Made by a program: the position numbers and the translations under genes | NCBI RefSeq assembly: GCF_006717095.1 | Contig: NZ_VFQE01000001.1 | Span: 1,984,001-2,048,000, forward strand | Length of the DNA stretch: 64,000 bases | Source: Blastococcus colisei | GTDB taxonomy: Bacteria > Actinomycetota > Actinomycetes > Mycobacteriales > Geodermatophilaceae | Reading direction: 5' to 3' | Shown here: piece by piece, positions 1 through 64,000 of the stretch | Layout of the letters: every line of letters begins with the position of its first letter | How positions within the stretch are numbered: position 1 is the first letter of the stretch | Notes under the pieces: model-generated | The model's database searches: none | Told to the model about the DNA's origin: nothing | What the model saw: only the letters and a program-made list of their open reading frames with translations

Positions 1-203
1 GCGTACACGCCCGGCCCCTGCTCCTTGACCCCACCGTGCGGGGGTCCGATGACGATCGCAGGATGTGTGGCCGACTCGTCGAGGCCCTTGCGCTGGTAGA
101 GGTCGCCGGCGATCTCGATGCCGTAGCGGTTGGTGTAGCGGACCGGGGTGCGGGTGACCTCGTCCGACAGGACGAAGGTGTAGCCGTCCGTCTGGATGCT
201 CAT
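1..203 (-). CDS. Alpha/beta hydrolase, N-terminal part (runs off the window)
   Basis: Reading the minus strand from the ATG at 203 gives an open frame to the window edge (67 codons) beginning MSIQTDGYTFVLSDEVTRT, with GIEIAGDLYQRKGLDES and AIVIGPPHGGVKEQGPG further on. This is the N-terminal strand pair and oxyanion-hole region (GPPHGG) of the YcjY/dienelactone-hydrolase-like family. The catalytic Ser, Asp and His lie outside the window, so the substrate is unknown. A strong AGGAGGAG site precedes the ATG. The gene is divergent from an XRE regulator 135 bp away, a frequent arrangement for regulator and target. Confidence 0.8.
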   Translation of the reverse strand, partial: MSIQTDGYTFVLSDEVTRTPVRYTNRYGIEIAGDLYQRKGLDESATHPAIVIGPPHGGVKEQGPGVY

Positions 204-337
204 GAGGGGGGCTCCTCCTGGAGTGGTTGGGCGCTGCGCTCCACGGAACGCCTCCGAGCACGCGTGTGGGAGGTCGGGTTTATGGGGGGTAGAAGCTCGA
301 CCTCCCTCCGCCGGCGTGGCGACGTAGCGTCGACGCC

Positions 338-1222
338 GTGGACAACCGCTCCGACATCCGCGACTTCCTCGCCAGCCGGCGCGCCCGGATCACCCCGGAG
401 CAGGCCGGCCTGCTGCCCGGCGGAGGCCGGCGGCGCGTGCCGGGGCTGCGTCGCGAGGAGGTCGCCGTCCTGGCCGGGGTGAGCACCGACTGGTACATCC
501 GGCTGGAGAAGGGCCACATCGCCGGCGTCTCCGAGGACGTCCTCGAGGCCGTCGCGCGGGCGCTGCAGCTAGACGAGGCCGAGCGGACCTACCTGTTCGA
601 CCTGGCCCGCGCTGCGTCCAAGCCGAACCGCACGCCACAGCGCCGCGCCAAAGCGCCGATCCAGCCGCGGGTGCAGTGGATGCTGGATTCCATGACGGGT
701 TCGGCCGCGTTCGTCGCCGACGGTCGTCTGGACATCCTCGCGACCAACACCCTGGGGTGGGCGCTGCACTCACCGATGTTCGACAGCCCGCGGCGCCCGG
801 CGAACTTCGCCCGGTTCCAGTTCCTCGACCCGCGGGCGCACGACTACTACCAGGACTGGGAGAACGCGGCCAACATCACCGTCGCCCTGCTCCGCGCCGA
901 GGCCGGCCGCCGTCCGCACGACGCGCCGCTGCGTGAACTCGTCGGGGAGCTGTCGACGGTCAGCGAGGAGTTCCGGACCCGCTGGGCCGCGCACAACGTC
1001 CGCATCCACCACAACGGCGCCAAACAGTTCCACCACCCCGTGGTCGGCACCGTCGACCTCAACTACTGCACCCTCGACCTGCCCGCCGAGGACCGCTCGG
1101 ATCTCCGCCTGACCATCTACACCGCCGAACCCGGCTCAGCATCAGAAGACGGGCTCAAGCTGCTGGCCAGCTGGGCGGCGACCAACGTCGACGCAGCCAC
1201 CCTGGCGGCGGACCGGTCCTGA
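338..1222 (+). CDS. XRE-family regulator with MmyB-like ligand-binding domain
   Basis: The protein has 294 residues from a GTG start. Residues 1-80 hold a helix-turn-helix (RREEVAVLAGVSTDWYIRLE); residues 105-285 form the MmyB-like, PAS-type ligand domain found in many actinobacterial XRE regulators (LATNTLGWALHSPMF, FLDPRAHDYYQDWE, HHPVVGTVDLNYCTLDLP). Members usually repress or activate an adjacent oxidoreductase or hydrolase gene in response to a small lipophilic ligand. Here the divergent hydrolase at 1-203 is the obvious target candidate. There is no clear ribosome site, and TAGCGT lies 9 bp before the GTG, so a leaderless transcript is possible. Confidence 0.85.
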   Translation: MDNRSDIRDFLASRRARITPEQAGLLPGGGRRRVPGLRREEVAVLAGVSTDWYIRLEKGHIAGVSEDVLEAVARALQLDEAERTYLFDLARAASKPNRTPQRRAKAPIQPRVQWMLDSMTGSAAFVADGRLDILATNTLGWALHSPMFDSPRRPANFARFQFLDPRAHDYYQDWENAANITVALLRAEAGRRPHDAPLRELVGELSTVSEEFRTRWAAHNVRIHHNGAKQFHHPVVGTVDLNYCTLDLPAEDRSDLRLTIYTAEPGSASEDGLKLLASWAATNVDAATLAADRS

Positions 1223-1279
1223 CCTGGGGAAGCGGGGGAGTGCGCTGCAGAAGGCCGTCCCGGCTTGCTCAGGTAGATC

Positions 1280-1429
1280 TCAGGACACGCGGTGGTGGGT
1301 GTCGGCAAAGTTCACTCCGGCGGCGGAGACATCGTGGTGCTTCTGTCCTGGACCGTTCTCCGGCTCCGGGATGTCGTCGATGTCCGGGACCTCGGAACCG
1401 CCGAAGGGGGTGATCTGTATGGCGCGCAT
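1280..1429 (-). pseudogene. Quinone oxidoreductase 5' remnant, copy 1
   Basis: A 49-codon reading from an ATG (MRAIQITPFGGSEVPDIDD...) ends in DVSAAGVNFADTHHRVS and a stop. This is the first ~45 residues of a zinc-independent quinone oxidoreductase (MDR superfamily, ~320 residues), with the conserved first strand and the AAGVNFADTH element; the cofactor and catalytic parts are missing. No continuation was found nearby. A second fragment of the same gene lies at 2945-3100 in the same orientation, on the other side of the serA-like gene. The remaining sequence from 1430 to 1697 holds no gene that I can support. Confidence 0.65.
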
Positions 1430-1697
1430 GCAGGTCGGGCTAGGTGTGCGACGGGGTCCAGGCGCGGCCGCGGTACGGCCTTCTAAGAGGGGCGACGTCA
1501 TGCGCGGTCGCGTGTCGAGCGACGGCGTCCCTTCGTTACACACCCCCTGCTGAAGATGTCCCCCTCGGTCCTCGTACGGGCGGCTTGGAGGTGGGTCGGA
1601 CGTGCCCGGCGCGTCCCCCTGTCAGCCGACGAGGGTCCGCCACCGTCGTGCTGCGAGGATCGGTAGCAGCGCGGTTCTCGTGGAGGAGGAGTACGAC

Positions 1698-2903
1698 ATG
1701 CCCAGAGCTCTGCTGCTCGAGAACATCGACCCGGTCGCGGTGGAGCTGTTGTCCTCGGCGGGCTACGAGGTCGAGTCGCTGCGGGGTGCGCTGGACGAGG
1801 CCGACCTGACCGCTGCTCTGGACGGCGTCCACCTGCTCGGCATCCGGTCGAAGACGCAGGTGACCGCGGACGTACTGGCGCGCCGGCCGGAACTGGCCGC
1901 GGTGGGAGCCTTCTGCATCGGCACCAACCAGATCGACCTCGTCGCGGCCGCCGCGGCCGGCGTGGCGGTGTTCAACGCTCCGTACTCCAACACCCGCAGC
2001 GTCGTGGAACTGGCGATCGCGGAGATCATCAGCCTGGCCCGGCGGCTGACCGACCGGGACCGTGCGCTGCACGCTGGGACCTGGGACAAGTCGGCGACCG
2101 GCAGCCACGAGATCCGGGGGCGGACACTGGGGATCGTCGGCTACGGCAACATCGGCAGCCAGCTGTCGGTGCTGGCCGAGGCCCTGGGCATGCGGGTGCT
2201 GTTCTACGACCTGGAGGACAAGCTCGCACTGGGCAACGCCGAGGCCTGCGGCAGCCTGGAGGAGCTGCTCGAGCGCGCGGAGACCGTGACGCTGCACGTC
2301 GACGGACGAGGTGGCAACGCCGGGCTGTTCGGCGCCGGACAGTTCTCGCGCATGCGCCGTCGCAGCCTTTTCCTCAACCTGTCCCGCGGTTTCGTCGTCG
2401 ACCACGAGGCATTGCGCGACCACATCCTCAGCGGCCACATCGCCGGCGCCGCCATCGACGTGTTCCCGGACGAGCCGAAGGAGCAGGGCGACGAGTTCAG
2501 CTCCGTGCTCCGAGGCCTGCCCAACGTCATCCTCACCCCGCACGTCGGCGGGTCGACGCAGGAGGCCCAGTACGACATCGGGCGCTTCGTCGCCGGCAAG
2601 CTGGTCGACTACACGCGCAGCGGGACGACGACGCTCAGCGTGAATCTGCCCGCGGTGGCCCTGCACGGCTCCTCGGCGGCCCGGTTCGCACTGCTGCACC
2701 GCAACGTGCCAGGCGTCTTGGCCCGTGCCGACGCGCTGGTCGGCGAGCATGGCCTCAACGTCGACGGTCAGGTCCTCGCCACCCGCGGAGAGCTCGGCTA
2801 TGTCGTGACCGACGTCAACGGCGAACTGCCACCGGCGCTGCTGGCCACGCTCGGGGAGCTGCCCGAGACCGTCCGCCTCATGACGTTTCCGCCGATCGCC
2901 TGA
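1698..2903 (+). CDS. serA: D-3-phosphoglycerate dehydrogenase-like protein (E. coli SerA type)
   Basis: The 401-residue protein would oxidise 3-phosphoglycerate with NAD as the first step of serine synthesis. It shows the NAD loop GIVGYGNIGSQLSVLAEALG (about residue 150), the substrate Arg in LNLSRGFVVD, the Glu in DVFPDEP, the catalytic His in TPHVGGSTQEAQYDIG and a C-terminal ACT domain (HRNVPGVLARADALVGEHGLN). Length and order match the ~410-residue E. coli form, not the longer mycobacterial form with an intervening domain. The ATG at 1698 is chosen because GGAGGAGG precedes it and homology begins there. It stands alone, bracketed by two quinone-oxidoreductase remnants; another 2-hydroxyacid substrate cannot be excluded. 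Confidence 0.85.
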   Translation: MPRALLLENIDPVAVELLSSAGYEVESLRGALDEADLTAALDGVHLLGIRSKTQVTADVLARRPELAAVGAFCIGTNQIDLVAAAAAGVAVFNAPYSNTRSVVELAIAEIISLARRLTDRDRALHAGTWDKSATGSHEIRGRTLGIVGYGNIGSQLSVLAEALGMRVLFYDLEDKLALGNAEACGSLEELLERAETVTLHVDGRGGNAGLFGAGQFSRMRRRSLFLNLSRGFVVDHEALRDHILSGHIAGAAIDVFPDEPKEQGDEFSSVLRGLPNVILTPHVGGSTQEAQYDIGRFVAGKLVDYTRSGTTTLSVNLPAVALHGSSAARFALLHRNVPGVLARADALVGEHGLNVDGQVLATRGELGYVVTDVNGELPPALLATLGELPETVRLMTFPPIA

Positions 2904-2944
2904 GCCTCAGGAAGCCGGACAGTGCGGACGGAGGATGGCTCAGG

Positions 2945-3100
2945 TCAGTTGGCGGACAGCCGGTGGTGGGTGTCGGCAAAGTTCACGCCGGCGGCGGAGA
3001 CGTCGTAGAGCTTCGGGCAGGGACCTGCTTCCGGCTCGGCGACGTCGACGACGTCGAGGACCTCGGGATCGCCGGTGCGGGTGATCTGCACGGCTCGCAC
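2945..3100 (-). pseudogene. Quinone oxidoreductase 5' remnant, copy 2
   Basis: A 51-codon GTG frame (VRAVQITRTGDPEVLDVVD...) ends in LYDVSAAGVNFADTHHRLSAN and a stop. It is the same N-terminal piece of a quinone oxidoreductase as at 1280-1429. The two DNA copies are almost identical over their 3' 40 bp (the part encoding AAGVNFADTHHR) but diverge elsewhere. The strand order, the same truncation point and the position on either side of serA suggest duplication or recombination followed by decay. The remaining intergenic sequence, 3101-3227, shows no gene. Confidence 0.65.
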
Positions 3101-3227
3101 CGAGCGACCCGTAGATCTAGGTCGCCGGGGCCGACACGCGCCCGGGGGCTCATGCGGCGAACGTGCGGCTAGAGCTGTGTCCGGACAGCTCCAGGGTGTG
3201 GCCGCCCGCGGGACGGAGGCCCGGTCG

Positions 3228-3605
3228 TCAGGCGACGTCGGTGCGGGCGCCGGCCAGGTACTCGCGCACAGCCGGCTCGGGAACCCGGAAGGACCGGCCG
3301 ACACGTACGGCGGCCAGTTCTCCGCCGTGAACGAGGCGGTACACGGTCATCTTCGAGACTCGCATGATCGAAGCCACCTCGGTCACGGTCAGGAACGAGA
3401 CCGCCGCGCGCGGAGCCGGCCGCTGCATCACCGGGCCGGCCGCCATCGGGTATCCGGTCCCGGGGCGGACGACCATGGGGCGTGCGCCCATGGAGTGCTG
3501 GACCGTCGGGCGCGGGCCGGGCACGGCGGAGCGGTTGGCGGGACGCTGGCCGTAGGCGGCGGGGCGGGAGAGAGCGGGAGCGGGGGAGCGCTGGGGAAGG
3601 GTCAC
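3228..3605 (-). CDS. BldC/excisionase-type MerR-like DNA-binding protein
   Basis: The protein has 125 residues. Residues 1-65 are rich in Pro, Arg and Ala and look disordered. Residues 69-117 form a compact winged helix of the BldC/excisionase (HTH_17) family: FLTVTEVASIMRVSKMTVYR, then LVHGGELAAVRVGRSFRVPE. BldC is a global developmental regulator in Streptomyces and related small proteins are common in actinobacteria; most lack the long N-terminal extension seen here. The GTG at 3605 follows GAGGAG at good spacing. The target is unknown. A phage excisionase is less likely because no integrase or phage gene is nearby. Confidence 0.75.
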   Translation of the reverse strand: MTLPQRSPAPALSRPAAYGQRPANRSAVPGPRPTVQHSMGARPMVVRPGTGYPMAAGPVMQRPAPRAAVSFLTVTEVASIMRVSKMTVYRLVHGGELAAVRVGRSFRVPEPAVREYLAGARTDVA

Positions 3606-3832
3606 GTCGTTCTCCTCGGTGTGGTCCGCGGGTCGCGGAGTCGGATCGTCACCGGCGACGTTGCGCGCCCGTGCTGCTACCCACAGTAAGGGGGCGTGGC
3701 GCCGTCCGCGAGAGGAACAGGGGACGAGACGGACCGGTCCGCTTCGTCAGATGTTGACCGTGCGCCTGAAGTGGGCGCGGGGTGCGCGTGGTTCGCCAGG
3801 GTTGGCGACGGCGCACGGTGGCATGGATTCGG

Positions 3833-4497
3833 TCAGAGGTCTGCGGCGGTCTCGGGCCGACACTGGAGCGAGGACCGAGGGAACGGACGGGGGAAGATGA
3901 GCGAGGCGGCGCCGGCCGTGTCCTGATCGTCGCGGCTGGAGGAGTCATCGGGGGACACGCAGCGACGGAGTGCGCCGAAGAACAGCGCCCAGCCCAGGTG
4001 GAAGCCCAGCAGTGCCAGCAGCAGGCCGATGCCGAGCGCCGCAGAGGAGTCCGACCGGGTGTAGGCAGCCTGGAGCGCCGGGTCGATCGGCTCGCTGCCG
4101 GCCAGGGCGACGCCCTCGCCATGGGACTGGCCGAAGGCGAACAACGCCACGAGGCCGCCGCCGAGCACCAGTCCGGCCGCGCCGACGAATCGGGCGCCGC
4201 GCCCCGCGACCTGCCGGGCCCGCCACGCCAGCACGCCCGGGAGCTGCAGCAGGGACGTGGCCATCAGCAGCAGCGCCCACGCCGTCCACGTGCCGGGCTC
4301 GGCGGCGAACGCGTGCAGCAGGCCGGCCCGTCGGGTCCGCCGCGGGGATGGATCGTCTCGGCGACGCCCATCGTGAGGGCGCCCAGGCCGAGGGCGATCG
4401 CGGCGGAGCGGTGCCGCCGGCTGTGCAGGGATCGACGTCCGTCCGCGTCCGGGCGGGGCGGGTCGGACAGCGGGACGGAGTCAGCGGAGCGGGTCAT
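3833..4497 (-). pseudogene. Frameshifted small membrane protein
   Basis: From an ATG at 4497 with a GAGGAGAAG site the frame gives RSAAIALGLGALTMGVAE, then TIHPRGGPDG, and stops at 4264. One base out of frame the protein continues smoothly as AGLLHAFAAEPGTWTAWALL, then LMATSLLQLPGVLAWRARQV, down to 3833. Together about 220 residues with four hydrophobic segments would be encoded. The shift lies near 4330, in GACGGGCCGGCC. I do not recognise the family; no catalytic motif is visible. It lies head-to-head with the truncated kinase gene at 4546, as part of a degraded block. A base-calling error in a GC run is an alternative to true decay. Confidence 0.6.
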
Positions 4498-4545
4498 GGC
4501 TTCTCCTCGGACGAGGGGCGGACGCGGCGACGCCAGGGATCGGCG

Positions 4546-5085
4546 GTGCACGACCTGGCCGGGGACCCGTCCTCGGCGGCGGACGCGCTCCGCGACGTCG
4601 ATCGCGTGGCCGCGCAAGCGCTGGCCGACATGCGGCACCTCCTGGCGATGACCGACGACGCAGAGACCTCCGGGAGCGCACCGGGCCCGCTCGCTCCCCA
4701 GCCGGCGCTGGCCGACCTGCCGGAGCTGGTCGGCGACGTCGTCGACACCGGGCTGGCCGTCAGCCTGGAGCAGCAGGGTGCGCCGCGTGAGCTGACCGCA
4801 GGCGCGGAGCTCGCCGCCTACCGGGTGATCCAGGAGTCGCTGACCAACGTCATCCGGCATGCCGGCGCCGACTCCGCATCCGATCTCCTGCAGTGGGTGC
4901 CCGGCAAGCTCCTCGTCACCGTGCGCGACGACGGCCGAGGGGTGGCGGGGAGTTCGACAGCAGGCACCGGCCGCGGGCTGCTGGGCATGCGGCAGCGCGT
5001 CGAGCTGGTCGGCGGCACCCTGCGGTGCGGACCGGCCACCGACGGCGGTTTCCAGGTGCAGGCCGATCTCCCGGCCGCGCCATGA
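4546..5085 (+). pseudogene. Histidine kinase remnant lacking sensor and phospho-acceptor
   Basis: The recognisable frame starts in the second helix of the dimerisation domain (ADALRDVDRVAAQALADMRH) and continues through the HATPase domain: N-box VIQESLTNVIRHAG, G1 DDGRG, G2 GRGLLGMRQRVELVGG. The N-terminal sensor, transmembrane part and the His box expected in this NarL-partner kinase class are absent: upstream DNA is instead the antisense of the neighbouring membrane protein. The stretch between N-box and G1 is also short. It overlaps the response regulator start by ATGA, as in intact two-component operons. A deletion probably removed its 5' half; a GTG at 4546 could still give a 179-residue ATPase fragment. 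Confidence 0.65.
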
Positions 5086-5761
5086 GTCCCGACATGGACG
5101 CCGTCACGGTTCTCGTCGTCGACGACGAGCCCCTGGTGCGGCGCGGTCTGGTGTCGATCCTCGGCGCGCAGCCGGGCTCACCGTCGTGGGCGAGGCAGCC
5201 GACGGCGCGGAGGCGGTGGCGCAGGCGCGGACGCTGAGACCCGATGTCGTGGTCATGGACGTGCGCATGCCGCACATGGACGGGCTGGAGGCGACGCGCC
5301 GGATCCTGCGCGCCGACCCGGCGCCGGCGGTGCTCGTGCTGACGACGTTCGATCTCGACGAGTACGTGCACGCCGCCCTGCGGGCCGGCGCCGGCGGGTT
5401 CGTGCTGAAGGACGCACCGGAGGAGCAGCTCGTCGCGGCTGTCCGCGCCGTGCGCAGCGGCGCCTCGCTGTTCGACCCGCGTCTGACGGTCCGACTGGCC
5501 GAGCGGTTCGCACCGCCGCAGCCTGCCCCCGCGGCGCGGCTCTCCCACGTGCACGGGCTGACGCCGCGGGAGCTCGACGTCCTGCGGGCGGTCTCGCTGG
5601 GTGCCACGAACGACGAGATCGGGCGGCAGCTCGGCATCGGTGAGTCCACCGTGAAGACGCATGTGAGCCGGGTGCTGGCCAAGCTCGGGCTGGTCACCCG
5701 TGTGCAGGCGGTCGTATTCGCCTACGAGATCGGGCTCGTCAGCCCGCGCGGGCGCTCCTGA
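5082..5761 (+). pseudogene. NarL/LuxR-type response regulator, frameshifted
   Basis: From the ATG at 5082 the receiver domain starts normally (VTVLVVDDEPLVRRGLVSIL, acidic DDE pocket) but runs out of frame after GAQPG near 5175. One base away it continues as LTVVGEAADGAEAVAQA, the phospho-acceptor in VVVMDVRMPHMDG, the conserved Lys in FVLKDAPEE, then a LuxR helix-turn-helix (LTPRELDVLRAVSLGATNDE; STVKTHVSRVLAKLGLVTR) to the stop at 5761. Restoring one G in the CCGGGC run would reconnect it. With its partner kinase truncated the pair is probably dead, but an error in a GGG run is possible for this gene alone. Confidence 0.7.
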
Positions 5762-5873
5762 TGCGTTGCGAGGCAGGGTCCGGTGCCGCTCCGGATCACG
5801 GGTCGAGCCATGCTGTGCGGGCCGACCCTCCGACCGGAGCGCGGCCCCTACGAGGTGCTGGAGGCCCGTGACG

Positions 5874-7118
5874 ATGGACGAGCTCCCCGTTCCGGCGGCC
5901 GAGATCCTGGGGGCGGCGGCGCGGATCGCCGACCTCCTGCTCGACGTCCAGACCCGGGTCAACGCGCAGATCGACGCGGCGTTGACCGACCTGCTGCCGG
6001 AGGTCCAGCAGGAGCTGGGCGTCGTGCAGCCGCAGGCCGTCGACCTCACCGGGTTGGTGAACACGAGGATCACCGGCCTGAGCGTCGTCGTCACGCCGGC
6101 CGCGGTCGCCACCGTCGTCCCGTTGCCGCCCGCGTCGGTCACCACGACGCGGGCCGGGCGCCGTGCCGTCACCGACATCGTCACCGGCGCCGACGACCGC
6201 CTGGCCGTCATCGCCGGTCCGTGCTCGATCCACGACCCGGCCGCCGCGCTGGAGTACGCCGGCTTCCTGGCCCGCATGCGGGAGCGGCACGGCGAGGACC
6301 TCGAGATCCTCATGCGGACCTACACCGAGAAGCCCAGGACCGAGGTCGACTGGAAGGGGTTCGCCTACGACCCGTTCCTCGACGGATCGAGCCGCATCAG
6401 CGTCGGCCTGGTCGCGACCCGGATGCTCATGTGCGCCATCACGGCGACGGGCGTCCCGGTCGCGGCTGAACCGCTCAACGCGCTCACGCCGCAGTACGTC
6501 AACGGGCTCGTCACCTACAACGGGGTCGGCGCGCGCAACGTCACCGACCAGACGGCCCGGGAGCGGGTGTCGGGCTTCTCGTCCGTGGTCGGGTTCAAGA
6601 ACTCCCCGGAAGGCAGCATCGACGCCGCGATCCAGGCGGTCATGACCGCGCGGGCACCGCACGAGTTCCTGGGCGTCGACCACCACGGGGTGAGCGCCCA
6701 GCTGTCGACGACCGGCAACGACACCGGCCACGTCATCCTGCGTGGCGACAAGGACGGGCCGAACTACTCCGCGGCGCACATCGCCGACACGAAGCGGAGG
6801 CTGGCAGCGCGCGGCCTGCCGGAGGTCGTCGTCGTCGACGCCTCCCACGGCAACAGCCAGAAGAACCACCTCCGCCAGATCGACGTGGTGCACGACCTGG
6901 CGGGGCAGCTCGCAGCCGGGGAGGAGGCGATCCGCGGCGTGATGGTGGAGAGCAACCTCGTCGCCGGGCGACAGGATCTGGATCGCCGGCATCCCGAGGC
7001 GCTCGAGTACGGCAAGAGCGTCACCGACGCCTGCGTCGACCTCGACACGACCGAGGAGCTCCTGGCCGAGCTCGCTGCGGCGACCCGTGCGCGGCGCGCG
7101 CTCGTCGGGCGTGGGTGA
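5874..7118 (+). CDS. 3-deoxy-7-phosphoheptulonate (DAHP) synthase, class I
   Basis: This enzyme condenses phosphoenolpyruvate with erythrose 4-phosphate, the first step of the shikimate pathway. Family motifs are complete: GPCSIHDPAAALEYA, MRTYTEKPRTEVDWKG, AEPLNALTPQY, GARNVTDQT, GFKNSPEGSIDAA, DASHGNSQKNH, GVMVESNLVAGRQ. The AroF/AroG/AroH type is ~350 residues; this has 414, because of an extra ~60-residue N-terminal segment rich in Val, Leu and Ala (RIADLLLDVQTRVNAQIDAA) that precedes the usual start region. GGAGG upstream supports the ATG at 5874, with an in-frame GTG two codons earlier. Many actinobacteria rely on the plant-like class II enzyme, so this could be a second isozyme. Confidence 0.9.
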   Translation: MDELPVPAAEILGAAARIADLLLDVQTRVNAQIDAALTDLLPEVQQELGVVQPQAVDLTGLVNTRITGLSVVVTPAAVATVVPLPPASVTTTRAGRRAVTDIVTGADDRLAVIAGPCSIHDPAAALEYAGFLARMRERHGEDLEILMRTYTEKPRTEVDWKGFAYDPFLDGSSRISVGLVATRMLMCAITATGVPVAAEPLNALTPQYVNGLVTYNGVGARNVTDQTARERVSGFSSVVGFKNSPEGSIDAAIQAVMTARAPHEFLGVDHHGVSAQLSTTGNDTGHVILRGDKDGPNYSAAHIADTKRRLAARGLPEVVVVDASHGNSQKNHLRQIDVVHDLAGQLAAGEEAIRGVMVESNLVAGRQDLDRRHPEALEYGKSVTDACVDLDTTEELLAELAAATRARRALVGRG

Positions 7119-7161
7119 GCAGTTCGCCGACGACGACGGATCGCGGACGGGGGGCCGCGGC

Positions 7162-8484
7162 TCAGCCCCCGAGGACGGACAGCCGCGCCGCGCCGCGCAG
7201 GCCGGCCAGGGCGTCGTCGACGGCCAGCGGCGACCACGGCAGCTCGCCGTCGGGCAACGAACGCAGCGCGGTGGTGTAGCGCGCGAAGACGGCGAAGTCG
7301 GCCGGGAACGCCCGGGGGTCGACGCCGAGCAGCCGGCCGCGGCGGCGGGCCTGCCCGGCGATGCGCTGCCAGGTCCGTGCGTCCGCCAGGCCACGGGACT
7401 CGACCCCGTGGCTGAACAGCAGGACGTCGACGTCGTCGTACGGCGTCGACGCCAGGTGGTCGGACAGGTCGCGGGCGGCCGACCGGACGGGGAAGAAGGT
7501 CCAGAACGGCACGGACCCCGTCGCGATCGTCCGCCACGGGTCGTGGACGACGAACGAGCTCACCAGCAGCCGCTGCGCCGCGCCACCGCGGCGGCGCGTC
7601 CACGACCGGAGCACGTCGGCGACGGCGGCGGCGGGATGCTGCGGATGGCCGTACCGGAGCTCGACGACGGGGTGGCCGGTGCGGCGCGCTGCCTCGCCCA
7701 CCCCGTCCAGCAGTGGCTCGGCGAACCCCCACTCGGCCTCGGCGGCGGTCTCGTCGGGTACCGGGACGCCGGGTTCGTCGAGGTACTCCTCGGGGGTCAT
7801 CCCGCCCTGCGCGCCGACCTGGAAGACGTGCCGGTCGCCGACGCGGGTGACCGGCCAGGTCGACGTGTCCCGCGCGACGACGACCGGAGCCCCCGGCTCG
7901 AGCCGCTCGTCGAGGAATTGTTGGTACGCCGGCGGCAGGCTGGTCCACTTCACCCGGAAGTACGCCATCTGCGAGCCGCTGAGCGCGTCCTGGTTGGCGT
8001 CCTGCATCTGGTGCAGCTCGACCCGTGTGTTGTGCGCCAGCAGGGCGGGGCCGTGGCGTCGGCCGAACTCGAGCGCCGCCGTCATGTCCGCCGGGTCGGC
8101 CCCGCGGCGGCGCACCGGCACGAGCAGCGTCTGCGGCAGCCACGGGATGCCGCAGGCGGCCGCCAGGTGGGTCAGCGCGCCGTTCGACGAGCCGATCAGC
8201 ACCCCCGGGTAGCGCCGGTCCGGATAGGTCTGCGCCACCCAGTCGGCGACCTCGTCCAGGTCGATGTCGCCGAGCCGGTCGACTGCTACCCCTTCCTTCC
8301 CGCTCGCGATCGCGTACGCCCGGCAGCGCAGCGGCCGCGGCAGCAGCGCGCTGGCCCGCACCGGGAGGGCCTTCCAGCGCGCCTGGCCCAGGTAGGGGAA
8401 GTCCCGCCCGTCGAGGGCACGGGCCAGCGCGATGAAGAAGGCGCTCGCCGAGTCGAAGGACGCGACCGCCTCCTCGGCCGGCAC
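7162..8484 (-). CDS. Conserved protein of unknown function, hydrolase-like elbow
   Basis: The protein is 440 residues from a GTG at 8484, 22 bp after the end of an alpha/beta hydrolase gene, so the two are probably one operon. There is no signal peptide or membrane segment. It contains GVLIGSSNGALTHLAAACGI (about residue 90), resembling a nucleophile elbow, followed by TLLVPVRRRGADPADMTAAL and later WPVTRVGDRHVFQVGAQGGM. A downstream stretch, DVDVLLFSHGVESRGLADAR, has a strand-turn look. I recognise no named family, and a full Ser-His-Asp triad cannot be assigned. The partner hydrolase suggests a shared substrate. Confidence 0.7.
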   Translation of the reverse strand: MPAEEAVASFDSASAFFIALARALDGRDFPYLGQARWKALPVRASALLPRPLRCRAYAIASGKEGVAVDRLGDIDLDEVADWVAQTYPDRRYPGVLIGSSNGALTHLAAACGIPWLPQTLLVPVRRRGADPADMTAALEFGRRHGPALLAHNTRVELHQMQDANQDALSGSQMAYFRVKWTSLPPAYQQFLDERLEPGAPVVVARDTSTWPVTRVGDRHVFQVGAQGGMTPEEYLDEPGVPVPDETAAEAEWGFAEPLLDGVGEAARRTGHPVVELRYGHPQHPAAAVADVLRSWTRRRGGAAQRLLVSSFVVHDPWRTIATGSVPFWTFFPVRSAARDLSDHLASTPYDDVDVLLFSHGVESRGLADARTWQRIAGQARRRGRLLGVDPRAFPADFAVFARYTTALRSLPDGELPWSPLAVDDALAGLRGAARLSVLGG

Positions 8485-8506
8485 GTGGCGGCTCCGGCGG
8501 GCCAAC

Positions 8507-9274
8507 TCAGCGCGCCTCGGCCGACAGCTCGCGCAACGGCGCCGACCAGGCTCCGGGATCCAGCCACAGGAACGCGTGGGCACCGGAGACCGACACGAGA
8601 TCGCCGCCGGCCGAGGCGGCGAGCTCGCGCACCCAGCGGTCGGTGGTCAGCCGGTCGTCCTCGGCGCGGATGACCAGCACGGGCATCCGGAGGCGGGCGA
8701 CCTGCTCCTCGATCCGGTCGGCGAGATGGGCCCTGACCAGGTGGGCCGCCCCAGCGATGCCGGCGCGCCGCCACTCCGGCACATGGTTCTCCTCGAGACC
8801 GGGCGACGGCGAGCGGGCGTCCAGGCGCCAGCGGTAGAGCAGCTTCGGCAGCGGCCGGGCGATCGGGTCGATCGTCGGGCTGGCCAGGCCCACCGCGGCC
8901 ACGCGGTCCGGCGCCAGCACTCCGGCCCACGCGGCGACCTGCGTGCCGCTGGAGTGGCCGACCACCACGGCCCGGTCCAGGCCGGCCGTCTCCAGCCAGT
9001 GCGCCACCGCCTCCCCGTAGCCCCGGACGCCGAGCCGCCGCGTCGGCCGGCCGCTGCCGCCGAAGCCGGGGACGTCGAACAGGTGCACCTCGGTCCACGT
9101 ACCGAGCGCTGCGCACGCGGGCAGCAGGTAGTCCGAGACTGCCATTCCCTGGACCACGACCACCGGGAGGGCATCCGGCTGCCGCCGGCCGAGCACGCGG
9201 GTGCGGATGCGTCCCTCCGGCACGTCCGTGTAGCGGAGGAGCATCTCGTCGGGCAGGCGCGGCGGCTCCGGCAT
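8507..9274 (-). CDS. Alpha/beta hydrolase
   Basis: A 255-residue soluble alpha/beta hydrolase. Visible elements are the oxyanion region VVVVQGMAVSDY, LFDVPGFGGSGRP, the nucleophile elbow VVVGHSSGTQVAAW (Ser about residue 107), the acid in IRAEDDRLTTDRW and the His in SVSGAHAFLWLDPG. These form a complete triad. The substrate cannot be read from sequence. It leads a two-gene unit with the unknown gene ending at 7162. The start ATG has no clear ribosome site, but GGAT-N15-GGGTA ends 11 bp upstream, suggesting a leaderless stress-sigma transcript. Confidence 0.85.
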   Translation of the reverse strand: MPEPPRLPDEMLLRYTDVPEGRIRTRVLGRRQPDALPVVVVQGMAVSDYLLPACAALGTWTEVHLFDVPGFGGSGRPTRRLGVRGYGEAVAHWLETAGLDRAVVVGHSSGTQVAAWAGVLAPDRVAAVGLASPTIDPIARPLPKLLYRWRLDARSPSPGLEENHVPEWRRAGIAGAAHLVRAHLADRIEEQVARLRMPVLVIRAEDDRLTTDRWVRELAASAGGDLVSVSGAHAFLWLDPGAWSAPLRELSAEAR

Positions 9275-9284
9275 GGAGCCAGCC

Positions 9285-9309
9285 CTACCCTGCGGCGGCG
9301 ACGCTATCC
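9285..9309 (-). promoter_or_regulatory. Candidate SigB/SigF-type promoter for the hydrolase operon
   Basis: On the minus strand GGAT (9309-9306), 15 bases, then GGGTAG (9290-9285), matching the actinobacterial SigB/SigF pattern G-N-N-T, 14-17 bases, GGGTA. Ten bases separate the -10 from the ATG at 9274. The same spacing to the start codon recurs at 13012-13036 and 29805-29830. The motif is short, so chance matches are possible. Confidence 0.4.
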
Positions 9310-9366
9310 GGCCCGGCCGCGAGATCGGCCCGACGAGTGGGTAGGGCGCCGCTCCCGTCTCCGCCG

Positions 9367-9528
9367 TCAGCTCTTGTTGCCCGGCTCGTGCCGGCGTGTC
9401 TCGAAGGTCTTGTGACCATTCGGGCAGGGCGGGATGGTGTCGCCCTGCGTCACGTGGACCTTCTCGCTGCAGTGCGCGCAGTAGAAGTCCCCGGTCTTCT
9501 GTGCCTTCTCACCTGCGTGGGCGGCCAT
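9367..9528 (-). CDS. Small zinc-ribbon protein
   Basis: A 53-residue protein starting at the ATG at 9528 behind a GGGAGGAA site. It has two metal knuckles, YCAHCSEKVHV and CPNGH, in the order C-x2-C then C-x2-G-H, an arrangement that can bind one zinc. The C-terminus is KTFETRRHEP. Small zinc ribbons of this kind are usually of unknown function. It lies alone between the hydrolase operon and the alcohol dehydrogenase. A weak GGGT-N15-GGGTA is found 34-58 bp upstream of the start, so stress control is conceivable. Confidence 0.75.
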   Translation of the reverse strand: MAAHAGEKAQKTGDFYCAHCSEKVHVTQGDTIPPCPNGHKTFETRRHEPGNKS

Positions 9529-9733
9529 GGTTCCTCCCGTCGCTTGCGGTCGCCGACGTCCTACCCCGTCGACCCGGCGGCACCCGTCGCCGGCGCGCTC
9601 GGGCCTCCACCTGTCGTGTCCCGCCGCCGGCCCGGTCAGGCGTTCGGGTGCAGACGGTGTCGCGCCACCGAGATGTGCACCCACCGAAGCAGGCGGCGTA
9701 ACGCAGACGAGTCGTGACGCCGCCTCGCACGGG

Positions 9734-10945
9734 TCAGGACGGGGCGATCACGGCCTTGGTCCAGCCGGACTCGCGCCGGTCGAACGTGGCGTAGGCATCC
9801 AGCACCGACGGCATGTCCTCCACCTGGGTGAGCACGGTGGACGGATCGATGGCACCGGTGCGCACCAGGTCCAGGAGCGTCGGGATGTAGCGGCGGTGGT
9901 TGCAGTTGCCCATCTTCACCGTGAGGTTCTTGTTCATGGCCGCGCCGGTGGGGAAGCTGGTCATCTGGGGCGGGTAGACGCCGACGATGCCGATCGTCCC
10001 GGCCTTGGCGACGGCCTGCACCGCCCATTGGAGCGACTGGCTCGGGGCATCTCCGGGCACGTAGGTCTCACCGTGCGGATCCTGCTCGGGCGCGACCTGT
10101 GACCGCTCCTGCTCGAACGCGTCTGCCTGCTGTTGCGCGGCCTCGGCGGCCGGGCCCGACTTCGGCCGCTGCGCGTCGACCCCGACGGCCTCGACCACGC
10201 GGTCCACGCCGATGCCTCCGGTGAGCTCCTTGACCACCGCGACCGGGTCCTCGGCGTTGAAGTCGATGACCTCGGCGCCGCGGCTCCGCGCCTGGTCCAG
10301 CCGGCTGGCCACACCGTCGACGACGAGGACGCGGCCGGCTCCCTGCTGGAAGGCGCTGGTCACCGCGAACTGGCCGACCGGCCCGGCGCCCAGCACCAGC
10401 ACGGTGTCACCCTGACCGACCTCCGCCAGCCGGCACCCGAACCAGGCCGTCGGGTAGATGTCCGACAGGAGGATCGCCTGGTCGTCGGACACCGAGTCCG
10501 GCAACCACACCGGCCCCACGTGGGCGAACGGGATCCGGGCGTACTGGGCCTGGAGTCCGTCGACCGGTCCGGTCGTCTGCGGTCCACCGAAGAAGCACGT
10601 CCCGGCCTCGGGGCCGTTCGGGTTGGCGTTGTCGCACTGGGCGTAGTAGCCGGCGCGGCAGTACGAGCAGGTACCGCACGCCACCGTCGACGGGATGACC
10701 ACCCGGTCCCCGGGCCGCAGGTTGCGCACCCCCGGTCCGGTCTCGCGGACGACGCCGACCGCCTCGTGGCCGAGGATCGTGCCCGCGACCATGCCGGACA
10801 TCGTCCCGCGTACGAAGTGCAGATCCGTGCCGCAGATCCCGCTCGCGGTGATCTCCACGATCGCGTCGGTCGGATCCTGGATGGTCGGATCGGGGACGTC
10901 GTCGAGCCGGATGTCGCCTACTCCGTGCCACACCACTGCCTTCAT
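9734..10945 (-). CDS. Zinc-dependent alcohol dehydrogenase
   Basis: A 403-residue medium-chain dehydrogenase. The catalytic zinc site is [13 protein letters not shown] and [12 protein letters not shown]; the structural zinc lobe has [16 protein letters not shown]; the nucleotide-binding loop is [13 protein letters not shown] followed by [15 protein letters not shown]. The length exceeds the ~350 residues of simple members and fits the formaldehyde/aldehyde-dismutase-like branch, with an inserted Gln/Glu-rich segment (about residues 265-305, [18 protein letters not shown]). Products would be an aldehyde plus NAD(P)H; the substrate is uncertain. The ATG at 10945 has AGGAGGAAT upstream. It is divergent from the RNase Z gene. 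Confidence 0.88.
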
Positions 10946-11132
10946 GGATTCCTCCTGTCTCGATCGCCGGGTACGACCGACCCCTACCCCGATCGATCCG
11001 GCCGACCCGTCGTCGCGGCCCGAGGCCGGCACCGACGGGTCCGACCGGGCCTGCCGCGGGCTCCCCATGCGTGGCCGGGCCGGCGGCAGCACGATGGTGC
11101 CCGAGCGACGAGACCGATCGAAGGAGCAGGGG

Positions 11133-12266
11133 ATGACCGAACAGCCGAACACCACGCCCCAGCCGGTGGCCGACGACGAGGGTTCCCACGCCAGCGTCGG
11201 GAAGGACGTCGAGCGGCCCGGAGGCGGTCGCACCGACGCCGAGACGACGGTCGACGAGGCGATGGGAACGGGTACGACGGACCCTGGGGACCACGTCGTC
11301 GGGGCGCTCCGGACGGCGCCGTCGAGGGCGTCCCCGGTGACGGCTCGCGAACTGGTCGTCCTCGGCACCTCCAGCCAGGCGCCGACCCGGCACCGCAACC
11401 ACAACGGTTACCTGCTGCGCTGGGACGGCGAGGGCCTGCTGTTCGATCCGGGTGAGGGCACCCAACGGCAGATGCTCCTGGCGGGCGTGCCCAGCAGCGC
11501 CGTCACCCGGATCTGCGTGACGCACTTCCACGGCGACCACTGCCTGGGCATGCCCGGCGTCGTGCAGCGCAGCTCACTGGATCGCGTTCCGGGCCCTGTC
11601 CGGGCGTACTACCCGTCCTCCGGGCAGCAGTTCTTCGACCGGCTGCGCCATGCGTCGGTGTTCCACGACGCCGTCGACGTACGCGAGGAGCCGGTGGTAG
11701 GCGACGGCCCGGTCGCCACCGGCGGATTCGGAACGCTGGAGGCGCGGCGTCTCGACCACTCCGTCGACGCGTTCGGGTACCGGCTGGTCGAGCCGGACGG
11801 GCGGCGGATGCTGCCCGAGCTGCTCGCCCGGCACGGGATCGCCGGCCCGGACGTGGGACGGCTGCAGCGCGAGGACGTTCTCGAGGCCGATGGCCGTGCC
11901 GTCCGGCTCGAGGAGGTCAGCGCGCCGAGGCGCGGGCAGCAGTTCGCCTTCATCATGGACACCCGGCTCTGCGGCGCAGTCTTCGCCCTCGCCGAGAACG
12001 CCGACCTGCTGGTGATCGAGTCGACCTTCCTCTCCGAGGACGCCGATCTGGCCGGCGCGTACGGGCATCTCACCGCCCGCCAGGCGGCGACAGTGGCCGA
12101 GGAGTGCGGCGTCCGGCGGCTCGTGCTCACCCACTTCTCCCAGCGCTACGGCGATCCCGGCCGGTTCCGCGACGAGGCCGCCGCCGTCTTCGGCGGGGAC
12201 GTCGTCGTCGCCCACGACCTGCAGACGGTCCCGGTGCCGCGACGGGAGGACACGCGGAGCGCGTGA
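11133..12266 (+). CDS. rnz: Ribonuclease Z, with an acidic N-terminal extension
   Basis: RNase Z cuts the 3' trailer of tRNA precursors. The metallo-beta-lactamase core begins at [20 protein letters not shown] and shows [13 protein letters not shown], the metal motif [32 protein letters not shown] and LTHFSQRY. From the ATG at 11133 (AAGGAGCAGGGG upstream) the protein has 377 residues; the core alone, from the GTG at 11337, has 309, the usual length. The extra ~68 residues are acidic and low in complexity ([20 protein letters not shown]). Either they are a real extension or a separate small gene was fused in frame. I keep the longer start because it alone has a good ribosome site. Confidence 0.85.
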
Positions 12267-12309
12267 GGAGCGAAGCCCTCCGCGACCTGGTCGGCGACCA
12301 GCCGCTCGC

Positions 12310-13002
12310 TCATGCGGTCGCCTCGCTCCCGGCCGCCGCCGCGCGGCGGACAAGGTCCTCGTAGGCCGACGGGTCGTCGGAGTCGACGACGGGGTAGCCG
12401 CCGGCCTCGTCCGCGTGCATGGCGATGCCCGGGTTGTGGACGTCGGAGCCGTCGGCGAGGAAGAAGTGCGGGCTGCCCTGCACGTCTGCCCGGTGGGCGC
12501 GGTAGTCGGCCATCATCGCGGCCCGGGCACGCCCGTCGTCGAGCGCCGCGGCGATCGCTCCGGCGTCGACGAGATCGCAGTCGCGGGCGACGTCCACCAC
12601 CTCGTGCAGCATGCTGATGCACCGGCTGTCGCGGAAGAACGCCAGCCGCAGCGCCATGTCCAGCTGCTCGGCCGCGGCCGCCGACTGCTGCTTGGCGGCG
12701 TGCACCGCTTCGTCGGCCGGCAGTGCGGTCACCGGCCAGGCCGACGGCTCGCCCTCCCAGGGGGACATCCCCAGGCCGGGTTCCAGCCGGCCGACGACAG
12801 GGATCTCCGCGTCGAGCATCCGTTCCGGGATCGCGAACCGGTTGACGTCCTCGAGCAGGAACAGCCGGTGGTCGACGCGAAGCCGGTCGTCGAGGCCCAG
12901 CTCCGACCGGGCCGCGTAGAAGCGGTGCAGGGCGACGGTGGACCAGGCGCAGACCACGTCGGTGTACAGGACCACGGTTCCGGGGGCGGCGGTCACGGTC
13001 AT
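12310..13002 (-). CDS. DsbA-family (FrnE-like) thioredoxin-fold protein
   Basis: A 230-residue cytoplasmic DsbA-like protein. The active-site region VVLYTDVVCAWSTVALHRF has C-x-x-S (CAWS) rather than C-x-x-C, so it could form mixed disulfides but not a simple intramolecular one. The cis-Pro region is GSPHFFLADGSDVHNPGIAM, and a helical insert occupies the middle, as in 2-hydroxychromene isomerase/FrnE-like members. No signal peptide is present. It converges with rnz. A GCGT-N15-GGGTAC element ends 9 bp before the ATG. Confidence 0.8.
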   Translation of the reverse strand: MTVTAAPGTVVLYTDVVCAWSTVALHRFYAARSELGLDDRLRVDHRLFLLEDVNRFAIPERMLDAEIPVVGRLEPGLGMSPWEGEPSAWPVTALPADEAVHAAKQQSAAAAEQLDMALRLAFFRDSRCISMLHEVVDVARDCDLVDAGAIAAALDDGRARAAMMADYRAHRADVQGSPHFFLADGSDVHNPGIAMHADEAGGYPVVDSDDPSAYEDLVRRAAAAGSEATA

Positions 13003-13011
13003 GGCCGTGCC

Positions 13012-13036
13012 GTACCCGCCGCCCTGGCGTGCACGC
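13012..13036 (-). promoter_or_regulatory. Candidate SigB/SigF-type promoter for the DsbA-like gene
   Basis: Minus strand: GCGT (13036-13033), 15 bases, GGGTAC (13017-13012), then nine bases to the ATG at 13002. It follows the same layout as the candidates at 9285-9309 and 29805-29830, implying an mRNA with almost no leader; no Shine-Dalgarno sequence is seen. Confidence 0.35.
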
Positions 13037-13066
13037 CCTGTCCCGCCGCCGCGTCACGAGCCCGGA

Positions 13067-13690
13067 TCAGGCAGCCCGCGTCAGTGCGTCGCGGACCTCC
13101 TCGTCGGTCGTCGCGGAAGTCCTCGTACCCCTGGCCGACGGCGGAGAAGGACTCCGGAGCCCAGAGGCAGACCATGTCGTCGACCTCCGGTTCGAGCGCC
13201 TCGCACGCGGTGGGTGAGGCCACGGGTACGGCGAGGACGAGGCGGTGAGGGCCTTGTCGGCGAATCGCGGCGACCGCCGCCCGCATCGTGGATCCGGTGG
13301 CCAGGCCGTCGCCCACCACGATCACCGGCCGGCCGGCCGGCCAGCGGCGGGGCGGGGCGGCTCTGCCGGTAGGCCTTCTCGCGGCGGCACAGTTCCCGTA
13401 TCTCCTGTTGTCGGACACGATCGAAGGCGTCGTCGTCGATCTGGACGTGCTGCAGGACCCTCGCGGAACGCACCGTCTCCACGTCGTCGTCGGCGGCGGT
13501 TGATGGCGCCCATGGCCAGCTCCGGTTGCCACGGGACGCCGACCTTTCGGACGACGACGACGTCGAGGGGTGCGTGCAGCGCGGCGGCGACCACCACGCC
13601 GCCCCGCGGTACCGGTCGCCGACGAGACCGGACGGGTCGGGACCGACGGCAGGCATCGGCGGCACGGAAAGGGGTACGCGATCGACACCG
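13067..13690 (-). pseudogene. Phosphoribosyltransferase pseudogene (several frameshifts)
   Basis: Pieces of one phosphoribosyltransferase-domain protein lie in three frames in the correct order: [20 protein letters not shown] with [16 protein letters not shown]; then [20 protein letters not shown]; then the PRPP-binding segment IVVGDGLATGSTMRAAVAAI with ECVxxPESF-like APESFSAVGQGYEDF; and finally TDEEVRDALTRAA ending at the TGA at 13067. At least three shifts (near 13500, 13330 and 13110) and a degraded start prevent translation. In intact loci this domain sits beside, or is fused to, an erythromycin-esterase domain (M. tuberculosis Rv2030c is such a fusion). Here that esterase gene follows divergently at 13807. 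Confidence 0.75.
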
Positions 13691-13806
13691 GTGCCGCGCC
13701 ACGGGACAGCAGCGGCGCCGAGCTACGCCGTTCGCCGGCCCGGCGGCCACCGGGCGACGCCGGCTCGTGCACATCGGAAACGCACCCCGACCGGAGGGAC
13801 GGCCGC

Positions 13807-15099
13807 ATGCGGAACGAGGGAACGCACGTTCGCGAGCTGGCCCGGCCGTTGCGGAACGCCGACGACCTGGACCCGTTGCTCGACCGGATCGGCGAGGCCC
13901 GGGTGGTACTGCTCGGGGAGGCATCGCACGGCACGCACGAGTACTACGCGTGGCGGGCGGCACTCACCCGTCGGCTGATCACCGAGCGAGGCTTCTCCTT
14001 CGTCGGTGTGGAGGGGGACTGGCCCGACTGCTACCGGGTCAACTGCTCGGTGACGCTGGCGACGGCCGAGGACCCCCGCGAGGTGCTGCGCGGCTACGAG
14101 CGCTGGCCGACGTGGATGTGGGCCAACGAGGAGGTCGTCGACTTCACCGGCTGGCTACGCGAGCACAACGCCGACCGGGCGCCGATCGATCGGGCGGGCT
14201 TCTACGGTCTGGACGTCTACAGCCTCTGGGACTCCCTGCGGGCGATCCTCGATTACCTGCGCGAGCACGAACCCGAGCACGTGGACACCGCGCTGGCGGC
14301 CTTCCGGTGCTTCGAGCCCTACGCCGAGGACCCGCAGTCCTACGCCCGGGCGACCCGGCTGGTGCCGACCAGCTGCGAGGACGCGGTGGTGAGCATGCTC
14401 GGAGAGCTCCGGGCCCGGGCAGCCACCGACGGCGGGGCGGACCGGGACGCTGCTTTCGACGCCGAGCAGAACGCCCGCGTGGCGGCCGGCGCCGAGGCGT
14501 ACTACCGCGCGATGGTCCGTGGTGGCCCGGAGTCGTGGAACATCCGCGACCACCACATGGCCGACACCCTCGACCGCCTGCTCACGCACCACGGCGACGG
14601 CGCGAAAGCCGTGGTCTGGGAGCACAACACCCACGTCGGCGACGCGCGGTACACCGACATGGGAGACGTGGGCATGGTCAACGTCGGGCAGCTGGTCCGC
14701 GAGCGGTACGGCGAGGACGACGTCGTGATCGTGGGCTTCGGCAGCCACCACGGCAGCGTCATCGCGGCCGACAGCTGGGGGAGCACGCCCCAGCGGATGC
14801 CGCTGCCGCCCGCCCGGCGGGGAAGCGTCGAGGCGCTGCTGCACGACTCCGTGGCGGAGGCCGGCGCCCTCTTCGTCTTCCCGCCCTCGCTGCCCGGCTG
14901 GCTGGCCGGGGAACGCCCGCACCGCGCGGTCGGGGTCGTCTACCACCCGAGTGCCGAACGGTGGGGCAACTACGTGCCCACGGTCCTCGGGCGGCGGTAC
15001 GACGCCTTCTGCTGGTTCGACGAGTCCCGGGCGCTGAACCCACTGCACGGCGTCCACCCGTCGGGCGCGGAGCTGGAGACCTACCCCGATGCCGACTGA
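13807..15099 (+). CDS. Erythromycin-esterase-family protein
   Basis: A 430-residue member of the erythromycin esterase family (EreA/EreB, succinoglycan-biosynthesis-like). Visible family elements: [20 protein letters not shown] (metal/catalytic His), [77 protein letters not shown] and [14 protein letters not shown]. Most chromosomal members are not proven macrolide esterases and the DosR-regulated homologue Rv2030c has no settled reaction. The ATG at 13807 has GGAGGGA upstream. It overlaps the following hydrolase gene by 11 bp, so the two are cotranscribed. Confidence 0.88.
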
Positions 15100-15766
15100 C
15101 CGCCCACCGTCGGCCCGTGCCGTCCGGATCCCCGCGTCCGGAGTGCGGCTCGCCGGCGACCTCGTGGTCCCCGACGGGGCCCGCGGCGTGGTGCTGTTCG
15201 CCCACGGCAGCGGCAGCAGCCGGCACAGCCCGCGCAACCGGCAGGTCGCCGCCGGACTCCACGACGCCGGCTTCGGCACGCTGCTGCTGGATCTGCTCAC
15301 CGAGGCGGAGGAGCGGGTCGACGCAGCGACCGGGGAGCTACGCTTCGACATCGCGCTGCTGGCCGGACGGCTCACCGACGCCGCCGATTGGCTGGCCGGC
15401 GCCGACGGAGCGGCCGGGCTCCCGCTGGCGACGTTCGGAGCCAGCACGGGGGCGGCCGCCGCGCTGATCACCGCCGCCGACCGGCCCGAGCGGGTCCGTG
15501 CGGTCATCTCCCGCGGTGGCCGGCCCGATCTCGCCGGCGACGCGCTCGAGCAGGTCCGGGCACCGGTGATGCTCGTCGTCGGCGGCGCCGACCACCGGGT
15601 GCTGGAGCTCAACCGGGCGGCTGCCGCCCGGCTCACCGGAGAGAACGAGGTCAGCGTGGTGCCCGGTGCATCCCACCTGTTCGCCGAGGCGGGGGCGCTC
15701 GAGGCGGTGGTGGACCGGTCCATCGACTGGCTGGGCAGGTGGCTGCCGTCGTCGCCCACGAGGTGA
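15089..15766 (+). CDS. Dienelactone-hydrolase-like alpha/beta hydrolase
   Basis: A 225-residue hydrolase with LAGDLVVPDGARGVVLFAHG, the PRNRQVAAGL loop, an elbow ATFGASTGAAAALI (Ser about residue 113), the acid in LVVGGADHRVLELN and the His in VPGASHLFAEAGAL. It is translationally coupled to the esterase gene. In many soil bacteria this hydrolase, the erythromycin-esterase-like protein and a phosphoribosyltransferase occur together; in some they are one polypeptide. The reaction is unknown. Confidence 0.85.
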   Translation: MPTDRPPSARAVRIPASGVRLAGDLVVPDGARGVVLFAHGSGSSRHSPRNRQVAAGLHDAGFGTLLLDLLTEAEERVDAATGELRFDIALLAGRLTDAADWLAGADGAAGLPLATFGASTGAAAALITAADRPERVRAVISRGGRPDLAGDALEQVRAPVMLVVGGADHRVLELNRAAAARLTGENEVSVVPGASHLFAEAGALEAVVDRSIDWLGRWLPSSPTR

Positions 15767-15834
15767 CGCGCGGCCGGGCCTACTGCACGGGCTCCGTCAG
15801 CGGACGGGGGGCAGCAGGCCGCGCATGCGCGGCC

Positions 15835-16038
15835 TCAGACCTCGACGGTGGCGCCGCAGATGCCGCAGACCTCCAGCTGGCGGCGCTTCCACCGGGCCAC
15901 CGGCACGAAGAACAGCGAGAACTGCCTGAACTGCCGCATCCGCGCCCACTGCGACGTGTTGTGGCAGCGCGGACAGGTCCGGGTCTCTCCGGGGCCGACG
16001 TGCTGCTGCTTGGTGCCGAGACCGAAGAGGAAGAACAC
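15835..16038 (-). CDS. Zinc-ribbon protein
   Basis: A 67-residue protein with two zinc knuckles, CPRCHNTSQW (about residue 22) and CGICGATVEV at the C-terminus, separated by a hydrophobic and basic stretch (FSLFFVPVARWKRRQLE). The N-terminus MFFLFGLGTKQQHV is typical of the zinc-ribbon-15-like family common in actinobacteria. Function is unknown; the hydrophobic first residues could touch the membrane. Confidence 0.75.
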   Translation of the reverse strand: MFFLFGLGTKQQHVGPGETRTCPRCHNTSQWARMRQFRQFSLFFVPVARWKRRQLEVCGICGATVEV

Positions 16039-16107
16039 CTCGCCAGCCTAGGGACGGCACTCTCACGCCGCCCGGTGGTGCCCGGGCCGTCCACGCCCCT
16101 GTACGGC

Positions 16108-18120
<2,013 letters not shown>

Positions 18121-18218
18121 TCTCCGGCCGCACCTGCAGCGAGCACCACGGCAGGTCGTGGTGCGGTGATCTCCGCTGTACTGGCCGGTAGGGGGTGTGA
18201 CCTGCGACCACCGGCTAG

Positions 18219-18973
<755 letters not shown>

Positions 18974-18974
<1 letters not shown>

Positions 18975-19744
18975 TGGGGATTCTCGACGGCAAGAAGGTC
19001 CTGATCACCGGCGTGCTGACGGAGGCCTCCATCGCCTTCGCGACCGCGCGCCTGGCCCAGGAGCAGGGCGCCACCGTCGTCCTGTCCAACTTCGGCCGGG
19101 CGCTCTCGCTGTGCCAGCGGATCGCGAAGCGGTTGCCGCAGGAGGCGGCCGTGGTCGAGCTCGACGTCACGGATCCCGAGCACCTGTCGACGCTCGCCGA
19201 CCGGCTCCGCGAGCAGGGGTTCGACCGGCTCGACGGCGTCGTCCACTCGATCGGCTTCGCGCCGCAGGAGGCGATGGGGGAGGGCTTCCCCGAGGTCGCC
19301 TGGGAGCACGCCGCGACGGCCTTCCAGGTGTCGGCGTGGTCGTACGCCTCGCTCACCCAGGCGTGCCGGCCGCTGCTGGCGAACCCCTCCTCGGTCGTCG
19401 GACTGACCTTCGACGCCTCCGTCGCCTGGCCGGTCTACGGCTGGATGGGGGCGGCGAAGGCAGCCCTGGAGTCGGTCAGCCGCTACACGGCCCGGGAGCT
19501 CGGACCCGAGGGCGTGCGGTCCAACATCGTGGCCGCCGGGCCGCTGCGCAGCATGGCCATGAAGTCCATCCCGGGCAGCGCCCAGTTCGAGGAGGCCTGG
19601 GAGGGCCGTGCTCCACTGGGCTGGTCGGTCACCGACACCGAGCCCGCCGGCAAGGCCGTCGTAGCCCTGCTCTCGGACTGGTTCCCCGCCACGACCGGCG
19701 AGATCGTGCACGTCGACGGAGGCTTCCACGCCGTAGGCGTGTGA
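18974..19744 (+). CDS. inhA: Enoyl-ACP reductase (InhA/FabI family)
   Basis: A 256-residue NADH-dependent enoyl-ACP reductase. It starts MGILDGKKVLITGVLTEASI, with VVHSIGFAPQEAMG, the catalytic Tyr and Lys in VYGWMGAAKAALESVSRYTA, and RSNIVAAGPLRSMAMKSIPG, as in the InhA branch. It is coupled to fabG. The last codons (HAVGV) fall within the first of three small palindromes described at 19727-19800. Confidence 0.93.
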
Positions 19745-19800
19745 AGGTCATAGAGCCACGCCGTAGGCGTGAGAGGCCGCAGGGTCACGCCGTCGGCGTG
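19727..19800. repeat. Three tandem small hairpin repeats
   Basis: CACGCCGTAGGCGTG at 19727-19741 and 19757-19771, and CACGCCGTCGGCGTG at 19786-19800. Each is a 6-bp stem with a 3-base loop. The period is 30 then 29 bp. The first overlaps the inhA stop codon, the third lies 40 bp before the hemH start, where flanking GGT/ACC extend the stem. They may act as RNA-processing or attenuation hairpins, or as a REP-like element. Confidence 0.75.
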
Positions 19801-19840
19801 TGACCGCATCCGTACGACCACCTGAGGAAGAAGAACAGCT

Positions 19841-20980
19841 GTGCCACGCGCAACCGTCGACATCACCCCCGCCGGCCAGCGGCCCGACGAGGACCCCTCG
19901 CTCGCCGTCCGCAACAACGGCGGCGTCGAGCCGTCCACCGGGCCGGCGCCGTCCGGACGCCGCGAGGCTCTGCTCGTGCTCTCCTTCGGCGGCCCCGAGG
20001 GTCATGACGACGTCATGCCGTTCCTCGAGAACGTCACCCGCGGCCGGGGCATCCCGCGCGAGCGGCTCGAGGAGGTCGCCGAGCACTACCACCACTTCGG
20101 CGGCGTCAGCCCGATCAACGACCAGAACAAGGCGCTGATCGCGGCGATCGAGAAGGAGCTCGCGGCGGCCGGCATCGACCTGCCGGTCTACTGGGGCAAC
20201 CGCAACTGGGCGCCCTACGTCGAGGACACCTGGGCGCAGATGGCAGCGGACGGCATCGAGCACGTCTACGTCTTCGCGACGTCGGCCTACGCCTCCTTCT
20301 CCGGCTGCCGGCAGTACCACGAGGACATCGCCCGGGCGCGAGCCGCTACGACCTCCCCGACCCGCCCAGGGGGACCGACGGCGGAGAAACTGCCGCACTA
20401 CTTCGACACCCCCGGCTTCGTGCAGGCCAACGCCGACGCCCTGGCGGCGGCGCTCGCCTCGCTGCCGGAGGCCGTGCGGGGCACCGCCCGCCTGGTCGCG
20501 ACGGCGCACAGCATCCCGAATGCCATGTCCGCCGTCGCCGGTCCGGACGGCGGGGCCTACGAGGCCGAGCTGCTCGCCGCCGCCGAGCGGGTCGTCGCCG
20601 AGGCGGCACCGGGGGCGACCTTCGACCTGGTCTGGCAGAGCCGCAGCGGCCCGCCGTCGGTGCCGTGGCTGGAGCCCGACGTCAACGACCACCTGCGCGC
20701 CCTGGCGGCCGGCGGCGAGACCGCCGTCGTCCTCTTCCCGGTGGGCTTCATCAGCGACCACCTCGAGGTCATCTGGGACCTGGACAACGAGGCGAAGGAG
20801 ACCGCCGAGGAGGTGGGGCTGGCGTTCGCCCGCGCGGCGACGGCCGGCACCCACCTCGCATTCGTCGAGTCGATCCGCATGCTGCTGCAGGAGCGCCGCG
20901 CCGGAGGCCTCCCGCGCCTGGGCACCAACTGCCCCGCCAGCTGTTGTTTCGTTGCGCCTCGGCCCCGCCCCGCCGCCTGA
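19841..20980 (+). CDS. hemH: Ferrochelatase (actinobacterial coproporphyrin type)
   Basis: A 379-residue ferrochelatase. It shows LLVLSFGGPEGHDDVMPFLE, HYHHFGGVSPINDQNKALI, VYWGNRNWAPYVEDT, the catalytic His in LVATAHSIPNAMS, VVLFPVGFISDHLEVIWDLD and a C-terminal Cys cluster CPASCCF. Actinobacteria make heme by inserting iron into coproporphyrin III (CpfC activity), so that substrate is expected. The N-terminal ~40 residues are extra and variable. It is third in the fabG-inhA-hemH run. The GTG at 19841 is a weak choice: GAGGAAGAA is slightly far away. Confidence 0.92.
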   Translation: MPRATVDITPAGQRPDEDPSLAVRNNGGVEPSTGPAPSGRREALLVLSFGGPEGHDDVMPFLENVTRGRGIPRERLEEVAEHYHHFGGVSPINDQNKALIAAIEKELAAAGIDLPVYWGNRNWAPYVEDTWAQMAADGIEHVYVFATSAYASFSGCRQYHEDIARARAATTSPTRPGGPTAEKLPHYFDTPGFVQANADALAAALASLPEAVRGTARLVATAHSIPNAMSAVAGPDGGAYEAELLAAAERVVAEAAPGATFDLVWQSRSGPPSVPWLEPDVNDHLRALAAGGETAVVLFPVGFISDHLEVIWDLDNEAKETAEEVGLAFARAATAGTHLAFVESIRMLLQERRAGGLPRLGTNCPASCCFVAPRPRPAA

Positions 20981-21183
20981 TCTGCGCTGAGGTTGCAGGC
21001 GCCGCTATGCGCATCGTTGCGGCTATGCACGACGCATGACCGCCGTCATACGCGTATCGGCGCAGGCCGTCGTCGCCGCCGGACGGGGGCGATGTCGCGG
21101 TAGTAGCCAGGACGGCGGCGTGGATGACCCGGTTCATCGTCAGGTTCGGCGCTGTCATGCCGGACGACGTAGCGACGTGCGGC

Positions 21184-21918
21184 CTACCGCGGAACGGCGT
21201 TGAACGCGGCTTCGGTCGCCTCGCGGACGGCGTGGCCCAGCGGACGCAGGGCGTCGTCCCGGGCCGCGGCCTGGGCGTGGTTGACCGCCGCGCCGGGAGC
21301 GTCGGCCATCGCGAGATCCAGCACCTTCGCCAACCGCTGCGCCCGCCCCAGGACCGAGAGCGCCAGGGGATCGTGGTCGTGCGGCAGCCCGGGGGCCCGG
21401 GCCTTCGACAAGCCGGCCAGCAGGGCGGGCACCTCGGGATTCCACCTCGCCACGTCGAGCCCGGCGAGCGCCCGGGCCGTGTCGCCGACGGCGAGGTCCA
21501 GCGCGCCGGACACCGCACGCAGGTTGCCCTCCGGCGCCGGGGGCAGAGGCGGTACGCCGTCCAGCGGGAACGCCGTCCACTGGACCACCTCGGGGCCCAG
21601 CGCCTCGGGCACGAGCGCCAGGCGCTCGCCCACGGCCGCCTGACCCGACTCCAGGGCCAGCGGCGCCAGGCCGGGCGCTCGGGGCAGTCCGCGGACGTCG
21701 CCGGCGACGGGGAGCACCAGCCGCACGCGGCGCTCGCCGAGACCCCGCAGCTCGGTCAGCGCCCGGCCCAGGGGCACCGCCTCGTCCGTGCCCGGCACAC
21801 CGGCGACCCGGTGGGCGCTCTCGCCGAGGATCGCGTCCAGCGCCTCGTCGTAGGAGGCGCGTCCGGTGAGCCAGGCGGTGGCCCAGACCGCGAACCGTCC
21901 GGCTGGGAAGTCGTGCAC
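21184..21918 (-). CDS. Conserved actinobacterial protein of unknown function
   Basis: A 244-residue soluble protein from the GTG at 21918, without a signal peptide or known catalytic motif. Notable segments are AVWATAWLTGRASYDEALDA, VRLVLPVAGDVRGLPRAPGL, VVQWTAFPLDGVPPLPPAPE and RAQRLAKVLDLAMADAPGAA. It converges with hemH; the 203 bp between them hold no gene that I can support. I do not recognise a named function. Confidence 0.75.
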   Translation of the reverse strand: MHDFPAGRFAVWATAWLTGRASYDEALDAILGESAHRVAGVPGTDEAVPLGRALTELRGLGERRVRLVLPVAGDVRGLPRAPGLAPLALESGQAAVGERLALVPEALGPEVVQWTAFPLDGVPPLPPAPEGNLRAVSGALDLAVGDTARALAGLDVARWNPEVPALLAGLSKARAPGLPHDHDPLALSVLGRAQRLAKVLDLAMADAPGAAVNHAQAAARDDALRPLGHAVREATEAAFNAVPR

Positions 21919-22046
21919 CCGGCGAGGCTACGTCGGGCGGGCCGTCCCTCCTCGGGGGCGACACGGTGTCACCCACAGGGGCGCAGGTCAGCGCCACGCG
22001 GCGTGACCAGGCCCACGAATCGCGTCGATTCTGCGACACTCCGGGC

Positions 22047-22484
22047 ATGGCTGCGTGGTTGCTCTGGCTCATCGCCGCGGGCCTGTTCGCGGCCGGCGAG
22101 GTGGTCAGCCTCGACCTGGTCCTGCTGATGTTCGCCGGCGGAGCCCTGGGCGGCATGACCGTCGCGCTGCTGGGCGGCGCCACGGTGCTGCAGCTCGTCG
22201 CGTTCATCGCCGTCTCCGGGATCCTGCTGGTCCTCGTCCGGCCGATCGCGCAGCGACACCTGACCGAGCGGACGCCTCTCCAGCTCGACGGCGTCGACAC
22301 GCTCATCGGGCGGACGGCCAAGGTGAGCCAGGAGATCGACTCCTCCGGGGGGCGGATCCGGATGGGCGCCGACGAGTGGACCGCCCGGAGCCAGCACAGC
22401 GGCGAGACGTTCGCCGTCGGCTCGACCGTCCGCATCCTGCAGGTCGAGGGCGCCACGGCCGTCGTCGGCGACGCGCTGGAGTGA
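22047..22484 (+). CDS. NfeD-family membrane protein
   Basis: A 145-residue protein with an N-terminal pair of membrane segments (WLLWLIAAGLFAAGEVVSLD, then LQLVAFIAVSGILLVLVRPI) and a C-terminal OB-fold domain (GVDTLIGRTAKVSQEIDSSG, GSTVRILQVEGATAVV). NfeD proteins work with stomatin/flotillin partners, and the next gene encodes one. The ATG at 22047 is chosen because the first membrane segment follows directly. Confidence 0.9.
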   Translation: MAAWLLWLIAAGLFAAGEVVSLDLVLLMFAGGALGGMTVALLGGATVLQLVAFIAVSGILLVLVRPIAQRHLTERTPLQLDGVDTLIGRTAKVSQEIDSSGGRIRMGADEWTARSQHSGETFAVGSTVRILQVEGATAVVGDALE

Positions 22485-22561
22485 AGCCGGCCCCGAGGTA
22501 CTGACCTGGGCGGGTCCCGCGGGGGAGGATCGATCATGACCCCCGACGAAGGGAGCCCGCT

Positions 22562-23794
22562 GTGGATGCGGCACTCATCGCACTGATCGTCGTCGCCCTG
22601 CTGGTGATCGTCGTGATCGCCAAGAGCGTGACCATCGTGCCCCAGGCGCAGGCGAAGGTCGTCGAGCGGCTGGGCCGGTACAGCCGCACGCTGTCGCCGG
22701 GCCTCTCGATCCTCGTGCCGTTCATCGACCGGGTACGGGCCACCATCGACCTGCGCGAGCAGGTCATCTCCTTCCCGCCGCAGCCGGTGATCACCGCCGA
22801 CAACCTGCAGGTCGGCATCGACACCGTCGTCTACTTCCAGGTGACCGACCCTCGGCTGGCCGTCTACGGCATCGCCAACTACATCACCGGCATGGAGCAG
22901 CTGACCACGACCACCCTGCGCAACGTGGTGGGCGGGCTGAACCTCGAGGGCGCCCTGACCGGTCGCGACGGCATCAACAGCCAGCTGCGGTCGGTCCTCG
23001 ACGGCACCACCGGCCCCTGGGGCCTGCGGGTCGCGCGGGTGGAGATCAAGGCCATCGACCCGCCGCCGTCCATCCAGGACTCGATGGAGAAGCAGATGCG
23101 CGCCGACCGTGACAAGCGCGCCATCATCCTGACCGCCGAGGGCGCCCGGCAGTCGGCCATCACCACGGCCGAGGGGCAGAAGGCCGCGGCGATCCTGTCG
23201 GCGGAGGGGAACAAGCAGGCGGCGATCCTCGAGGCGGAGGCCGAGCGACAGAGCCGGATCCTGCGCGCCGAGGGTGAACGCGCCGCGCTGTTCCTGCAGG
23301 CGCAGGGCCAGGCGAAGTCGATCGAGACGGTCTTCCAGGCCATCCACGACGGCAAGCCCGACCAGGGGCTGCTGGCCTACCAGTACCTGCAGACGCTCCC
23401 GCAGATCGCGCAGGGCGACGCCAACAAGATGTGGATCGTCCCCAGCGAGTTCAGCAAGGCGCTGGAGGGGCTGGCCAACCTCGGCGGTGCCGAGGGCGGG
23501 AAGTCCTGGATGGACGTCGTGCCGAAGGGCAACGGCGGCTCCGGTCCGAAGGACGGCGGACTGGACACCACCAGCTGGTTCGAGTCGCAGCTGCCGCCGG
23601 CCGCCGAGCAGCCCGAGGCGAAGATCGAGCTGTCGAGCATCGCGGACACGGCCCCGGCCGTGCCGAGCCCGCCGCCCCTGTCGCAGGTGACCCAGGACGT
23701 CCGGGACAGCGGGCCGGCGGCCGACCCGCGCAACCGCTCCGGCTCCGCCGACCCGGACGCCCCCGACGGCCCGCCGCAGCTGCCTCCGCGCTAG
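22562..23794 (+). CDS. SPFH-domain (stomatin-like) protein
   Basis: A 410-residue protein: one N-terminal membrane anchor (LIALIVVALLVIVVIAKSV), an SPFH/band-7 domain (about 25-215: VPQAQAKVVERLGRYSRTLS, VDTVVYFQVTDPRLAVYGI), an Ala/Glu-rich coil (about 190-260, EGNKQAAILEAEAERQSRIL) and a Pro-rich tail. Such proteins form large membrane rings and work with NfeD partners and membrane proteases. The GTG at 22562 lies 78 bp after nfeD. A strong hairpin follows the stop. Confidence 0.92.
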   Translation: MDAALIALIVVALLVIVVIAKSVTIVPQAQAKVVERLGRYSRTLSPGLSILVPFIDRVRATIDLREQVISFPPQPVITADNLQVGIDTVVYFQVTDPRLAVYGIANYITGMEQLTTTTLRNVVGGLNLEGALTGRDGINSQLRSVLDGTTGPWGLRVARVEIKAIDPPPSIQDSMEKQMRADRDKRAIILTAEGARQSAITTAEGQKAAAILSAEGNKQAAILEAEAERQSRILRAEGERAALFLQAQGQAKSIETVFQAIHDGKPDQGLLAYQYLQTLPQIAQGDANKMWIVPSEFSKALEGLANLGGAEGGKSWMDVVPKGNGGSGPKDGGLDTTSWFESQLPPAAEQPEAKIELSSIADTAPAVPSPPPLSQVTQDVRDSGPAADPRNRSGSADPDAPDGPPQLPPR

Positions 23795-23807
23795 GCAGGC
23801 AAGTCCG

Positions 23808-23858
23808 TTGGACGCCGGTGGCCCAGAACGTCGAGGGTTCTGGGCCACCGGCGTCCAA
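23808..23858. terminator. Bidirectional terminator with a 22-bp perfect stem
   Basis: The arms 23808-23829 and 23837-23858 are perfectly complementary over 22 bp, with a 7-base loop. It lies between the converging SPFH gene (ends 23794) and sigma factor gene (ends 23870). The 3' end lacks a clear U run, which is common for actinobacterial terminators. The stem is unusually long. Confidence 0.85.
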
Positions 23859-23869
23859 TGGTGCAGATT

Positions 23870-24847
23870 TCAGTCCTTGAGCAGGCCTTCGCGGAGCTTG
23901 GCCAAGGTCTGGCTGAGCAGCCGGGAGACGTGCATCTGCGAGATGCCGATGTCGGCCGCGATCTGCGACTGGGTCATGTTGCCGAAGAACCGCAGGATCA
24001 GGATGCGGCGCTCTCGGGCGGGAATCGTGGCCAGCAGCGGCTGCAGCGACTCGCGGTACTCCACGCCCTCCAGTGCCGCGTCCTCCTCGCCGAGGGTGGC
24101 GGCGAGCGTGGGGGAGTCGTCCTCGCCGCTGAGCCGCTCGTCGAGCGAGCTGCTGCGGTAGGCGTTGGCGACGGCGAGACCCTCGAGCACCTCCGCGCGC
24201 GGGATGCCCAGGTGCTCGGCCAGTTCCGACGGCGTCGGTGCCCGGCCGTTCTTCTGCGCCAGCTCACCGACGGCGGCGTTGAGCGACAGGTGCAGTTCCT
24301 GCAGCCGGCGCGGAACCCGCACCGACCAGCCCTGGTCGCGGAAGTGCCGCTTGATCTCACCGGTGATCGTCGGGACGGCGAAGGAGAGGAACTCCACGCC
24401 GCGGGTCGGGTCGAACCGGTCGATCGCGGCGATCAACCCGAGCGTGCCCACCTGCAGCAGGTCGTCGAACGGCTCTCCGCGGTTGCTGAACCGACGGGCG
24501 AAGTGCCGCACGAGGGGCAGGTGCTCCTCGACGAGGATCTCGCGCAGCCGCTCACGCCGGGGGTCGTCCTTCTCCAGCGTCGCCAGTTCGGCGAAGAGCG
24601 GCGCGGTCCGCTCGGCCCGGCGGCGGTTGTCCGACAGCGGGGGAGCGTCCGGCGTGGGTTCGGCAGCGGCGACGTCGGTCTCCGGGCGCGGACGGGGGGC
24701 TGCATCCGGGTCGGCCGGCCCGGTCGCCACCGCGACCTCGTCCTCCCGGAGGGCAGGCTCGCCGGCGGGGATCGGGGCCTCGGACCTCTGGTCGGGCAGT
24801 GGAACCTCCACGACGGGGATGTCGTCGGTCGAGGGCGACCGGCTCAC
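23870..24847 (-). CDS. SigF/SigB-family stress sigma factor
   Basis: A 325-residue sigma-70 group-3 factor. Residues 1-75 are an acidic, Pro-rich extension. Then follow region 2 (LREILVEEHLPLVRHFARRF, DDLLQVGTLGLIAAIDRFDP), region 2.4-3 (FAVPTITGEIKRHFRDQGWS, VRVPRRLQELHLSLNAA) and region 4 (RILILRFFGNMTQSQIAADI, GISQMHVSRLL). This is the stress/sporulation class controlled by partner switching. The GTG start overlaps the anti-sigma stop by GTGA. A GTTT-N17-GGGTAC promoter before the upstream gene predicts that it transcribes its own operon. Confidence 0.93.
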   Translation of the reverse strand: MSRSPSTDDIPVVEVPLPDQRSEAPIPAGEPALREDEVAVATGPADPDAAPRPRPETDVAAAEPTPDAPPLSDNRRRAERTAPLFAELATLEKDDPRRERLREILVEEHLPLVRHFARRFSNRGEPFDDLLQVGTLGLIAAIDRFDPTRGVEFLSFAVPTITGEIKRHFRDQGWSVRVPRRLQELHLSLNAAVGELAQKNGRAPTPSELAEHLGIPRAEVLEGLAVANAYRSSSLDERLSGEDDSPTLAATLGEEDAALEGVEYRESLQPLLATIPARERRILILRFFGNMTQSQIAADIGISQMHVSRLLSQTLAKLREGLLKD

Positions 24848-25341
24848 TGGGCGACCGAGAGGTCTTGGTCGGCTCCGCTTCCCAGCTCGCCCGGATGCTG
24901 GCCCGGCAGGTACTTGTCCATGGCGATCACGCCGACGGGGGTCGGGCTTCCGTCGCCCCCGGGGACCGCGTCCTGGGTCGAGCGCCGGGCGTCGACGCCG
25001 TCGACGAGTGTCGCCAGGATCGCCCAGCCGAAGCCGTCGCGGGGAACCTCCACACCCTCGGCGGTGGGCACCCACGCCTCGATGTGCAGCCCCGCCCGCG
25101 TGGTCTCGAAGATGACCGTGAGGGGCGAGTCGGCGGCACCGATCTGGCTGAGGGTCGCGCACGCCTCGTCGACGGCGAGGCGGAGATCCTCGACCGCATC
25201 GAGGTCGTAGTCCATCCGGATCGCGAGGTCACCGGCCATCGCGCGCACCGCCGGCAGCTGGGTGGCCGTGGTGGGCACCCGCAGCTCCAGTCGCTCCACG
25301 CGTCGCCCGTCCTGCGCGAGGGCACCCCTCGAGTCGACCAT
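24844..25341 (-). CDS. rsbW: RsbW-like anti-sigma factor (serine kinase)
   Basis: A 165-residue HATPase-fold protein: LELRVPTTATQLPAVRAMAG, N-box VEDLRLAVDEACATL, and the later GVEVPRDGFGWAILATLVDG. The DEAC-type N-box resembles that of mycobacterial UsfX/RsbW. It should bind the sigma factor encoded immediately downstream and be released from it by an unphosphorylated STAS protein. Candidates for the latter are encoded at 25569 (C-terminal domain) and 28597. The ATG is at 25341. Confidence 0.88.
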   Translation of the reverse strand: MVDSRGALAQDGRRVERLELRVPTTATQLPAVRAMAGDLAIRMDYDLDAVEDLRLAVDEACATLSQIGAADSPLTVIFETTRAGLHIEAWVPTAEGVEVPRDGFGWAILATLVDGVDARRSTQDAVPGGDGSPTPVGVIAMDKYLPGQHPGELGSGADQDLSVAQ

Positions 25342-25465
25342 CCGTCGTCCGCTCCTTCGTTGCCGGCCACCCGTCCATCGGGTCGCGGCGATCCATCCTG
25401 CCGAATCCCGTTTCGGGCCTCGACGGCGCATCCGGACATGACGGCCTGCGCCCAACCAAAGCGTC

Positions 25466-25492
25466 GTACCCCTCCCGGGCGGCGATCGAAAC
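25466..25492 (-). promoter_or_regulatory. SigF/SigB-type promoter of the rsbW-sigma operon
   Basis: Minus strand: GTTT (25492-25489), 17 bases, GGGTAC (25471-25466). This is a close match to the SigF consensus (GTTT, 15-17 bases, GGGTA) known from mycobacteria, where usfX-sigF is autoregulated. The leader to the rsbW ATG would be about 115 bases. Confidence 0.7.
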
Positions 25493-25568
25493 GTGGTGGT
25501 TTCCACGGCTCCACGGTAGGCGTCGTCGCGGTTGCCGGGCCCGACAGGCTGGTATTGGCTCATCCGAG

Positions 25569-27428
25569 ATGACCTCGAGCCCCGGCAGTCCGCCACCCCT
25601 CCCTGGCCAGACCGGGGGCGAGGGGGTCGCTGTGCTGGTCGCGGCGATGGAGTCCGCGCCGGCGGCGATCTACGTCCTCGGCGCGGCGACCACCGAGCCC
25701 GTCTGGGCCAACGCACGGGCACGGGACCTCGGCACGGGACGGGACCGACTGCCCGTCGTCGACGGGACGCCGGTCGCCGAACTCCTGGAGAAGGTGCTGC
25801 GGACCGGGCGGCCGCAGACGATCTGTGGCCCCCTGGGCGCCGGGGGTCCGGCGACGACGGTGATGGTGCGCCCGCTGCGGGTGCACGACGGACCGGGGGC
25901 GCTCCTGGTCGTGGAGCCGCAGGACGCCGCCACCGACACCTCGCTGTGGCCAAGTCCGCCGGCCGACGGAGTGGAGCAGGCACAGCTCTCCCTGCTCCCG
26001 CCGTCCCTGCCGCTGCTCCCGGACCTCCACCTCTCCGGCAGCTATCACCGCGCCTCGGTGGAGGAGCACGCGGGCGGCGACTGGTTCGACACGGTGGCGC
26101 TCGGCTCCGGCCGGGTGGCGCTCGTCGTCGGTGACGCCGTCGGCCACGGGGTGCCTGCAGCCGGTGCGATGAGCCGGCTGCGCGGCGCCATGCGCTCGTC
26201 GGCGCTGCGCGATCCCTCGCCGGCCGCCGTCCTCGCCGCCCTGGACGCCTTCGCCGCGCAGATGGAGGACGTCGAGGGCGCCTCGGTCTTCTACGGCGTG
26301 CTCGACGCCGGCACCGGTGACTTCGCGTATGCCGCTGCCGGGCACCCGCCGCCGTTGGTCGTCGGCCCGGACGGGACGACGAGGTTCCTGCCCGTCCCGA
26401 CACGGCCGCCGCTGGGCAGCCTGCCCGGAGTTGCGACCACCGTCGCCCAGCACGTGCTGGAGCAGGGCGCGACCCTGGTCCTCTTCTCGAACGGGGCCGT
26501 CGCCGGCCCCGCACCGGAGGCCTCCCAACCCCTCGACCGGCTGGCCGAGGTCGCGGCCGGGGTGCTCGCGACCCCAGGAGCGCTGGAGAGCGAGGGGCCG
26601 GCAGAGCCCGCGGCGGCGATCGCCGAGGGTGTGCGCAGCCCCGAGGGCTGGCTGGACGACGTGGCCGTGCTGGTCGCCCACCGCCGCGACGACGCCCAGG
26701 AACCGCTGCAGATGGACCTGACGGCCGACCCGGCCGCCCTCCCCGGAGTGCGGCGGCGCCTCGGCAGTTGGCTGACCGCTCTCGGCATGGGCGAGCAGGA
26801 CCGGGTCGGTGTCATGGTCGCCGTGGGGGAGGCCTGCGCCAATGCCGCCGAGCACGCCTACCGCGGCTCCGAGCCGGGGCCGATGTCGGTGACCGCCCGC
26901 GTGGACGTGGACGGCGTCCTGACGGTGACCGTGCGGGACGAGGGCACCTGGCGGCCGCCCGACCGGGATCCCGGCGACCGGGGACGCGGTCTGCTGATCA
27001 TGCGACAGCTCGTCGACCGCGTCGTCCTCGAGGAGGAGGCGAAGGGGACGACGGTCACCCTGAGCCTGCGGCTCCGGCGCAGCCCGGAGACCGACGAGGA
27101 CCGGCCGTCCGCGTCCAGTTCGGCCACCGTGACGGTGGACCGAGCGGGCCCGCGGCCGGTGGTCCGGGTGAGCGGCGCGGTCGACGACTTCGGCGCCGAG
27201 CAGATGCGGATCCGGCTGCTGGAGGCGAGTCACGGCGGTACCGGCCGGGTCGAGCTCGACCTCGTCGGGGTGTCGCTGTTCAGCAGCGCGGCCGTGCGCG
27301 TGGTCCTCGCCGTCGCCCGCATCGGTGGCGACGAGGGGTGGCGCCTGGTGGTGCACGCCCCCGACGGCGGGATCACCCGGCACGTCCTGGAGATCAGTGG
27401 TCTCGGCGGCCTGGTCGACCTCCGCTGA
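25569..27428 (+). CDS. Multidomain stress regulator: PAS-like, PP2C phosphatase, anti-sigma kinase, STAS
   Basis: A 619-residue single-chain partner-switch protein. Residues 15-125 are PAS-like (AMESAPAAIYVLGAATTEPV). Residues 155-375 are a SpoIIE-type PP2C phosphatase (EEHAGGDWFDTVAL, VVGDAVGHGVPAAGAMSRLR, AAAGHPPPLVVGPDG, WLDDVAVLVAHR). Residues 390-500 are an RsbW-like ATPase (AVGEACANAAEHAYRG, DRGRGLLIMRQLVDRVV). Residues 515-619 are a STAS domain with the phosphorylatable Ser region GVSLFSSAAVRVVL. M. tuberculosis Rv1364c has the same architecture and regulates SigF. The gene is divergent from rsbW-sigma, so it probably reports stress to that factor. Confidence 0.92.
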   Translation: MTSSPGSPPPLPGQTGGEGVAVLVAAMESAPAAIYVLGAATTEPVWANARARDLGTGRDRLPVVDGTPVAELLEKVLRTGRPQTICGPLGAGGPATTVMVRPLRVHDGPGALLVVEPQDAATDTSLWPSPPADGVEQAQLSLLPPSLPLLPDLHLSGSYHRASVEEHAGGDWFDTVALGSGRVALVVGDAVGHGVPAAGAMSRLRGAMRSSALRDPSPAAVLAALDAFAAQMEDVEGASVFYGVLDAGTGDFAYAAAGHPPPLVVGPDGTTRFLPVPTRPPLGSLPGVATTVAQHVLEQGATLVLFSNGAVAGPAPEASQPLDRLAEVAAGVLATPGALESEGPAEPAAAIAEGVRSPEGWLDDVAVLVAHRRDDAQEPLQMDLTADPAALPGVRRRLGSWLTALGMGEQDRVGVMVAVGEACANAAEHAYRGSEPGPMSVTARVDVDGVLTVTVRDEGTWRPPDRDPGDRGRGLLIMRQLVDRVVLEEEAKGTTVTLSLRLRRSPETDEDRPSASSSATVTVDRAGPRPVVRVSGAVDDFGAEQMRIRLLEASHGGTGRVELDLVGVSLFSSAAVRVVLAVARIGGDEGWRLVVHAPDGGITRHVLEISGLGGLVDLR

Positions 27429-27497
27429 CCCGCCTGGTCAGGGGACAGACGGTCCGCGCCCGGTTTGAGGAACTGTCCCGGTGCACATCCTCCGGTC

Positions 27498-28505
27498 GTG
27501 AGACTTCGGCGCAGCGACGTGAACGGTCCCGGTTACCGGCGTCGCAGAGCCGGACGTGGTTTCGCCTACTACGACGTCGACGGCAGCCTCATCCGCGACG
27601 ACCGGCTCGACCGCATCCGTGGCCTGGCCATCCCGCCGGCCTGGAAGGACGTCTGGATCTGCCCGTGGCCCAACGGTCACATCCAGGCCACCGGTGTCGA
27701 CGCCGCCGGCCGCCGTCAGTACCGCTACCACGACCAGTGGCGGACCCGGCGCGACGCGGAGAAGCACGAGCGGGTCCTGGAGATCGCCCGTGAGCTCCCC
27801 GACGTCCGGGACGCGGTCCAGGCCGGGCTTCGGACGCGCGGCCTGAACCGCGACCGGGTGCTCGCCACCGCCATCCGGATGCTCGACCTCGGGGCGTTCC
27901 GTGTGGGCAGTGAGCAGTACGAGGAGGAGAACGGCACCTACGGCCTGGCGACGCTCAAGCGCGGCCACGTCTCGGTGCGCGGCGAGCGGACCTTCTACTC
28001 CTACACCGCCAAGGGCGGCACCGAGCGCGAGGTCGAGATCACCGACCGGCCGACCGCCACCGTCGTCCGGCAGCTCCTGGAGCGGCCGGGGGACGCCGGG
28101 GAGGACCTTCTGGCCTACGAGACCGAGGACGGCGAGTGGCGCGACGTGACCAGCGCCGAGATCAACGCCTACCTCAAGGAGATCAGCGGCGCGGAGATCA
28201 CGGCCAAGGACTTCCGCACGTGGACGGCGACGGTGCTCATGGCCGCGGCTCTGGCCGAGGTTATGCCGCCGGCCAGCAGGACCGCCCGCAAGAAGGTCAT
28301 CAGCGCCGCCTACAAGCAGGTCAGCGAGCAGCTGGGCAACACGCCGGCGGTCTGCAAGGCCAGCTACGTCGACCCGCGGGTGGTCGACCGGTTCGAGAAC
28401 GGCGAGACCGTCGCCCACGCCCTCCGCGAGGCCGACGAAGCGCAAGCGGACCGCGACACCCAGAAGGTGCTCGAGGCCGCCGTCTGCGAGCTGCTGTCGG
28501 CCTGA
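27498..28505 (+). CDS. DNA topoisomerase IB
   Basis: A 335-residue poxvirus-like type IB topoisomerase that relaxes supercoils through a 3'-phosphotyrosine. N-terminal domain: GFAYYDVDGSLIRDDRLDRI, RGLAIPPAWKDVWICPWPNG. Catalytic domain: LDLGAFRVGSEQYEEENGTY with the first Arg/Lys, KDFRTWTATVLMAAAL, and the Tyr in ASYVDPRVVDRFENG. The GTG at 27498 is selected because the homologous part starts at once (VRLRRSDVNGPGYRRRRAG). It follows the stress-regulator gene by 69 bp and ends at a clear hairpin. Confidence 0.93.
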   Translation: MRLRRSDVNGPGYRRRRAGRGFAYYDVDGSLIRDDRLDRIRGLAIPPAWKDVWICPWPNGHIQATGVDAAGRRQYRYHDQWRTRRDAEKHERVLEIARELPDVRDAVQAGLRTRGLNRDRVLATAIRMLDLGAFRVGSEQYEEENGTYGLATLKRGHVSVRGERTFYSYTAKGGTEREVEITDRPTATVVRQLLERPGDAGEDLLAYETEDGEWRDVTSAEINAYLKEISGAEITAKDFRTWTATVLMAAALAEVMPPASRTARKKVISAAYKQVSEQLGNTPAVCKASYVDPRVVDRFENGETVAHALREADEAQADRDTQKVLEAAVCELLSA

Positions 28506-28526
28506 CGAGGCAGCGCCCCGGCGGCT

Positions 28527-28573
28527 CGAACGACGAAGGCCCCGCCGGCAACCGGCGAGGCCTCGGTCGTTCG
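28527..28573. terminator. Hairpin terminator between topoisomerase IB and the STAS gene
   Basis: CGAACGACGAAGGCC...CCGG, loop CAA, CCGG...GGCCTCGGTCGTTCG: an imperfect stem of about 20 bp between converging genes, probably acting in both directions. Confidence 0.8.
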
Positions 28574-28596
28574 TGCGCCGGGGGCGGCGCGGGTGC

Positions 28597-28983
28597 TCAG
28601 CGTGCGGTGCTGTCGGCGATCGTGAAGAGGTCGATCAGACCGGTCACCTCGAGCGGACGGGTGACGGCGCGCGTGGTTGCGATCAGTCGCAGGGCGACCT
28701 CGCGGGCGCGGGAGGACTTCTGCGTCTCGACGAGGACGGCGAGTCCGGCGGAGCCGAGGAACTGGACACCGGAGAGGTCGATGACGAGCTCGCGCGGCTG
28801 CTGCTCGAGCTGGCTGTCCAGGGTGGAACGCAGGACCGGTGCGGTGAACGTGTCCACCTCGCCGACGACCGTCACCGTCACCACGCCGTCCTCACTGGTG
28901 GAGGTGGAGAGCGTGATCACGTCGTCGAAGGGTGCCTCGGTGCCCTCGGGCTGCCCCTCGGCGGGCAAGTCAGAAGTGGTCAC
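28597..28983 (-). CDS. STAS-domain anti-anti-sigma factor (RsbV-like)
   Basis: A 128-residue protein with a 30-residue acidic N-terminus and a STAS domain: VTVTVVGEVDTFTAPVLRST, LVIDLSGVQFLGSAGLAVLV with the Ser that is phosphorylated by RsbW kinases, and the C-terminal VTGLIDLFTIADS. When dephosphorylated it would bind the anti-sigma factor. The nearby rsbW-sigma pair and the PP2C fusion form the rest of the switch. The GTG at 28983 follows GAGAGGAG. Confidence 0.88.
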   Translation of the reverse strand: MTTSDLPAEGQPEGTEAPFDDVITLSTSTSEDGVVTVTVVGEVDTFTAPVLRSTLDSQLEQQPRELVIDLSGVQFLGSAGLAVLVETQKSSRAREVALRLIATTRAVTRPLEVTGLIDLFTIADSTAR

Positions 28984-29232
28984 GGACAGTGGCTCCTCTC
29001 GGCGGCATTTCCCCGGCGGCGATGACCGCTCGGACAATCTACCGCTGTGCGGTCCGGGACTCGTCGTCCCGATCCCGCAGGTGGTGAACATGTCGCGTGC
29101 CGGTGATCTTCCCGGCCGGCACGTCGCGGCTGCCTGCTGAACCGCGATTACAACGTAGACAACGGATCGCGCACACGCCAACCCCGCCCCCGACGCGGGG
29201 TCGGGGGAGGGGGCTGTGCCTGCTGGTGGAGC

Positions 29233-29646
29233 TCAGTCGCCGGTGAGGTGCATGGCACCCTCTTCGGGCCCTTCGCCACCGACGGAGACGTCCGAGGTGG
29301 CTTCGACGTCGTCGGCCGTGCGGTTGGTGCCGGAGTCGCTCACGGGGGACGTCGAGGTGTCCTGCTCCAGTTGGCCGACCTCGCGGTCGGGGTCCTCGGC
29401 CGGGCGGACGTCGAGCGCGTCGTCGGGCAACTCGCGCTCCAGTCGGCCGGTGAGGGACTCGCCGTCGGCCTGCTCGACGGACGTGGTCCCGAAGTCCACG
29501 GTCGAGTTGGCTCGTTCACTGGGCATCGGCGCGAACTCCGGGTCCTCGGCGCGCTCCATGGTGGGGGAGTCGTCCTGCGCCACCTCGGGGATGCCGTCGT
29601 CCTCCGGGAAGATGTCGCGGGCGGTCTGACCTTCGGGCTGCGTCAT
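29233..29646 (-). CDS. DUF5709-like acidic protein
   Basis: A 137-residue, highly acidic, probably unstructured protein (PEDDGIPEVAQDDSPTMERA, ERELPDDALDVRPAEDPD) ending in EGPEEGAMHLTGD. The layout matches the actinobacterial DUF5709 family, often present near stress genes; function is unknown. A GCAT-N15-GGGTAG element lies about 100 bp upstream. The 249 bp between this gene and the STAS gene hold no other gene. Confidence 0.7.
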   Translation of the reverse strand: MTQPEGQTARDIFPEDDGIPEVAQDDSPTMERAEDPEFAPMPSERANSTVDFGTTSVEQADGESLTGRLERELPDDALDVRPAEDPDREVGQLEQDTSTSPVSDSGTNRTADDVEATSDVSVGGEGPEEGAMHLTGD

Positions 29647-29747
29647 CGCTGTGCCTCCTCGTACGGCGGGGTCCGCACCGGCCTGCCCTGCACGGGTGCA
29701 GCGCGGTGGGACGGGGAGCCGGTCGGCGACCGGCGTCTGCCTCCGCC

Positions 29748-29772
29748 CTACCCGTCGGCTGCCCGGGCATGC
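29748..29772 (-). promoter_or_regulatory. Candidate SigB/SigF-type promoter for the DUF5709-like gene
   Basis: Minus strand GCAT (29772-29769), 15 bases, GGGTAG (29753-29748). It fits the Streptomyces SigB pattern G-N-N-T, 14-16, GGGTA. The leader to the ATG at 29646 would be about 95 bases. Confidence 0.4.
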
Positions 29773-29804
29773 GCGGGTGTGCGACGGCGCGCCTCCCGGG
29801 CGGG

Positions 29805-29830
29805 GCATGCGCGAGCGGCAGCGGGGGTAG
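29805..29830 (+). promoter_or_regulatory. Candidate SigB/SigF-type promoter for the DUF1360 gene
   Basis: GCAT (29805-29808), 16 bases, GGGTAG (29825-29830), then nine bases to the ATG at 29840. It faces away from the similar element at 29748-29772. There is no Shine-Dalgarno sequence before the ATG, so the mRNA may be leaderless. Confidence 0.4.
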
Positions 29831-29839
29831 CGCGGCCGC

Positions 29840-30418
29840 ATGGCGTTCGCAGACGAGGTCCAGCGGCTCGGTGCCCCCGTCCGTCGGTGGGCCCGCACGC
29901 AGAAGCGGGAGTACACCAACGGCGAGGAGCGTCCGCTGGCCGGTGACCTCGGTGCGATGGGCGTGTACGTGGGGCTGGTCTCGGCCGCGGCCGCCGCCGT
30001 GCGGGCATCGGGCCGCGAGCTGCCCGAGCGCATACCGGTCGGTGACGCCTTCCTGCTGACGGTGGCCACCTTCCGGCTGGCCCGCCGGATGGCCAAGGAC
30101 CCGGTCACCGCGCCGCTGCGGGCACCGTTCGTCCGGTTCGAGGGGCCCTCGGGCCACGCCGAGGTCGCCGAGGAGGTGCGCGAGCACGGGGGGGCGAAGC
30201 ACGCCGTCGGCGAGCTCCTCACCTGCCCCTTCTGCCTGGCGCAGTGGGTGGGCACCGGCTTCGTGTTCGGCTACGTCACCGCGCCCAAGGCCACCCGGCT
30301 GGCGGCGCTGACGATGACGATGGTGGCGGGTTCGGACGTCCTCCAGTTCGTCTACGACTCGATCCAGAACGGCGGCCTGGCGCCGCAGACCGAAGGCGTC
30401 GACCAGGCTCCCTCGTAG
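29840..30418 (+). CDS. DUF1360 membrane protein
   Basis: A 192-residue protein with hydrophobic segments around residues 38-58 (DLGAMGVYVGLVSAAAAAVR), 68-85, 128-145 (LTCPFCLAQWVGTGFVFGYV) and 148-165. The CPFCLAQWVG motif next to a membrane segment is characteristic of DUF1360, related to YqhR/sporulation-associated membrane proteins. Its role is unknown; the promoter-like element upstream suggests membership of the stress regulon. Confidence 0.8.
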   Translation: MAFADEVQRLGAPVRRWARTQKREYTNGEERPLAGDLGAMGVYVGLVSAAAAAVRASGRELPERIPVGDAFLLTVATFRLARRMAKDPVTAPLRAPFVRFEGPSGHAEVAEEVREHGGAKHAVGELLTCPFCLAQWVGTGFVFGYVTAPKATRLAALTMTMVAGSDVLQFVYDSIQNGGLAPQTEGVDQAPS

Positions 30419-30590
30419 GGGCCCGCCGCAGGGTGAGGGGGGCGAGGGGGTGTTCGCCCGTCCGGGGGCGCCCGCGCGACGGTCGACCTGCCGCGGAGGC
30501 GGGCTCGGACCTATCCTGCGATCTTGACCCGCTCCCGGGTTCTCACGGGGCGCGACCGGCGGTCGGGCCCGTACGCGTAAGGGGCTCAGC

Positions 30591-31598
30591 ATGCGATCGA
30601 TCTGGCGCGGGGCCGTGTCGTTCGGCCTCGTCAGCATCGGCGTGAAGCTGTACTCGGCGACCGAGGACAAGGACATCCGGTTCCACCAGGTCCACGCGGC
30701 CGACGGCGGCCGGGTCAAGTACAAGCGCGTCTGCTCGATCGACGGCGAAGAGGTCGAGTACAGCGACATCGCGAAGGGTTACGAGCTGCCCGACGGCCAG
30801 GTCGTCATCCTCACCGACGAGGACTTCGACGACCTGCCGTTGAGCACCCGGCGCGAGATCGAGGTCCTGCAGTTCGTGGCCCAGGACGAGATCGACCCGA
30901 TCATGTTCGAGAAGACGTACTACCTGGAGCCCGACGGCCCCGCGGCCCGCCCGTACGTGCTGCTGCGCGACGCACTGGAGAACGCCGGGCAGGTCGCCAT
31001 CACCAAGATCGCCATCCGGCAGCGGGAATCCCTCGCCGCGCTCCGGGTCCGCGACGGCGTCCTGGTGCTGCACACGATGCGCTGGCCCGACGAGATCCGC
31101 CGTCCCGACTTCGGCTTCCTCGACGAGGACATCAGCGTCCGGCCGCAGGAGCTGAAGATGGCCGAGGCGCTGATCGGCTCGATGACGGGCGAGTTCGAGC
31201 CCGGTGAGTTCACCGACGACTACCGCGAGGCCATGACGGCGCTGCTGGAGGCGAAGCAGAGCGGCGGCGAGGTCGCGCAGGTGCCCGAGGTCGAGGACAC
31301 CGGCGGCGCGGTCGTGGACCTGATGAGCGCCCTGCGCCGCAGTGTCGAACGGGCCCGTGGCGGCGCCGCGGCCGACGACGCGGACGGGTCGGCCGACGAG
31401 GCCCCGGCCGCGAAGGCACCCGCGAAGCGCACGCCGGCGAAGAAGGCGGCCGCCCCGGCGAAGAAGGCCCCCGCCAAGAAGGCGGCACCGGCGGCGAAGA
31501 AGACCACCGCGGCGCAGAAGAAGGCCGGAGACGAGAAGCCGGCGGCCAAGAAGACGGCGGACAAGCCGCCGGCCAAGCGCGCCCGCCGCAGCGCCTGA
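30591..31598 (+). CDS. ku: Ku protein (non-homologous end joining)
   Basis: A 335-residue bacterial Ku. The core (1-255) has MRSIWRGAVSFGLVSIGVKL, FHQVHAADGGRVKYKRVCSI, TYYLEPDGPAARPYVLLRDA and VRPQELKMAEALIGSMTGEF. The C-terminal 70 residues are a Lys/Ala/Pro-rich tail (KRTPAKKAAAPAKKAPAKKA), which in other bacteria helps Ku move on DNA and bind LigD. Only one base separates its stop from the ligD start. It has no visible sigma-F element. Confidence 0.95.
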   Translation: MRSIWRGAVSFGLVSIGVKLYSATEDKDIRFHQVHAADGGRVKYKRVCSIDGEEVEYSDIAKGYELPDGQVVILTDEDFDDLPLSTRREIEVLQFVAQDEIDPIMFEKTYYLEPDGPAARPYVLLRDALENAGQVAITKIAIRQRESLAALRVRDGVLVLHTMRWPDEIRRPDFGFLDEDISVRPQELKMAEALIGSMTGEFEPGEFTDDYREAMTALLEAKQSGGEVAQVPEVEDTGGAVVDLMSALRRSVERARGGAAADDADGSADEAPAAKAPAKRTPAKKAAAPAKKAPAKKAAPAAKKTTAAQKKAGDEKPAAKKTADKPPAKRARRSA

Positions 31599-31599
31599 C

Positions 31600-33099
31600 G
31601 TGCCCGCGCGCCCGCGCGGGCGAGAGCCGGACCCGCTCGCCGAGTACCGCGCCAAGCGCGACCCGGCGCGGACGGCCGAGCCCGTCCCACCCGTGGGGAG
31701 CGCGCTGCCGGCGGGCAACGACGACACCTTCGTCGTCCAGGAGCACCACACATCGCGTGGAGATCCCGCCCACCCAAGGACGGGCGACCGGGTGCACTGG
31801 GACCTGCGGCTCGAGCGCGACGGCGTCCTGAAGAGCTGGGCGGTGCCGAAGGGGCCGCCCACCGAGCAGGGCCCCAGCCGGCTCGCCGTCCCCACGGAGG
31901 ACCACCCGCTGGAGTACGCGTCGTTCGCCGGGACCATCGCCGCAGGCGAGTACGGCGGCGGGCACGTGACCATCTGGGACGCCGGCCGGTACGCGACCGA
32001 GAAGTGGGACGAGCGGCACATCATCGTCACCTTCGACGGCCGCCGGCTCGCGGGGCGGTACGCCATGTTCCCGGTCGGCGACGGCGCCTGGAACATCCGC
32101 AAGCTCGACGCCACCCAACCGGCCTCCGCGCCTCCGGCGGCACCCGTGGTCCCCCTGCCGATGCTGGCCACCACCGGGGGGCTGCCGCCGGAGGGCGAGG
32201 ACGCGGCGTGGGGCTACGAGTTCAAGTGGGACGGCGTCCGGGCGGTGGCCGCGGTGCACGGCGGCGTCCTCGGCCTCACGTCGCGCAAGGGCACCGACAT
32301 CACGGTGCGCTACCCCGAGGTGGCGAAACTGCCCACCGCGCTCGCGGGGCACGACGCCGTGGTCGACGGGGAGATCGTGGCCATGGACGAGCGGGGCCGC
32401 CCCGACTTCGGCGCGCTGCAGAACCGGATGCACCGCACCGGGCCGGAGGTGCCCCGGCTGGCCGCGGCCAAGCCGGTGACCTTCCTGGTCTTCGACCTGC
32501 TGGCGTGGGACGGGGAGGACCTCACCGGCCTGCCCTACGCCGATCGGCGGGAGCGGCTGGACACCCTCGGCCTGGCCGGCCACCGCTGGGTCGCGACGCC
32601 GTGGTTCCGTGGCGGCGGGGCGGGCGTGCACGCGGCCAGCCAGGAGAACGGACTCGAGGGCGTCGTCGCCAAGCGGCTGGACTCGCCGTACCGACCCGGG
32701 GTGCGCAGCCCCGAGTGGCGAAAGATCAAGAACGTGCGGACCCAGTCCGTGGTCGTCGGCGGCTGGCGGCCGGGCCAGGGACGGCGGGCCGGGGGAGTGG
32801 GGTCGCTGCTGTTCGGGGTACCCGACGACGAGGGACGGCTGGTCTACGCCGGGCACGTCGGCACCGGCTTCACCGACCAGGACCTGCGCGACCTCGAGCG
32901 GATGTTCACGCCCCGGACGACGTCGCCGTTCTCCGGCACCCTCCCGCGCGAGGTCACCCGGGACGCGCACTGGGTCGAGCCCGACCTGGTGGGCGAGGTC
33001 GCGTACGCCGTGTGGACGGCGGAAGGCAGGCTGCGGCACCCGTCGTGGAAAGGCGTGCGCGACGACCTCGAACCCGACGACGTGGTGGTCGAGTCGTGA
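31600..33099 (+). CDS. ligD: LigD: 3'-phosphoesterase plus ATP-dependent DNA ligase
   Basis: A 499-residue protein. Residues 1-165 are the 3'-phosphoesterase domain (TFVVQEHHTSRGDPAHP, VHWDLRLERDGVLKSWAVPK, EYGGGHVTIWDAGRY). Residues 180-499 are the ligase: adenylated Lys in WGYEFKWDGVRAVAAV, VVDGEIVAMDERGRPDFGAL, ENGLEGVVAKRLDSPYRPGV, then the OB-fold (RTQSVVVGGWRPGQG). The polymerase part found in mycobacterial LigD is absent here and is encoded by the next gene. The GTG at 31600 follows the ku stop directly. Confidence 0.92.
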   Translation: MPARPRGREPDPLAEYRAKRDPARTAEPVPPVGSALPAGNDDTFVVQEHHTSRGDPAHPRTGDRVHWDLRLERDGVLKSWAVPKGPPTEQGPSRLAVPTEDHPLEYASFAGTIAAGEYGGGHVTIWDAGRYATEKWDERHIIVTFDGRRLAGRYAMFPVGDGAWNIRKLDATQPASAPPAAPVVPLPMLATTGGLPPEGEDAAWGYEFKWDGVRAVAAVHGGVLGLTSRKGTDITVRYPEVAKLPTALAGHDAVVDGEIVAMDERGRPDFGALQNRMHRTGPEVPRLAAAKPVTFLVFDLLAWDGEDLTGLPYADRRERLDTLGLAGHRWVATPWFRGGGAGVHAASQENGLEGVVAKRLDSPYRPGVRSPEWRKIKNVRTQSVVVGGWRPGQGRRAGGVGSLLFGVPDDEGRLVYAGHVGTGFTDQDLRDLERMFTPRTTSPFSGTLPREVTRDAHWVEPDLVGEVAYAVWTAEGRLRHPSWKGVRDDLEPDDVVVES

Positions 33100-34019
33100 A
33101 GCGCCAACGGGTGGAGATCGACGGGCGGACGCTGCAGGTGTCCAACCTCGAGAAGGTGCTGTTCCCCGAGGTGTCGTTCACCAAGGCGCAGGTGATCGAC
33201 TACTACGTCCGGATCGCGCCCGTGCTGCTCCCGCACGTGGCCGGCCGGCCGGTGACGTTCACCCGCTGGCCGGACGGCGTCGAGGGCCAGACCTTCTTCG
33301 AGAAGAACAGCGCCCGGCACGCCCCGGAGTGGGTCCGGCGGGTGACCATCCCGAGCCCCGGCAGCTCCCGGGGGCGGGAGACCCTCGACATGGTCATCCT
33401 CGAGTCGACGGCCGACCTGGCCTGGGCGGCCAACCTCGCCGCGCTCGAGGTGCACGTGCCGCAGTGGCGGGTGGACGACGACGGGCAGCCGGCCCTGCCC
33501 GATCTGCTCGTGCTCGACCTCGACCCGGGCCCGGAGACCGGCATCGCCGAGTGCTGCGTCGTCGCCGAGCGGCTGGGTGAGCGGCTGGAGGCCGACGGGC
33601 TGGACCCGGTGGTCAAGACGTCGGGCTCCAAGGGCATGCAGGTGTACGCGCCGATCGACACCCCGACCGACCGCGAGCACCCGAGCCGCTACGCCAAGGC
33701 GCTCGCGCAGGAACTGGCGGCGGAGACCCCCGACGACGTCGTCTGGCGGATGGAGAAGGTGCTGCGCCCGGGCAAGGTGCTCATCGACTGGAGCCAGAAC
33801 AACCCGGCGAAGACCACCGTGGCGCCCTACTCGTTGCGGGCCCGCGCGGGCGCGACCGTGTCGACGCCGATCGGCTGGGACGAGGTGGACGCCGTCCGGG
33901 AGGGGGCCGACCCCGCCACGCTGCGGTTCACGACCGACGACGTCCTGGCGCGGGTCGAGGAGTACGGCGACCTGTTCGACGTCGCCAATGCCACCCGCGC
34001 CCCGCTGCCCGAGTCCTGA
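33096..34019 (+). CDS. LigD polymerase-domain protein (PolDom)
   Basis: A 307-residue primase-polymerase-like protein that fills gaps and adds ribonucleotides in end joining. It has VSNLEKVLFPEVSFTKAQVI, YYVRIAPVLLPHVAGRPVTF, FFEKNSARHAPEW, the metal Asp pair in LLVLDLDPGP, KTSGSKGMQVYAPI and VLIDWSQNNPAKTTVAPYSL. Its GTG overlaps the ligase stop by GTGA, so the two halves of LigD are made in equal amounts. Confidence 0.93.
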   Translation: MKRQRVEIDGRTLQVSNLEKVLFPEVSFTKAQVIDYYVRIAPVLLPHVAGRPVTFTRWPDGVEGQTFFEKNSARHAPEWVRRVTIPSPGSSRGRETLDMVILESTADLAWAANLAALEVHVPQWRVDDDGQPALPDLLVLDLDPGPETGIAECCVVAERLGERLEADGLDPVVKTSGSKGMQVYAPIDTPTDREHPSRYAKALAQELAAETPDDVVWRMEKVLRPGKVLIDWSQNNPAKTTVAPYSLRARAGATVSTPIGWDEVDAVREGADPATLRFTTDDVLARVEEYGDLFDVANATRAPLPES

Positions 34020-34077
34020 TCCGGCGTCCGCCCGATCGCCGCGCGTGGCCCCCGATGATCAGGAGACCTGATCGAAA

Positions 34078-34115
34078 CGGGTCCTCCCTCGGCGTCGACG
34101 GGGAGGGAGGACCCG
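34078..34115. terminator. Hairpin terminator after the end-joining operon
   Basis: CGGGTCCTCCCTC (34078-34090), a 12-base loop, GAGGGAGGACCCG (34103-34115): a perfect 13-bp stem. A second small palindrome (GATCAGG-AGA-CCTGATC) lies just upstream. Confidence 0.85.
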
Positions 34116-34173
34116 GAATGACCAGGGAACCTGATCATCCGGGCGTGGGGAGAGGACGATCTGGGCCGTTGTC

Positions 34174-34207
34174 TTGACTGGATCAAAACAACGGGGTTGA
34201 GTGGATC
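34174..34207 (+). promoter_or_regulatory. Tandem 11-bp repeats before fur-katA (operator candidate)
   Basis: TTGACTGGATC (34174-34184) and TTGAGTGGATC (34197-34207) repeat with a 23-bp period, separated by the AT-rich AAAACAACGGGG. The fur ATG is at 34211. In mycobacteria FurA binds an AT-rich site just before furA-katG and represses it; these repeats are the likely equivalent and may include the -35 element. Confidence 0.5.
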
Positions 34208-34210
34208 CCC

Positions 34211-34684
34211 ATGGAGACGACGTGGGCGCACCAGCTCCGTGCGGTCGGGCTGCGAGTCACCCGCCCCCGGCTGTCGGTGCTCGACGTCCTCTCCACGCAC
34301 CCCCACGCCGATGCCGACACCATCGTCACCGGCGCCCGCGCCCAGCACCCCACGCTGTCTCCGCAGACGGTCTACGGGGTGCTCGAGGCACTGGTCTCCG
34401 TGGGGCTCGCCCGCCGGATCGAGCCAGCCGGCGCACCCGCGCTCTTCGAGCTGCGGGTGGGCGACAACCACCACCACCTGGTCTGCCGCTCCTGCGGCGC
34501 CGTCGCCGATGTCGACTGCGCCGTGGGGGCAGCCCCGTGTCTGAGCCCCTCGGACGCGTCCGGTTTCGTCGTCGACGAGGCGGAGGTCGTGTTCTGGGGG
34601 TTGTGTCGCGACTGTCAGGTAGAGGCAGCAGCAGAGTCAGTGCAGATCGACGAGCACGAAATCCGAGGAGGAGCATCCGCATGA
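34211..34684 (+). CDS. Fur-family regulator (peroxide-sensing type likely)
   Basis: A 157-residue Fur-family repressor. Winged helix: [40 protein letters not shown]. Metal regions: [20 protein letters not shown] and the second Cys pair CRDC near residue 137. The gene overlaps katA by ATGA. The same order is seen in mycobacterial furA-katG and Streptomyces catR-catA, where the regulator senses peroxide. I therefore infer control of the catalase rather than iron uptake. Confidence 0.88.
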
Positions 34685-36348
34685 CCGACGTCGCATCGCA
34701 GGGCCCGGCCCCGAGCGAGGCCGACCGCGCCGTCCTGACCAACCGTCAGGGCCACCCGGTCTACGACAACCAGAACCAGCGGACGGTGGGCGCTCGTGGC
34801 CCCGCCACCCTGGAGAACTACCAGTTCCTCGAGAAGATCAGCCACTTCGACCGCGAGCGCATCCCCGAGCGGGTCGTGCACGCCCGTGGCGTCACCGCCT
34901 ACGGCGTCTTCGAGGCCGACGGCACCGTGGGTGACGAGCCGATCAGCAGGTACACCCGCGCCAAGCTCTTCCAGGAGAAGGGCAAGAAGACGGACGTGGC
35001 GCTGCGCTTCTCCACCGTCGCCGGCGGCCGCGACTCCTCGGAGATGGCCCGCGACCCCCGTGGGTTCGCGGTCAAGTTCTACACCGAGGACGGCAACTGG
35101 GACCTCGTCGGCAACAACCTCGGCGTCTTCTTCATCCGCGACGCCATCAAGTTCCCCGACTTCATCCACTCGCAGAAGCCGGACCCGGTCACGTTCGAGG
35201 CCAACGTCGCCGAGCGGGCCTTCGACTTCTGGTCGCAGTCGCCCGAGGCGCTGCACATGATCATGCTGGTCCTCAGCCCTCGCGGCATCCCGGCCAGCTA
35301 CCGGCACATGCAGGGCTTCGGCGTGAACACCTACAAGTGGGTCAACGCCCAGGGTGAGACCCAGCTGGTCAAGTACCACTGGCTGCCGAAGCAGGGCGTG
35401 AAGTCCTTCACGGCTGCCGACGCCGCCACCATCCAGGCCGGCAGCCTCGGTTTCCACACCAAGGACCTCTACGACGCGATCGAGCGCGGCGACAACCCCC
35501 AGTGGGAGCTGCACGTCCAGCTGATGAGCGACGACGAGCACCCCGAGCTGGACTTCGACCCGCTCGACGACACCAAGGTGTGGCCGGAGGAGATCTTCCC
35601 GCTCCGCAAGGTCGGCACGATGACGCTCAACCGGATGCCGGAGAACTTCTTCACCGAGAACGAGCAGATCGCCTTCGGCACCGGTGTCCTGGTCGACGGT
35701 CTGGACTTCTCCGACGACAAGATGCTCGTCGGCCGGACGTTCTCCTACTCCGACACCCAGCGCTACCGGGTGGGCCCGAACTACCTGCAGCTGCCGGTGA
35801 ACCAGGCCAAGAACGCGAAGGTCCACACCAACCAGCGCGACGGCCAGATGGCCTACGGCGTCGACATCGCGCCCGGCCAGAATCCGCACGTCAACTACGA
35901 GCCGTCCATCACCGGCGGCCTGCGTGAGGCCGAGTACCCCACGCACGACGAGCAGGGCCCGGTCGTCAACGGCCGGCTCACCCGCAAGCGGATCCCGCGC
36001 ACCAACGACTACAAGCAGGCCGGTGAGCGGTACCTGCTCAGCGAGCAGTGGGAGAAGGACGACCTGGTCGCCAACCTGGTCGGGGCGCTGGAGCAGTGCC
36101 GCCGCGAGATCCAGGAGCGGATGGTCTGGCACTTCTTCATGTGCGAGGACGAGCTGGGCCAGCGGGTCGGCGAGGGCATCGGCATCACCGCGGACGACGT
36201 CCGTGGCCTGCCCCCGCTGCAGACGCAGACCCTCACCGAGGAAGAGCAGCAGCGCGCCGCCAACCTCGGGAAGAACGGTCCCCGCAACGTCGAGGGCCTG
36301 GTCATGACGCACTGCGTGCCCAACGAGCACGTCGTCGTCGGCGGCTGA
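34681..36348 (+). CDS. katA: Monofunctional heme catalase
   Basis: A 555-residue small/medium-subunit catalase that dismutates H2O2. It has the catalytic His in [18 protein letters not shown] (residue 67), [58 protein letters not shown] and the heme Tyr in [20 protein letters not shown]. There is no large C-terminal flavodoxin-like domain. It is translationally coupled to the Fur gene and followed by a strong hairpin. Confidence 0.95.
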
Positions 36349-36370
36349 CCGACAGCACGCAGCACGCCAG

Positions 36371-36404
36371 GCGGGCCGCGACCGGAACTCCGGCCGCGGC
36401 CCGC
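36371..36404. terminator. Terminator after katA
   Basis: GCGGGCCGCG (36371-36380) pairs with CGCGGCCCGC (36395-36404). Inside, CCGG-AACT-CCGG forms a further 4-bp stem. It sits 23 bp after the catalase stop and before the converging PAC2 gene. Confidence 0.85.
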
Positions 36405-36520
36405 TCGGTGTCCTGTCGTCCCGAGTGGGCCCCGGAGGGGTCCGCGCAGGGACGACGCAGCGGCTCAGCGTGAGCCGGGACGGCACCTGGCCGCGGTGTC
36501 GTCCGGAGGACGACGATGTT

Positions 36521-37465
36521 CTAGTCGCGCCTGCGGTCCTGGTCGGCCAGGAAGCGCTCGAACTCCGCACCGATCTCCTCCGCGCTCGGGACCTCACCGC
36601 CGGAGAGCAGGTCGGTGCCCTCGCGGGCAGCGGTGAACGCGTCGTACTGCTGCTCGAGGGCGGCGACCACCGCGGTGTTCTCGGGGGACGGCGCGATCTG
36701 CTCGTCGATCTCGGTCCGGTTGGTCTGCGCAGCCTCGCGGAGCGTCTCGGTGGGCAGGTGCAGGCCGGTCAGCCCCTCGAGGTGCTCGAGCAGGGTCAGG
36801 GAGGCCGCCGGGTACGTCGCCTGCGCCAGGTAGTGCGGCACGTGGGCGGCGACCCCCAGCGCGTCGACCCCCGCCTCGCCCAGCCGCAGCTCCAGCAACG
36901 CCGAGACGCTGCCGGGGATCCGCATCTCGCCCCAGTAGACCGGATACTGCTCGATCAGCTGCCGCCGCGTCGCATGCGCGGTGACGGTGACCGGCCGGGT
37001 GTGCGGCACGGGCATCGGGATGGCCTGCAGCGCGATCACGGTGGTCACCCCGAGCCGCTCCACCAGCCCCGCGACGGCGGCGACGAACCGCTCCCACGCG
37101 AAGTCCGGCTCGGCGCCGTGCAGCAGCAGGAACTGCTTTCCGGCGTCGTCCTCGACGGCGTGGAGCAGGATCTCCGGCGCGGCGAACGCCTCGTAGCGGT
37201 CGCTGTTGAAGGTCATCCGGGGCCGGTGGGCGCGGTAGTCGACGAGGCTGTCGGCGTCGAAGCGGGCGATGACCTCGTGCGGCAGGCCGGCCAGCAGGTG
37301 AGCGCCGGCCAGGGTTCCCGCGCGCGCGGCGTCGAAATCGCCGGCGAGGTCGTGCACGAGCACCAGGCCGGCACGCTCCTCCGGTCCGCCGACCGCGGCC
37401 TCGCGGGCGAGGAAGCGCTGGGCCTCGGGGAGGAGCTCGACCAGATCCTCCGGTCGGTGGGCCAC
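36521..37465 (-). CDS. PAC2-family protein
   Basis: A 314-residue protein of the PAC2 (proteasome-assembly-chaperone-like) family, common in actinobacteria. Segments are GLVLVHDLAGDFDAARAGTL, HRPRMTFNSDRYEAFAAPEI, FLLLHGAEPDFAWERFVAAV, VIALQAIPMPVPHTRPVTVT and VAAHVPHYLAQATYPAASLT. Function in bacteria is not settled. The GTG at 37465 has AGGAGGTCC upstream. Residues 255-314 form an acidic helical tail. Confidence 0.85.
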   Translation of the reverse strand: MAHRPEDLVELLPEAQRFLAREAAVGGPEERAGLVLVHDLAGDFDAARAGTLAGAHLLAGLPHEVIARFDADSLVDYRAHRPRMTFNSDRYEAFAAPEILLHAVEDDAGKQFLLLHGAEPDFAWERFVAAVAGLVERLGVTTVIALQAIPMPVPHTRPVTVTAHATRRQLIEQYPVYWGEMRIPGSVSALLELRLGEAGVDALGVAAHVPHYLAQATYPAASLTLLEHLEGLTGLHLPTETLREAAQTNRTEIDEQIAPSPENTAVVAALEQQYDAFTAAREGTDLLSGGEVPSAEEIGAEFERFLADQDRRRD

Positions 37466-37564
37466 GGTGGACCTCCTGAGATGTGGGACGGACCTCGGCT
37501 GCAGCCCCGGAGTGCGCCATGGCATTCCCGGACGCGTCTTCCGTGGTCCTCGGAACGGGCGACG

Positions 37565-38863
37565 TCAGCGCTCCGGCTCGGGCCGCGGCGGGCCCGCCGG
37601 CGTCGGCTGCACCTCCTCCTCGGTGAGCCGGGCGCCATGGGAGTCCCCGGTGAGCTGGACGCGGGTGCCCTCGGCGGTGACCTCGGGGGAGCGCCCGTCG
37701 AGCTGGTCGCGCGCGTAGCGGTAGGCGACGGCGATGAGCGCAGTCACCGGGACGGCGAGGAAGGCGCCGATGATCCCGGCCAGGCTGCTGCCGGCGGTGA
37801 CGGCGAGGATGACCACGGCGGCGTGCAGGTTCAGGCCCCGGCCCTGGATGATCGGCTGGAGGACGTTGCCCTCGATCTGCTGCACGACGATGACGATGCC
37901 GAGCACGATGAGCGCCGTCGTGAAGCCGTTGCTGACCAGTGCGATCAGGACCGCGAAGCCGCCGGCGACGAACGCACCGATGATCGGGATGAACGCGCCG
38001 AAGAAGGTGAGCACGGCCAGGGGCAGCACCAGCGGCACACCGAGGATCCACAGGCCCAGCCCGATGAAGAAGGCGTCGACGAAACCGACCAGGGCCTGCT
38101 GCCGGATGAACTCCGACAGTGTCGTCCACGTCTTCACCGACAGTGCCGCGATGTGCGGCGCGGCCGGCGGTCCGGTCTGCGCGGCCAGCCACGGGACCCA
38201 GCGCGGCCCGTCCTTGAGGAAGAAGAAGGTCAGCACGAGGGCGAGCACCAGGTTGATCAGTCCGGAGCCGATGGCCGCGGCCCCGGTGACCGCGTACTGG
38301 GCGATGTTCTGGGCGTTGCCCTGGATGGAGTTGATCGCCTGGTCGACGGCCTGCCCGATCTGCTCCTCGCCGAGGTTGAACGGAGGGCCGGTCAGCCATC
38401 CCTGCAACTGCTGCAGGCCCTCGCTGACGCCTTGTCCGAGCTCTTCCACCTGCGCGACGACCGGCGGGGCGATCAACGCGATGATGCCGCCGAAGGCGGC
38501 CAGGAAGCCGACCACGACGGTCACCGCGGCGAGGGCCGGTGGCCAGCCGTGCTTGCGCAGGAAGCGAGTGGGAGGCCACAGCACGGTGGTGATCAGCAGC
38601 CCGAGGACGACGGGCAGCAGGACGACCCACAGCTTGCCGAGGACGTACCCGAGGACAATCACACCGCCGACCATCAGCAGGAGCTCGGCGGACGCGATGG
38701 CCACGGAACGGCTGGCACGGCGCAGGCGGGGACCGCGCTGGTTGGTCGGAGCGGGCGCGGCCGTGTCCTGCGGGACGGCACGGGACGGACGTGGCGCATC
38801 CGGCTCGGTGGGATCGGTCCCGTCCGGCGGTGTGCCGGTTCGACCGGGCAGAGGGATCCTCAT
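37565..38863 (-). CDS. AI-2E family transporter (PerM-like)
   Basis: A 432-residue membrane protein with a Pro-rich cytoplasmic N-terminus (1-45) and about eight membrane segments, such as LLLMVGGVIVLGYVLGKLWV, VLLPVVLGLLITTVLW, LINLVLALVLTFFFLKDGPR and FFGAFIPIIGAFVAGGFAVL. The signature QQIEGNVLQPIIQGRGLNLH is that of the AI-2E/PerM family. Substrates of most members are unknown; Na+/H+ antiport and quorum-signal export have been reported in others. The C-terminus is an acidic tail. It is divergent from the PPOX gene. Confidence 0.9.
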   Translation of the reverse strand: MRIPLPGRTGTPPDGTDPTEPDAPRPSRAVPQDTAAPAPTNQRGPRLRRASRSVAIASAELLLMVGGVIVLGYVLGKLWVVLLPVVLGLLITTVLWPPTRFLRKHGWPPALAAVTVVVGFLAAFGGIIALIAPPVVAQVEELGQGVSEGLQQLQGWLTGPPFNLGEEQIGQAVDQAINSIQGNAQNIAQYAVTGAAAIGSGLINLVLALVLTFFFLKDGPRWVPWLAAQTGPPAAPHIAALSVKTWTTLSEFIRQQALVGFVDAFFIGLGLWILGVPLVLPLAVLTFFGAFIPIIGAFVAGGFAVLIALVSNGFTTALIVLGIVIVVQQIEGNVLQPIIQGRGLNLHAAVVILAVTAGSSLAGIIGAFLAVPVTALIAVAYRYARDQLDGRSPEVTAEGTRVQLTGDSHGARLTEEEVQPTPAGPPRPEPER

Positions 38864-38939
38864 GCGCCGATCTCAGCACAGATGCGCGGGCGCGACCGTG
38901 CGGTCACGATCATCGGTGGCGCGTCGTAGCGTCATCGGT

Positions 38940-39407
38940 ATGCCGAAGACCGCGACCGCCGACCGCGTCGACCGAGACGCCCTGCTGGAGTTCCTGCGAC
39001 CGCGTCACCAGGCGGTGCTCGTGACCCGCCGCCGGGAGGGCGGCGCGCAACTCTCCCCGGTGAGCTGCGGAGTGGACGGCGACGGTCGCATCGTGATCTC
39101 CACCTATCCCCAGCGGGCCAAGGTGGCCAACGTGCGACGGGATCCGGCCGTCTCGCTCTGCGTGCTGTCACCGGACTGGAACGATGCCTGGGTGCAGGTG
39201 GACGGCGAGGCGGAGGTCCTGGATCTGCCCGAGGCGCTGGAACCGCTGGTCGAGTACTACCGGTCCATCAGCGGTGAGCACCCTGACTGGGACGAGTACC
39301 GCGCGGCGATGAGCCGGCAGGGGAAGTCTCTGCTCCGGGTCACGATCACCGGCTGGGGGCCCATCGCCACGGGCGGCTTCCCACCCGAGGTAATTGACAA
39401 GCTCTGA
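38940..39407 (+). CDS. PPOX-class oxidoreductase (F420- or FMN-dependent)
   Basis: A 155-residue split-barrel flavin/deazaflavin protein: LLEFLRPRHQAVLVTRRREG, QLSPVSCGVDGDGRIVISTY, PQRAKVANVRRDPAVSLCVL and WVQVDGEAEVLDLPEALEPL. Actinobacterial relatives use F420H2. The reaction is unknown. The ATG at 38940 has TAGCGT ten bases upstream and no ribosome site, suggesting a leaderless transcript. Its last codons overlap the inverted repeat that precedes the next gene. Confidence 0.85.
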   Translation: MPKTATADRVDRDALLEFLRPRHQAVLVTRRREGGAQLSPVSCGVDGDGRIVISTYPQRAKVANVRRDPAVSLCVLSPDWNDAWVQVDGEAEVLDLPEALEPLVEYYRSISGEHPDWDEYRAAMSRQGKSLLRVTITGWGPIATGGFPPEVIDKL

Positions 39408-39436
39408 GGCTTGCCTCTGTGCAGGAAAGCTGTCAA
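39394..39436. promoter_or_regulatory. Inverted repeat TTGACA/TGTCAA before the SatD-like gene
   Basis: TTGACAAGCT (39394-39403) and AGCTGTCAA (39428-39436) form an imperfect inverted repeat. CTTGCCT is also repeated at 39410-39416 and 39438-39444. The first arm resembles a -35 box and overlaps the end of the PPOX gene. The block ends 9 bp before the next ATG, so it could bind that gene's own product, which carries an HTH. Confidence 0.4.
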
Positions 39437-39445
39437 CCTTGCCTG

Positions 39446-40033
39446 ATGCCGTACGTGTTGACCGTGGACCAGAAGGCGAGTCGACGCAAGCCTGACCGTG
39501 TCGCCGACGCGCTGCGCGACCTGAACGCCGCCGTCCCCGCGCTCCTGGCCTTCGAGCGGACGGCCGGCGACGAGTTCCAGGGCGTCCTGGCCGAGCCCGA
39601 CGAGGTCGTCGACGTCGTCCTCCGGCTGGTCCGCGCCGGTGAGTGGAGCATCGGGGTGGGGGCCGGCCCGGTGCAGACACCGCTGCCAGCGACCACGCGA
39701 GCCGGTGCCGGCCCCGCCTTCCTGTGCGCTCGGAGGGCCGTCGATGCCGCCAAGCAGCGGCCCGCCCGGCTGGCCGTGCGCGGCGCCGTGCCCGCCGACG
39801 CCGGGGACGCCCAGGCGGTGCTCAGCGCACTCGCCGTCGTCGTCGACCGGCGCAGCGAGCAGGCGTGGGACGCCATCGGGCTCGTCAGCAGTGGTCGCAC
39901 CCAGGCCGAGGCGGCCGCCGTGCTCGGCATCTCCCGGCAGGCGGTCGGTCAGCGGCTGGCCGCCGGCCTGTGGGACCTGGAACGGGACCTGCGCCCGACG
40001 GCGGCCCGTCTCTTGACCCGCGCGGCAGGATGA
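39446..40033 (+). CDS. SatD-like protein with C-terminal helix-turn-helix
   Basis: A 195-residue protein. The N-terminal half (VLTVDQKASRRKPDRVADAL, LLAFERTAGDEFQGVLAEPD, WSIGVGAGPV) resembles SatD-type proteins, whose fold is related to nucleotidyl cyclases. Residues 150-175 are a sigma-region-4-like HTH (GRTQAEAAAVLGISRQAVGQ). It is followed after 7 bp by a small membrane protein gene. SatD genes elsewhere are also paired with a membrane protein, so the two may form a sensor pair. I cannot name the signal. Confidence 0.65.
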   Translation: MPYVLTVDQKASRRKPDRVADALRDLNAAVPALLAFERTAGDEFQGVLAEPDEVVDVVLRLVRAGEWSIGVGAGPVQTPLPATTRAGAGPAFLCARRAVDAAKQRPARLAVRGAVPADAGDAQAVLSALAVVVDRRSEQAWDAIGLVSSGRTQAEAAAVLGISRQAVGQRLAAGLWDLERDLRPTAARLLTRAAG

Positions 40034-40040
40034 TCCGGCC

Positions 40041-40562
40041 ATGAACGCTGCCGTCGTCGTCCTGCTCGGCCTCACGGCGGTGTGCGGGCTCCTGCTCACC
40101 GCCCAGGGTGAGCGCGTCCGTCCCGCCTGGGCCGCCGTGGTCCCGGGCGTCCTCCTCGTCCTCGCCGGGGGTATCGCGTGGGCCGGGGGGAACGCGCCCG
40201 ACGGCCTGGCCGAAGCGGCCGCCGTGGCGGGTGTCCTCGCGGCGGTGGCGGGCGGTGGTCCGGTCGCCACCGCGGTCCTCCGCGTCGCCGACCCGGCGGC
40301 GGCGGGTGTCGGCGGCGGCCCCCAGGACCCGGAGATACTCCGGGGCGGCGCCTGGATCGGGATCCTCGAGCGGGCGGCGGTCGCGGCCAGCCTGCTGGCC
40401 GGGTCGGCGGAGGGGCTGGTCGTGGTCGCGGCCGTGAAGGGGCTGGGACGGTACGCCGAACTGCGCAGCCCGGCGGCCGCCGAGCGGTTCATCCTCGGCA
40501 CGCTGGCCAGCGCGCTGTGGGCCGCCGCCTGCGTCGGAGTGGCCGTGCTGCTGCGCGGCTGA
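40041..40562 (+). CDS. Small membrane protein paired with the SatD-like gene
   Basis: A 173-residue protein with about five membrane segments: AAVVVLLGLTAVCGLLLTAQ, AAVVPGVLLVLAGGIAWAGG, EAAAVAGVLAAVAGGGPVAT, AAVAASLLAGSAEGLVVVAA and LASALWAAACVGVAVLLRG. LGRYAELRSPAAAERFILGT near residue 140 is a soluble loop shared with DUF3307-like partners. The family is not recognised with certainty. The close spacing implies an operon with the HTH protein. Confidence 0.7.
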   Translation: MNAAVVVLLGLTAVCGLLLTAQGERVRPAWAAVVPGVLLVLAGGIAWAGGNAPDGLAEAAAVAGVLAAVAGGGPVATAVLRVADPAAAGVGGGPQDPEILRGGAWIGILERAAVAASLLAGSAEGLVVVAAVKGLGRYAELRSPAAAERFILGTLASALWAAACVGVAVLLRG

Positions 40563-40687
40563 GCACGCCGAGCACACGGTCGCCGGGGCGGGATGCGTGC
40601 CGCCGCTCGAGCGGTGGATCGCCGTATGCGTCGACCGGTGAGCTCCGGTGACGGTTCGGCAGGTCCCCCTCGCTCTACGCTGAGGCC

Positions 40688-41350
40688 GTGCTCGGGCAGC
40701 CTGCGACCGACGGCGGCCTGCGGTTCCCGGCAGGGTCGCCGCCCGCCGCTGTCCCCGCGGTGCTGCAGATGCGGGGCGTCAGCCGGATCCACGGCGGCCG
40801 CGCGGTGTGGGCGCCGCTCGATGTCTCCCTGGCCGCGGGGACCCTCACGGTGGTGACCGGCCCCAACGGGTCGGGCAAGAGCACGCTGTTGCGCTTGGCG
40901 TCCGGGTTGCTGCGTCCGAGCAGCGGTAGCCGGGAGTGCGCCGGCCGTGCCCTGTACGTCCGTGGCGGGGGAGGCCTGCGCGGTGCGCAGACCGTCGCGG
41001 ACGCCGTGACGAGCACTGCGGGGCTGGCCGGTCGGCGGGGGGCAGTCGCTGACGCGGTGGACCTGCTCGGCATCGGGGCCCTCGCGCACCGCCGGGTCGG
41101 CACGCTGTCGGCCGGTGAGCGCGTTCGTGCCGCGATGGCCGCCGCAGTCGCCTGCCGTCCGGCGCTGCTCTGCCTGGACGAGCCCACGGCCGCACTGGAC
41201 CCCCAGGGCACGCAGGATCTCGCCGGGGTCCTCGACGCGCTCCGCGCTGACAGCCGGACGATCCTGGTCGCCACGCACCAGCCGGGCGTTCTCCTCACCG
41301 TGGCGGACGCGCATCTGGAGATCGGCGACGGACGAGTGGTGCTGCGGTGA
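40688..41350 (+). CDS. ccmA: ABC transporter ATPase CcmA (heme exporter, Ccm system)
   Basis: A 220-residue ABC ATPase: Walker A VVTGPNGSGKSTLLRLASG, signature GTLSAGERVRAAMAAAVACR (variant LSAGE), Walker B LLCLDEPTAALDP and switch His ILVATHQPG. CcmAB releases holo-CcmE from CcmCD during cytochrome c maturation. It is the first gene of the ccm operon. The GTG at 40688 is tentative: the core starts at VLQMRGVSRIHGGRAVW about 25 residues later, where an ATG is available. Confidence 0.85.
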   Translation: MLGQPATDGGLRFPAGSPPAAVPAVLQMRGVSRIHGGRAVWAPLDVSLAAGTLTVVTGPNGSGKSTLLRLASGLLRPSSGSRECAGRALYVRGGGGLRGAQTVADAVTSTAGLAGRRGAVADAVDLLGIGALAHRRVGTLSAGERVRAAMAAAVACRPALLCLDEPTAALDPQGTQDLAGVLDALRADSRTILVATHQPGVLLTVADAHLEIGDGRVVLR

Positions 41351-42003
41351 CGGAGCCGACCACTCGCGCTGCGACCGCGGCGGTGTTCCGCCGGGAGGTG
41401 GCCGTGGAGCTGGCCGGCCGTGAGGCGCTGGTCACCACGGCGCCGTTCGCGGCCGCCTTCGTGGTCCTGGCAGGTCTGTCCTTCGGGCCCACCCCGCAGC
41501 ACCTGGCGGCCACGGCCGGCGGGACGACGTGGCTGGCGGTGCTGGTCGCCACGGTCCCGTTGGCTCGCGCCGTGGCCGGCGCCGAGATGGCGGAGGACAG
41601 CTGGGACGCGCTACGCGGGCTCGTCGCCCCGAACCCGCTCTTCGCCGGCAAGCTGCTGGCGACCTGGGCGGCTCTGGCTCTGACCTGGGTGCTGTCCGGT
41701 GCTCTCGTCACCGTGCTGTTCGACGTCCCGGTCCTGCCCGGAGCCCTGTACGGCGGGGCGGTGGGCACGCTGGCGCTCGCGGCAGCGACGACGACGTTCG
41801 GTGTGCTCGTCGCCTCCGGCGCCCGGCGAAACGGACTGCTGGCGGCCTTGATCCTGCCGGCCGGCCTCCCGGCCCTGCTCGCCGGCACCCAGTTGGCGAC
41901 TCCCGGAGTTGCCGTGCTCCCCTGGAGCATCCTCATGACCCTGTACGCCATGGCCGTGCTCACCGCTGCCTGGGCCGTGTTCCCCGTCCTGCTGGAGGAG
42001 TGA
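41347..42003 (+). CDS. ccmB: Heme exporter membrane subunit CcmB
   Basis: A 218-residue protein with six membrane segments (ALVTTAPFAAAFVVLAGLSF, WLAVLVATVPLARAVAGAEM, ATWAALALTWVLSGALVTVL and others). AGAEMAEDSWDALRGLVAPN is close to the conserved E-x2-D cytoplasmic loop of CcmB. GTG overlaps the ccmA stop by GTGA. It is the permease of the CcmA ATPase. Confidence 0.85.
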   Translation: MTEPTTRAATAAVFRREVAVELAGREALVTTAPFAAAFVVLAGLSFGPTPQHLAATAGGTTWLAVLVATVPLARAVAGAEMAEDSWDALRGLVAPNPLFAGKLLATWAALALTWVLSGALVTVLFDVPVLPGALYGGAVGTLALAAATTTFGVLVASGARRNGLLAALILPAGLPALLAGTQLATPGVAVLPWSILMTLYAMAVLTAAWAVFPVLLEE

Positions 42004-42007
42004 TCGG

Positions 42008-42745
42008 ATGACGTCCCCCTCTCACGGCACGGTCGACCGCCTCCTGTGCGCAGCCACGGCCGTGGTCGCGAGCCTCGCGGTGGCCCTCGCGCTGGTCGTC
42101 GCGCCGACCGACGCCGTGCAGGGCGAGCCGCAGCGGCTGATGTACGTGCACGTGCCCGCCGCCTGGCTGGCCTACCTGGCCTTCGCGGCGGTCCTCGTCG
42201 CCAGCGTGGCCCATCTCCTGACGCGGGACCTGCGCTGGGACCGCCGGGCGCAGGCGTCCGCGGAGCTCGGCGTCGGGATGACCGCGTTGGCGATCGCGCT
42301 GGGCGGCATCTGGGGCCGGCCCGTCTGGGGCGTGTGGTGGGTCTGGGACCCCCGTCTGGTCACCACCGCCGTCCTGCTGCTCGTGTACGTGGGATACCTG
42401 GGGGTTCGCGGCCTCGGGGACGACCGCGCTGCGGGGGCCCGCCGGGCTGCGGCCGTGGGCATCCTGGGATTCATCAACGTGCCCGTCGTGCACTTCTCGG
42501 TCGTGTGGTGGCGCACTCTGCACCAGCCGGCCACGGTCCTGTCGCCGGACCCTGCACCGATGGACCCCTGGATGGCCGCCGCTCTGGCGACCGCGGTCGT
42601 GGCGTTCACGCTGGCCGGGGCGCTGATGGTGCGGCGCCGGCTGCGGGTCCTCGCCTCGGCCGATGCCCCCACGGCGGAAGCCCCGCGCCCCCCGACGGAC
42701 GCCCCGGCCGAGGCGCTCGTCGTCGTCCCGAGGATCCGGCGGTGA
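42008..42745 (+). CDS. ccmC: Heme-handling protein CcmC
   Basis: A 245-residue six-TM protein with the Trp-rich WWD heme motif of the CcmC/CcmF/CcsA superfamily: WGRPVWGVWWVWDPRLVTTA. Flanking His residues are in YVHVPAAWLAYLAF and VVHFSVVWWRTLHQPA. It attaches heme to CcmE. The C-terminal 30 residues form a Pro-rich tail. It starts four bases after the ccmB stop. Confidence 0.93.
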   Translation: MTSPSHGTVDRLLCAATAVVASLAVALALVVAPTDAVQGEPQRLMYVHVPAAWLAYLAFAAVLVASVAHLLTRDLRWDRRAQASAELGVGMTALAIALGGIWGRPVWGVWWVWDPRLVTTAVLLLVYVGYLGVRGLGDDRAAGARRAAAVGILGFINVPVVHFSVVWWRTLHQPATVLSPDPAPMDPWMAAALATAVVAFTLAGALMVRRRLRVLASADAPTAEAPRPPTDAPAEALVVVPRIRR

Positions 42746-42840
42746 ACAGCTGGGGGTGGGTGGCCGCGGGATACCTGCTGACGGGAAGCACCTGGGCCGC
42801 GTACTGGTTCTGGACCCGTCCGGGGCGGAGGGCGCGGTGA
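42742..42840 (+). CDS. ccmD: CcmD-like mini membrane protein
   Basis: Thirty-two residues, with one membrane segment (WGWVAAGYLLTGSTWAAYWF) and a basic end (RPGRRAR). GTG overlaps the ccmC stop and its own stop overlaps the ccmE start. Position, size, topology and the Tyr in the membrane segment fit CcmD, which holds CcmC and CcmE together. Shorter than the E. coli protein (69 residues). Confidence 0.75.
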   Translation: MNSWGWVAAGYLLTGSTWAAYWFWTRPGRRAR

Positions 42841-43283
42841 CCGCGGCCGATGTTCCAGCCGCCCGCCGTCGACAGCTGCCCGTGCGGCTGCTGCTGGTCG
42901 CGGGCGTGGTCCTCGTCGCGGTCGGGGTGCTGGCGGTCGCCGGCCTGCAGGGCAGCCTCGTCTACTACCGGACCACCAGCGAGCTGGTCGCCGATCCGGA
43001 GCTGCCGGGGCAGCGGGTCCGCCTCGGCGGTCTCGTGGTGGCCGGGACCGTCGAGACCACGGCGGAGGGGGTGCGTTTCGAGCTGACCGACGGGGTGCAG
43101 GACGTGCCCGTGGTCAACACCGGTCAGCCCCGGGGGGTCTTCCAGGAGGGCCAGGGGGCCGTGGTGGAAGGCATCCTCGGCACCGACGGCGTCTTCCGCT
43201 CGGACGTGCTCCTGGTCCGGCATGACAACGAATACCGCGCCCCGGCGGACGGGACCGGCCGCCCCGCTGAGGACGGCGGATGA
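42837..43283 (+). CDS. ccmE: Heme chaperone CcmE
   Basis: A 148-residue membrane-anchored protein: N-terminal anchor (LLLVAGVVLVAVGVLAVAGL), a beta-barrel core (RVRLGGLVVAGTVETTAEGV, DVPVVNTGQPRGVFQEGQGA) and the C-terminal heme motif LLVRHDNEYRAP. The His of HDNEY corresponds to the covalent heme ligand of E. coli CcmE (H-x3-Y). Cys-type CcmE variants (CxxxY) exist in archaea and some bacteria; here it is His. It overlaps neighbours at both ends. Confidence 0.92.
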   Translation: MTAADVPAARRRQLPVRLLLVAGVVLVAVGVLAVAGLQGSLVYYRTTSELVADPELPGQRVRLGGLVVAGTVETTAEGVRFELTDGVQDVPVVNTGQPRGVFQEGQGAVVEGILGTDGVFRSDVLLVRHDNEYRAPADGTGRPAEDGG

Positions 43284-45292
43284 GGCAGCTGCTCGGCTCG
43301 TTCGGGCTGACGCTGGGCCTGGTGTGCGCCACGGCCGCCACCATGGCCTGGGCCGTGGCGGCCCGGCGTCGGGTCACCGGCGAGGCGGGCCGGTGGGCGC
43401 GGATCGGCACGCTGGGGGCCTTGCTGGGCGCCGCCGTCGCCGTCGCCGTGATGGTCGACGCCCTGGTCCAGCACGACTTCTCCGTGCGGTACGTCGCCGA
43501 GAACGGCGGGCGGGCGGTACCGCTGTACTACACGGTGATCAGCCTGTGGGCGGCGCTGGAGGGATCGCTGCTGCTGTGGCTGCTGGTGCTGACCGGGCTC
43601 ACCGCGCTGGCGATGGTGCGCGTTCATCCGCGAGCCGGGGACCTGCACCCGTGGGCGATGTCGGTGCTGTCCGTGCTGGGCGTCTTCTTCTTCGCGCTGG
43701 CCCTGTTCGCCGGGAACGCCTTCGAGCGGGTGAGCCCCGCCCCCGCCGACGGGCCGGGACCCAACCCGCTGCTGCAGGACCACCCCCTGATGGGGGTCCA
43801 CCCGCCGCTGCTCTACCTCGGCTACGTCGGCATGGCCGTTCCGTTCGCCTACGCGATCGCGGCCCTCGTCACCGGGCGAACCGGCGCGGCGTGGGTGGCC
43901 GTGGTCCGCGCCTGGACCCTCACCGCGTGGGCGTTCCTCACCGCGGGCGTCGTCATGGGCGGATGGTGGGCCTACGAGGTGCTCGGGTGGGGCGGCTACT
44001 GGGCGTGGGACCCGGTGGAGAACGTCTCGGTGCTGCCGTGGTTCACCGCCACCGCGCTGCTGCACTCGGTCATGGTGCAGCGGCGGCGGGCGACCTTGCG
44101 GCTGTGGAATCTCACCCTGGCGATCGCCACCTTCGTCCTCGTCCTGTTCGGCACGTTCCTCACCCGCAGCGGGGTCGTCGAGAGCGTCCACGCGTTCACC
44201 CGGTCGGCGATCGGTCCGGTGCTGCTCGCATTCCTGCTGGCCGTGGTCCTGGCTGCCGGCCTGCTGTTCCTGTGGCGCTCGGACCGCCTGGCCGACGACG
44301 AGCCGCTGCTGGCGACGGCCTCCCGGGAGACGTCCTTCCTGGCGAACAACCTGCTCCTGGCGGGCCTGGCGTTCACCATCCTGCTCGGCACCACCTTCCC
44401 GATCGCCGTCGAGGCGGTGACCGGCGACCGGCTCAGCGTCGGCGCTCCCTACTTCACGCGGATGACCGTGCCGCTGGCGCTGCTCGTCGTCCTGCTGATG
44501 GGGATCGGCCCCCTGCTGCCGTGGGGGCGGGCCCAGGGCCGGCGCGTGGCCCGGCAGCTGCTGCCCTCGGCGCTTGCCGGCCTGGCGACCGTCGGCCTGC
44601 TGGGCCTGTCCGGGCTGCGCGGGGTCGGCGCCCTGCTCACCTTCGGGCTGGCGGTGTTCGTCGCTGGGGCCACGCTGACCCGGGTGGTCCTGGACGTGGG
44701 GCGGACGCGGGCGCTGCTGCCCGGCCCCCTCGCGGGCGCGGTCGGGCGGACCCTGCTCCACCGACGGCGCACCTACGGCGGGTTGCTCGTGCACCTGGGC
44801 TTCGTGCTCGCGGCGGTGGCGGTGGCCGCGTCGTCGACCTACAGCAGTTCGGCGACCCAGCAGCTGGCCCTGGGTGACACCGTGCGCGTCGGCGACTGGA
44901 CGGCGACGCTGCAGGAGGTCCGGCGGTCGGCCGACGACCGGCGGACGTCGGTGGCCGCCGACCTGCTGCTGCGCGAGGACGGTCGCGACGTCGGGGTCCA
45001 CTCCCCGCAGCTCAGCACCTACCCGGCGCTCACCCAGGCGGTCGGGACGCCGTCGGTGCGGACGACCCTCACCGAGGACGCCTACCTGGTCCTCACGGAG
45101 GTGGACCCGGACAGCGGCACGGCCACCGTGCGGCTGGTGGTCAACCCTCTGGTGCTGTGGCTGTGGGTGTCGATCCCGGTCATGGTCGCCGGTGCGATGA
45201 CGGCCGGCTGGCCCCGCCGGCGGTCGCGCGAGCCGGCCGCGGCGGCGCTGCCCCAGGACCCGGCGCACCACGCCGAGGAGGTGCGGGCGTGA
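43280..45292 (+). CDS. ccmF: Cytochrome c heme lyase CcmF
   Basis: A 670-residue protein with about 14-15 membrane segments. The WWD motif is GWGGYWAWDPVENVSVLPWF; conserved His contexts are HPPLLYLGYVGM (before it) and LLHSVMVQRRRATLRLWNL; FLTRSGVVESVHAFTRSAIG and TRMTVPLALLVVLLMGIGPL follow. The soluble C-terminal domain (about 530-630) holds VRVGDWTATLQEVRRSADDR. CcmF transfers heme from CcmE to apocytochrome c at CxxCH. Confidence 0.95.
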   Translation: MRQLLGSFGLTLGLVCATAATMAWAVAARRRVTGEAGRWARIGTLGALLGAAVAVAVMVDALVQHDFSVRYVAENGGRAVPLYYTVISLWAALEGSLLLWLLVLTGLTALAMVRVHPRAGDLHPWAMSVLSVLGVFFFALALFAGNAFERVSPAPADGPGPNPLLQDHPLMGVHPPLLYLGYVGMAVPFAYAIAALVTGRTGAAWVAVVRAWTLTAWAFLTAGVVMGGWWAYEVLGWGGYWAWDPVENVSVLPWFTATALLHSVMVQRRRATLRLWNLTLAIATFVLVLFGTFLTRSGVVESVHAFTRSAIGPVLLAFLLAVVLAAGLLFLWRSDRLADDEPLLATASRETSFLANNLLLAGLAFTILLGTTFPIAVEAVTGDRLSVGAPYFTRMTVPLALLVVLLMGIGPLLPWGRAQGRRVARQLLPSALAGLATVGLLGLSGLRGVGALLTFGLAVFVAGATLTRVVLDVGRTRALLPGPLAGAVGRTLLHRRRTYGGLLVHLGFVLAAVAVAASSTYSSSATQQLALGDTVRVGDWTATLQEVRRSADDRRTSVAADLLLREDGRDVGVHSPQLSTYPALTQAVGTPSVRTTLTEDAYLVLTEVDPDSGTATVRLVVNPLVLWLWVSIPVMVAGAMTAGWPRRRSREPAAAALPQDPAHHAEEVRA

Positions 45293-45867
45293 CCACGCCG
45301 ACCGGCGCCTCGTCCGAGTCGCCGCGGCGGCGCCGCCGCTGGCCTGCCGTCCTGGTCTTCCTCACGGTCGTCACGCTGGTCGGCGGCTTGTTCGCCGCCC
45401 GGCTGGGCGGGGACTCCTCGGCGTCGACGTCGGCGCTGATCGGGCAGCCCGCCCCTCCGCTGGCGGGGGAGACGCTCGACGGCGGCCGGTTCGACCTGGC
45501 CGACTGGCGGGGGGAGGTGGTGCTGGTCAACCTGTGGGCCTCGTGGTGCGAGCCCTGCCGACGGGAACACCCCGTGCTGACGTCTGCGGCGGAGGCCCTG
45601 GGACCGCGCGGCCTGCGGATCGTGGGCGTCGACGTGCGGGACGACCCCGCCGATGCCCGAGCGTTCCTGGCGGAGTTCGGGGGAGCGCGCTGGCCCACCC
45701 TCATCGATCCGGAGGGAACCCATGCGATCGCCTGGGGAACCTTCGCGCTGCCCGAGACCTACGTCGTCGGCCGGGACGGCACGGTCGTGGCCAAGACGAT
45801 CGGTGAGGTCGACGCGGCCTGGATCACCGAGCAGGTGGTTCCGCTGCTCGGCGGCGACGCACCGTGA
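45289..45867 (+). CDS. ccmG: Thioredoxin-like CcmG/DsbE
   Basis: A 192-residue anchored thioredoxin-fold protein: one N-terminal membrane segment (WPAVLVFLTVVTLVGGLFAA), the active site LVNLWASWCEPCRREHPVLT and the conserved LPETYVVGRDGTVVAKTIGE. It reduces the CxxCH cysteines of apocytochrome c. Its GTG overlaps the ccmF stop by GTGA. Confidence 0.93.
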   Translation: MTTPTGASSESPRRRRRWPAVLVFLTVVTLVGGLFAARLGGDSSASTSALIGQPAPPLAGETLDGGRFDLADWRGEVVLVNLWASWCEPCRREHPVLTSAAEALGPRGLRIVGVDVRDDPADARAFLAEFGGARWPTLIDPEGTHAIAWGTFALPETYVVGRDGTVVAKTIGEVDAAWITEQVVPLLGGDAP

Positions 45868-47057
45868 TTCCGGTGCGGCGGGCGGCGGGCGCGGCGGTCG
45901 TCGGAGGAGTGGTGGTCCTCGCGGTGCTGGGACTCCTGCGCGCCGCCGCGCCTCAGAACTCCCCGTCGATCCCCGAACAGGTCCAGGCCGTGGCGGTCGG
46001 CCTGCGCTGCCCGACCTGCCAGGGCCAGTCGGTCGCCGACAGCGCGTCGGTCCTCGCCGCGAGCTCCCGGCAGGTCATCGAGGACCAGCTGCGGGCAGGC
46101 CGGACCCCGGACCAGATCCGGCAGTACTTCGTCGATCGCTACGGGGAGGAGGTCCTGCTCAGCCCCGACCCGTCCGGCGTCGGGTTGCTGGCCTGGCTGC
46201 TGCCGGCCTTGGCCGTCGCGGCCGGTGGGATCGTCGCCTGGCGCTGGCTGCACCGGCCGCGCAGCGCGCCGGAGAGGACGGCGGGGGATGCCGTGGTGGT
46301 GCCGGCTCGCGAGGCCCTCGCGGCACACCGTGCCGGCGGGCTGGTGCCGGACGGCTCCCCGGCCGGGGAGTCGCTGCGGAAGGCTCTGGACGTCCGGTTG
46401 GCCGCGGAGGAGGACGACTCGGCCGACACCGAGGCGCTGGCCCGGGCCGACCGGCGGCTGGCCGCGGCCTTCGGTCGGTACCGGGCGCGGGAGACGTCCG
46501 CGCGGGTGCGGGATCCCGGCGCGGTGCTGCCGCGACGGGCGGTCACGGCCGGGGCGGCGGTCGTCCTGCTCACGCTTGCGGGAGTGGGCGTGGGTACGGC
46601 GATGGGGAACCGAGGCGCCGGGGATCCGGTCACGGGGGACGTCCCGGTCGCTGCGGAGCCCGCTCCGGGCGTCGCGGCGCTGCGGGCCGAAGCCGAGGCC
46701 CGCCCGCAGGATCCGGCCGCGTGGCTGGCCCTCGGCCGTGCCCTCGACCGCGCGCGGCAGTTCGACCCGGCGGTCGAGGCGTACGACCGGGCACTGGCCC
46801 TGCAGCCGGCGGCCGACGACGTCGCCCTGCTCCGCGGCAACGTGCTGGTCCGGGCGGGCCGGGGCGCCGAGGCGGTGCCGACGATGCGGGAGCTCGCCGG
46901 GCGGTACCCCGACGACCCGGACGTGCTCCTCGTCCTCGGTCTGGCGCAGGAGGCGGCCGGAGCACCGGAGGCGACCGACACCCTGCGTCGCTTCCTCGAG
47001 CTCGCCCCGGACTCCCCGGCGGCCCCCGGGGTCCGGGCGCTGCTGGGGGACGGGTGA
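45864..47057 (+). CDS. ccmH: CcmH-CcmI fusion protein
   Basis: A 397-residue protein. Residues 1-130 are CcmH: signal anchor, the redox motif VGLRCPTCQGQSVADSAS, then QVIEDQLRAGRTPDQIRQYF and a membrane segment (VGLLAWLLPALAVAAGGIVA). Residues 170-240 contain LAAAFGRYRARETSARVRD and a further membrane segment; residues 260-397 are TPR helices (PAAWLALGRALDRARQFDPA, VEAYDRALALQP) as in CcmI, which holds apocytochrome c. In E. coli CcmH has the same kind of fusion. It overlaps both neighbours. Confidence 0.9.
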   Translation: MIPVRRAAGAAVVGGVVVLAVLGLLRAAAPQNSPSIPEQVQAVAVGLRCPTCQGQSVADSASVLAASSRQVIEDQLRAGRTPDQIRQYFVDRYGEEVLLSPDPSGVGLLAWLLPALAVAAGGIVAWRWLHRPRSAPERTAGDAVVVPAREALAAHRAGGLVPDGSPAGESLRKALDVRLAAEEDDSADTEALARADRRLAAAFGRYRARETSARVRDPGAVLPRRAVTAGAAVVLLTLAGVGVGTAMGNRGAGDPVTGDVPVAAEPAPGVAALRAEAEARPQDPAAWLALGRALDRARQFDPAVEAYDRALALQPAADDVALLRGNVLVRAGRGAEAVPTMRELAGRYPDDPDVLLVLGLAQEAAGAPEATDTLRRFLELAPDSPAAPGVRALLGDG

Positions 47058-47428
47058 GATCACTGGCCGCTGTGGCGGCGCTGTTCCTCGCCGGCTGCGG
47101 GACGACCGAACCCGCGCCGGTGCCCACGGGGCCGCCGGCGGGCGAGTTGCGGATCGGCATGCAGGAGTACGCGTTCGGGCTGTCGGCGGGCGCGCTGGAG
47201 GCCGGACCGGTCACCGTCGTGGTGACCAACGCCGGTGGCGCGGCGCACGACGTCGTGCTGCGGCAGGGCGACCAGGAGATCGGCCGCAGCGACGTCCTGT
47301 CCCCGGGTGACAGCCAGACCCTCGAGGTCCAGGTGGAGCGCGGCAGTCCGGTCCACCTCGAGTGCACGCTGACGGGCCATTCGACGGCCGGCATGCACAC
47401 CTCCGTGGCGGTGGCCGCGGGAGGCTGA
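47054..47428 (+). CDS. Cupredoxin-like lipoprotein
   Basis: A 124-residue lipoprotein: LAAVAALFLAGC gives a lipobox with the Cys at residue 15. The beta-sandwich domain has LEAGPVTVVVTNAGGAAHDV and VHLECTLTGHSTAGMH. The His in AAHDV, Cys in LEC, His in TGH and Met in AGMH are in the order of a type-1 copper site. It could be a periplasmic electron carrier to the oxidase or a copper donor for CuA. Its GTG overlaps the ccmH stop, making it the last gene of the ccm operon. Confidence 0.75.
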   Translation: MRSLAAVAALFLAGCGTTEPAPVPTGPPAGELRIGMQEYAFGLSAGALEAGPVTVVVTNAGGAAHDVVLRQGDQEIGRSDVLSPGDSQTLEVQVERGSPVHLECTLTGHSTAGMHTSVAVAAGG

Positions 47429-47508
47429 CAGCCGCAGGAGCATCGCGGGGAGCGCCAGCGACCGAGGAGCGGACGGCGGCGCGGAAGCCGACCAGGGTCA
47501 TCGACGGC

Positions 47509-47750
47509 TGAGTTCGGCAGCACGGTGACCTCGGGGTGGAAAATGCCCTCGAGTCATGAAGGGCAGGTCGAGCCGCTCCAGGGGACGTTGAGCCGCGTCA
47601 GGGCGCGGCTCAACGCCCGCTGGCGCGGCGCAACGCGCATGCCAGCAGGGCGCTGCGGGACTCGGCGCGGTGATCTCGGCCCCGGAAGCGGCGGCATGTC
47701 ATGACGGGCGGGGACTTTCCCACCCTGGAGTCACCTTGCTGCCGAACTCA
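47509..47750. mobile_element. MITE-like 242-bp element with terminal inverted repeats and 8-bp target duplication
   Basis: The ends are perfect inverted repeats of 14 bp (TGAGTTCGGCAGCA at 47509-47522; TGCTGCCGAACTCA at 47737-47750) and remain about 80 % similar over ~51 bp (arms 47509-47559 and 47699-47750). The 8 bp TCGACGGC occurs directly outside both ends (47501-47508 and 47751-47758), as a target-site duplication would. No open frame exists inside. Internal hairpins at 47587-47614 (11-bp stem GTTGAGCCGCG) and about 47613-47655 are present. It fills most of the 351-bp gap between two converging operons. The parent transposase is not in the window. Confidence 0.7.
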
Positions 47751-47779
47751 TCGACGGCTGACGCCGCGCCCGCGTGCCG

Positions 47780-49075
47780 TCAGCCGCGCTGCCGCCTCGC
47801 GTACCAGTAGGCGACCGCGGCCGCGAGGAGCGGTGCGGCCACCAGTGCGACCCGCAGAACCCCCATCACCGACTGCGGGGAGACCACGAGGATCTCCGCG
47901 ACGACGGCGCTCGCCGCCCCGAGGGACAGGACCGTGACCAGGACCGCGACCGCCGTGACGAACGCGACCCGGCCGGGAGCCTCGACCGCCCGCTCGGTCA
48001 CGTCGAGCTCGGCCGCCGGCCGCCGCCGGAAGAGGCGCTCCACCAGGGGGTAGCCCAGGACGGCGACGCCGATGAGGCCCGGCAGCAGGACGCCCCCGAG
48101 CAGCGGATTGGTGATCGTGGTGCCCAGGACGGCGACGTCGACCGCGGGCAGCAGCGCGATCCCGCCCTCGGCGAACAGCAGGTACCAGTCCGGGTACATG
48201 TCATTGCTGGCCGCGCCCGGCACGAACGGGCCGATGTGCTCCACGTCGCCGAAGGGCACCAGCACGGAGGCGAGCACGAGCACCGCGGCCGTGAGGAGGC
48301 CGAGCAGCAGCAGGCGGGATCGCAGCCCCTCGCCACTGGCCGTGGCGACGACCGTCCGGCCGTCCGGCGTCCGCCGCCGCGGCAGCACGGTGTGCCGGTG
48401 ACGGACGACCAGCCACAGGTGGAGGCCGAGCGCGGCCACGAACACCACCGGCAGCACCAGCACGTGCAGCCAGAACAGCCGTGGGACGGCGTCGGAGGCG
48501 TCCGGTCCGCCGAACACGAGGGCGGCCAGCTCCGGGCCCAGCCAGGGGATGCTCGAGGCGATCGTGTGCCCGATCCGGACGCTGCTCCCGGTGACGACGT
48601 CGTAGATCAGGTTCTGCCCGGTCCAGCCGAGCACGATGGCCAGCAGGAGCAGCACCATGCCGAGCAGGTAGTTGGTCGCCCGGCGCCCGCGGAAGGCCCC
48701 GCCGAGGAACACCCGGAGCAAGTGGCCGAGGATCGTCGCGACGAACAGGTAGCTGGCCACCCGGTGCACCCGCCGCAGCAGCTGCCCGCCGGGGACGTCC
48801 TCGCTGATGGTCACCACGGAGGAGAAGGCGGCCGGCAGCTCGCGCCCGGCGTACAACGCCGAGGACCCGTCGTGGACCACCGGTTGCGCGGAGGGCTCGT
48901 AGAAGAACGTCAGGACCACGCCGGTCAGGAGCAGCACCAGGAAGCACACCACCGCGACCGGCCCGAGCAGCATGGACCAGTGCGTGGGGACGACGAGTTC
49001 GCGCAGCCACCGCGGCGCGCCGTTCCGGGCGGTCCGGCCGCCGCCGGAGGTCCGCAGTCGCTCGGCGACGGTCAT
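47780..49075 (-). CDS. qcrB: Cytochrome b of a bc-type complex
   Basis: A 431-residue protein with about nine membrane segments. Two pairs of heme His: RRVHRVASYLFVATILGHLL (14 apart) and FWLHVLVLPVVFVAALGLHL (15 apart). The 14/15 spacing is as in b6f-type and several Gram-positive cytochromes b. The quinone-site PEWY equivalent is MYPDWYLLFAEGG. C-terminal membrane segments follow (VAFVTAVAVLVTVLSLGAAS). It is about 110 residues shorter than mycobacterial QcrB. It is the last gene of the oxidase operon and overlaps the Rieske stop by ATGA. Confidence 0.9.
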   Translation of the reverse strand: MTVAERLRTSGGGRTARNGAPRWLRELVVPTHWSMLLGPVAVVCFLVLLLTGVVLTFFYEPSAQPVVHDGSSALYAGRELPAAFSSVVTISEDVPGGQLLRRVHRVASYLFVATILGHLLRVFLGGAFRGRRATNYLLGMVLLLLAIVLGWTGQNLIYDVVTGSSVRIGHTIASSIPWLGPELAALVFGGPDASDAVPRLFWLHVLVLPVVFVAALGLHLWLVVRHRHTVLPRRRTPDGRTVVATASGEGLRSRLLLLGLLTAAVLVLASVLVPFGDVEHIGPFVPGAASNDMYPDWYLLFAEGGIALLPAVDVAVLGTTITNPLLGGVLLPGLIGVAVLGYPLVERLFRRRPAAELDVTERAVEAPGRVAFVTAVAVLVTVLSLGAASAVVAEILVVSPQSVMGVLRVALVAAPLLAAAVAYWYARRQRG

Positions 49076-49878
49076 CCGCGCACCGGTCCCACGGGCACCG
49101 CGAACCCCCCGGTCGCCACCAGGAACCCGTCCCCGTCCACGCCCAGTGGTAGCTGGGGAAGCGGACGGGATGCCGGGCCGAAGGTCGGCACCGCACCGCG
49201 CGCGGCGTCGAACGTCGCCTGGTGGCAGGGGCAGAACAGCGAGTCGTCGATCTCCTGGTAGAGCCCGACCGGGCAGCCTGCGTGCGTGCAGATCTTCGAG
49301 TAGACGACGATGCGCCGGCCCACCACCCACTCGAGCACGGTCGGGGGCTCGGCGTCACCGGCCAGCCGGACGAGGACGGCGGACGCGGAGTCGGCGCGCT
49401 CGGATCCCTCCGGCCACACCGTGCCGAAGCCACCGACGGGGACCTCGTCGGCCCGGATGCGCTCGCCGTCGGCGGTCACCACGTGGACGCCGCGCCGCCA
49501 CGGGGTCCGGCGGGATTCGTCGCGCCCCAGCCAGGCGAGCAGCCCGATGCCGCCCAGCGCGCCGAGCCCGGCGCCGCCGAGGACCCACCGGCGGCGCACC
49601 GGGTGCCGGGCGACCGCGGCCGCCACCGGCGCGTCCCCGGCCTCGCGCTCGTCGGGCCAGACCAGCTCGGAGATGGTGCGCGGTCGGACCTGGGCGACGA
49701 GGAAGGCGGCGCCGAGCAGGCCGATGCCCAGGAGCGTGCCGATCAGTCCGGTCCGCCACCCCGCGACCAGCCCGACCACGAATGCGGCGAACAGCAGCAC
49801 CGTGGCTCCGGCGACCGCGACCGGCACGGGGCCGCGCAGGCCACTCCGGTCGGGGGCGTCCGGCGCGGCCGCGCTCAC
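49072..49878 (-). CDS. qcrA: Rieske iron-sulfur protein with three membrane segments
   Basis: A 268-residue protein. Membrane segments at about 15-38 (VAVAGATVLLFAAFVVGLVA), 45-62 (GTLLGIGLLGAAFLVAQV) and 98-118 (WVLGGAGLGALGGIGLLAWL) match the three-TM topology of actinobacterial QcrA. The cluster ligands are in YSKICTHAGCPVGLYQE and FCPCHQATFDAARGAV (two Cys-His pairs). It carries electrons from quinol to the cytochrome c subunit. It overlaps both neighbours by four bases. Confidence 0.93.
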   Translation of the reverse strand: MSAAAPDAPDRSGLRGPVPVAVAGATVLLFAAFVVGLVAGWRTGLIGTLLGIGLLGAAFLVAQVRPRTISELVWPDEREAGDAPVAAAVARHPVRRRWVLGGAGLGALGGIGLLAWLGRDESRRTPWRRGVHVVTADGERIRADEVPVGGFGTVWPEGSERADSASAVLVRLAGDAEPPTVLEWVVGRRIVVYSKICTHAGCPVGLYQEIDDSLFCPCHQATFDAARGAVPTFGPASRPLPQLPLGVDGDGFLVATGGFAVPVGPVRG

Positions 49879-50747
49879 GTCCGGGCTCCCGCGTCGTCGT
49901 CCGCTGCCGGGCCCTCGGGGGTCCGCGGGGCGTCCTCGGCCGGGGGCACGCCGGGCGGCGGGACCGCCGGCCGGCGCCTGGTCCGCACGACGAGGACGAG
50001 CGCGCCCACCACGACCAGAGCGAGCACGCCGGTGGCCGCCCCCGCGTACACCCGGCCGATGTCGGTCAGCCCCAGCGGCGTCGGCTCGGCAGCGGCGAGC
50101 TCCTCCACGTAGGCCGCGATGTCCGCGGCCTCCTGGTCGCTGAGCGTCTCGTCCCCGAACTGAGGCATCTCGAAGGGACCGACCCTGATGGCCTCGACGA
50201 TGCCGGTGGGGTCGACGTCCGTGACGTCGGGGGCCAGGGAGCCGTCCGCCGAGATCCCGCCCTGCCCGGCCGCGCTGTGGCAGGGGGCGCAGTTGGTGAG
50301 CCACGGGAGCTGGCCCCGCCCGGGGTCACCGGGGAGGACCTCGGGGATCTCGCCCTCGAGGTCGAACGCATCGGTCATCCACGCGACCACCGCGCGCCGC
50401 TCGTCCGCGGTCAACTGCTCCTCGATCGCGCCCACCTCCGGGTGCACGATCGGCATCCGCCCGGTCCGGATCGTGAGGTCCACGTACGCCACCGGCAGGC
50501 CGCGCAGGTCCGGTCCGGCGGCGGCCCCGGTTCCGGGGACGCCGCTGCCGTCGTTGGCGTGGCACAGCCCGCAGTACCGCAGGTACAGCGACGCGCCCGC
50601 TGCGACGTCCACTCGCGCCGGCTCGGGCGCCGGGGCCGCGTCGGCCGGCTGCACGAGGAGGGTCAGCCCCACGCACCCTGCGACGAGCGCGAGGAGGGGG
50701 AGCAGCGTCCCGCCGCGCCGCTGTCTCCGTCGGTCGGGCGAGGTCAC
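49875..50747 (-). CDS. qcrC: Diheme cytochrome c subunit (QcrC-like)
   Basis: A 290-residue protein: N-terminal signal or anchor (LLPLLALVAGCVGLTLLVQP), heme 1 at YLRYCGLCHANDGSG, heme 2 at TNCAPCHSAAGQGG with MPQFGDETLSDQEAADIAAY as its Met region, one C-terminal membrane segment (VYAGAATGVLALVVVGALVL) and an acidic Pro-rich tail. Two c hemes and a tail anchor are the layout of actinobacterial QcrC, which wires the bc complex directly to the oxidase. Confidence 0.9.
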   Translation of the reverse strand: MTSPDRRRQRRGGTLLPLLALVAGCVGLTLLVQPADAAPAPEPARVDVAAGASLYLRYCGLCHANDGSGVPGTGAAAGPDLRGLPVAYVDLTIRTGRMPIVHPEVGAIEEQLTADERRAVVAWMTDAFDLEGEIPEVLPGDPGRGQLPWLTNCAPCHSAAGQGGISADGSLAPDVTDVDPTGIVEAIRVGPFEMPQFGDETLSDQEAADIAAYVEELAAAEPTPLGLTDIGRVYAGAATGVLALVVVGALVLVVRTRRRPAVPPPGVPPAEDAPRTPEGPAADDDAGART

Positions 50748-51142
50748 GGACGCTCCAGCGTGTAGAGGTAGGCGACGATGTCGTCGACGTCCTCGTCGGT
50801 CACGCCGACGTCGGGCATGAGGGTGCCGGGGTTGATCTCCTGCGGGTCCTGGATCCACCGGGCGAGGTCGTCCGGGGTATTGGGCAGCATCCCGGCGATG
50901 GTGCGGCGGTCGGCGATGCCGGCCAGCGGGGGGCCGACGCTGCCCTGCGGGCCGGCGACCCCAGGGACCTGGTGACAGGCCAGGCAGCCGTACTCGCGCA
51001 GCAGCTCCTGCCCCGCCTGAGGTGCGCCGGGAGGTTCCCCGGTGTCCTCGACGAGGCTGCTGCAGCCGCCCAGGACGACGATGCCGAACACCAGGCCTGC
51101 CGCCGTCGGCGCGCCGGCCCACCATCGCCCGGTCACCAGCAC
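50744..51142 (-). CDS. Monoheme cytochrome c lipoprotein
   Basis: A 132-residue protein with a lipobox (VVLGGC, Cys about residue 27) and one c heme (YGCLACHQVPGVAGPQG); the Met ligand is probably in NPGTLMPDVGVTDEDVDDIV. It could shuttle electrons on the outside of the membrane between the bc complex and the caa3 oxidase. The start is GTG at 51142; a second GTG two codons later is possible. It overlaps the next gene by GTGA. Confidence 0.88.
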   Translation of the reverse strand: MLVTGRWWAGAPTAAGLVFGIVVLGGCSSLVEDTGEPPGAPQAGQELLREYGCLACHQVPGVAGPQGSVGPPLAGIADRRTIAGMLPNTPDDLARWIQDPQEINPGTLMPDVGVTDEDVDDIVAYLYTLERP

Positions 51143-51149
51143 GCTCCTC

Positions 51150-51635
51150 TCACCAGCACGGTCCGATCGCCAGCACCGGAACGATCCCCAGCCCGACCAT
51201 GCCCAGCGACAGGAGGTTCATGTACAGGCCGCCGGTGACGAGGAAGCGGTTGCGCGCCGTGTCCGGCACGGCGTCCCATGCCCGGGCCGGGTACTCCTGC
51301 GCCTGCTCCCGCAGCACCCGGCGCCGCTCGCTCGTCGGCCACAGCGGCGGCCGTGGCGCGGTCGGGGCGTCCACCTCGCCGGTCCTGGGATCGGGCAGCC
51401 GGCGCAGCGTCCACCACGCCGCGTAGCAGGCGGCGGCGACGACGGCCGTGAGGAGCACCGTCAGGATCACGAGGAACACCGGCAGCCCGAGGCCGTCGGT
51501 CGGGCAGCTGGCCTCGATCGTCCAGTAGCCGGCCAGCAGGTGCAGCAGCCAGGCGGCGGTGCCACCGGTCACCGCGAACCAGAAGATGATCGGCCGGACG
51601 CCCGGCCGCTTCGTCTCCGGGGTCGCCGCCGTCAC
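51150..51635 (-). CDS. Membrane protein of the oxidase operon, unknown function
   Basis: A 161-residue protein with three or four membrane segments (IIFWFAVTGGTAAWLLHLLA, LPVFLVILTVLLTAVVAAAC and, near the C-terminus, FLVTGGLYMNLLSLGMVGL). A soluble loop contains the strand ERRRVLREQAQEYPARAWDA. Position after subunit III suggests an accessory or assembly role. Its GTG overlaps the subunit III stop by GTGA and it ends 7 bp before the cytochrome c gene. I do not recognise the family. Confidence 0.75.
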   Translation of the reverse strand: MTAATPETKRPGVRPIIFWFAVTGGTAAWLLHLLAGYWTIEASCPTDGLGLPVFLVILTVLLTAVVAAACYAAWWTLRRLPDPRTGEVDAPTAPRPPLWPTSERRRVLREQAQEYPARAWDAVPDTARNRFLVTGGLYMNLLSLGMVGLGIVPVLAIGPCW

Positions 51636-52240
51636 CAGAACCTCGGCGTGAGGTAGAGGGTGAAGGCGATCACCAGCCAGGAACCCACGACGAAGTACCA
51701 GTAGTAGGCCACGGTCACCGCCATCTGCTGGTCGCGCGGCTGCATCCGATCCCCGCGCACCTTCAGGGCGACGACGGCGAACCCGATGAGGACGAGAACG
51801 GCGTTGATGTGGTGGAACCCGGCGAGGGCCAGGACCAGCGAGCCGTAGACGTCCCGCTGCGGATCGATGCCGTTGGCCGGATAGTCGGCCAGCTGGATGG
51901 CCAGGAACGCCGCGCCGATGACCAGTGCGACGGCCAGCGCGGCGGGCAGTCGCCCCCCGGCGCGCCCGGATCGGGCCGCGACGTGGACGACCGCGGCCGG
52001 CACCACGCTGAGGACCAGCAACCCTGTGGCGATCCCGGTCCGCCACAGGACCGGGTCCTCGGCCGGCGGCGGCGGCCAGGTCGAGGCACCGGTCCGCAGG
52101 TAGTAGTAGGAGAAGAGCAGCGCGGCCAGCATCGAGATCAGCACCCAGAGGGTCAGCTGCATCCCCCACCAGCCGGAGTCCCGCGCGATGGCCGGGGCGG
52201 GCCGGGGCGCCGGGTCGCCGGCGTACCCGCTGGTCCTCAC
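51632..52240 (-). CDS. ctaE: Cytochrome c oxidase subunit III
   Basis: A 202-residue protein with five membrane segments: WWGMQLTLWVLISMLAALLF, GIATGLLVLSVVPAAVVHVA, LAVALVIGAAFLAIQLADYP, YGSLVLALAGFHHINAVLVL and VAYYWYFVVGSWLVIAFTLY. The length is at the short end for COX III (five- rather than seven-segment form), as in many bacterial caa3 enzymes. FHHINAVLVLIGF carries the conserved His. It overlaps ctaD by GTGA. Confidence 0.9.
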   Translation of the reverse strand: MRTSGYAGDPAPRPAPAIARDSGWWGMQLTLWVLISMLAALLFSYYYLRTGASTWPPPPAEDPVLWRTGIATGLLVLSVVPAAVVHVAARSGRAGGRLPAALAVALVIGAAFLAIQLADYPANGIDPQRDVYGSLVLALAGFHHINAVLVLIGFAVVALKVRGDRMQPRDQQMAVTVAYYWYFVVGSWLVIAFTLYLTPRFW

Positions 52241-54141
52241 GAGCCGTCCTCCCTGCTCCAGGTCCACGCGATCCCGACGCACACCGAGCCGAGGAGGCCC
52301 GCCAGCGAGAGCGGGTAGACCGAGACGAGCACGCCACCCAGGGCCAGCACGAGGAAGGCAGCCATCAGCAGCGGCCACCAGGACTGCTTCGGCAGCGTGA
52401 CGACTTCCTCGGGCGCCGCGTCGAGCAGGCTGGTGAGCACGGTCTGCCGCACCTGGCCCGGGGGCTCGAGCAGTTCCTCCTGCCACGTCGACGGGTCGTA
52501 CCGCGGCTGGAACGGCTGGGTGTCCCACAGCGGGGAGCGGCCGGCCACCTCCGGGATGGCCCGGAAGTTGTAAGCCGGCGGCGGCGAGCTCACCCACCAG
52601 TCGAGGGTCTCGCCGCCCCAGGGGTCGTCGCCGGCCCCCTCGCCGTACCGCGCGCTGGAGATGACGTTGCCGAGCGTCACCAGGAGGCCGGTCGTGAGCA
52701 CGATGCTGCCGATCGTGGACAGTGCCTGCGTCGGTTCCCAGCCGGTGTTCTCCGCGTAGGTGTAGACCCGTCGCGGCATGCCCTGCAGTCCGGTGATGTG
52801 CAGCGGGAAGAAGGTGAGGTTGAACCCGACGAAGGTGAGCCAGAAGCTGAGCTTGCCGGAGCGTTCGGACAGCAGACGGCCGGTGATCTTGGGAAACCAG
52901 AAGTACAACCCGGCCAGCACCGGGAAGAGCATCCCGCCGATGAGGACGTAGTGGAAGTGCGCGACCACGAAGTAGGTGTCGTGCGCCTGCTGGTCGAACG
53001 GCACGGAGGCCACCATCACGCCGGTGACGCCGCCGGCCACGAAGATGACGACGAAGCCCACGACGTAGAGCAACGGCGTCTTCCAGACAACGCGTCCCTG
53101 CCACAGGGTGGCGATCCACGCCGAGATCTGGATCGCGCTCGGGATGGGGATGAAGAGGCTGGCCAGGGAGAAGAACGCGAGCCCGAGCTGCGGCAGGCCG
53201 GTGGTGAACATGTGGTGCACCCAGACGCCGAAACCGAGGATGCCGATCGCGACGGTCGACACGGCGATCAGGCTGTAGCCGACGATCCGGGTGCGGGCGA
53301 GGACCGGCACGATCGTGGAGACGATGCCCAGCCCGGGCAGCAGGATGATGTAGACCTCGGGATGCCCGAAGAACCAGAACAGGTGCTGCCACAGCAACGC
53401 GTCGCCACCGGTGGCGGGGTCGTAGAAGTGCGTTCCGACCGTGCGGTCCAGTTCCAGCAGCACGCTGGCCACGACCAGCGGCGGGAACGCGAAGATGATC
53501 GACACCCCGGTGACCAGGACGTTCCAGGCCAGCAGCGGCATCCGGCTGATCTTCATGCCGGGGGCCCGGTTGCGGAGGATGAGGACCACCAGCTCGATGG
53601 CTCCGCCGATGGTCGCGATCTCGACGAACGTGACGCCGAGCAGCCAGAAGTCGATCGACGAGCTGGGGGAGTACTCCCCGTTGGTCAGCGGGACGTAGGA
53701 GAACCAGCCACCGTCCGGGACCTCGCCGAAGAAGAAGCTGGCGTAGAGGAAGATTCCGCCCAGGACGTAGATGTAGTAGCCGAACGCCGTCAACCGGGGA
53801 AAGGGCAGGTCGCGGGTGCCCAGCATCAGCGGCAGGACGTACATCGCGAACGCCTCGCCGACGGGCACGGCGAAGAGGAACATCATCGTCGTGCCGTGCA
53901 TGGTGAACAGCTCGTTGTAGGTCTGCGCGTCGAGGAACGTGCTCTCCGCGCTGCCGAGCTGCCAGCGCATGAACAGCGACTGGATGCCGCCGAGGGCGAA
54001 GAAGACGAACGCGGTGATGAGGAACCGCTGGGCGACCTGCTTGTGGTTGAGCGCGGTCAGGGACCCGGCCAGCCCACGGGGGGTGGCCCAGGCCTCGGCC
54101 AGCGGGTCCTCGGTGCCCGGTCGGTCCCGCAGCAGCGTCAT
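52237..54141 (-). CDS. ctaD: Cytochrome c oxidase subunit I, with C-terminal two-TM extension
   Basis: A 634-residue heme-copper oxidase subunit I. Heme a ligands: FTMHGTTMMFLFAVP and VAHFHYVLIGG. CuB: FGHPEVYIILLPGLG (the His-Tyr crosslink type, family A) and VWVHHMFTTGLP. The region YNFRAIPEVAGRSPLW is the usual end; the protein then continues through a soluble linker to two more membrane segments (WWPLLMAAFLVLALGGVLVS, YPLSLAGLLGSVCVGIAWTW), which look like a fused subunit IV. The ATG overlaps the ctaC stop. Confidence 0.94.
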   Translation of the reverse strand: MTLLRDRPGTEDPLAEAWATPRGLAGSLTALNHKQVAQRFLITAFVFFALGGIQSLFMRWQLGSAESTFLDAQTYNELFTMHGTTMMFLFAVPVGEAFAMYVLPLMLGTRDLPFPRLTAFGYYIYVLGGIFLYASFFFGEVPDGGWFSYVPLTNGEYSPSSSIDFWLLGVTFVEIATIGGAIELVVLILRNRAPGMKISRMPLLAWNVLVTGVSIIFAFPPLVVASVLLELDRTVGTHFYDPATGGDALLWQHLFWFFGHPEVYIILLPGLGIVSTIVPVLARTRIVGYSLIAVSTVAIGILGFGVWVHHMFTTGLPQLGLAFFSLASLFIPIPSAIQISAWIATLWQGRVVWKTPLLYVVGFVVIFVAGGVTGVMVASVPFDQQAHDTYFVVAHFHYVLIGGMLFPVLAGLYFWFPKITGRLLSERSGKLSFWLTFVGFNLTFFPLHITGLQGMPRRVYTYAENTGWEPTQALSTIGSIVLTTGLLVTLGNVISSARYGEGAGDDPWGGETLDWWVSSPPPAYNFRAIPEVAGRSPLWDTQPFQPRYDPSTWQEELLEPPGQVRQTVLTSLLDAAPEEVVTLPKQSWWPLLMAAFLVLALGGVLVSVYPLSLAGLLGSVCVGIAWTWSREDGS

Positions 54142-55103
54142 TCCAGGCTCTCCAGGTAGACGAGGAGCGCCTGCAGGTCGTCGCCGCCGAGGTTGTTCGG
54201 CGGCATGCGCACCCCCGGCTTGAGACCTTGCGGGTCGAGGATCCAGCCGGCCAGGTTGCCGCGGTTGTTCTCGAGCATCCCGGCGGCGATCGTGTCGCGC
54301 GAGGCGAGGTGGGTGAGGTCTGGGGCCGGGGCCATACCCCCCTCGCTGACGTCCTCGATGCGATGGCAGTCGCCGCAGGAGGCGGACAGGAACACGTCCC
54401 GGCCGGCTCGCTCCGGGTCGGTGTCCGGCGTTCCCGAGGACAGCTGCAGAGTGCGCAGGTGCTCCTCGAACTCCTCCTCCGGCTGCGCCACCAGCACGAA
54501 CTGCATGCGCGCGTGCTGGATGCCGCAGAACTCGGCGCACTCGCCGAGGTAGGTGCCGGGTTCGTCGACCTGGAAGGTCATCGTGTTCTCCCGGCCCGGC
54601 ACGAGATCGACCTTGCCGGAGACGGGAGGCACCCAGAGGCTGTGGATGACGTCCGCGGAGTTCAGCTGCAACTGGACGGGGCGTCCGACGGGGACGTGCA
54701 CCTCGTTGGCGGTGACCACGCCGCTGTCGGGGTAGCGGACCTCCCACCAGAACTGGTAGCCGACGACCTCGATGTCCAGGGCCTCGGGAGGTGCGGGCCG
54801 GGAGACCCCTATCCCCACCACGAGGCTGTAGGCGAACACCGCGGGCAGGACGAGCATGGGGATGACCACGCCCCACACCGCGATGAAGGCCTTGGCGCCC
54901 CGGGTGTTGCGCTGAGGTGCCCGGCGTGCACGGTGCCGCAGCGCGAGGACGAGGAACACCACCGTGGCCAGCCACAGCAGGCCCCCGAGCGCGATCATGA
55001 ACCAGGTGAGGCCCGCGATCGACGCGGCGTCGGGGCCCACGGGATCGAGCACCGAGCCCGGTGCCGGCGCCGCCACCGGCAGGGCTTCGGTGTACAAGAT
55101 CAC
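54138..55103 (-). CDS. ctaC: Cytochrome c oxidase subunit II with fused cytochrome c (caa3 type)
   Basis: A 321-residue protein: two membrane segments (ASIAGLTWFMIALGGLLWLA and FIAVWGVVIPMLVLPAVFAY), a CuA domain (QFWWEVRYPDSGVVTANEVH, ADVIHSLWVPPVSGKVDLVP, GECAEFCGIQHARMQFVL, with both Cys, both His and Met present) and a C-terminal cytochrome c (SASCGDCHRIEDVSEGG; Met in GVRMPPNNLGG). The fusion defines a caa3 oxidase. It is the first gene of an eight-gene operon on the minus strand. The GTG start at 55103 is tentative. Confidence 0.93.
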   Translation of the reverse strand: MILYTEALPVAAPAPGSVLDPVGPDAASIAGLTWFMIALGGLLWLATVVFLVLALRHRARRAPQRNTRGAKAFIAVWGVVIPMLVLPAVFAYSLVVGIGVSRPAPPEALDIEVVGYQFWWEVRYPDSGVVTANEVHVPVGRPVQLQLNSADVIHSLWVPPVSGKVDLVPGRENTMTFQVDEPGTYLGECAEFCGIQHARMQFVLVAQPEEEFEEHLRTLQLSSGTPDTDPERAGRDVFLSASCGDCHRIEDVSEGGMAPAPDLTHLASRDTIAAGMLENNRGNLAGWILDPQGLKPGVRMPPNNLGGDDLQALLVYLESLE

Positions 55104-55295
55104 GTACCCCCTGTCGTGGCGGTGCGCGGGGCGGCCGGGTGGGCCGTCCCCCGTACCGTTGCGACCCTAACGACCCTGCTCCACAACCGCAGGCGACGGA
55201 CTCGTGCGAGCGGACCGGCCTGCGGCGGGGGTCGCCGCGCACGACACTCGGACGATGGACAGGGTGCCCGACGAGACCATCGCCGGAGGACGCAG

Positions 55296-56210
55296 GTGAC
55301 CGGGGACAGGGCGACGGGCAGCGTTCTCGCCCACGTGGGCGGGGCGGCGCAGGACTGGCCGGTCCTGCCGCTGGCGTTCCTCGCGCTGGTCGCCCTCGGC
55401 TATCCGTGCCTGCTCGCCTGGACGGCGCCGCGCCGGCGGTCGCCCTGGACGACGGTCGGGCCGGGCGTGGCATGGGTCTTCGGCATCGTCGCGCTCGCTG
55501 CCGCGCTGGCCTCGCCCATCGAGCGGCTCGGCGAGGACTACCTCCTCGCCCACATGGTCCAGCACCTGCTCCTCACGCTCGTGGCCGCACCGCTGCTCGT
55601 GCTCGCCGATCCGGTGCCCCGGATCATCGCGGCCCTGCCCGAGCCGGTCCGACCGGTCGTCGCCCGCCCGTGGGCGCGGCTCGTGCGGGGGGCCCGCCGA
55701 CCCGCGGTCGTCCTGGTCGTCGCGGTCCTCTACCTGGCCGTCGTCCTGGCCTGGCACCTGCCGGCCGCGTACGAGGCCGCCCTCCTGTCGACGCCGGTGC
55801 ACATCGTGGAGCACCTCACCTTCCTGGCGGCCGCCCTGGTCTTCTGGTGGAACGTGCTCCGCGTTCCGCGCCGGCGCCTGGGGCAGCTGGTGGCCGGACT
55901 GGTCGCCGTGCTGATCCCGGCGTTGGGTGAGGCGGTGCTCGGCGGCGCCATGCTGTTCTCGACGACGCCCTGGTACGACGTCTACGTCGGAGCGGCCGCC
56001 GAGCACGGCTTCGATCCGGTGGTCGACCAGCAGGTGGCCGGTGCGCTCATGTGGATGGCCGGTATGCCGGTCTACCTGCTGGCCGCCGTCGTCCTGCTGT
56101 GGCGGGTGGTCCGTGTCGGCGACACGGAACGGCAGCCGCCGGTCCCCCATGTGCCGGATGCCCCGGAACGCGTGGTCCCGGAAGCCCGGCGGGCCTCGCT
56201 GGAGGCGTGA
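55296..56210 (+). CDS. ctaG: CtaG/caa3-type oxidase assembly protein
   Basis: A 304-residue protein with about seven membrane segments: VLPLAFLALVALGYPCLLAW, AWVFGIVALAAALASPIERL, YLLAHMVQHLLLTLVAAPLL, VLVVAVLYLAVVLAWHLPAA and VYLLAAVVLLWRVV. HMVQHLLL and HIVEHLTFLAAALVFWWNVL are the conserved His pairs of the caa3_CtaG family, needed for copper loading of the oxidase. It is divergent from the oxidase operon (192 bp between starts). The GTG at 55296 has GGAGGACG upstream. Confidence 0.9.
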   Translation: MTGDRATGSVLAHVGGAAQDWPVLPLAFLALVALGYPCLLAWTAPRRRSPWTTVGPGVAWVFGIVALAAALASPIERLGEDYLLAHMVQHLLLTLVAAPLLVLADPVPRIIAALPEPVRPVVARPWARLVRGARRPAVVLVVAVLYLAVVLAWHLPAAYEAALLSTPVHIVEHLTFLAAALVFWWNVLRVPRRRLGQLVAGLVAVLIPALGEAVLGGAMLFSTTPWYDVYVGAAAEHGFDPVVDQQVAGALMWMAGMPVYLLAAVVLLWRVVRVGDTERQPPVPHVPDAPERVVPEARRASLEA

Positions 56211-56220
56211 GGCCGGCTGC

Positions 56221-56627
56221 TCAGGTCGTCGTCGGGCGTTCGGGAGCCGACGCGGCCCGCACGTCGTCCCGCAGGCTCACCACCGTCTCCTCCGGCACGA
56301 GCGGCCAGGCCCGGCGCAGTTCCGCGAGGGCAGCGGCTCCCAGCGCGGCGGCGCCGCCGGCGTACAGACCGGTGGCCAGGGCGGCCGAGGCGGTGGGGGA
56401 GAGCCGCCGGTCCAGCAGGCGCAGGAGCAGGGCCGTCGAGCTCCCGATCGTCATGGCGCCGAGAACACCCGCGGCACCGAGGAGCGCACCGGCCCCCCGG
56501 CCTGCCGGGCCTTGCCGGTCATCTCCTGCTGAGCCCGCTGGAATTCCTGGCGGACCAGGGCGCTGAGGTCTGCGCTCAGCGACTGCAGCAGATCGCTGGT
56601 GGAACTGCCCGGAGTGCTCTCGGTCAT
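56221..56627 (-). pseudogene. Frameshifted Actinobacterial holin-X (phage-holin-like) family protein
   Basis: From the ATG at 56627 (GAGGAGGA upstream): [40 protein letters not shown] and RQAG; the frame then fails at a run of six G. With seven G it would continue as [60 protein letters not shown] to 56221. This is the small, two-TM 'holin-X/superfamily III' family that is chromosomal in most actinobacteria and not a sign of phage. The single-base run makes sequencing error a serious alternative. Confidence 0.7.
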
Positions 56628-56843
56628 CGGTCCTCCTCGGCGCTTCGGACACGGCTGCCCGGTGGCCTACCCGCAGGTTCCGGAGCCAACCGACACCGAA
56701 CAGCAGCCCCCGCGGGCCAGCTCCTGGCCGGAAGCAGCGGCGGCGGCTGCCGGATGGGCGGTCAGGAGGCGGTCGACATCACTGATCGGAAGATTGTTCG
56801 GCGTGGAGACGGGCAGACCAGGACCACGAGACGAGGAGGAACG

Positions 56844-57131
56844 ATGAGCACTCCTGGCGATCATGATGACCGGCGACAGCAGCGAGGGCCGGCCGACCCG
56901 GAGCAGCGGAGGCCGCGGTCGTTGCGGCTCATCGCTTCCATCGTGGGAGGCGTCGTGCTGGTCGTACTGGCGGTCTGGCTGATCATCTACCTCACCGCCA
57001 GCGAAACCGCCGAGTACGGCAGCGAGTCCGTCGGCGCGGCCGTCGCTTCTGTGACGGCGTGGCCGGTGACCGCCTCGGTCATCACCGCGCGGCCGGCCGG
57101 TCCTCGAGGTCACGCTTCAGGGCATCCCTGA
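56844..57131 (+). CDS. Small single-TM protein of unknown function
   Basis: A 95-residue protein: charged N-terminus with many Arg and Gln (HDDRRQQRGPADPEQRRPRS), one membrane segment (LIASIVGGVVLVVLAVWLII) and a polar C-terminus. The ATG at 56844 follows GAGGAGGAACG, a strong site. No homolog is recognised. It lies between the holin-like gene and the CooC-like operon. No gene is seen in the 216 bp upstream. Confidence 0.6.
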   Translation: MSTPGDHDDRRQQRGPADPEQRRPRSLRLIASIVGGVVLVVLAVWLIIYLTASETAEYGSESVGAAVASVTAWPVTASVITARPAGPRGHASGHP

Positions 57132-57230
57132 GAGGTCATCGACATCGTCCGCGACTCGGCGACGGCGAAGTATCCGGGCATGCACCCGGAGCGACGACTC
57201 CAGCCTGCCTGTGCGCCGACGTGTCGTCGG

Positions 57231-58001
57231 TCAGTCGAACAGCGGGTCTCCGGTGATGCGGCCGAGGGAGGCGGCCAGGGTTCGCGCGGCGACGACCACG
57301 TCCCGGGCCTCCGGCCAGTGCACGACCGGCACCCGCGCCCGGTCGGCCGCCCCCACGGCGTCGCTCCAGGGGATCGCCCCGGTGAAGGTGAGGTCGTGCC
57401 GAGCGCAGAACTCCTCGACGGCGTCTAGGTCGCCGGGGGAGCGGAGCTTGTTGGCCACCACCGCGACCGTCGGTACCGGGAGCTCGGCCACGAGGGCGCT
57501 CATCCGCCGGACCGTCTCCAGCGAGCGGTAATACGGCTCGGCGACCAGCAGCACCGCGTCGACGTGCCGGATGGTGCCCCGGCTGAGGTGCTCCGGGGAG
57601 GCCTCCATGTCCACGACGACCAGCAGTCCCGGGTCGCCGAGGTCCTCCAGCACGGAGGAGACCACGGCGTGGGCGGCGCACAGGCAGCCCTCGTCGGCGT
57701 GCGCAGCAGCGCCCATCGCGAGCAGCCGGATGCCGTCCGGCCCGGCCACCGCGTACCGGTCCAGCACCTCGTCGACCGGCTCGAGCAGTCCGGCGCCGCC
57801 CCGCCGCCGGGACACGAGCGACGGCGGGACAGGGGGCGGCGGAGCGGTTGCCGAGGGCAGCCCGAGAGCGGTGGCCAGGTTGGGATTGGCGTCGGCGTCG
57901 ACGGCCACGACGCGCCGACCCCCTCGGGCGGCGAGAAGCGCCACGGTGGCCGACAGCGTGGTCTTGCCCGCCCCGCCCTTGCCCGCGACGGCCAGCCTCA
58001 C
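57231..58001 (-). CDS. CooC-like nickel-insertion ATPase
   Basis: A 256-residue MinD/ParA-superfamily ATPase. It begins VRLAVAGKGGAGKTTLSATV, the deviant Walker A of CooC/NifH/MinD, with VVAVDADANPNLATALGLP and VVVDMEASPEHLSRGTIRHV. A C-x-C motif (EGCLCAAHAVVSSVLEDLG, Cys 106 and 108) matches the nickel-binding pair of CooC from CO dehydrogenase maturation. No nickel CO dehydrogenase gene is present; a [NiFe] hydrogenase operon lies directly upstream and divergent. A role in nickel delivery to that enzyme is my inference. It overlaps the padR stop by GTGA. Confidence 0.85.
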   Translation of the reverse strand: MRLAVAGKGGAGKTTLSATVALLAARGGRRVVAVDADANPNLATALGLPSATAPPPPVPPSLVSRRRGGAGLLEPVDEVLDRYAVAGPDGIRLLAMGAAAHADEGCLCAAHAVVSSVLEDLGDPGLLVVVDMEASPEHLSRGTIRHVDAVLLVAEPYYRSLETVRRMSALVAELPVPTVAVVANKLRSPGDLDAVEEFCARHDLTFTGAIPWSDAVGAADRARVPVVHWPEARDVVVAARTLAASLGRITGDPLFD

Positions 58002-58375
58002 GTCCGCGCCTGGCTGGCGTCGAGGGCCAGTGCCTCGTAGCGCCTGCGGTAGACGTCGAGGCTGCGCGCGAACTCGGCCAGCGATCCGGCGACCGCGTGC
58101 AGCCACTCGCGGCCCTCGTCGGTCAACTCGTACGTCCGCCGGGCCGGTCCGGTCGTCGACGGCTGCCAGGTGGAGCGCACGAGTCCTTCCTCGTCCATGG
58201 CTCGCAGGCTGCGGTACAGCCCGCCGGGATCCACCCGGTCCAGGCCGAGGGCGGCCACCTGCTCCAGCAACTCGTACCCGTGGGACGTGCCCTCCGCCAG
58301 CAGGAGGAGCAGGCAGGGACGGAGGTAGTTGCGGGGGAGCCCGACGGCAACCTCCTCGGGCGGCGTCCGGGTCAC
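57998..58375 (-). CDS. PadR-family regulator
   Basis: A 125-residue PadR-type winged helix: LRPCLLLLLAEGTSHGYELL, GLYRSLRAMDEEGLVRSTW, RRTYELTDEGREWLHAVAGS, then a C-terminal helix for dimerisation. The GTG start is set by the GTGA overlap with the previous stop, and its own stop overlaps the CooC-like gene in the same way. The likely target is the divergent promoter region at 58759-58862. Confidence 0.88.
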   Translation of the reverse strand: MTRTPPEEVAVGLPRNYLRPCLLLLLAEGTSHGYELLEQVAALGLDRVDPGGLYRSLRAMDEEGLVRSTWQPSTTGPARRTYELTDEGREWLHAVAGSLAEFARSLDVYRRRYEALALDASQART

Positions 58376-58758
58376 GAGTTCCCGCCGAGCGGACGCTCGG
58401 CGGCGCAGGCCAGCGCCTCCTCCACGGAGTTGTGGCACCAGCAGTCGGCGCTGCATTCGCCGTGCGAGGGACGGGTCAGGTCGGAGAAGCTCAAGGCGAA
58501 CTCCGTGCGACCCTCCGCCATCCCGGTTGCGGAGAGGGCGTAGCCGGTGGCGACGCGTTCGAGGAAGCCGTCGACGACCAGTTGGTCCAGGTACGCGAGC
58601 CCGACGCGGGCCTCGACTCCCAGGAAGCGCTCGAGCAGCGGCGCGTCGACGACGTCGCCGAGGCCTTCCCCGCGCAGCCAGAACATGACCTGGAGGATCT
58701 CGCTGCGCCAGTAGAGGCTGCGCAGCGCCTCCGACTTGGGCGGGTGCAATTCATCCAC
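58372..58758 (-). CDS. Cys-rich winged-helix-like protein divergent from the hydrogenase
   Basis: A 128-residue protein. Residues 10-80 look like a winged helix (SEILQVMFWLRGEGLGDVVD, LAYLDQLVVDGFLERV, GYALSATGMAEGR). The C-terminus carries GECSADCWCHNSVEEALACA with Cys 102, 106, 108 and 118 and His 109, a possible metal or Fe-S site. I do not recognise a named family. As first gene of the padR-cooC-like operon and next to a hydrogenase it could be a redox- or metal-sensing regulator or a maturation factor. GTG start at 58758. Confidence 0.7.
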   Translation of the reverse strand: MDELHPPKSEALRSLYWRSEILQVMFWLRGEGLGDVVDAPLLERFLGVEARVGLAYLDQLVVDGFLERVATGYALSATGMAEGRTEFALSFSDLTRPSHGECSADCWCHNSVEEALACAAERPLGGNS

Positions 58759-58788
58759 GTCAGCGTCTCCGAGCCGTGACCGAGGTGT

Positions 58789-58832
58789 GATGCACGCTAC
58801 ACCGGGCCGGCCGGCTAGCTGTACGGTGCATC
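58789..58832. promoter_or_regulatory. GATGCAC/GTGCATC inverted repeat in the divergent hydrogenase promoter
   Basis: GATGCAC (58789-58795) and GTGCATC (58826-58832) are perfect 7-bp inverted repeats 30 bp apart, inside the 104-bp gap between the divergent starts at 58758 and 58863. The spacing (37 bp centre to centre) is about three and a half helix turns. A candidate operator for the PadR or the Cys-rich protein. Confidence 0.4.
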
Positions 58833-58862
58833 TACCGGCGTCCTCTCCCCCGGGAGCATGGC

Positions 58863-60224
58863 ATGGAAGATCGACAGACCAGATCGCCGAAGCTGCAGGC
58901 CCGCACCCCGGCTCAGGAGCTGCTCGACGCGCTCGGTCCGGTGGAGCGTTTCCACGACAAGGAGGAGGTCGGTGCCTTCGGCCTGCCCTCCGGCGCGGTC
59001 ACCGAGGACATGCTCTCTTCGGTGGCCGACGCCAGGCACCCGAAGCGGTTCGGTCCGCTGGAGAAGCTGCACGTGTTCTGGTTCGCGGGCATGAGCTGCG
59101 ACGGCTGCAGCGTCGCAGTCACGGGTGCGACGACTCCGTCCATCGAGAGCCTGCTGCTGACGGCGCATCCAGGGCTGCCTCGAGTGGTCCTCCACCACCC
59201 GGTGCTCAACATGGAATCGGGCCCGCACTACGTGCGTGCCGCGGAAGAGGCGATCGCCGGCACGCTGAACGCGCCCTACGCCGTCGTGCTGGAAGGTTCC
59301 ATCTCGGACGAGCTGGCCGCCTATGCCTCCGGTGGCTACTGGGCCGGCCAGGGGGAGGAGCCGTGGGGGCCGGACGGCGAGATGCGGCCCGTGACCGCGT
59401 CCGAGTGGGTCGCGCGGCTGGCGCCCAATGCGGCGGCGATGATGGCCATCGGGACGTGCGCCACGTGGGGCGGCGTCCCGTCGGCCGAGGGCAACCCCAC
59501 CGGCGCGATGAGCCTGATGGACTGGCTGGGCAAGGACTACCGCTCCACCTTCGGCGTCCCGGTGGTCAACGTCCCCGGCTGCCCGCCCATCGGTGACAAC
59601 TTCACCGAGACCGTCGCCGCGATCCTGTACTTCCTGCAGGGCTTCGGCCCCCTGCCGGAGTTCGACGAGCTGGGCCGGCCGGCGTGGCTGTTCGGCGAGA
59701 CGGTGCACCGCAACTGCGTGCGCGGCGCGTACTACGAGGAGGGCGACTTCGCCGAGGAGTTCGGTGACCCCGAGTGCCTCGTCGAGGTCGGCTGCTGGGG
59801 GCCGGTGGTCAACTGCAACATCACCTCGCGCGGCATGATCAACCACGTCGGGGGCTGCATGAACGCCGGTGGGCCGTGCATCGGCTGCACGATGCCCGGC
59901 TTCCCCGACAAGTTCACCCCCTTCTACAAGCGGCCGCCCGGTTCGTTCGCCTCCACCACGGTCTCCCGGATGGTGGGCAGCGTCATCCGGCCGCTGCGCA
60001 AGTTCAGCAACAACAACCTCAACCGCGAGGTGCGCTGGGACCGGCAAGGTGCGACGCCCAGCGGATTCGGCCGGGAGATGGCCGAGCCGTCGGTCCTGGC
60101 CCAGGTGAACCACAAGTTCTACGACATGCTGCGCCGCTCGGGTGACCGGGGGAAGGCGAAGGCCGAGGTGTGGGGCAGGCGCGACGAAGCACCCAGCGGC
60201 GGCAGCCCCGACCCGCGGGTCTGA
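58863..60224 (+). CDS. [NiFe] hydrogenase small subunit
   Basis: A 453-residue electron-transfer subunit. Residues 1-70 are an extra N-terminal part without a Tat signal; then VFWFAGMSCDGCSVAVTGAT (Cys 79 and 82), AIGTCATWGG, VNVPGCPPIGDNFTETVAA, HRNCVRGAYYEEGDF, VEVGCWGPVVNCN and VGGCMNAGGPCIGCTMPGFP give the ligands of three Fe-S clusters. The C-terminal 80 residues are soluble, with no membrane anchor. Lack of a Tat signal suggests a cytoplasm-facing enzyme, as in groups 1h and 2a. The CDGC motif differs from the CDGD that I recall for group 1h. GGGAG precedes the ATG. Confidence 0.93.
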   Translation: MEDRQTRSPKLQARTPAQELLDALGPVERFHDKEEVGAFGLPSGAVTEDMLSSVADARHPKRFGPLEKLHVFWFAGMSCDGCSVAVTGATTPSIESLLLTAHPGLPRVVLHHPVLNMESGPHYVRAAEEAIAGTLNAPYAVVLEGSISDELAAYASGGYWAGQGEEPWGPDGEMRPVTASEWVARLAPNAAAMMAIGTCATWGGVPSAEGNPTGAMSLMDWLGKDYRSTFGVPVVNVPGCPPIGDNFTETVAAILYFLQGFGPLPEFDELGRPAWLFGETVHRNCVRGAYYEEGDFAEEFGDPECLVEVGCWGPVVNCNITSRGMINHVGGCMNAGGPCIGCTMPGFPDKFTPFYKRPPGSFASTTVSRMVGSVIRPLRKFSNNNLNREVRWDRQGATPSGFGREMAEPSVLAQVNHKFYDMLRRSGDRGKAKAEVWGRRDEAPSGGSPDPRV

Positions 60225-60257
60225 GCTGTCCCGCGTCCGACCGACAGAGGAGACGCG

Positions 60258-62159
60258 ATGTGCTTCAAGACCCTGCCCGTCGAGTTCGACGAGCGCGGGC
60301 GGGCCACCCTGCGCGGCGGCATCCCCAATCCGTACGACGTCACGGTGACCAAGCCGGATGTGGGCCTGACCGAGGAGGAGCGCACCGCCCGCATCGAGCG
60401 CCTGGTGGCCCGCAACGGGCACATCAAGGACCTGAACATGGACCCGGTCACCCGCGTGGCCGGCGCCCTGGCGGTGCACGTGACCGCCGACCTCCAGAAC
60501 GGCGCGTATCTCGACTCACACGCCGTGGCGACGCTGTTCCGGGGATACGAGGTCATCCTCATGGGACGTGATCCGCGGGACGCCATCTTCGTGGCCTCCC
60601 GCGCCTGCGGGGTGTGCGGTGGTGTGCACTCGCATGCCGCCGCGTACGCCATCGAGTCCGCCATGGGCATCACGCCGCCGCCGCTGGGGACGGTGGTGCG
60701 CAACATGGTCGAGGCGGCCGAGATGGGATACGACAATCCGCTGCACCTGTACCTGCTCGCCGGGCCCGACTACTCGGAGTCGGTCGTCAAGACGACCAAT
60801 CCGGAACTGTGGACGAAGGCCGAGGGGTGGAAGTGCCCCAGCGCGGACATCCACGGCTTCTCGACCATGGCCGAGCTCATGGAGGCACTCAACCCGCTGA
60901 CCGGCAAGCTCTATCGGGAGGGACTGGAGTTCACCCGGCTCTCGCGCGAGATGGTGGTGCTCCTGGCCGGCAAGTACCCGCATCCGGAGAACGTCGTGCC
61001 CGGTGGTGTCTCGACCACCCTGACCCTGCAGACGCTCAACGAGTACCACTCGCGGCTGGGCAAGATCTACGACTACGCCCGGCGGATGATCGCGGTGTGG
61101 GACGACATCCCCACGTTCTTCTACGAGGCCGACGACCGCTACCAGCTGACCGGTTACCGGCCGACCAGCCAGATCGATCCCGGCTACTGGGACGACCCGT
61201 ACGCCTACGACGCCACGTACGCCAACTGCAACGACTGGGGCGAGAAGCGCTGGTCGACACCGGGCGTGGTGATCGACGGCGAACTCGTGACCACCCGGCT
61301 CACCGACATCAACATCGGCTGGGAGGAGTTCGTCGAGCACTCCTTCTACGAGGAGTCCTCGACCTCCCGCTTCCCCACCGACCCGCTGGGCAACCCGCTG
61401 TCGCCCTACCACCCCTGGAACAAGCGGACCCTGCCCAAGCCCGGCGCCAAGAACTGGAAGGACAAGTACACCTGGGCCTGCACCCCCCGGTGGGATCGCC
61501 AGGTCGTCGAGGCCGGTGCGTACTCGCGGCTCCTCATGACCGCCAAGGCGCAGAAGATGCCGGAGAGCCAGTTCATGTCGGCCAGCGGCTCGGGCATGCG
61601 GTTCGTGATCCCCAGGGGGACGACCGCGGAGAGCGAGGTCGAGTGGCACGTGCCGGAGAAGTGGAACGCCTTCGAGCGCAACCGCGGCCGCGCCTACCAC
61701 TACCTGTTCAGCCAGTTGGTCGGTCTCGAGAGCCTGCTGCAGGCCTACGAGATGCAGCGGCAGGGCGAACGCCGGGTCGCCGCCCTCGACCCGCAGGAGC
61801 TGGAGAAGGCCATCCCCAAGGACGAGCGGATCAGCGTGGGCTGGTGGGGCGCCGGCCGCGGGTGGCTCACGCACCACCTGGTCATGGACAAGGGGAAGAT
61901 CACCAACTACCAGATCTGCACGCCGTCGACGATCAACGCCTCACCGCGCGACCCCTGGGATCAACCCGGCCCGTACGAGGAGGCCGTGATGAACACGCCC
62001 ATCCTCGAGAAGATGTCCGATCCGTCGGACTTCACCAGCATCGACATGCTGCGGGCCATCCGTAGCTTCGACCCGTGCATGCCGTGCACCACACACGTCC
62101 ACACCGGTGCCGGTGAGGTCGTGCGCGAGGTCAACACCTGCTCCTGCGGTGGTGACTGA
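60258..62159 (+). CDS. [NiFe] hydrogenase large (catalytic) subunit
   Basis: A 633-residue nickel subunit that splits H2. Motif L1 is ASRACGVCGGVHSHAAAYAI (Cys 117 and 120); L2 is RSFDPCMPCTTH (Cys 607 and 610). The chain continues 20 residues after His 613 (VHTGAGEVVREV, then NTCSCGGD), to be removed by a protease; the tail itself ends with a Cys-x-Cys. NMDPVTRVAGALAVHVTADL is the N-terminal conserved Glu/Arg region (Asp here). L1 resembles group 2a/1-type aerobic uptake enzymes. The ATG is 33 bp after the small-subunit stop, with GAGGAGACG. Confidence 0.95.
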   Translation: MCFKTLPVEFDERGRATLRGGIPNPYDVTVTKPDVGLTEEERTARIERLVARNGHIKDLNMDPVTRVAGALAVHVTADLQNGAYLDSHAVATLFRGYEVILMGRDPRDAIFVASRACGVCGGVHSHAAAYAIESAMGITPPPLGTVVRNMVEAAEMGYDNPLHLYLLAGPDYSESVVKTTNPELWTKAEGWKCPSADIHGFSTMAELMEALNPLTGKLYREGLEFTRLSREMVVLLAGKYPHPENVVPGGVSTTLTLQTLNEYHSRLGKIYDYARRMIAVWDDIPTFFYEADDRYQLTGYRPTSQIDPGYWDDPYAYDATYANCNDWGEKRWSTPGVVIDGELVTTRLTDINIGWEEFVEHSFYEESSTSRFPTDPLGNPLSPYHPWNKRTLPKPGAKNWKDKYTWACTPRWDRQVVEAGAYSRLLMTAKAQKMPESQFMSASGSGMRFVIPRGTTAESEVEWHVPEKWNAFERNRGRAYHYLFSQLVGLESLLQAYEMQRQGERRVAALDPQELEKAIPKDERISVGWWGAGRGWLTHHLVMDKGKITNYQICTPSTINASPRDPWDQPGPYEEAVMNTPILEKMSDPSDFTSIDMLRAIRSFDPCMPCTTHVHTGAGEVVREVNTCSCGGD

Positions 62160-62163
62160 CGGC

Positions 62164-62946
62164 ATGGCGACTCACGGGCATGGGATGCCCGTGACCGTCC
62201 TCGTCGGTGGGGTGAGCGAGCTGTTCCAGCGCGACCTCGACCTCGGCCGGCTGGCCGTCGAGCGGCTCCTCGGCGAAGGCCTCGGCTCCGGCGTCCTCGT
62301 CGAGGACCTGTACTACGGGGCGGTGGCTGTCGCGCAGCGGTTGGAGGACCTGCGCCCCGACCTGCTCGTGCTCGTCTCGGCGGTCCGGCGCGGACGGAGG
62401 CCCGGGACGGTCGAGCGCCGGCGGATCGATCCGCCGCGGCTGACACCGGAGAAGGTGCAGGCGGCGGTCGGGGACGCGGTCGTCGGCTACGTCCACGTGG
62501 ACCTCGTCGTCGAGGTCGCCGTCGGGCTGGGGGCGCTGCCGGCGCGGACGGTGACGGTGGAGGTGGAGCCCGACGAGGTCGGGCCGGGGGAGGGGTTGAG
62601 CCCGTCGGCCGCCGCCGCATTCGACGACGCTCTGGCGATCGTGCGGGCCGAGGTGCGCCGAGCCCCCTTGCTCGAACTCGCCGGCGAGCTGCGCACGCTC
62701 CTCGAGGGGGATCGGCTCGGGGACTCGGCCGCGCTGCGCGCAGTTCGCGCGCTGCTGGACGAGCTGGTGCGCCTCGACCGGGACGCCCGCTGGGGTGCCA
62801 CGTTCCGGTTGCGGGACGAGCTCCGGCTCCGGATCGCGGCGGGCGCGGGCAGCGACGGGATGGACCACCGCGACTGGGGCCTGTGGTGGGCGCTCGTCGA
62901 GGAACTCGACCGCTTGACGGCGCTGGAGGCAGTGCGCACGCCGTGA
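62164..62946 (+). CDS. Hydrogenase maturation protease-like protein (HupD/HycI family)
   Basis: A 260-residue protein. Residues 1-165 have the HupD/HycI fold: VTVLVGGVSELFQRDLDLGR (a degenerate version of G-x-G-N-x4-D-D-x2-G), LRPDLLVLVSAVRRGRRPGT, then GYVHVDLVVEVAVGLGALPA, with the His expected for nickel sensing, and VGPGEGLSPSAAAAFDDALA. The usual first Glu/Asn region reads SEL. Residues 170-260 are an added helical domain (LLELAGELRTLLEGDRLGDS). It starts five bases after the large-subunit stop and should remove its 20-residue tail. Confidence 0.85.
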   Translation: MATHGHGMPVTVLVGGVSELFQRDLDLGRLAVERLLGEGLGSGVLVEDLYYGAVAVAQRLEDLRPDLLVLVSAVRRGRRPGTVERRRIDPPRLTPEKVQAAVGDAVVGYVHVDLVVEVAVGLGALPARTVTVEVEPDEVGPGEGLSPSAAAAFDDALAIVRAEVRRAPLLELAGELRTLLEGDRLGDSAALRAVRALLDELVRLDRDARWGATFRLRDELRLRIAAGAGSDGMDHRDWGLWWALVEELDRLTALEAVRTP

Positions 62947-62974
62947 CGGTCGGCGTGCGGGCGGCCCGCGGCTG

Positions 62975-63589
62975 TCAGGGGCCGGCCGGCGAGCCCGTCA
63001 CGGAAGGACGTTCGTGCTCGTGTTCGCCGAGCCATTCGGCGAGTTCGGTGTCGAGGCCGTCGATCTCGCGAGTACTGCCCGCCGCTGCACGGACGGCCGC
63101 GCGCCGGCGCCGGGCGGCGAGACCCAGGAAGACCACCAGGAGAGCGGCGAGTCCGGCCCCGACCTGCTTTCCCAGCGAAGACTCCGCCGTGGCCTGACCC
63201 GTGCTCACCGGCGCGGGCCGCGGCTCAACCACCGCGCTGGCGACCACCACGTCGGTCCAGGCGTGCAGGTCGACCGGCGACCCGGCCGCAGCGGCGGGGA
63301 CAGCGATGATCTTGTGCCGTCCGGCGGCGGTGGCGGGAATCTGGACGTCGACCGCCATCCGCCCGTCGAGCGTGACGGATGCGGAGCCGAGGATCTCGCC
63401 ACCCGAGCGGTCCCAGACCAACGTGAGCGGGCCTGGTTCGAGGCCGCCCCCGTGTACGGTCACCGGCGTCCCGGCTCCGGCTGCACCGCTGACCTGGAGC
63501 CAGGATCCGGTGTCGCAGGCCAGTGCTCCCGTGCCGCTGGTCACCAGGAACAGAGCGCTGCAGAACCCGATCACGATGCCGCGCATCAT
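62975..63589 (-). CDS. Secreted protein with C-terminal membrane anchor
   Basis: A 204-residue exported protein (203 from the second of two adjacent ATGs). Signal peptide IVIGFCSALFLVTSGTGALA with Cys next; a beta-rich domain (WLQVSGAAGAGTPVTVHGGG, LGSASVTLDGRMAVDVQIPA, GRHKIIAVPAAAAG); and a membrane segment (VGAGLAALLVVFLGLAARRR) with a charged tail. The domain order resembles exported carboxypeptidase-like or Ig-like surface proteins. No enzyme motif is visible. GGTGGAGG precedes the start. It converges with the hydrogenase operon. Confidence 0.75.
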   Translation of the reverse strand: MMRGIVIGFCSALFLVTSGTGALACDTGSWLQVSGAAGAGTPVTVHGGGLEPGPLTLVWDRSGGEILGSASVTLDGRMAVDVQIPATAAGRHKIIAVPAAAAGSPVDLHAWTDVVVASAVVEPRPAPVSTGQATAESSLGKQVGAGLAALLVVFLGLAARRRRAAVRAAAGSTREIDGLDTELAEWLGEHEHERPSVTGSPAGP

Positions 63590-63744
63590 GCACCTCCACC
63601 GACCTCGGCGTCCGGGTCGACCGTGCCACCACGAGCCGGGGCCGTCAAACCGTTCCGGACGACGCTCCGACGTGCGAGCATCCGGATCCGGCCGCCATAG
63701 GGGGTGACCCCGTCGTGACGCCTTCGCCACAAGGGAGAACAGCC

Positions 63745-64000
63745 ATGCCTCGCAGCGCACTGTCCGTGAGCCTCGTACTGGCTGCCAGCCTGCTGCTGGC
63801 GGCCTGCGGCAGCGGGGACGACGATCCGGCCGCCGAAGAACCGCCTGCCGCGACGGCGCCGGACAGCGCCGAGGAGGGCCGTCCGGTCCTGCAGCGGGAC
63901 GAGGACGAGATCCGCGGGTCGTTCAGCATGATCGAGATGGCTCACACGACTCCCTACGCCGGCGCCGGCGTCGAGGAACAGCAGCCGAACCCGTGGGACG
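63745..64000 (+). CDS. Lipoprotein, N-terminal part (runs off the window)
   Basis: The frame from the ATG at 63745 (AAGGGAGAAC upstream) begins MPRSALSVSLVLAASLLLAA, C at residue 21, so LLAAC is a lipobox. An acidic, Pro/Ala-rich linker follows (GSGDDDPAAEEPPAATAPDS) and then RDEDEIRGSFSMIEMAHTTP. Only 85 residues are in the window. The function cannot be told. Confidence 0.75.
   Translation, partial: MPRSALSVSLVLAASLLLAACGSGDDDPAAEEPPAATAPDSAEEGRPVLQRDEDEIRGSFSMIEMAHTTPYAGAGVEEQQPNPWD

Follow-up and report, generated by a model that had tools for sequence, protein, structure and literature searches.

A proposed maturation system for a group 1m-like [NiFe]-hydrogenase of Blastococcus colisei, comprising a cysP-padR-cooC1 gene trio and CooC-like ATPases with predicted selenocysteine

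HypA and HypB constitute the standard route by which nickel enters [NiFe]-hydrogenases. The ATPase CooC is known from the operons of nickel CO dehydrogenase (CODH) (PMC6006190, PMC13056359), and in CooC1 of C. hydrogenoformans the residues Cys112 and Cys114 hold a metal at the interface (PMC6006190). The CooC of R. rubrum is reported to show no nickel binding (PMC6006190), so a CooC-like ATPase may act as a folding chaperone. A CooC-type ATPase has already been published in the gene cluster of group 1m [NiFe]-hydrogenases, and group 1l is defined by five short transmembrane genes located between the two subunit genes (PMC9561532). Selenocysteine (Sec) encoded by UAG is already known in Geodermatophilaceae (PMC5330540, citing Mukai 2016), the family to which B. 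colisei belongs.

The window analyzed here is a stretch of 64,000 nucleotides of the B. colisei genome (assembly GCF_006717095.1, contig NZ_VFQE01000001.1, positions 1,984,001 to 2,048,000), in which the genes cysP (58372..58758), padR (57998..58375) and cooC1 (57231..58001) lie on the minus strand. The first-pass annotation had described these three genes as linked through GTGA overlaps and as facing away from a [NiFe]-hydrogenase operon, and re-reading of genes, junctions and strands in the sequence gave the same layout: the cysP/padR and padR/cooC1 junctions both read GTGA, and cysP is separated by 104 bp (58759..58862), the promoter region of the trio and the hydrogenase, from the small-subunit gene, which starts at 58863 on the plus strand. 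The gene cysP begins with GTG and encodes a probable winged-helix protein of 128 residues; padR encodes a regulator of 125 residues that scored well over the cut-off of Pfam PF03551 (68.3 bits versus 27); and cooC1 encodes a CooC-like MinD-family ATPase of 256 residues with a C106-x-C108 motif, as assigned by sequence, profile and model comparison.

The hydrogenase is encoded by hhmS (small subunit, 58863..60224, plus strand) and hhmL (large subunit, 60258..62159, plus strand), both confidently recognized by Pfam, and it is the single hydrogenase match of this genome at E ≤ 1e-5; the closest solved chain to the hhmL product is HofG (5aa5). An ORF conserved beside hhmL (62107..62946, plus strand, start codon uncertain) weakly matched the hydrogenase maturation proteases TIGR00072 (32.6 bits, below the cut-off of 47.45). 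Past the window end, in the locus L051, we found genes for a HycI-type protease, a NifU-domain protein, a TPR protein (80% identity to its counterpart in a relative), a HypC-like protein, CooC-like ATPases, two small proteins of 88 and 94 residues with one hydrophobic segment each, and a BPL-like protein recognized by a weak match (E 0.008, below the Pfam cut-off). The published group 1m cluster (PMC9561532) shares with this one the adjacent small- and large-subunit genes, a peptidase, an Fe-S assembly protein, a CooC-type ATPase, a TPR protein, a BirA/BPL-like protein, two small one-helix proteins and 5aa5 as the best model. Since the gene set matches, we named the hydrogenase group 1m-like, a class assigned by comparison of the genes just listed. 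Identity with group 1l was ruled out because the two subunit genes are only 33 bp apart, with no transmembrane genes between them, and because the neighbouring genes match those of group 1m. On the other hand, the group 1m section of PMC9561532 refers to one CooC-type ATPase, whereas several CooC paralogs are present here, and mentions neither a cysP-padR pair, nor loss of HypAB, nor selenocysteine.

Regarding the ATPase, the first-pass annotation had pointed to a CooC-type Walker A motif and a Cys-x-Cys similar to the nickel site of CooC, and both were found. The Walker A motif of CooC1 is GKGGAGKTT, of the deviant type GKGGxGKT, and cysteines occur at positions 106, 108 and 199. While Pfam gave general matches of the MinD/ParA/ArsA type, the best solved relative was C. 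hydrogenoformans CooC1 (3kje), with E values of 9.6e-24 by sequence and 3.6e-39 by profile, and the AlphaFold model of the B. colisei protein (pLDDT 89.6) also gave 3kje as its first PDB match (E 5.1e-14, TM 0.73). Cys106-Leu-Cys108 was aligned with Q-C-Y-C of 3kje, that is, with the Cys112/Cys114 metal pair. The CxC motif was invariant in 25 aligned orthologs, and in 8 further cooC1 genes the codon of the first Cys was replaced by UGA. The two proteins thus have in common the MinD-type ATPase fold, the deviant Walker A and the aligned CxC. The CooC of nickel CODH differs from the present system in that no CODH accompanies the latter, up to four paralogs are tied to a hydrogenase, Sec is predicted at one or both CooC3 cysteines and at the first Cys of some CooC1 proteins, and one paralog, CooC4, has no CxC. 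As no CODH accompanies it, we named CooC1 CooC-like and did not file it as CooC.

The lack of a nickel CODH had also been claimed in the first-pass annotation, and a search for cooS by the CODH/Hcp family PF03063, which was positive in 5 of 14 named control genomes, returned no match in the B. colisei genome and none in any of the 65 genomes carrying the system. Neither HypA (PF01155) nor HypB (TIGR00073) was found in the B. colisei genome, whose stated completeness is 100, while control genomes were positive. Among 50 genomes of the system, 13 had HypA, compared with 21 of 22 control genomes having a related enzyme (p 3e-8), and HypB exceeded its cut-off in 9 of 49 compared with 17 of 22 controls (9/49 as searched and 9/48 in the Fisher test, since G205 and G417 seem to be one genome). 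HypB matches of 28–75 bits, below the cut-off, were left uncounted and are read as putative UreG-like proteins. In five HypA-positive genomes (G399, G407, G381, G205 and G140) a second, related hydrogenase is encoded beside hypA or hypB, and G163 shows a small-subunit fragment; three others (G216, G309 and G269) have the gene on contigs under 5 kb. In the remaining four (G405, G406, G412 and G414), a second hydrogenase was not seen within the 17–20 kb around hypA/hypB, and our confidence in a dedicated maturation system was slightly lowered by these genomes. Probes for HypA and HypB detected nothing in 66 stretches around the hydrogenase cluster, although known copies were found by the same probes. 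The earlier suggestion that the unit replaces or aids HypAB thus holds, as far as replacement goes, for B. colisei and for most relatives, but not for all of them. HypD, by family search, was present in 39 of 50 genomes and absent from B. colisei and 10 of the 49 others, which means that the Hyp pathway as a whole might be changed, or that the hydrogenase might be immature; the absence of HypD from B. colisei is left unexplained by a dedicated maturation system. All these absences are to be read as results of family models, on assemblies that are incomplete for many relatives. In comparison with the HypA/HypB system, the inferred job is the same, delivery of nickel to the large subunit at the expense of NTP, but B. 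colisei carries neither gene and has a CooC/MinD-type ATPase instead of HypB, with no match for HypA.

The first-pass annotation had suggested that the trio may be dedicated to the hydrogenase, and this is supported by its linkage, by the CODH absence and by a co-occurrence survey. A scan for cooC1 across species genomes yielded 44 loci, all of which contained cysP and padR and 40 of which contained a hydrogenase subunit gene. The order cysP-padR-cooC1 on one strand was kept in 40 of 44 (the exceptions being L020, L023, L026 and L049), and of the 39 loci holding both the trio and the small-subunit gene, 37 have them in divergent orientation. Three of the hydrogenase-free loci (L013, L017 and L035) are cut off at a contig end or lie on a short contig; in the fourth, L050, the trio is present with no hydrogenase within 16.7 kb. 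Since these loci had been chosen by cooC1, a second test was performed on 396 genomes drawn from the phylum: cysP was found in 19, hhmL at an identity of at least 53% in 20, and both in 17 (Fisher p 7e-25), which agrees with the predicted co-occurrence of the trio with this hydrogenase type in related genomes. The two genomes with cysP only (G017 and G354) have it near a contig edge, and in the three with hhmL only (G221, G309 and G163) hhmL is broken, with 3.1 kb free of cysP upstream of hhmS in G221. No cysP was detected in 32 genomes whose only hydrogenase is 37–43% identical and probably belongs to group 1h. Of 22 genomes selected through cysP or hhmL, 18 contained CooC-like genes, versus none of 10 controls; a further 43 genomes had been selected through cooC1, so that their count of 43 of 43 follows by construction.

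CysP had been noted for a possible metal site formed by Cys 102, 106, 108 and 118, and these residues are not only present but invariant in 36 aligned sequences. In addition, many CysP relatives carry a His-rich C-terminal tail. Sequence searches of Pfam and NCBIfam gave no family match for CysP. Its predicted structure is a winged helix (pLDDT 81, low in the Cys tail), and the matches listed by Foldseek included the winged helices of MarR, MntR and IdeR (best E 4e-3, none at E ≤ 0.001), so that CysP is likely a winged-helix protein as judged from the model. The sequence upstream of 44 cysP genes, 17.6 kb in all, contains 21 sites of a strict palindrome, [AG]TGTA-N3-TACA[CT], spread over 18 of 42 loci (L029 and L030 each have a second cysP copy), versus a single site in 551 kb elsewhere, the latter near hhmS of L032; 21 of these 22 sites are no more than 400 bp upstream of cysP. 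With looser spacing, the palindrome occurred in 18 of 44 upstream regions, compared with 0.14% of letter shuffles. The strict form is absent from the 64-kb window. A relaxed form, which was defined after the B. colisei sites had been seen, has exactly two matches on both strands of the window, GTGTAGCGTGCAT (58790..58802, minus strand) and CTGTACGGTGCAT (58819..58831, plus strand), both degenerate and both inside the 104-bp region. In the related loci L007, L008, L010 and L018, the relaxed form gave 2, 1, 1 and 0 matches, respectively, located just upstream of cysP in L007 and L008 and about 0.9 kb upstream of cysP, adjoining hhmS, in L010.

Three more CooC paralogs, cooC2, cooC3 and cooC4, are encoded past the window end (G000:C1:2052841-2055094). 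Among these, cooC3 (L051:13593-14339, minus strand) contains an in-frame TAG at a position that is Cys in its homologs (GCP-TAG-CG), and this is predicted from the sequence to be a Sec codon, making CooC3 a putative selenoprotein. The same codon is TAG in the Geodermatophilaceae relatives L122, L123, L125 and L131 and TGA in the others, and both cysteines of the CxC are replaced by TGA in ten genes. After removal of duplicates, the cooC3 genes comprised 28 of Sec type and 8 of Cys type, and the cooC1 genes 8 of Sec type (TGA at the first Cys) and 52 of Cys type, while cooC2 was of Cys type in all 19 genes and CooC4 has no CxC. Across 36 recoded genes we counted 46 in-frame stops, all located on the CxC (230 codons checked). 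In a tree built from 154 CooC-like sequences, including two or three duplicates, cooC3 formed one clade (0.997) and parsimony required five Sec/Cys changes; cooC1 and cooC2 were not cleanly separated, and cooC4 was not one clade.

All 28 Sec-type cooC3 genes have a hairpin core, GAGC-AGTT-GCTC, behind the codon, compared with 2 of 8 Cys-type genes, one of which has the full stem. This core uses TTG, a rare Leu codon that makes up 36 of the 618 Leu positions in the rest of these genes. In 27 distinct Sec-type rows, 97.4% of the cells of the 7-bp stem were paired (at most 46.6% in slid controls; 62.5% in Cys-type cooC3 genes). Compensatory changes on both sides of the stem were seen at two pairs; the number of pairs changed on both sides did not exceed that of shuffles (159 of 500 reached the count), whereas the paired cells and the covariation score did (0 of 500). 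For Sec-type cooC1 genes no common hairpin was seen, and their folding energy did not differ from that of Cys-type ones (means of −16.9 and −16.2 kcal/mol, respectively); generally, Sec-type and Cys-type genes were poorly separated by folding energy but well separated by the conserved hairpin sequence. The B. colisei genome also encodes a tRNA-Sec with the anticodon CUA (RF01852, 66.4 bits), and TAG is found at the Sec site of its formate dehydrogenase (FDH). Pyrrolysine, suggested by the ARAGORN label 'tRNA-Pyl', was ruled out by this RF01852 score and by the TAG at the FDH Sec site.

The CobW family has been linked to metallochaperones. A Sec protein named after this metal-linked GTPase family is given in Table 1 of PMC13188914 and belongs to another family (NF041053, motif UxxC) than CooC3; that table, which comprises 119 families by the paper's own count, lists no CooC, MinD or ParA ATPase. 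The UAG-Sec system reported for Geodermatophilaceae (PMC5330540) shares with the present case the tRNA-Sec with CUA, UAG at Sec sites and a hairpin behind the codon, and the selenoproteins named there are FDH, a UGSC-motif protein and AhpC, with no CooC-like ATPase among them. A Sec-containing CooC was not found in the open-licence literature that we searched, a scope by which its absence from print is not established.

Taken together, these results make it probable that cysP-padR-cooC1 is the regulator and metallochaperone arm of a dedicated maturation system for the group 1m-like [NiFe]-hydrogenase. In such a system, CooC1, CooC2 and CooC3 would dimerize, bind a metal (most likely nickel) across a pair of CxC motifs and use ATP to load it into the precursor of the large subunit, the job of HypA/HypB, and Sec in CooC3 might alter the tightness or the redox state of metal holding. 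PadR and/or CysP would bind the palindromes to switch the trio and the hydrogenase together, and the Cys4 site of CysP would sense the metal or the redox state. We infer nickel as the cargo, and likewise the ATP-driven loading, what CysP senses and the benefit of selenium. A wider proposal, to which we give slightly better than even credence, is that aerobic actinobacteria employ up to four CooC-like ATPases, instead of HypA/HypB, to supply a [NiFe]-hydrogenase of atmospheric type with nickel, and that the ATPases with a Sec-written CxC (C-x-U, U-x-C or U-x-U, by UAG in Geodermatophilaceae and UGA elsewhere) make up a new family of selenoproteins that use selenium for metal delivery and not for redox catalysis. 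If this is true, a hydrogenase lineage mostly devoid of HypA/HypB would have a second solution to nickel insertion, the use of selenocysteine would be widened to holding and handing over a metal, and soil actinobacteria would have a concrete reason to keep selenium metabolism.

The CooC-like ATPases might instead mature the hydrogenase without carrying nickel, by Fe-S insertion, by assembly of Fe(CN)2CO or as redox chaperones of the NifH/NUBP type. Such a role would suit the NifU-domain gene in the cluster, the close structural neighbours of MinD/NifH type, the third Cys in the C-x-U-C motif of CooC3 and the CxC-free CooC4, and the loss of HypD from B. colisei and ten other genomes would then reflect an unusual ligand assembly. 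However, C. hydrogenoformans CooC1 tops both the sequence and the structure matches, the recoded positions are those of its metal pair, and it is the nickel inserters HypAB that are most often missing, HypD being kept in 39 of 50 genomes; we therefore consider a non-nickel role unlikely, while taking it as the most serious competitor. FleN-type ATPases modulate FleQ, and FleN is among the structural matches of CooC1, so that the trio could mainly be a metal- or redox-responsive regulatory unit in which CooC1 modulates both regulators and nickel is inserted with no dedicated ATPase. The presence of two proteins of DNA-binding type in one operon with an ATPase, and of an operator-like palindrome in the promoter, fits this view, but the other three CooC paralogs of the cluster lie away from the regulators, and the CxC motifs with their Sec variants point to metal chemistry, which leaves a mainly regulatory trio improbable compared with the maturation arm favoured above.

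It is also conceivable, given the CODH operons in which CooC was described (PMC6006190, PMC13056359), that CooC1 serves a nickel CODH or another nickel enzyme elsewhere in the cell and that its place beside the hydrogenase is incidental. With PF03063 found in 0 of 65 genomes, linkage to a hydrogenase at 40 of the 44 loci and 17 common genomes among 396, this alternative as a whole seems very remote, and service to CODH is largely refuted. Equally remote is the idea that the in-frame stops of cooC3 arise from decay, frameshift or assembly errors rather than from selenocysteine: although Sec-type cooC1 genes do not differ from Cys-type genes in folding energy, none of the 46 stops in 36 genes falls off the CxC, Cys is found in homologs, the hairpin core is present in 28 of 28 genes with compensatory pairs, and the B. 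colisei genome provides a matching tRNA-Sec as well as the TAG of FDH.

A plasmid search with cooC1 returned two weak matches. As to annotation, standard gene calling splits cooC3 at the in-frame UGA or UAG, as happened in the ORF lists used here, and the gene is therefore easily missed.

The CooC paralog cooC3 lies 5.6 kb beyond the window end on the minus strand (L051:13593-14339 in the hydrogenase cluster beyond the window, corresponding to C1:2053593-2054339 on the contig holding the window), and its reading frame carries an in-frame UAG, predicted to encode selenocysteine, at CxC, the Cys pair aligned with the metal-binding pair of CooC. In cooC3 of relatives, one UGA or two UGA codons were observed at CxC. 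At the Sec-site codon of the formate dehydrogenase of the same genome, an in-frame TAG was located at L052:3233, followed by a downstream ORF on the plus strand (L052:3344-5962).

By family search, HypD was missing from this genome and from 10 of the 49 other genomes carrying the trio/hydrogenase. A DUF6390 gene, at L051:15501-16262 in this genome, was present in six stretches (L011, L014, L048, L049, L051 and L169), none of which contained HypD, and the five of their genomes covered by the family search, all except that of L048, were without HypD. The DUF6390 protein may substitute for HypD in Fe-ligand assembly.

The related loci L029 and L030 each bear a second, diverged cysP copy (7770-8444 and 8475-8909, respectively), followed by padR, HypC and HypD. 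L050 and L196, both from genome G439, contain the trio plus additional cooC genes, and no hydrogenase was found within these two stretches.

In the window, cytochrome b, Rieske, cytochrome c, COX1/COX2 and CtaG genes (47780-56210) are situated near the hydrogenase and possibly provide an electron outlet for H2. The plus strand of the window also encodes CcmF and CcmH (43280-47057), components of the System I pathway of cytochrome c maturation, a pathway unusual in actinobacteria.
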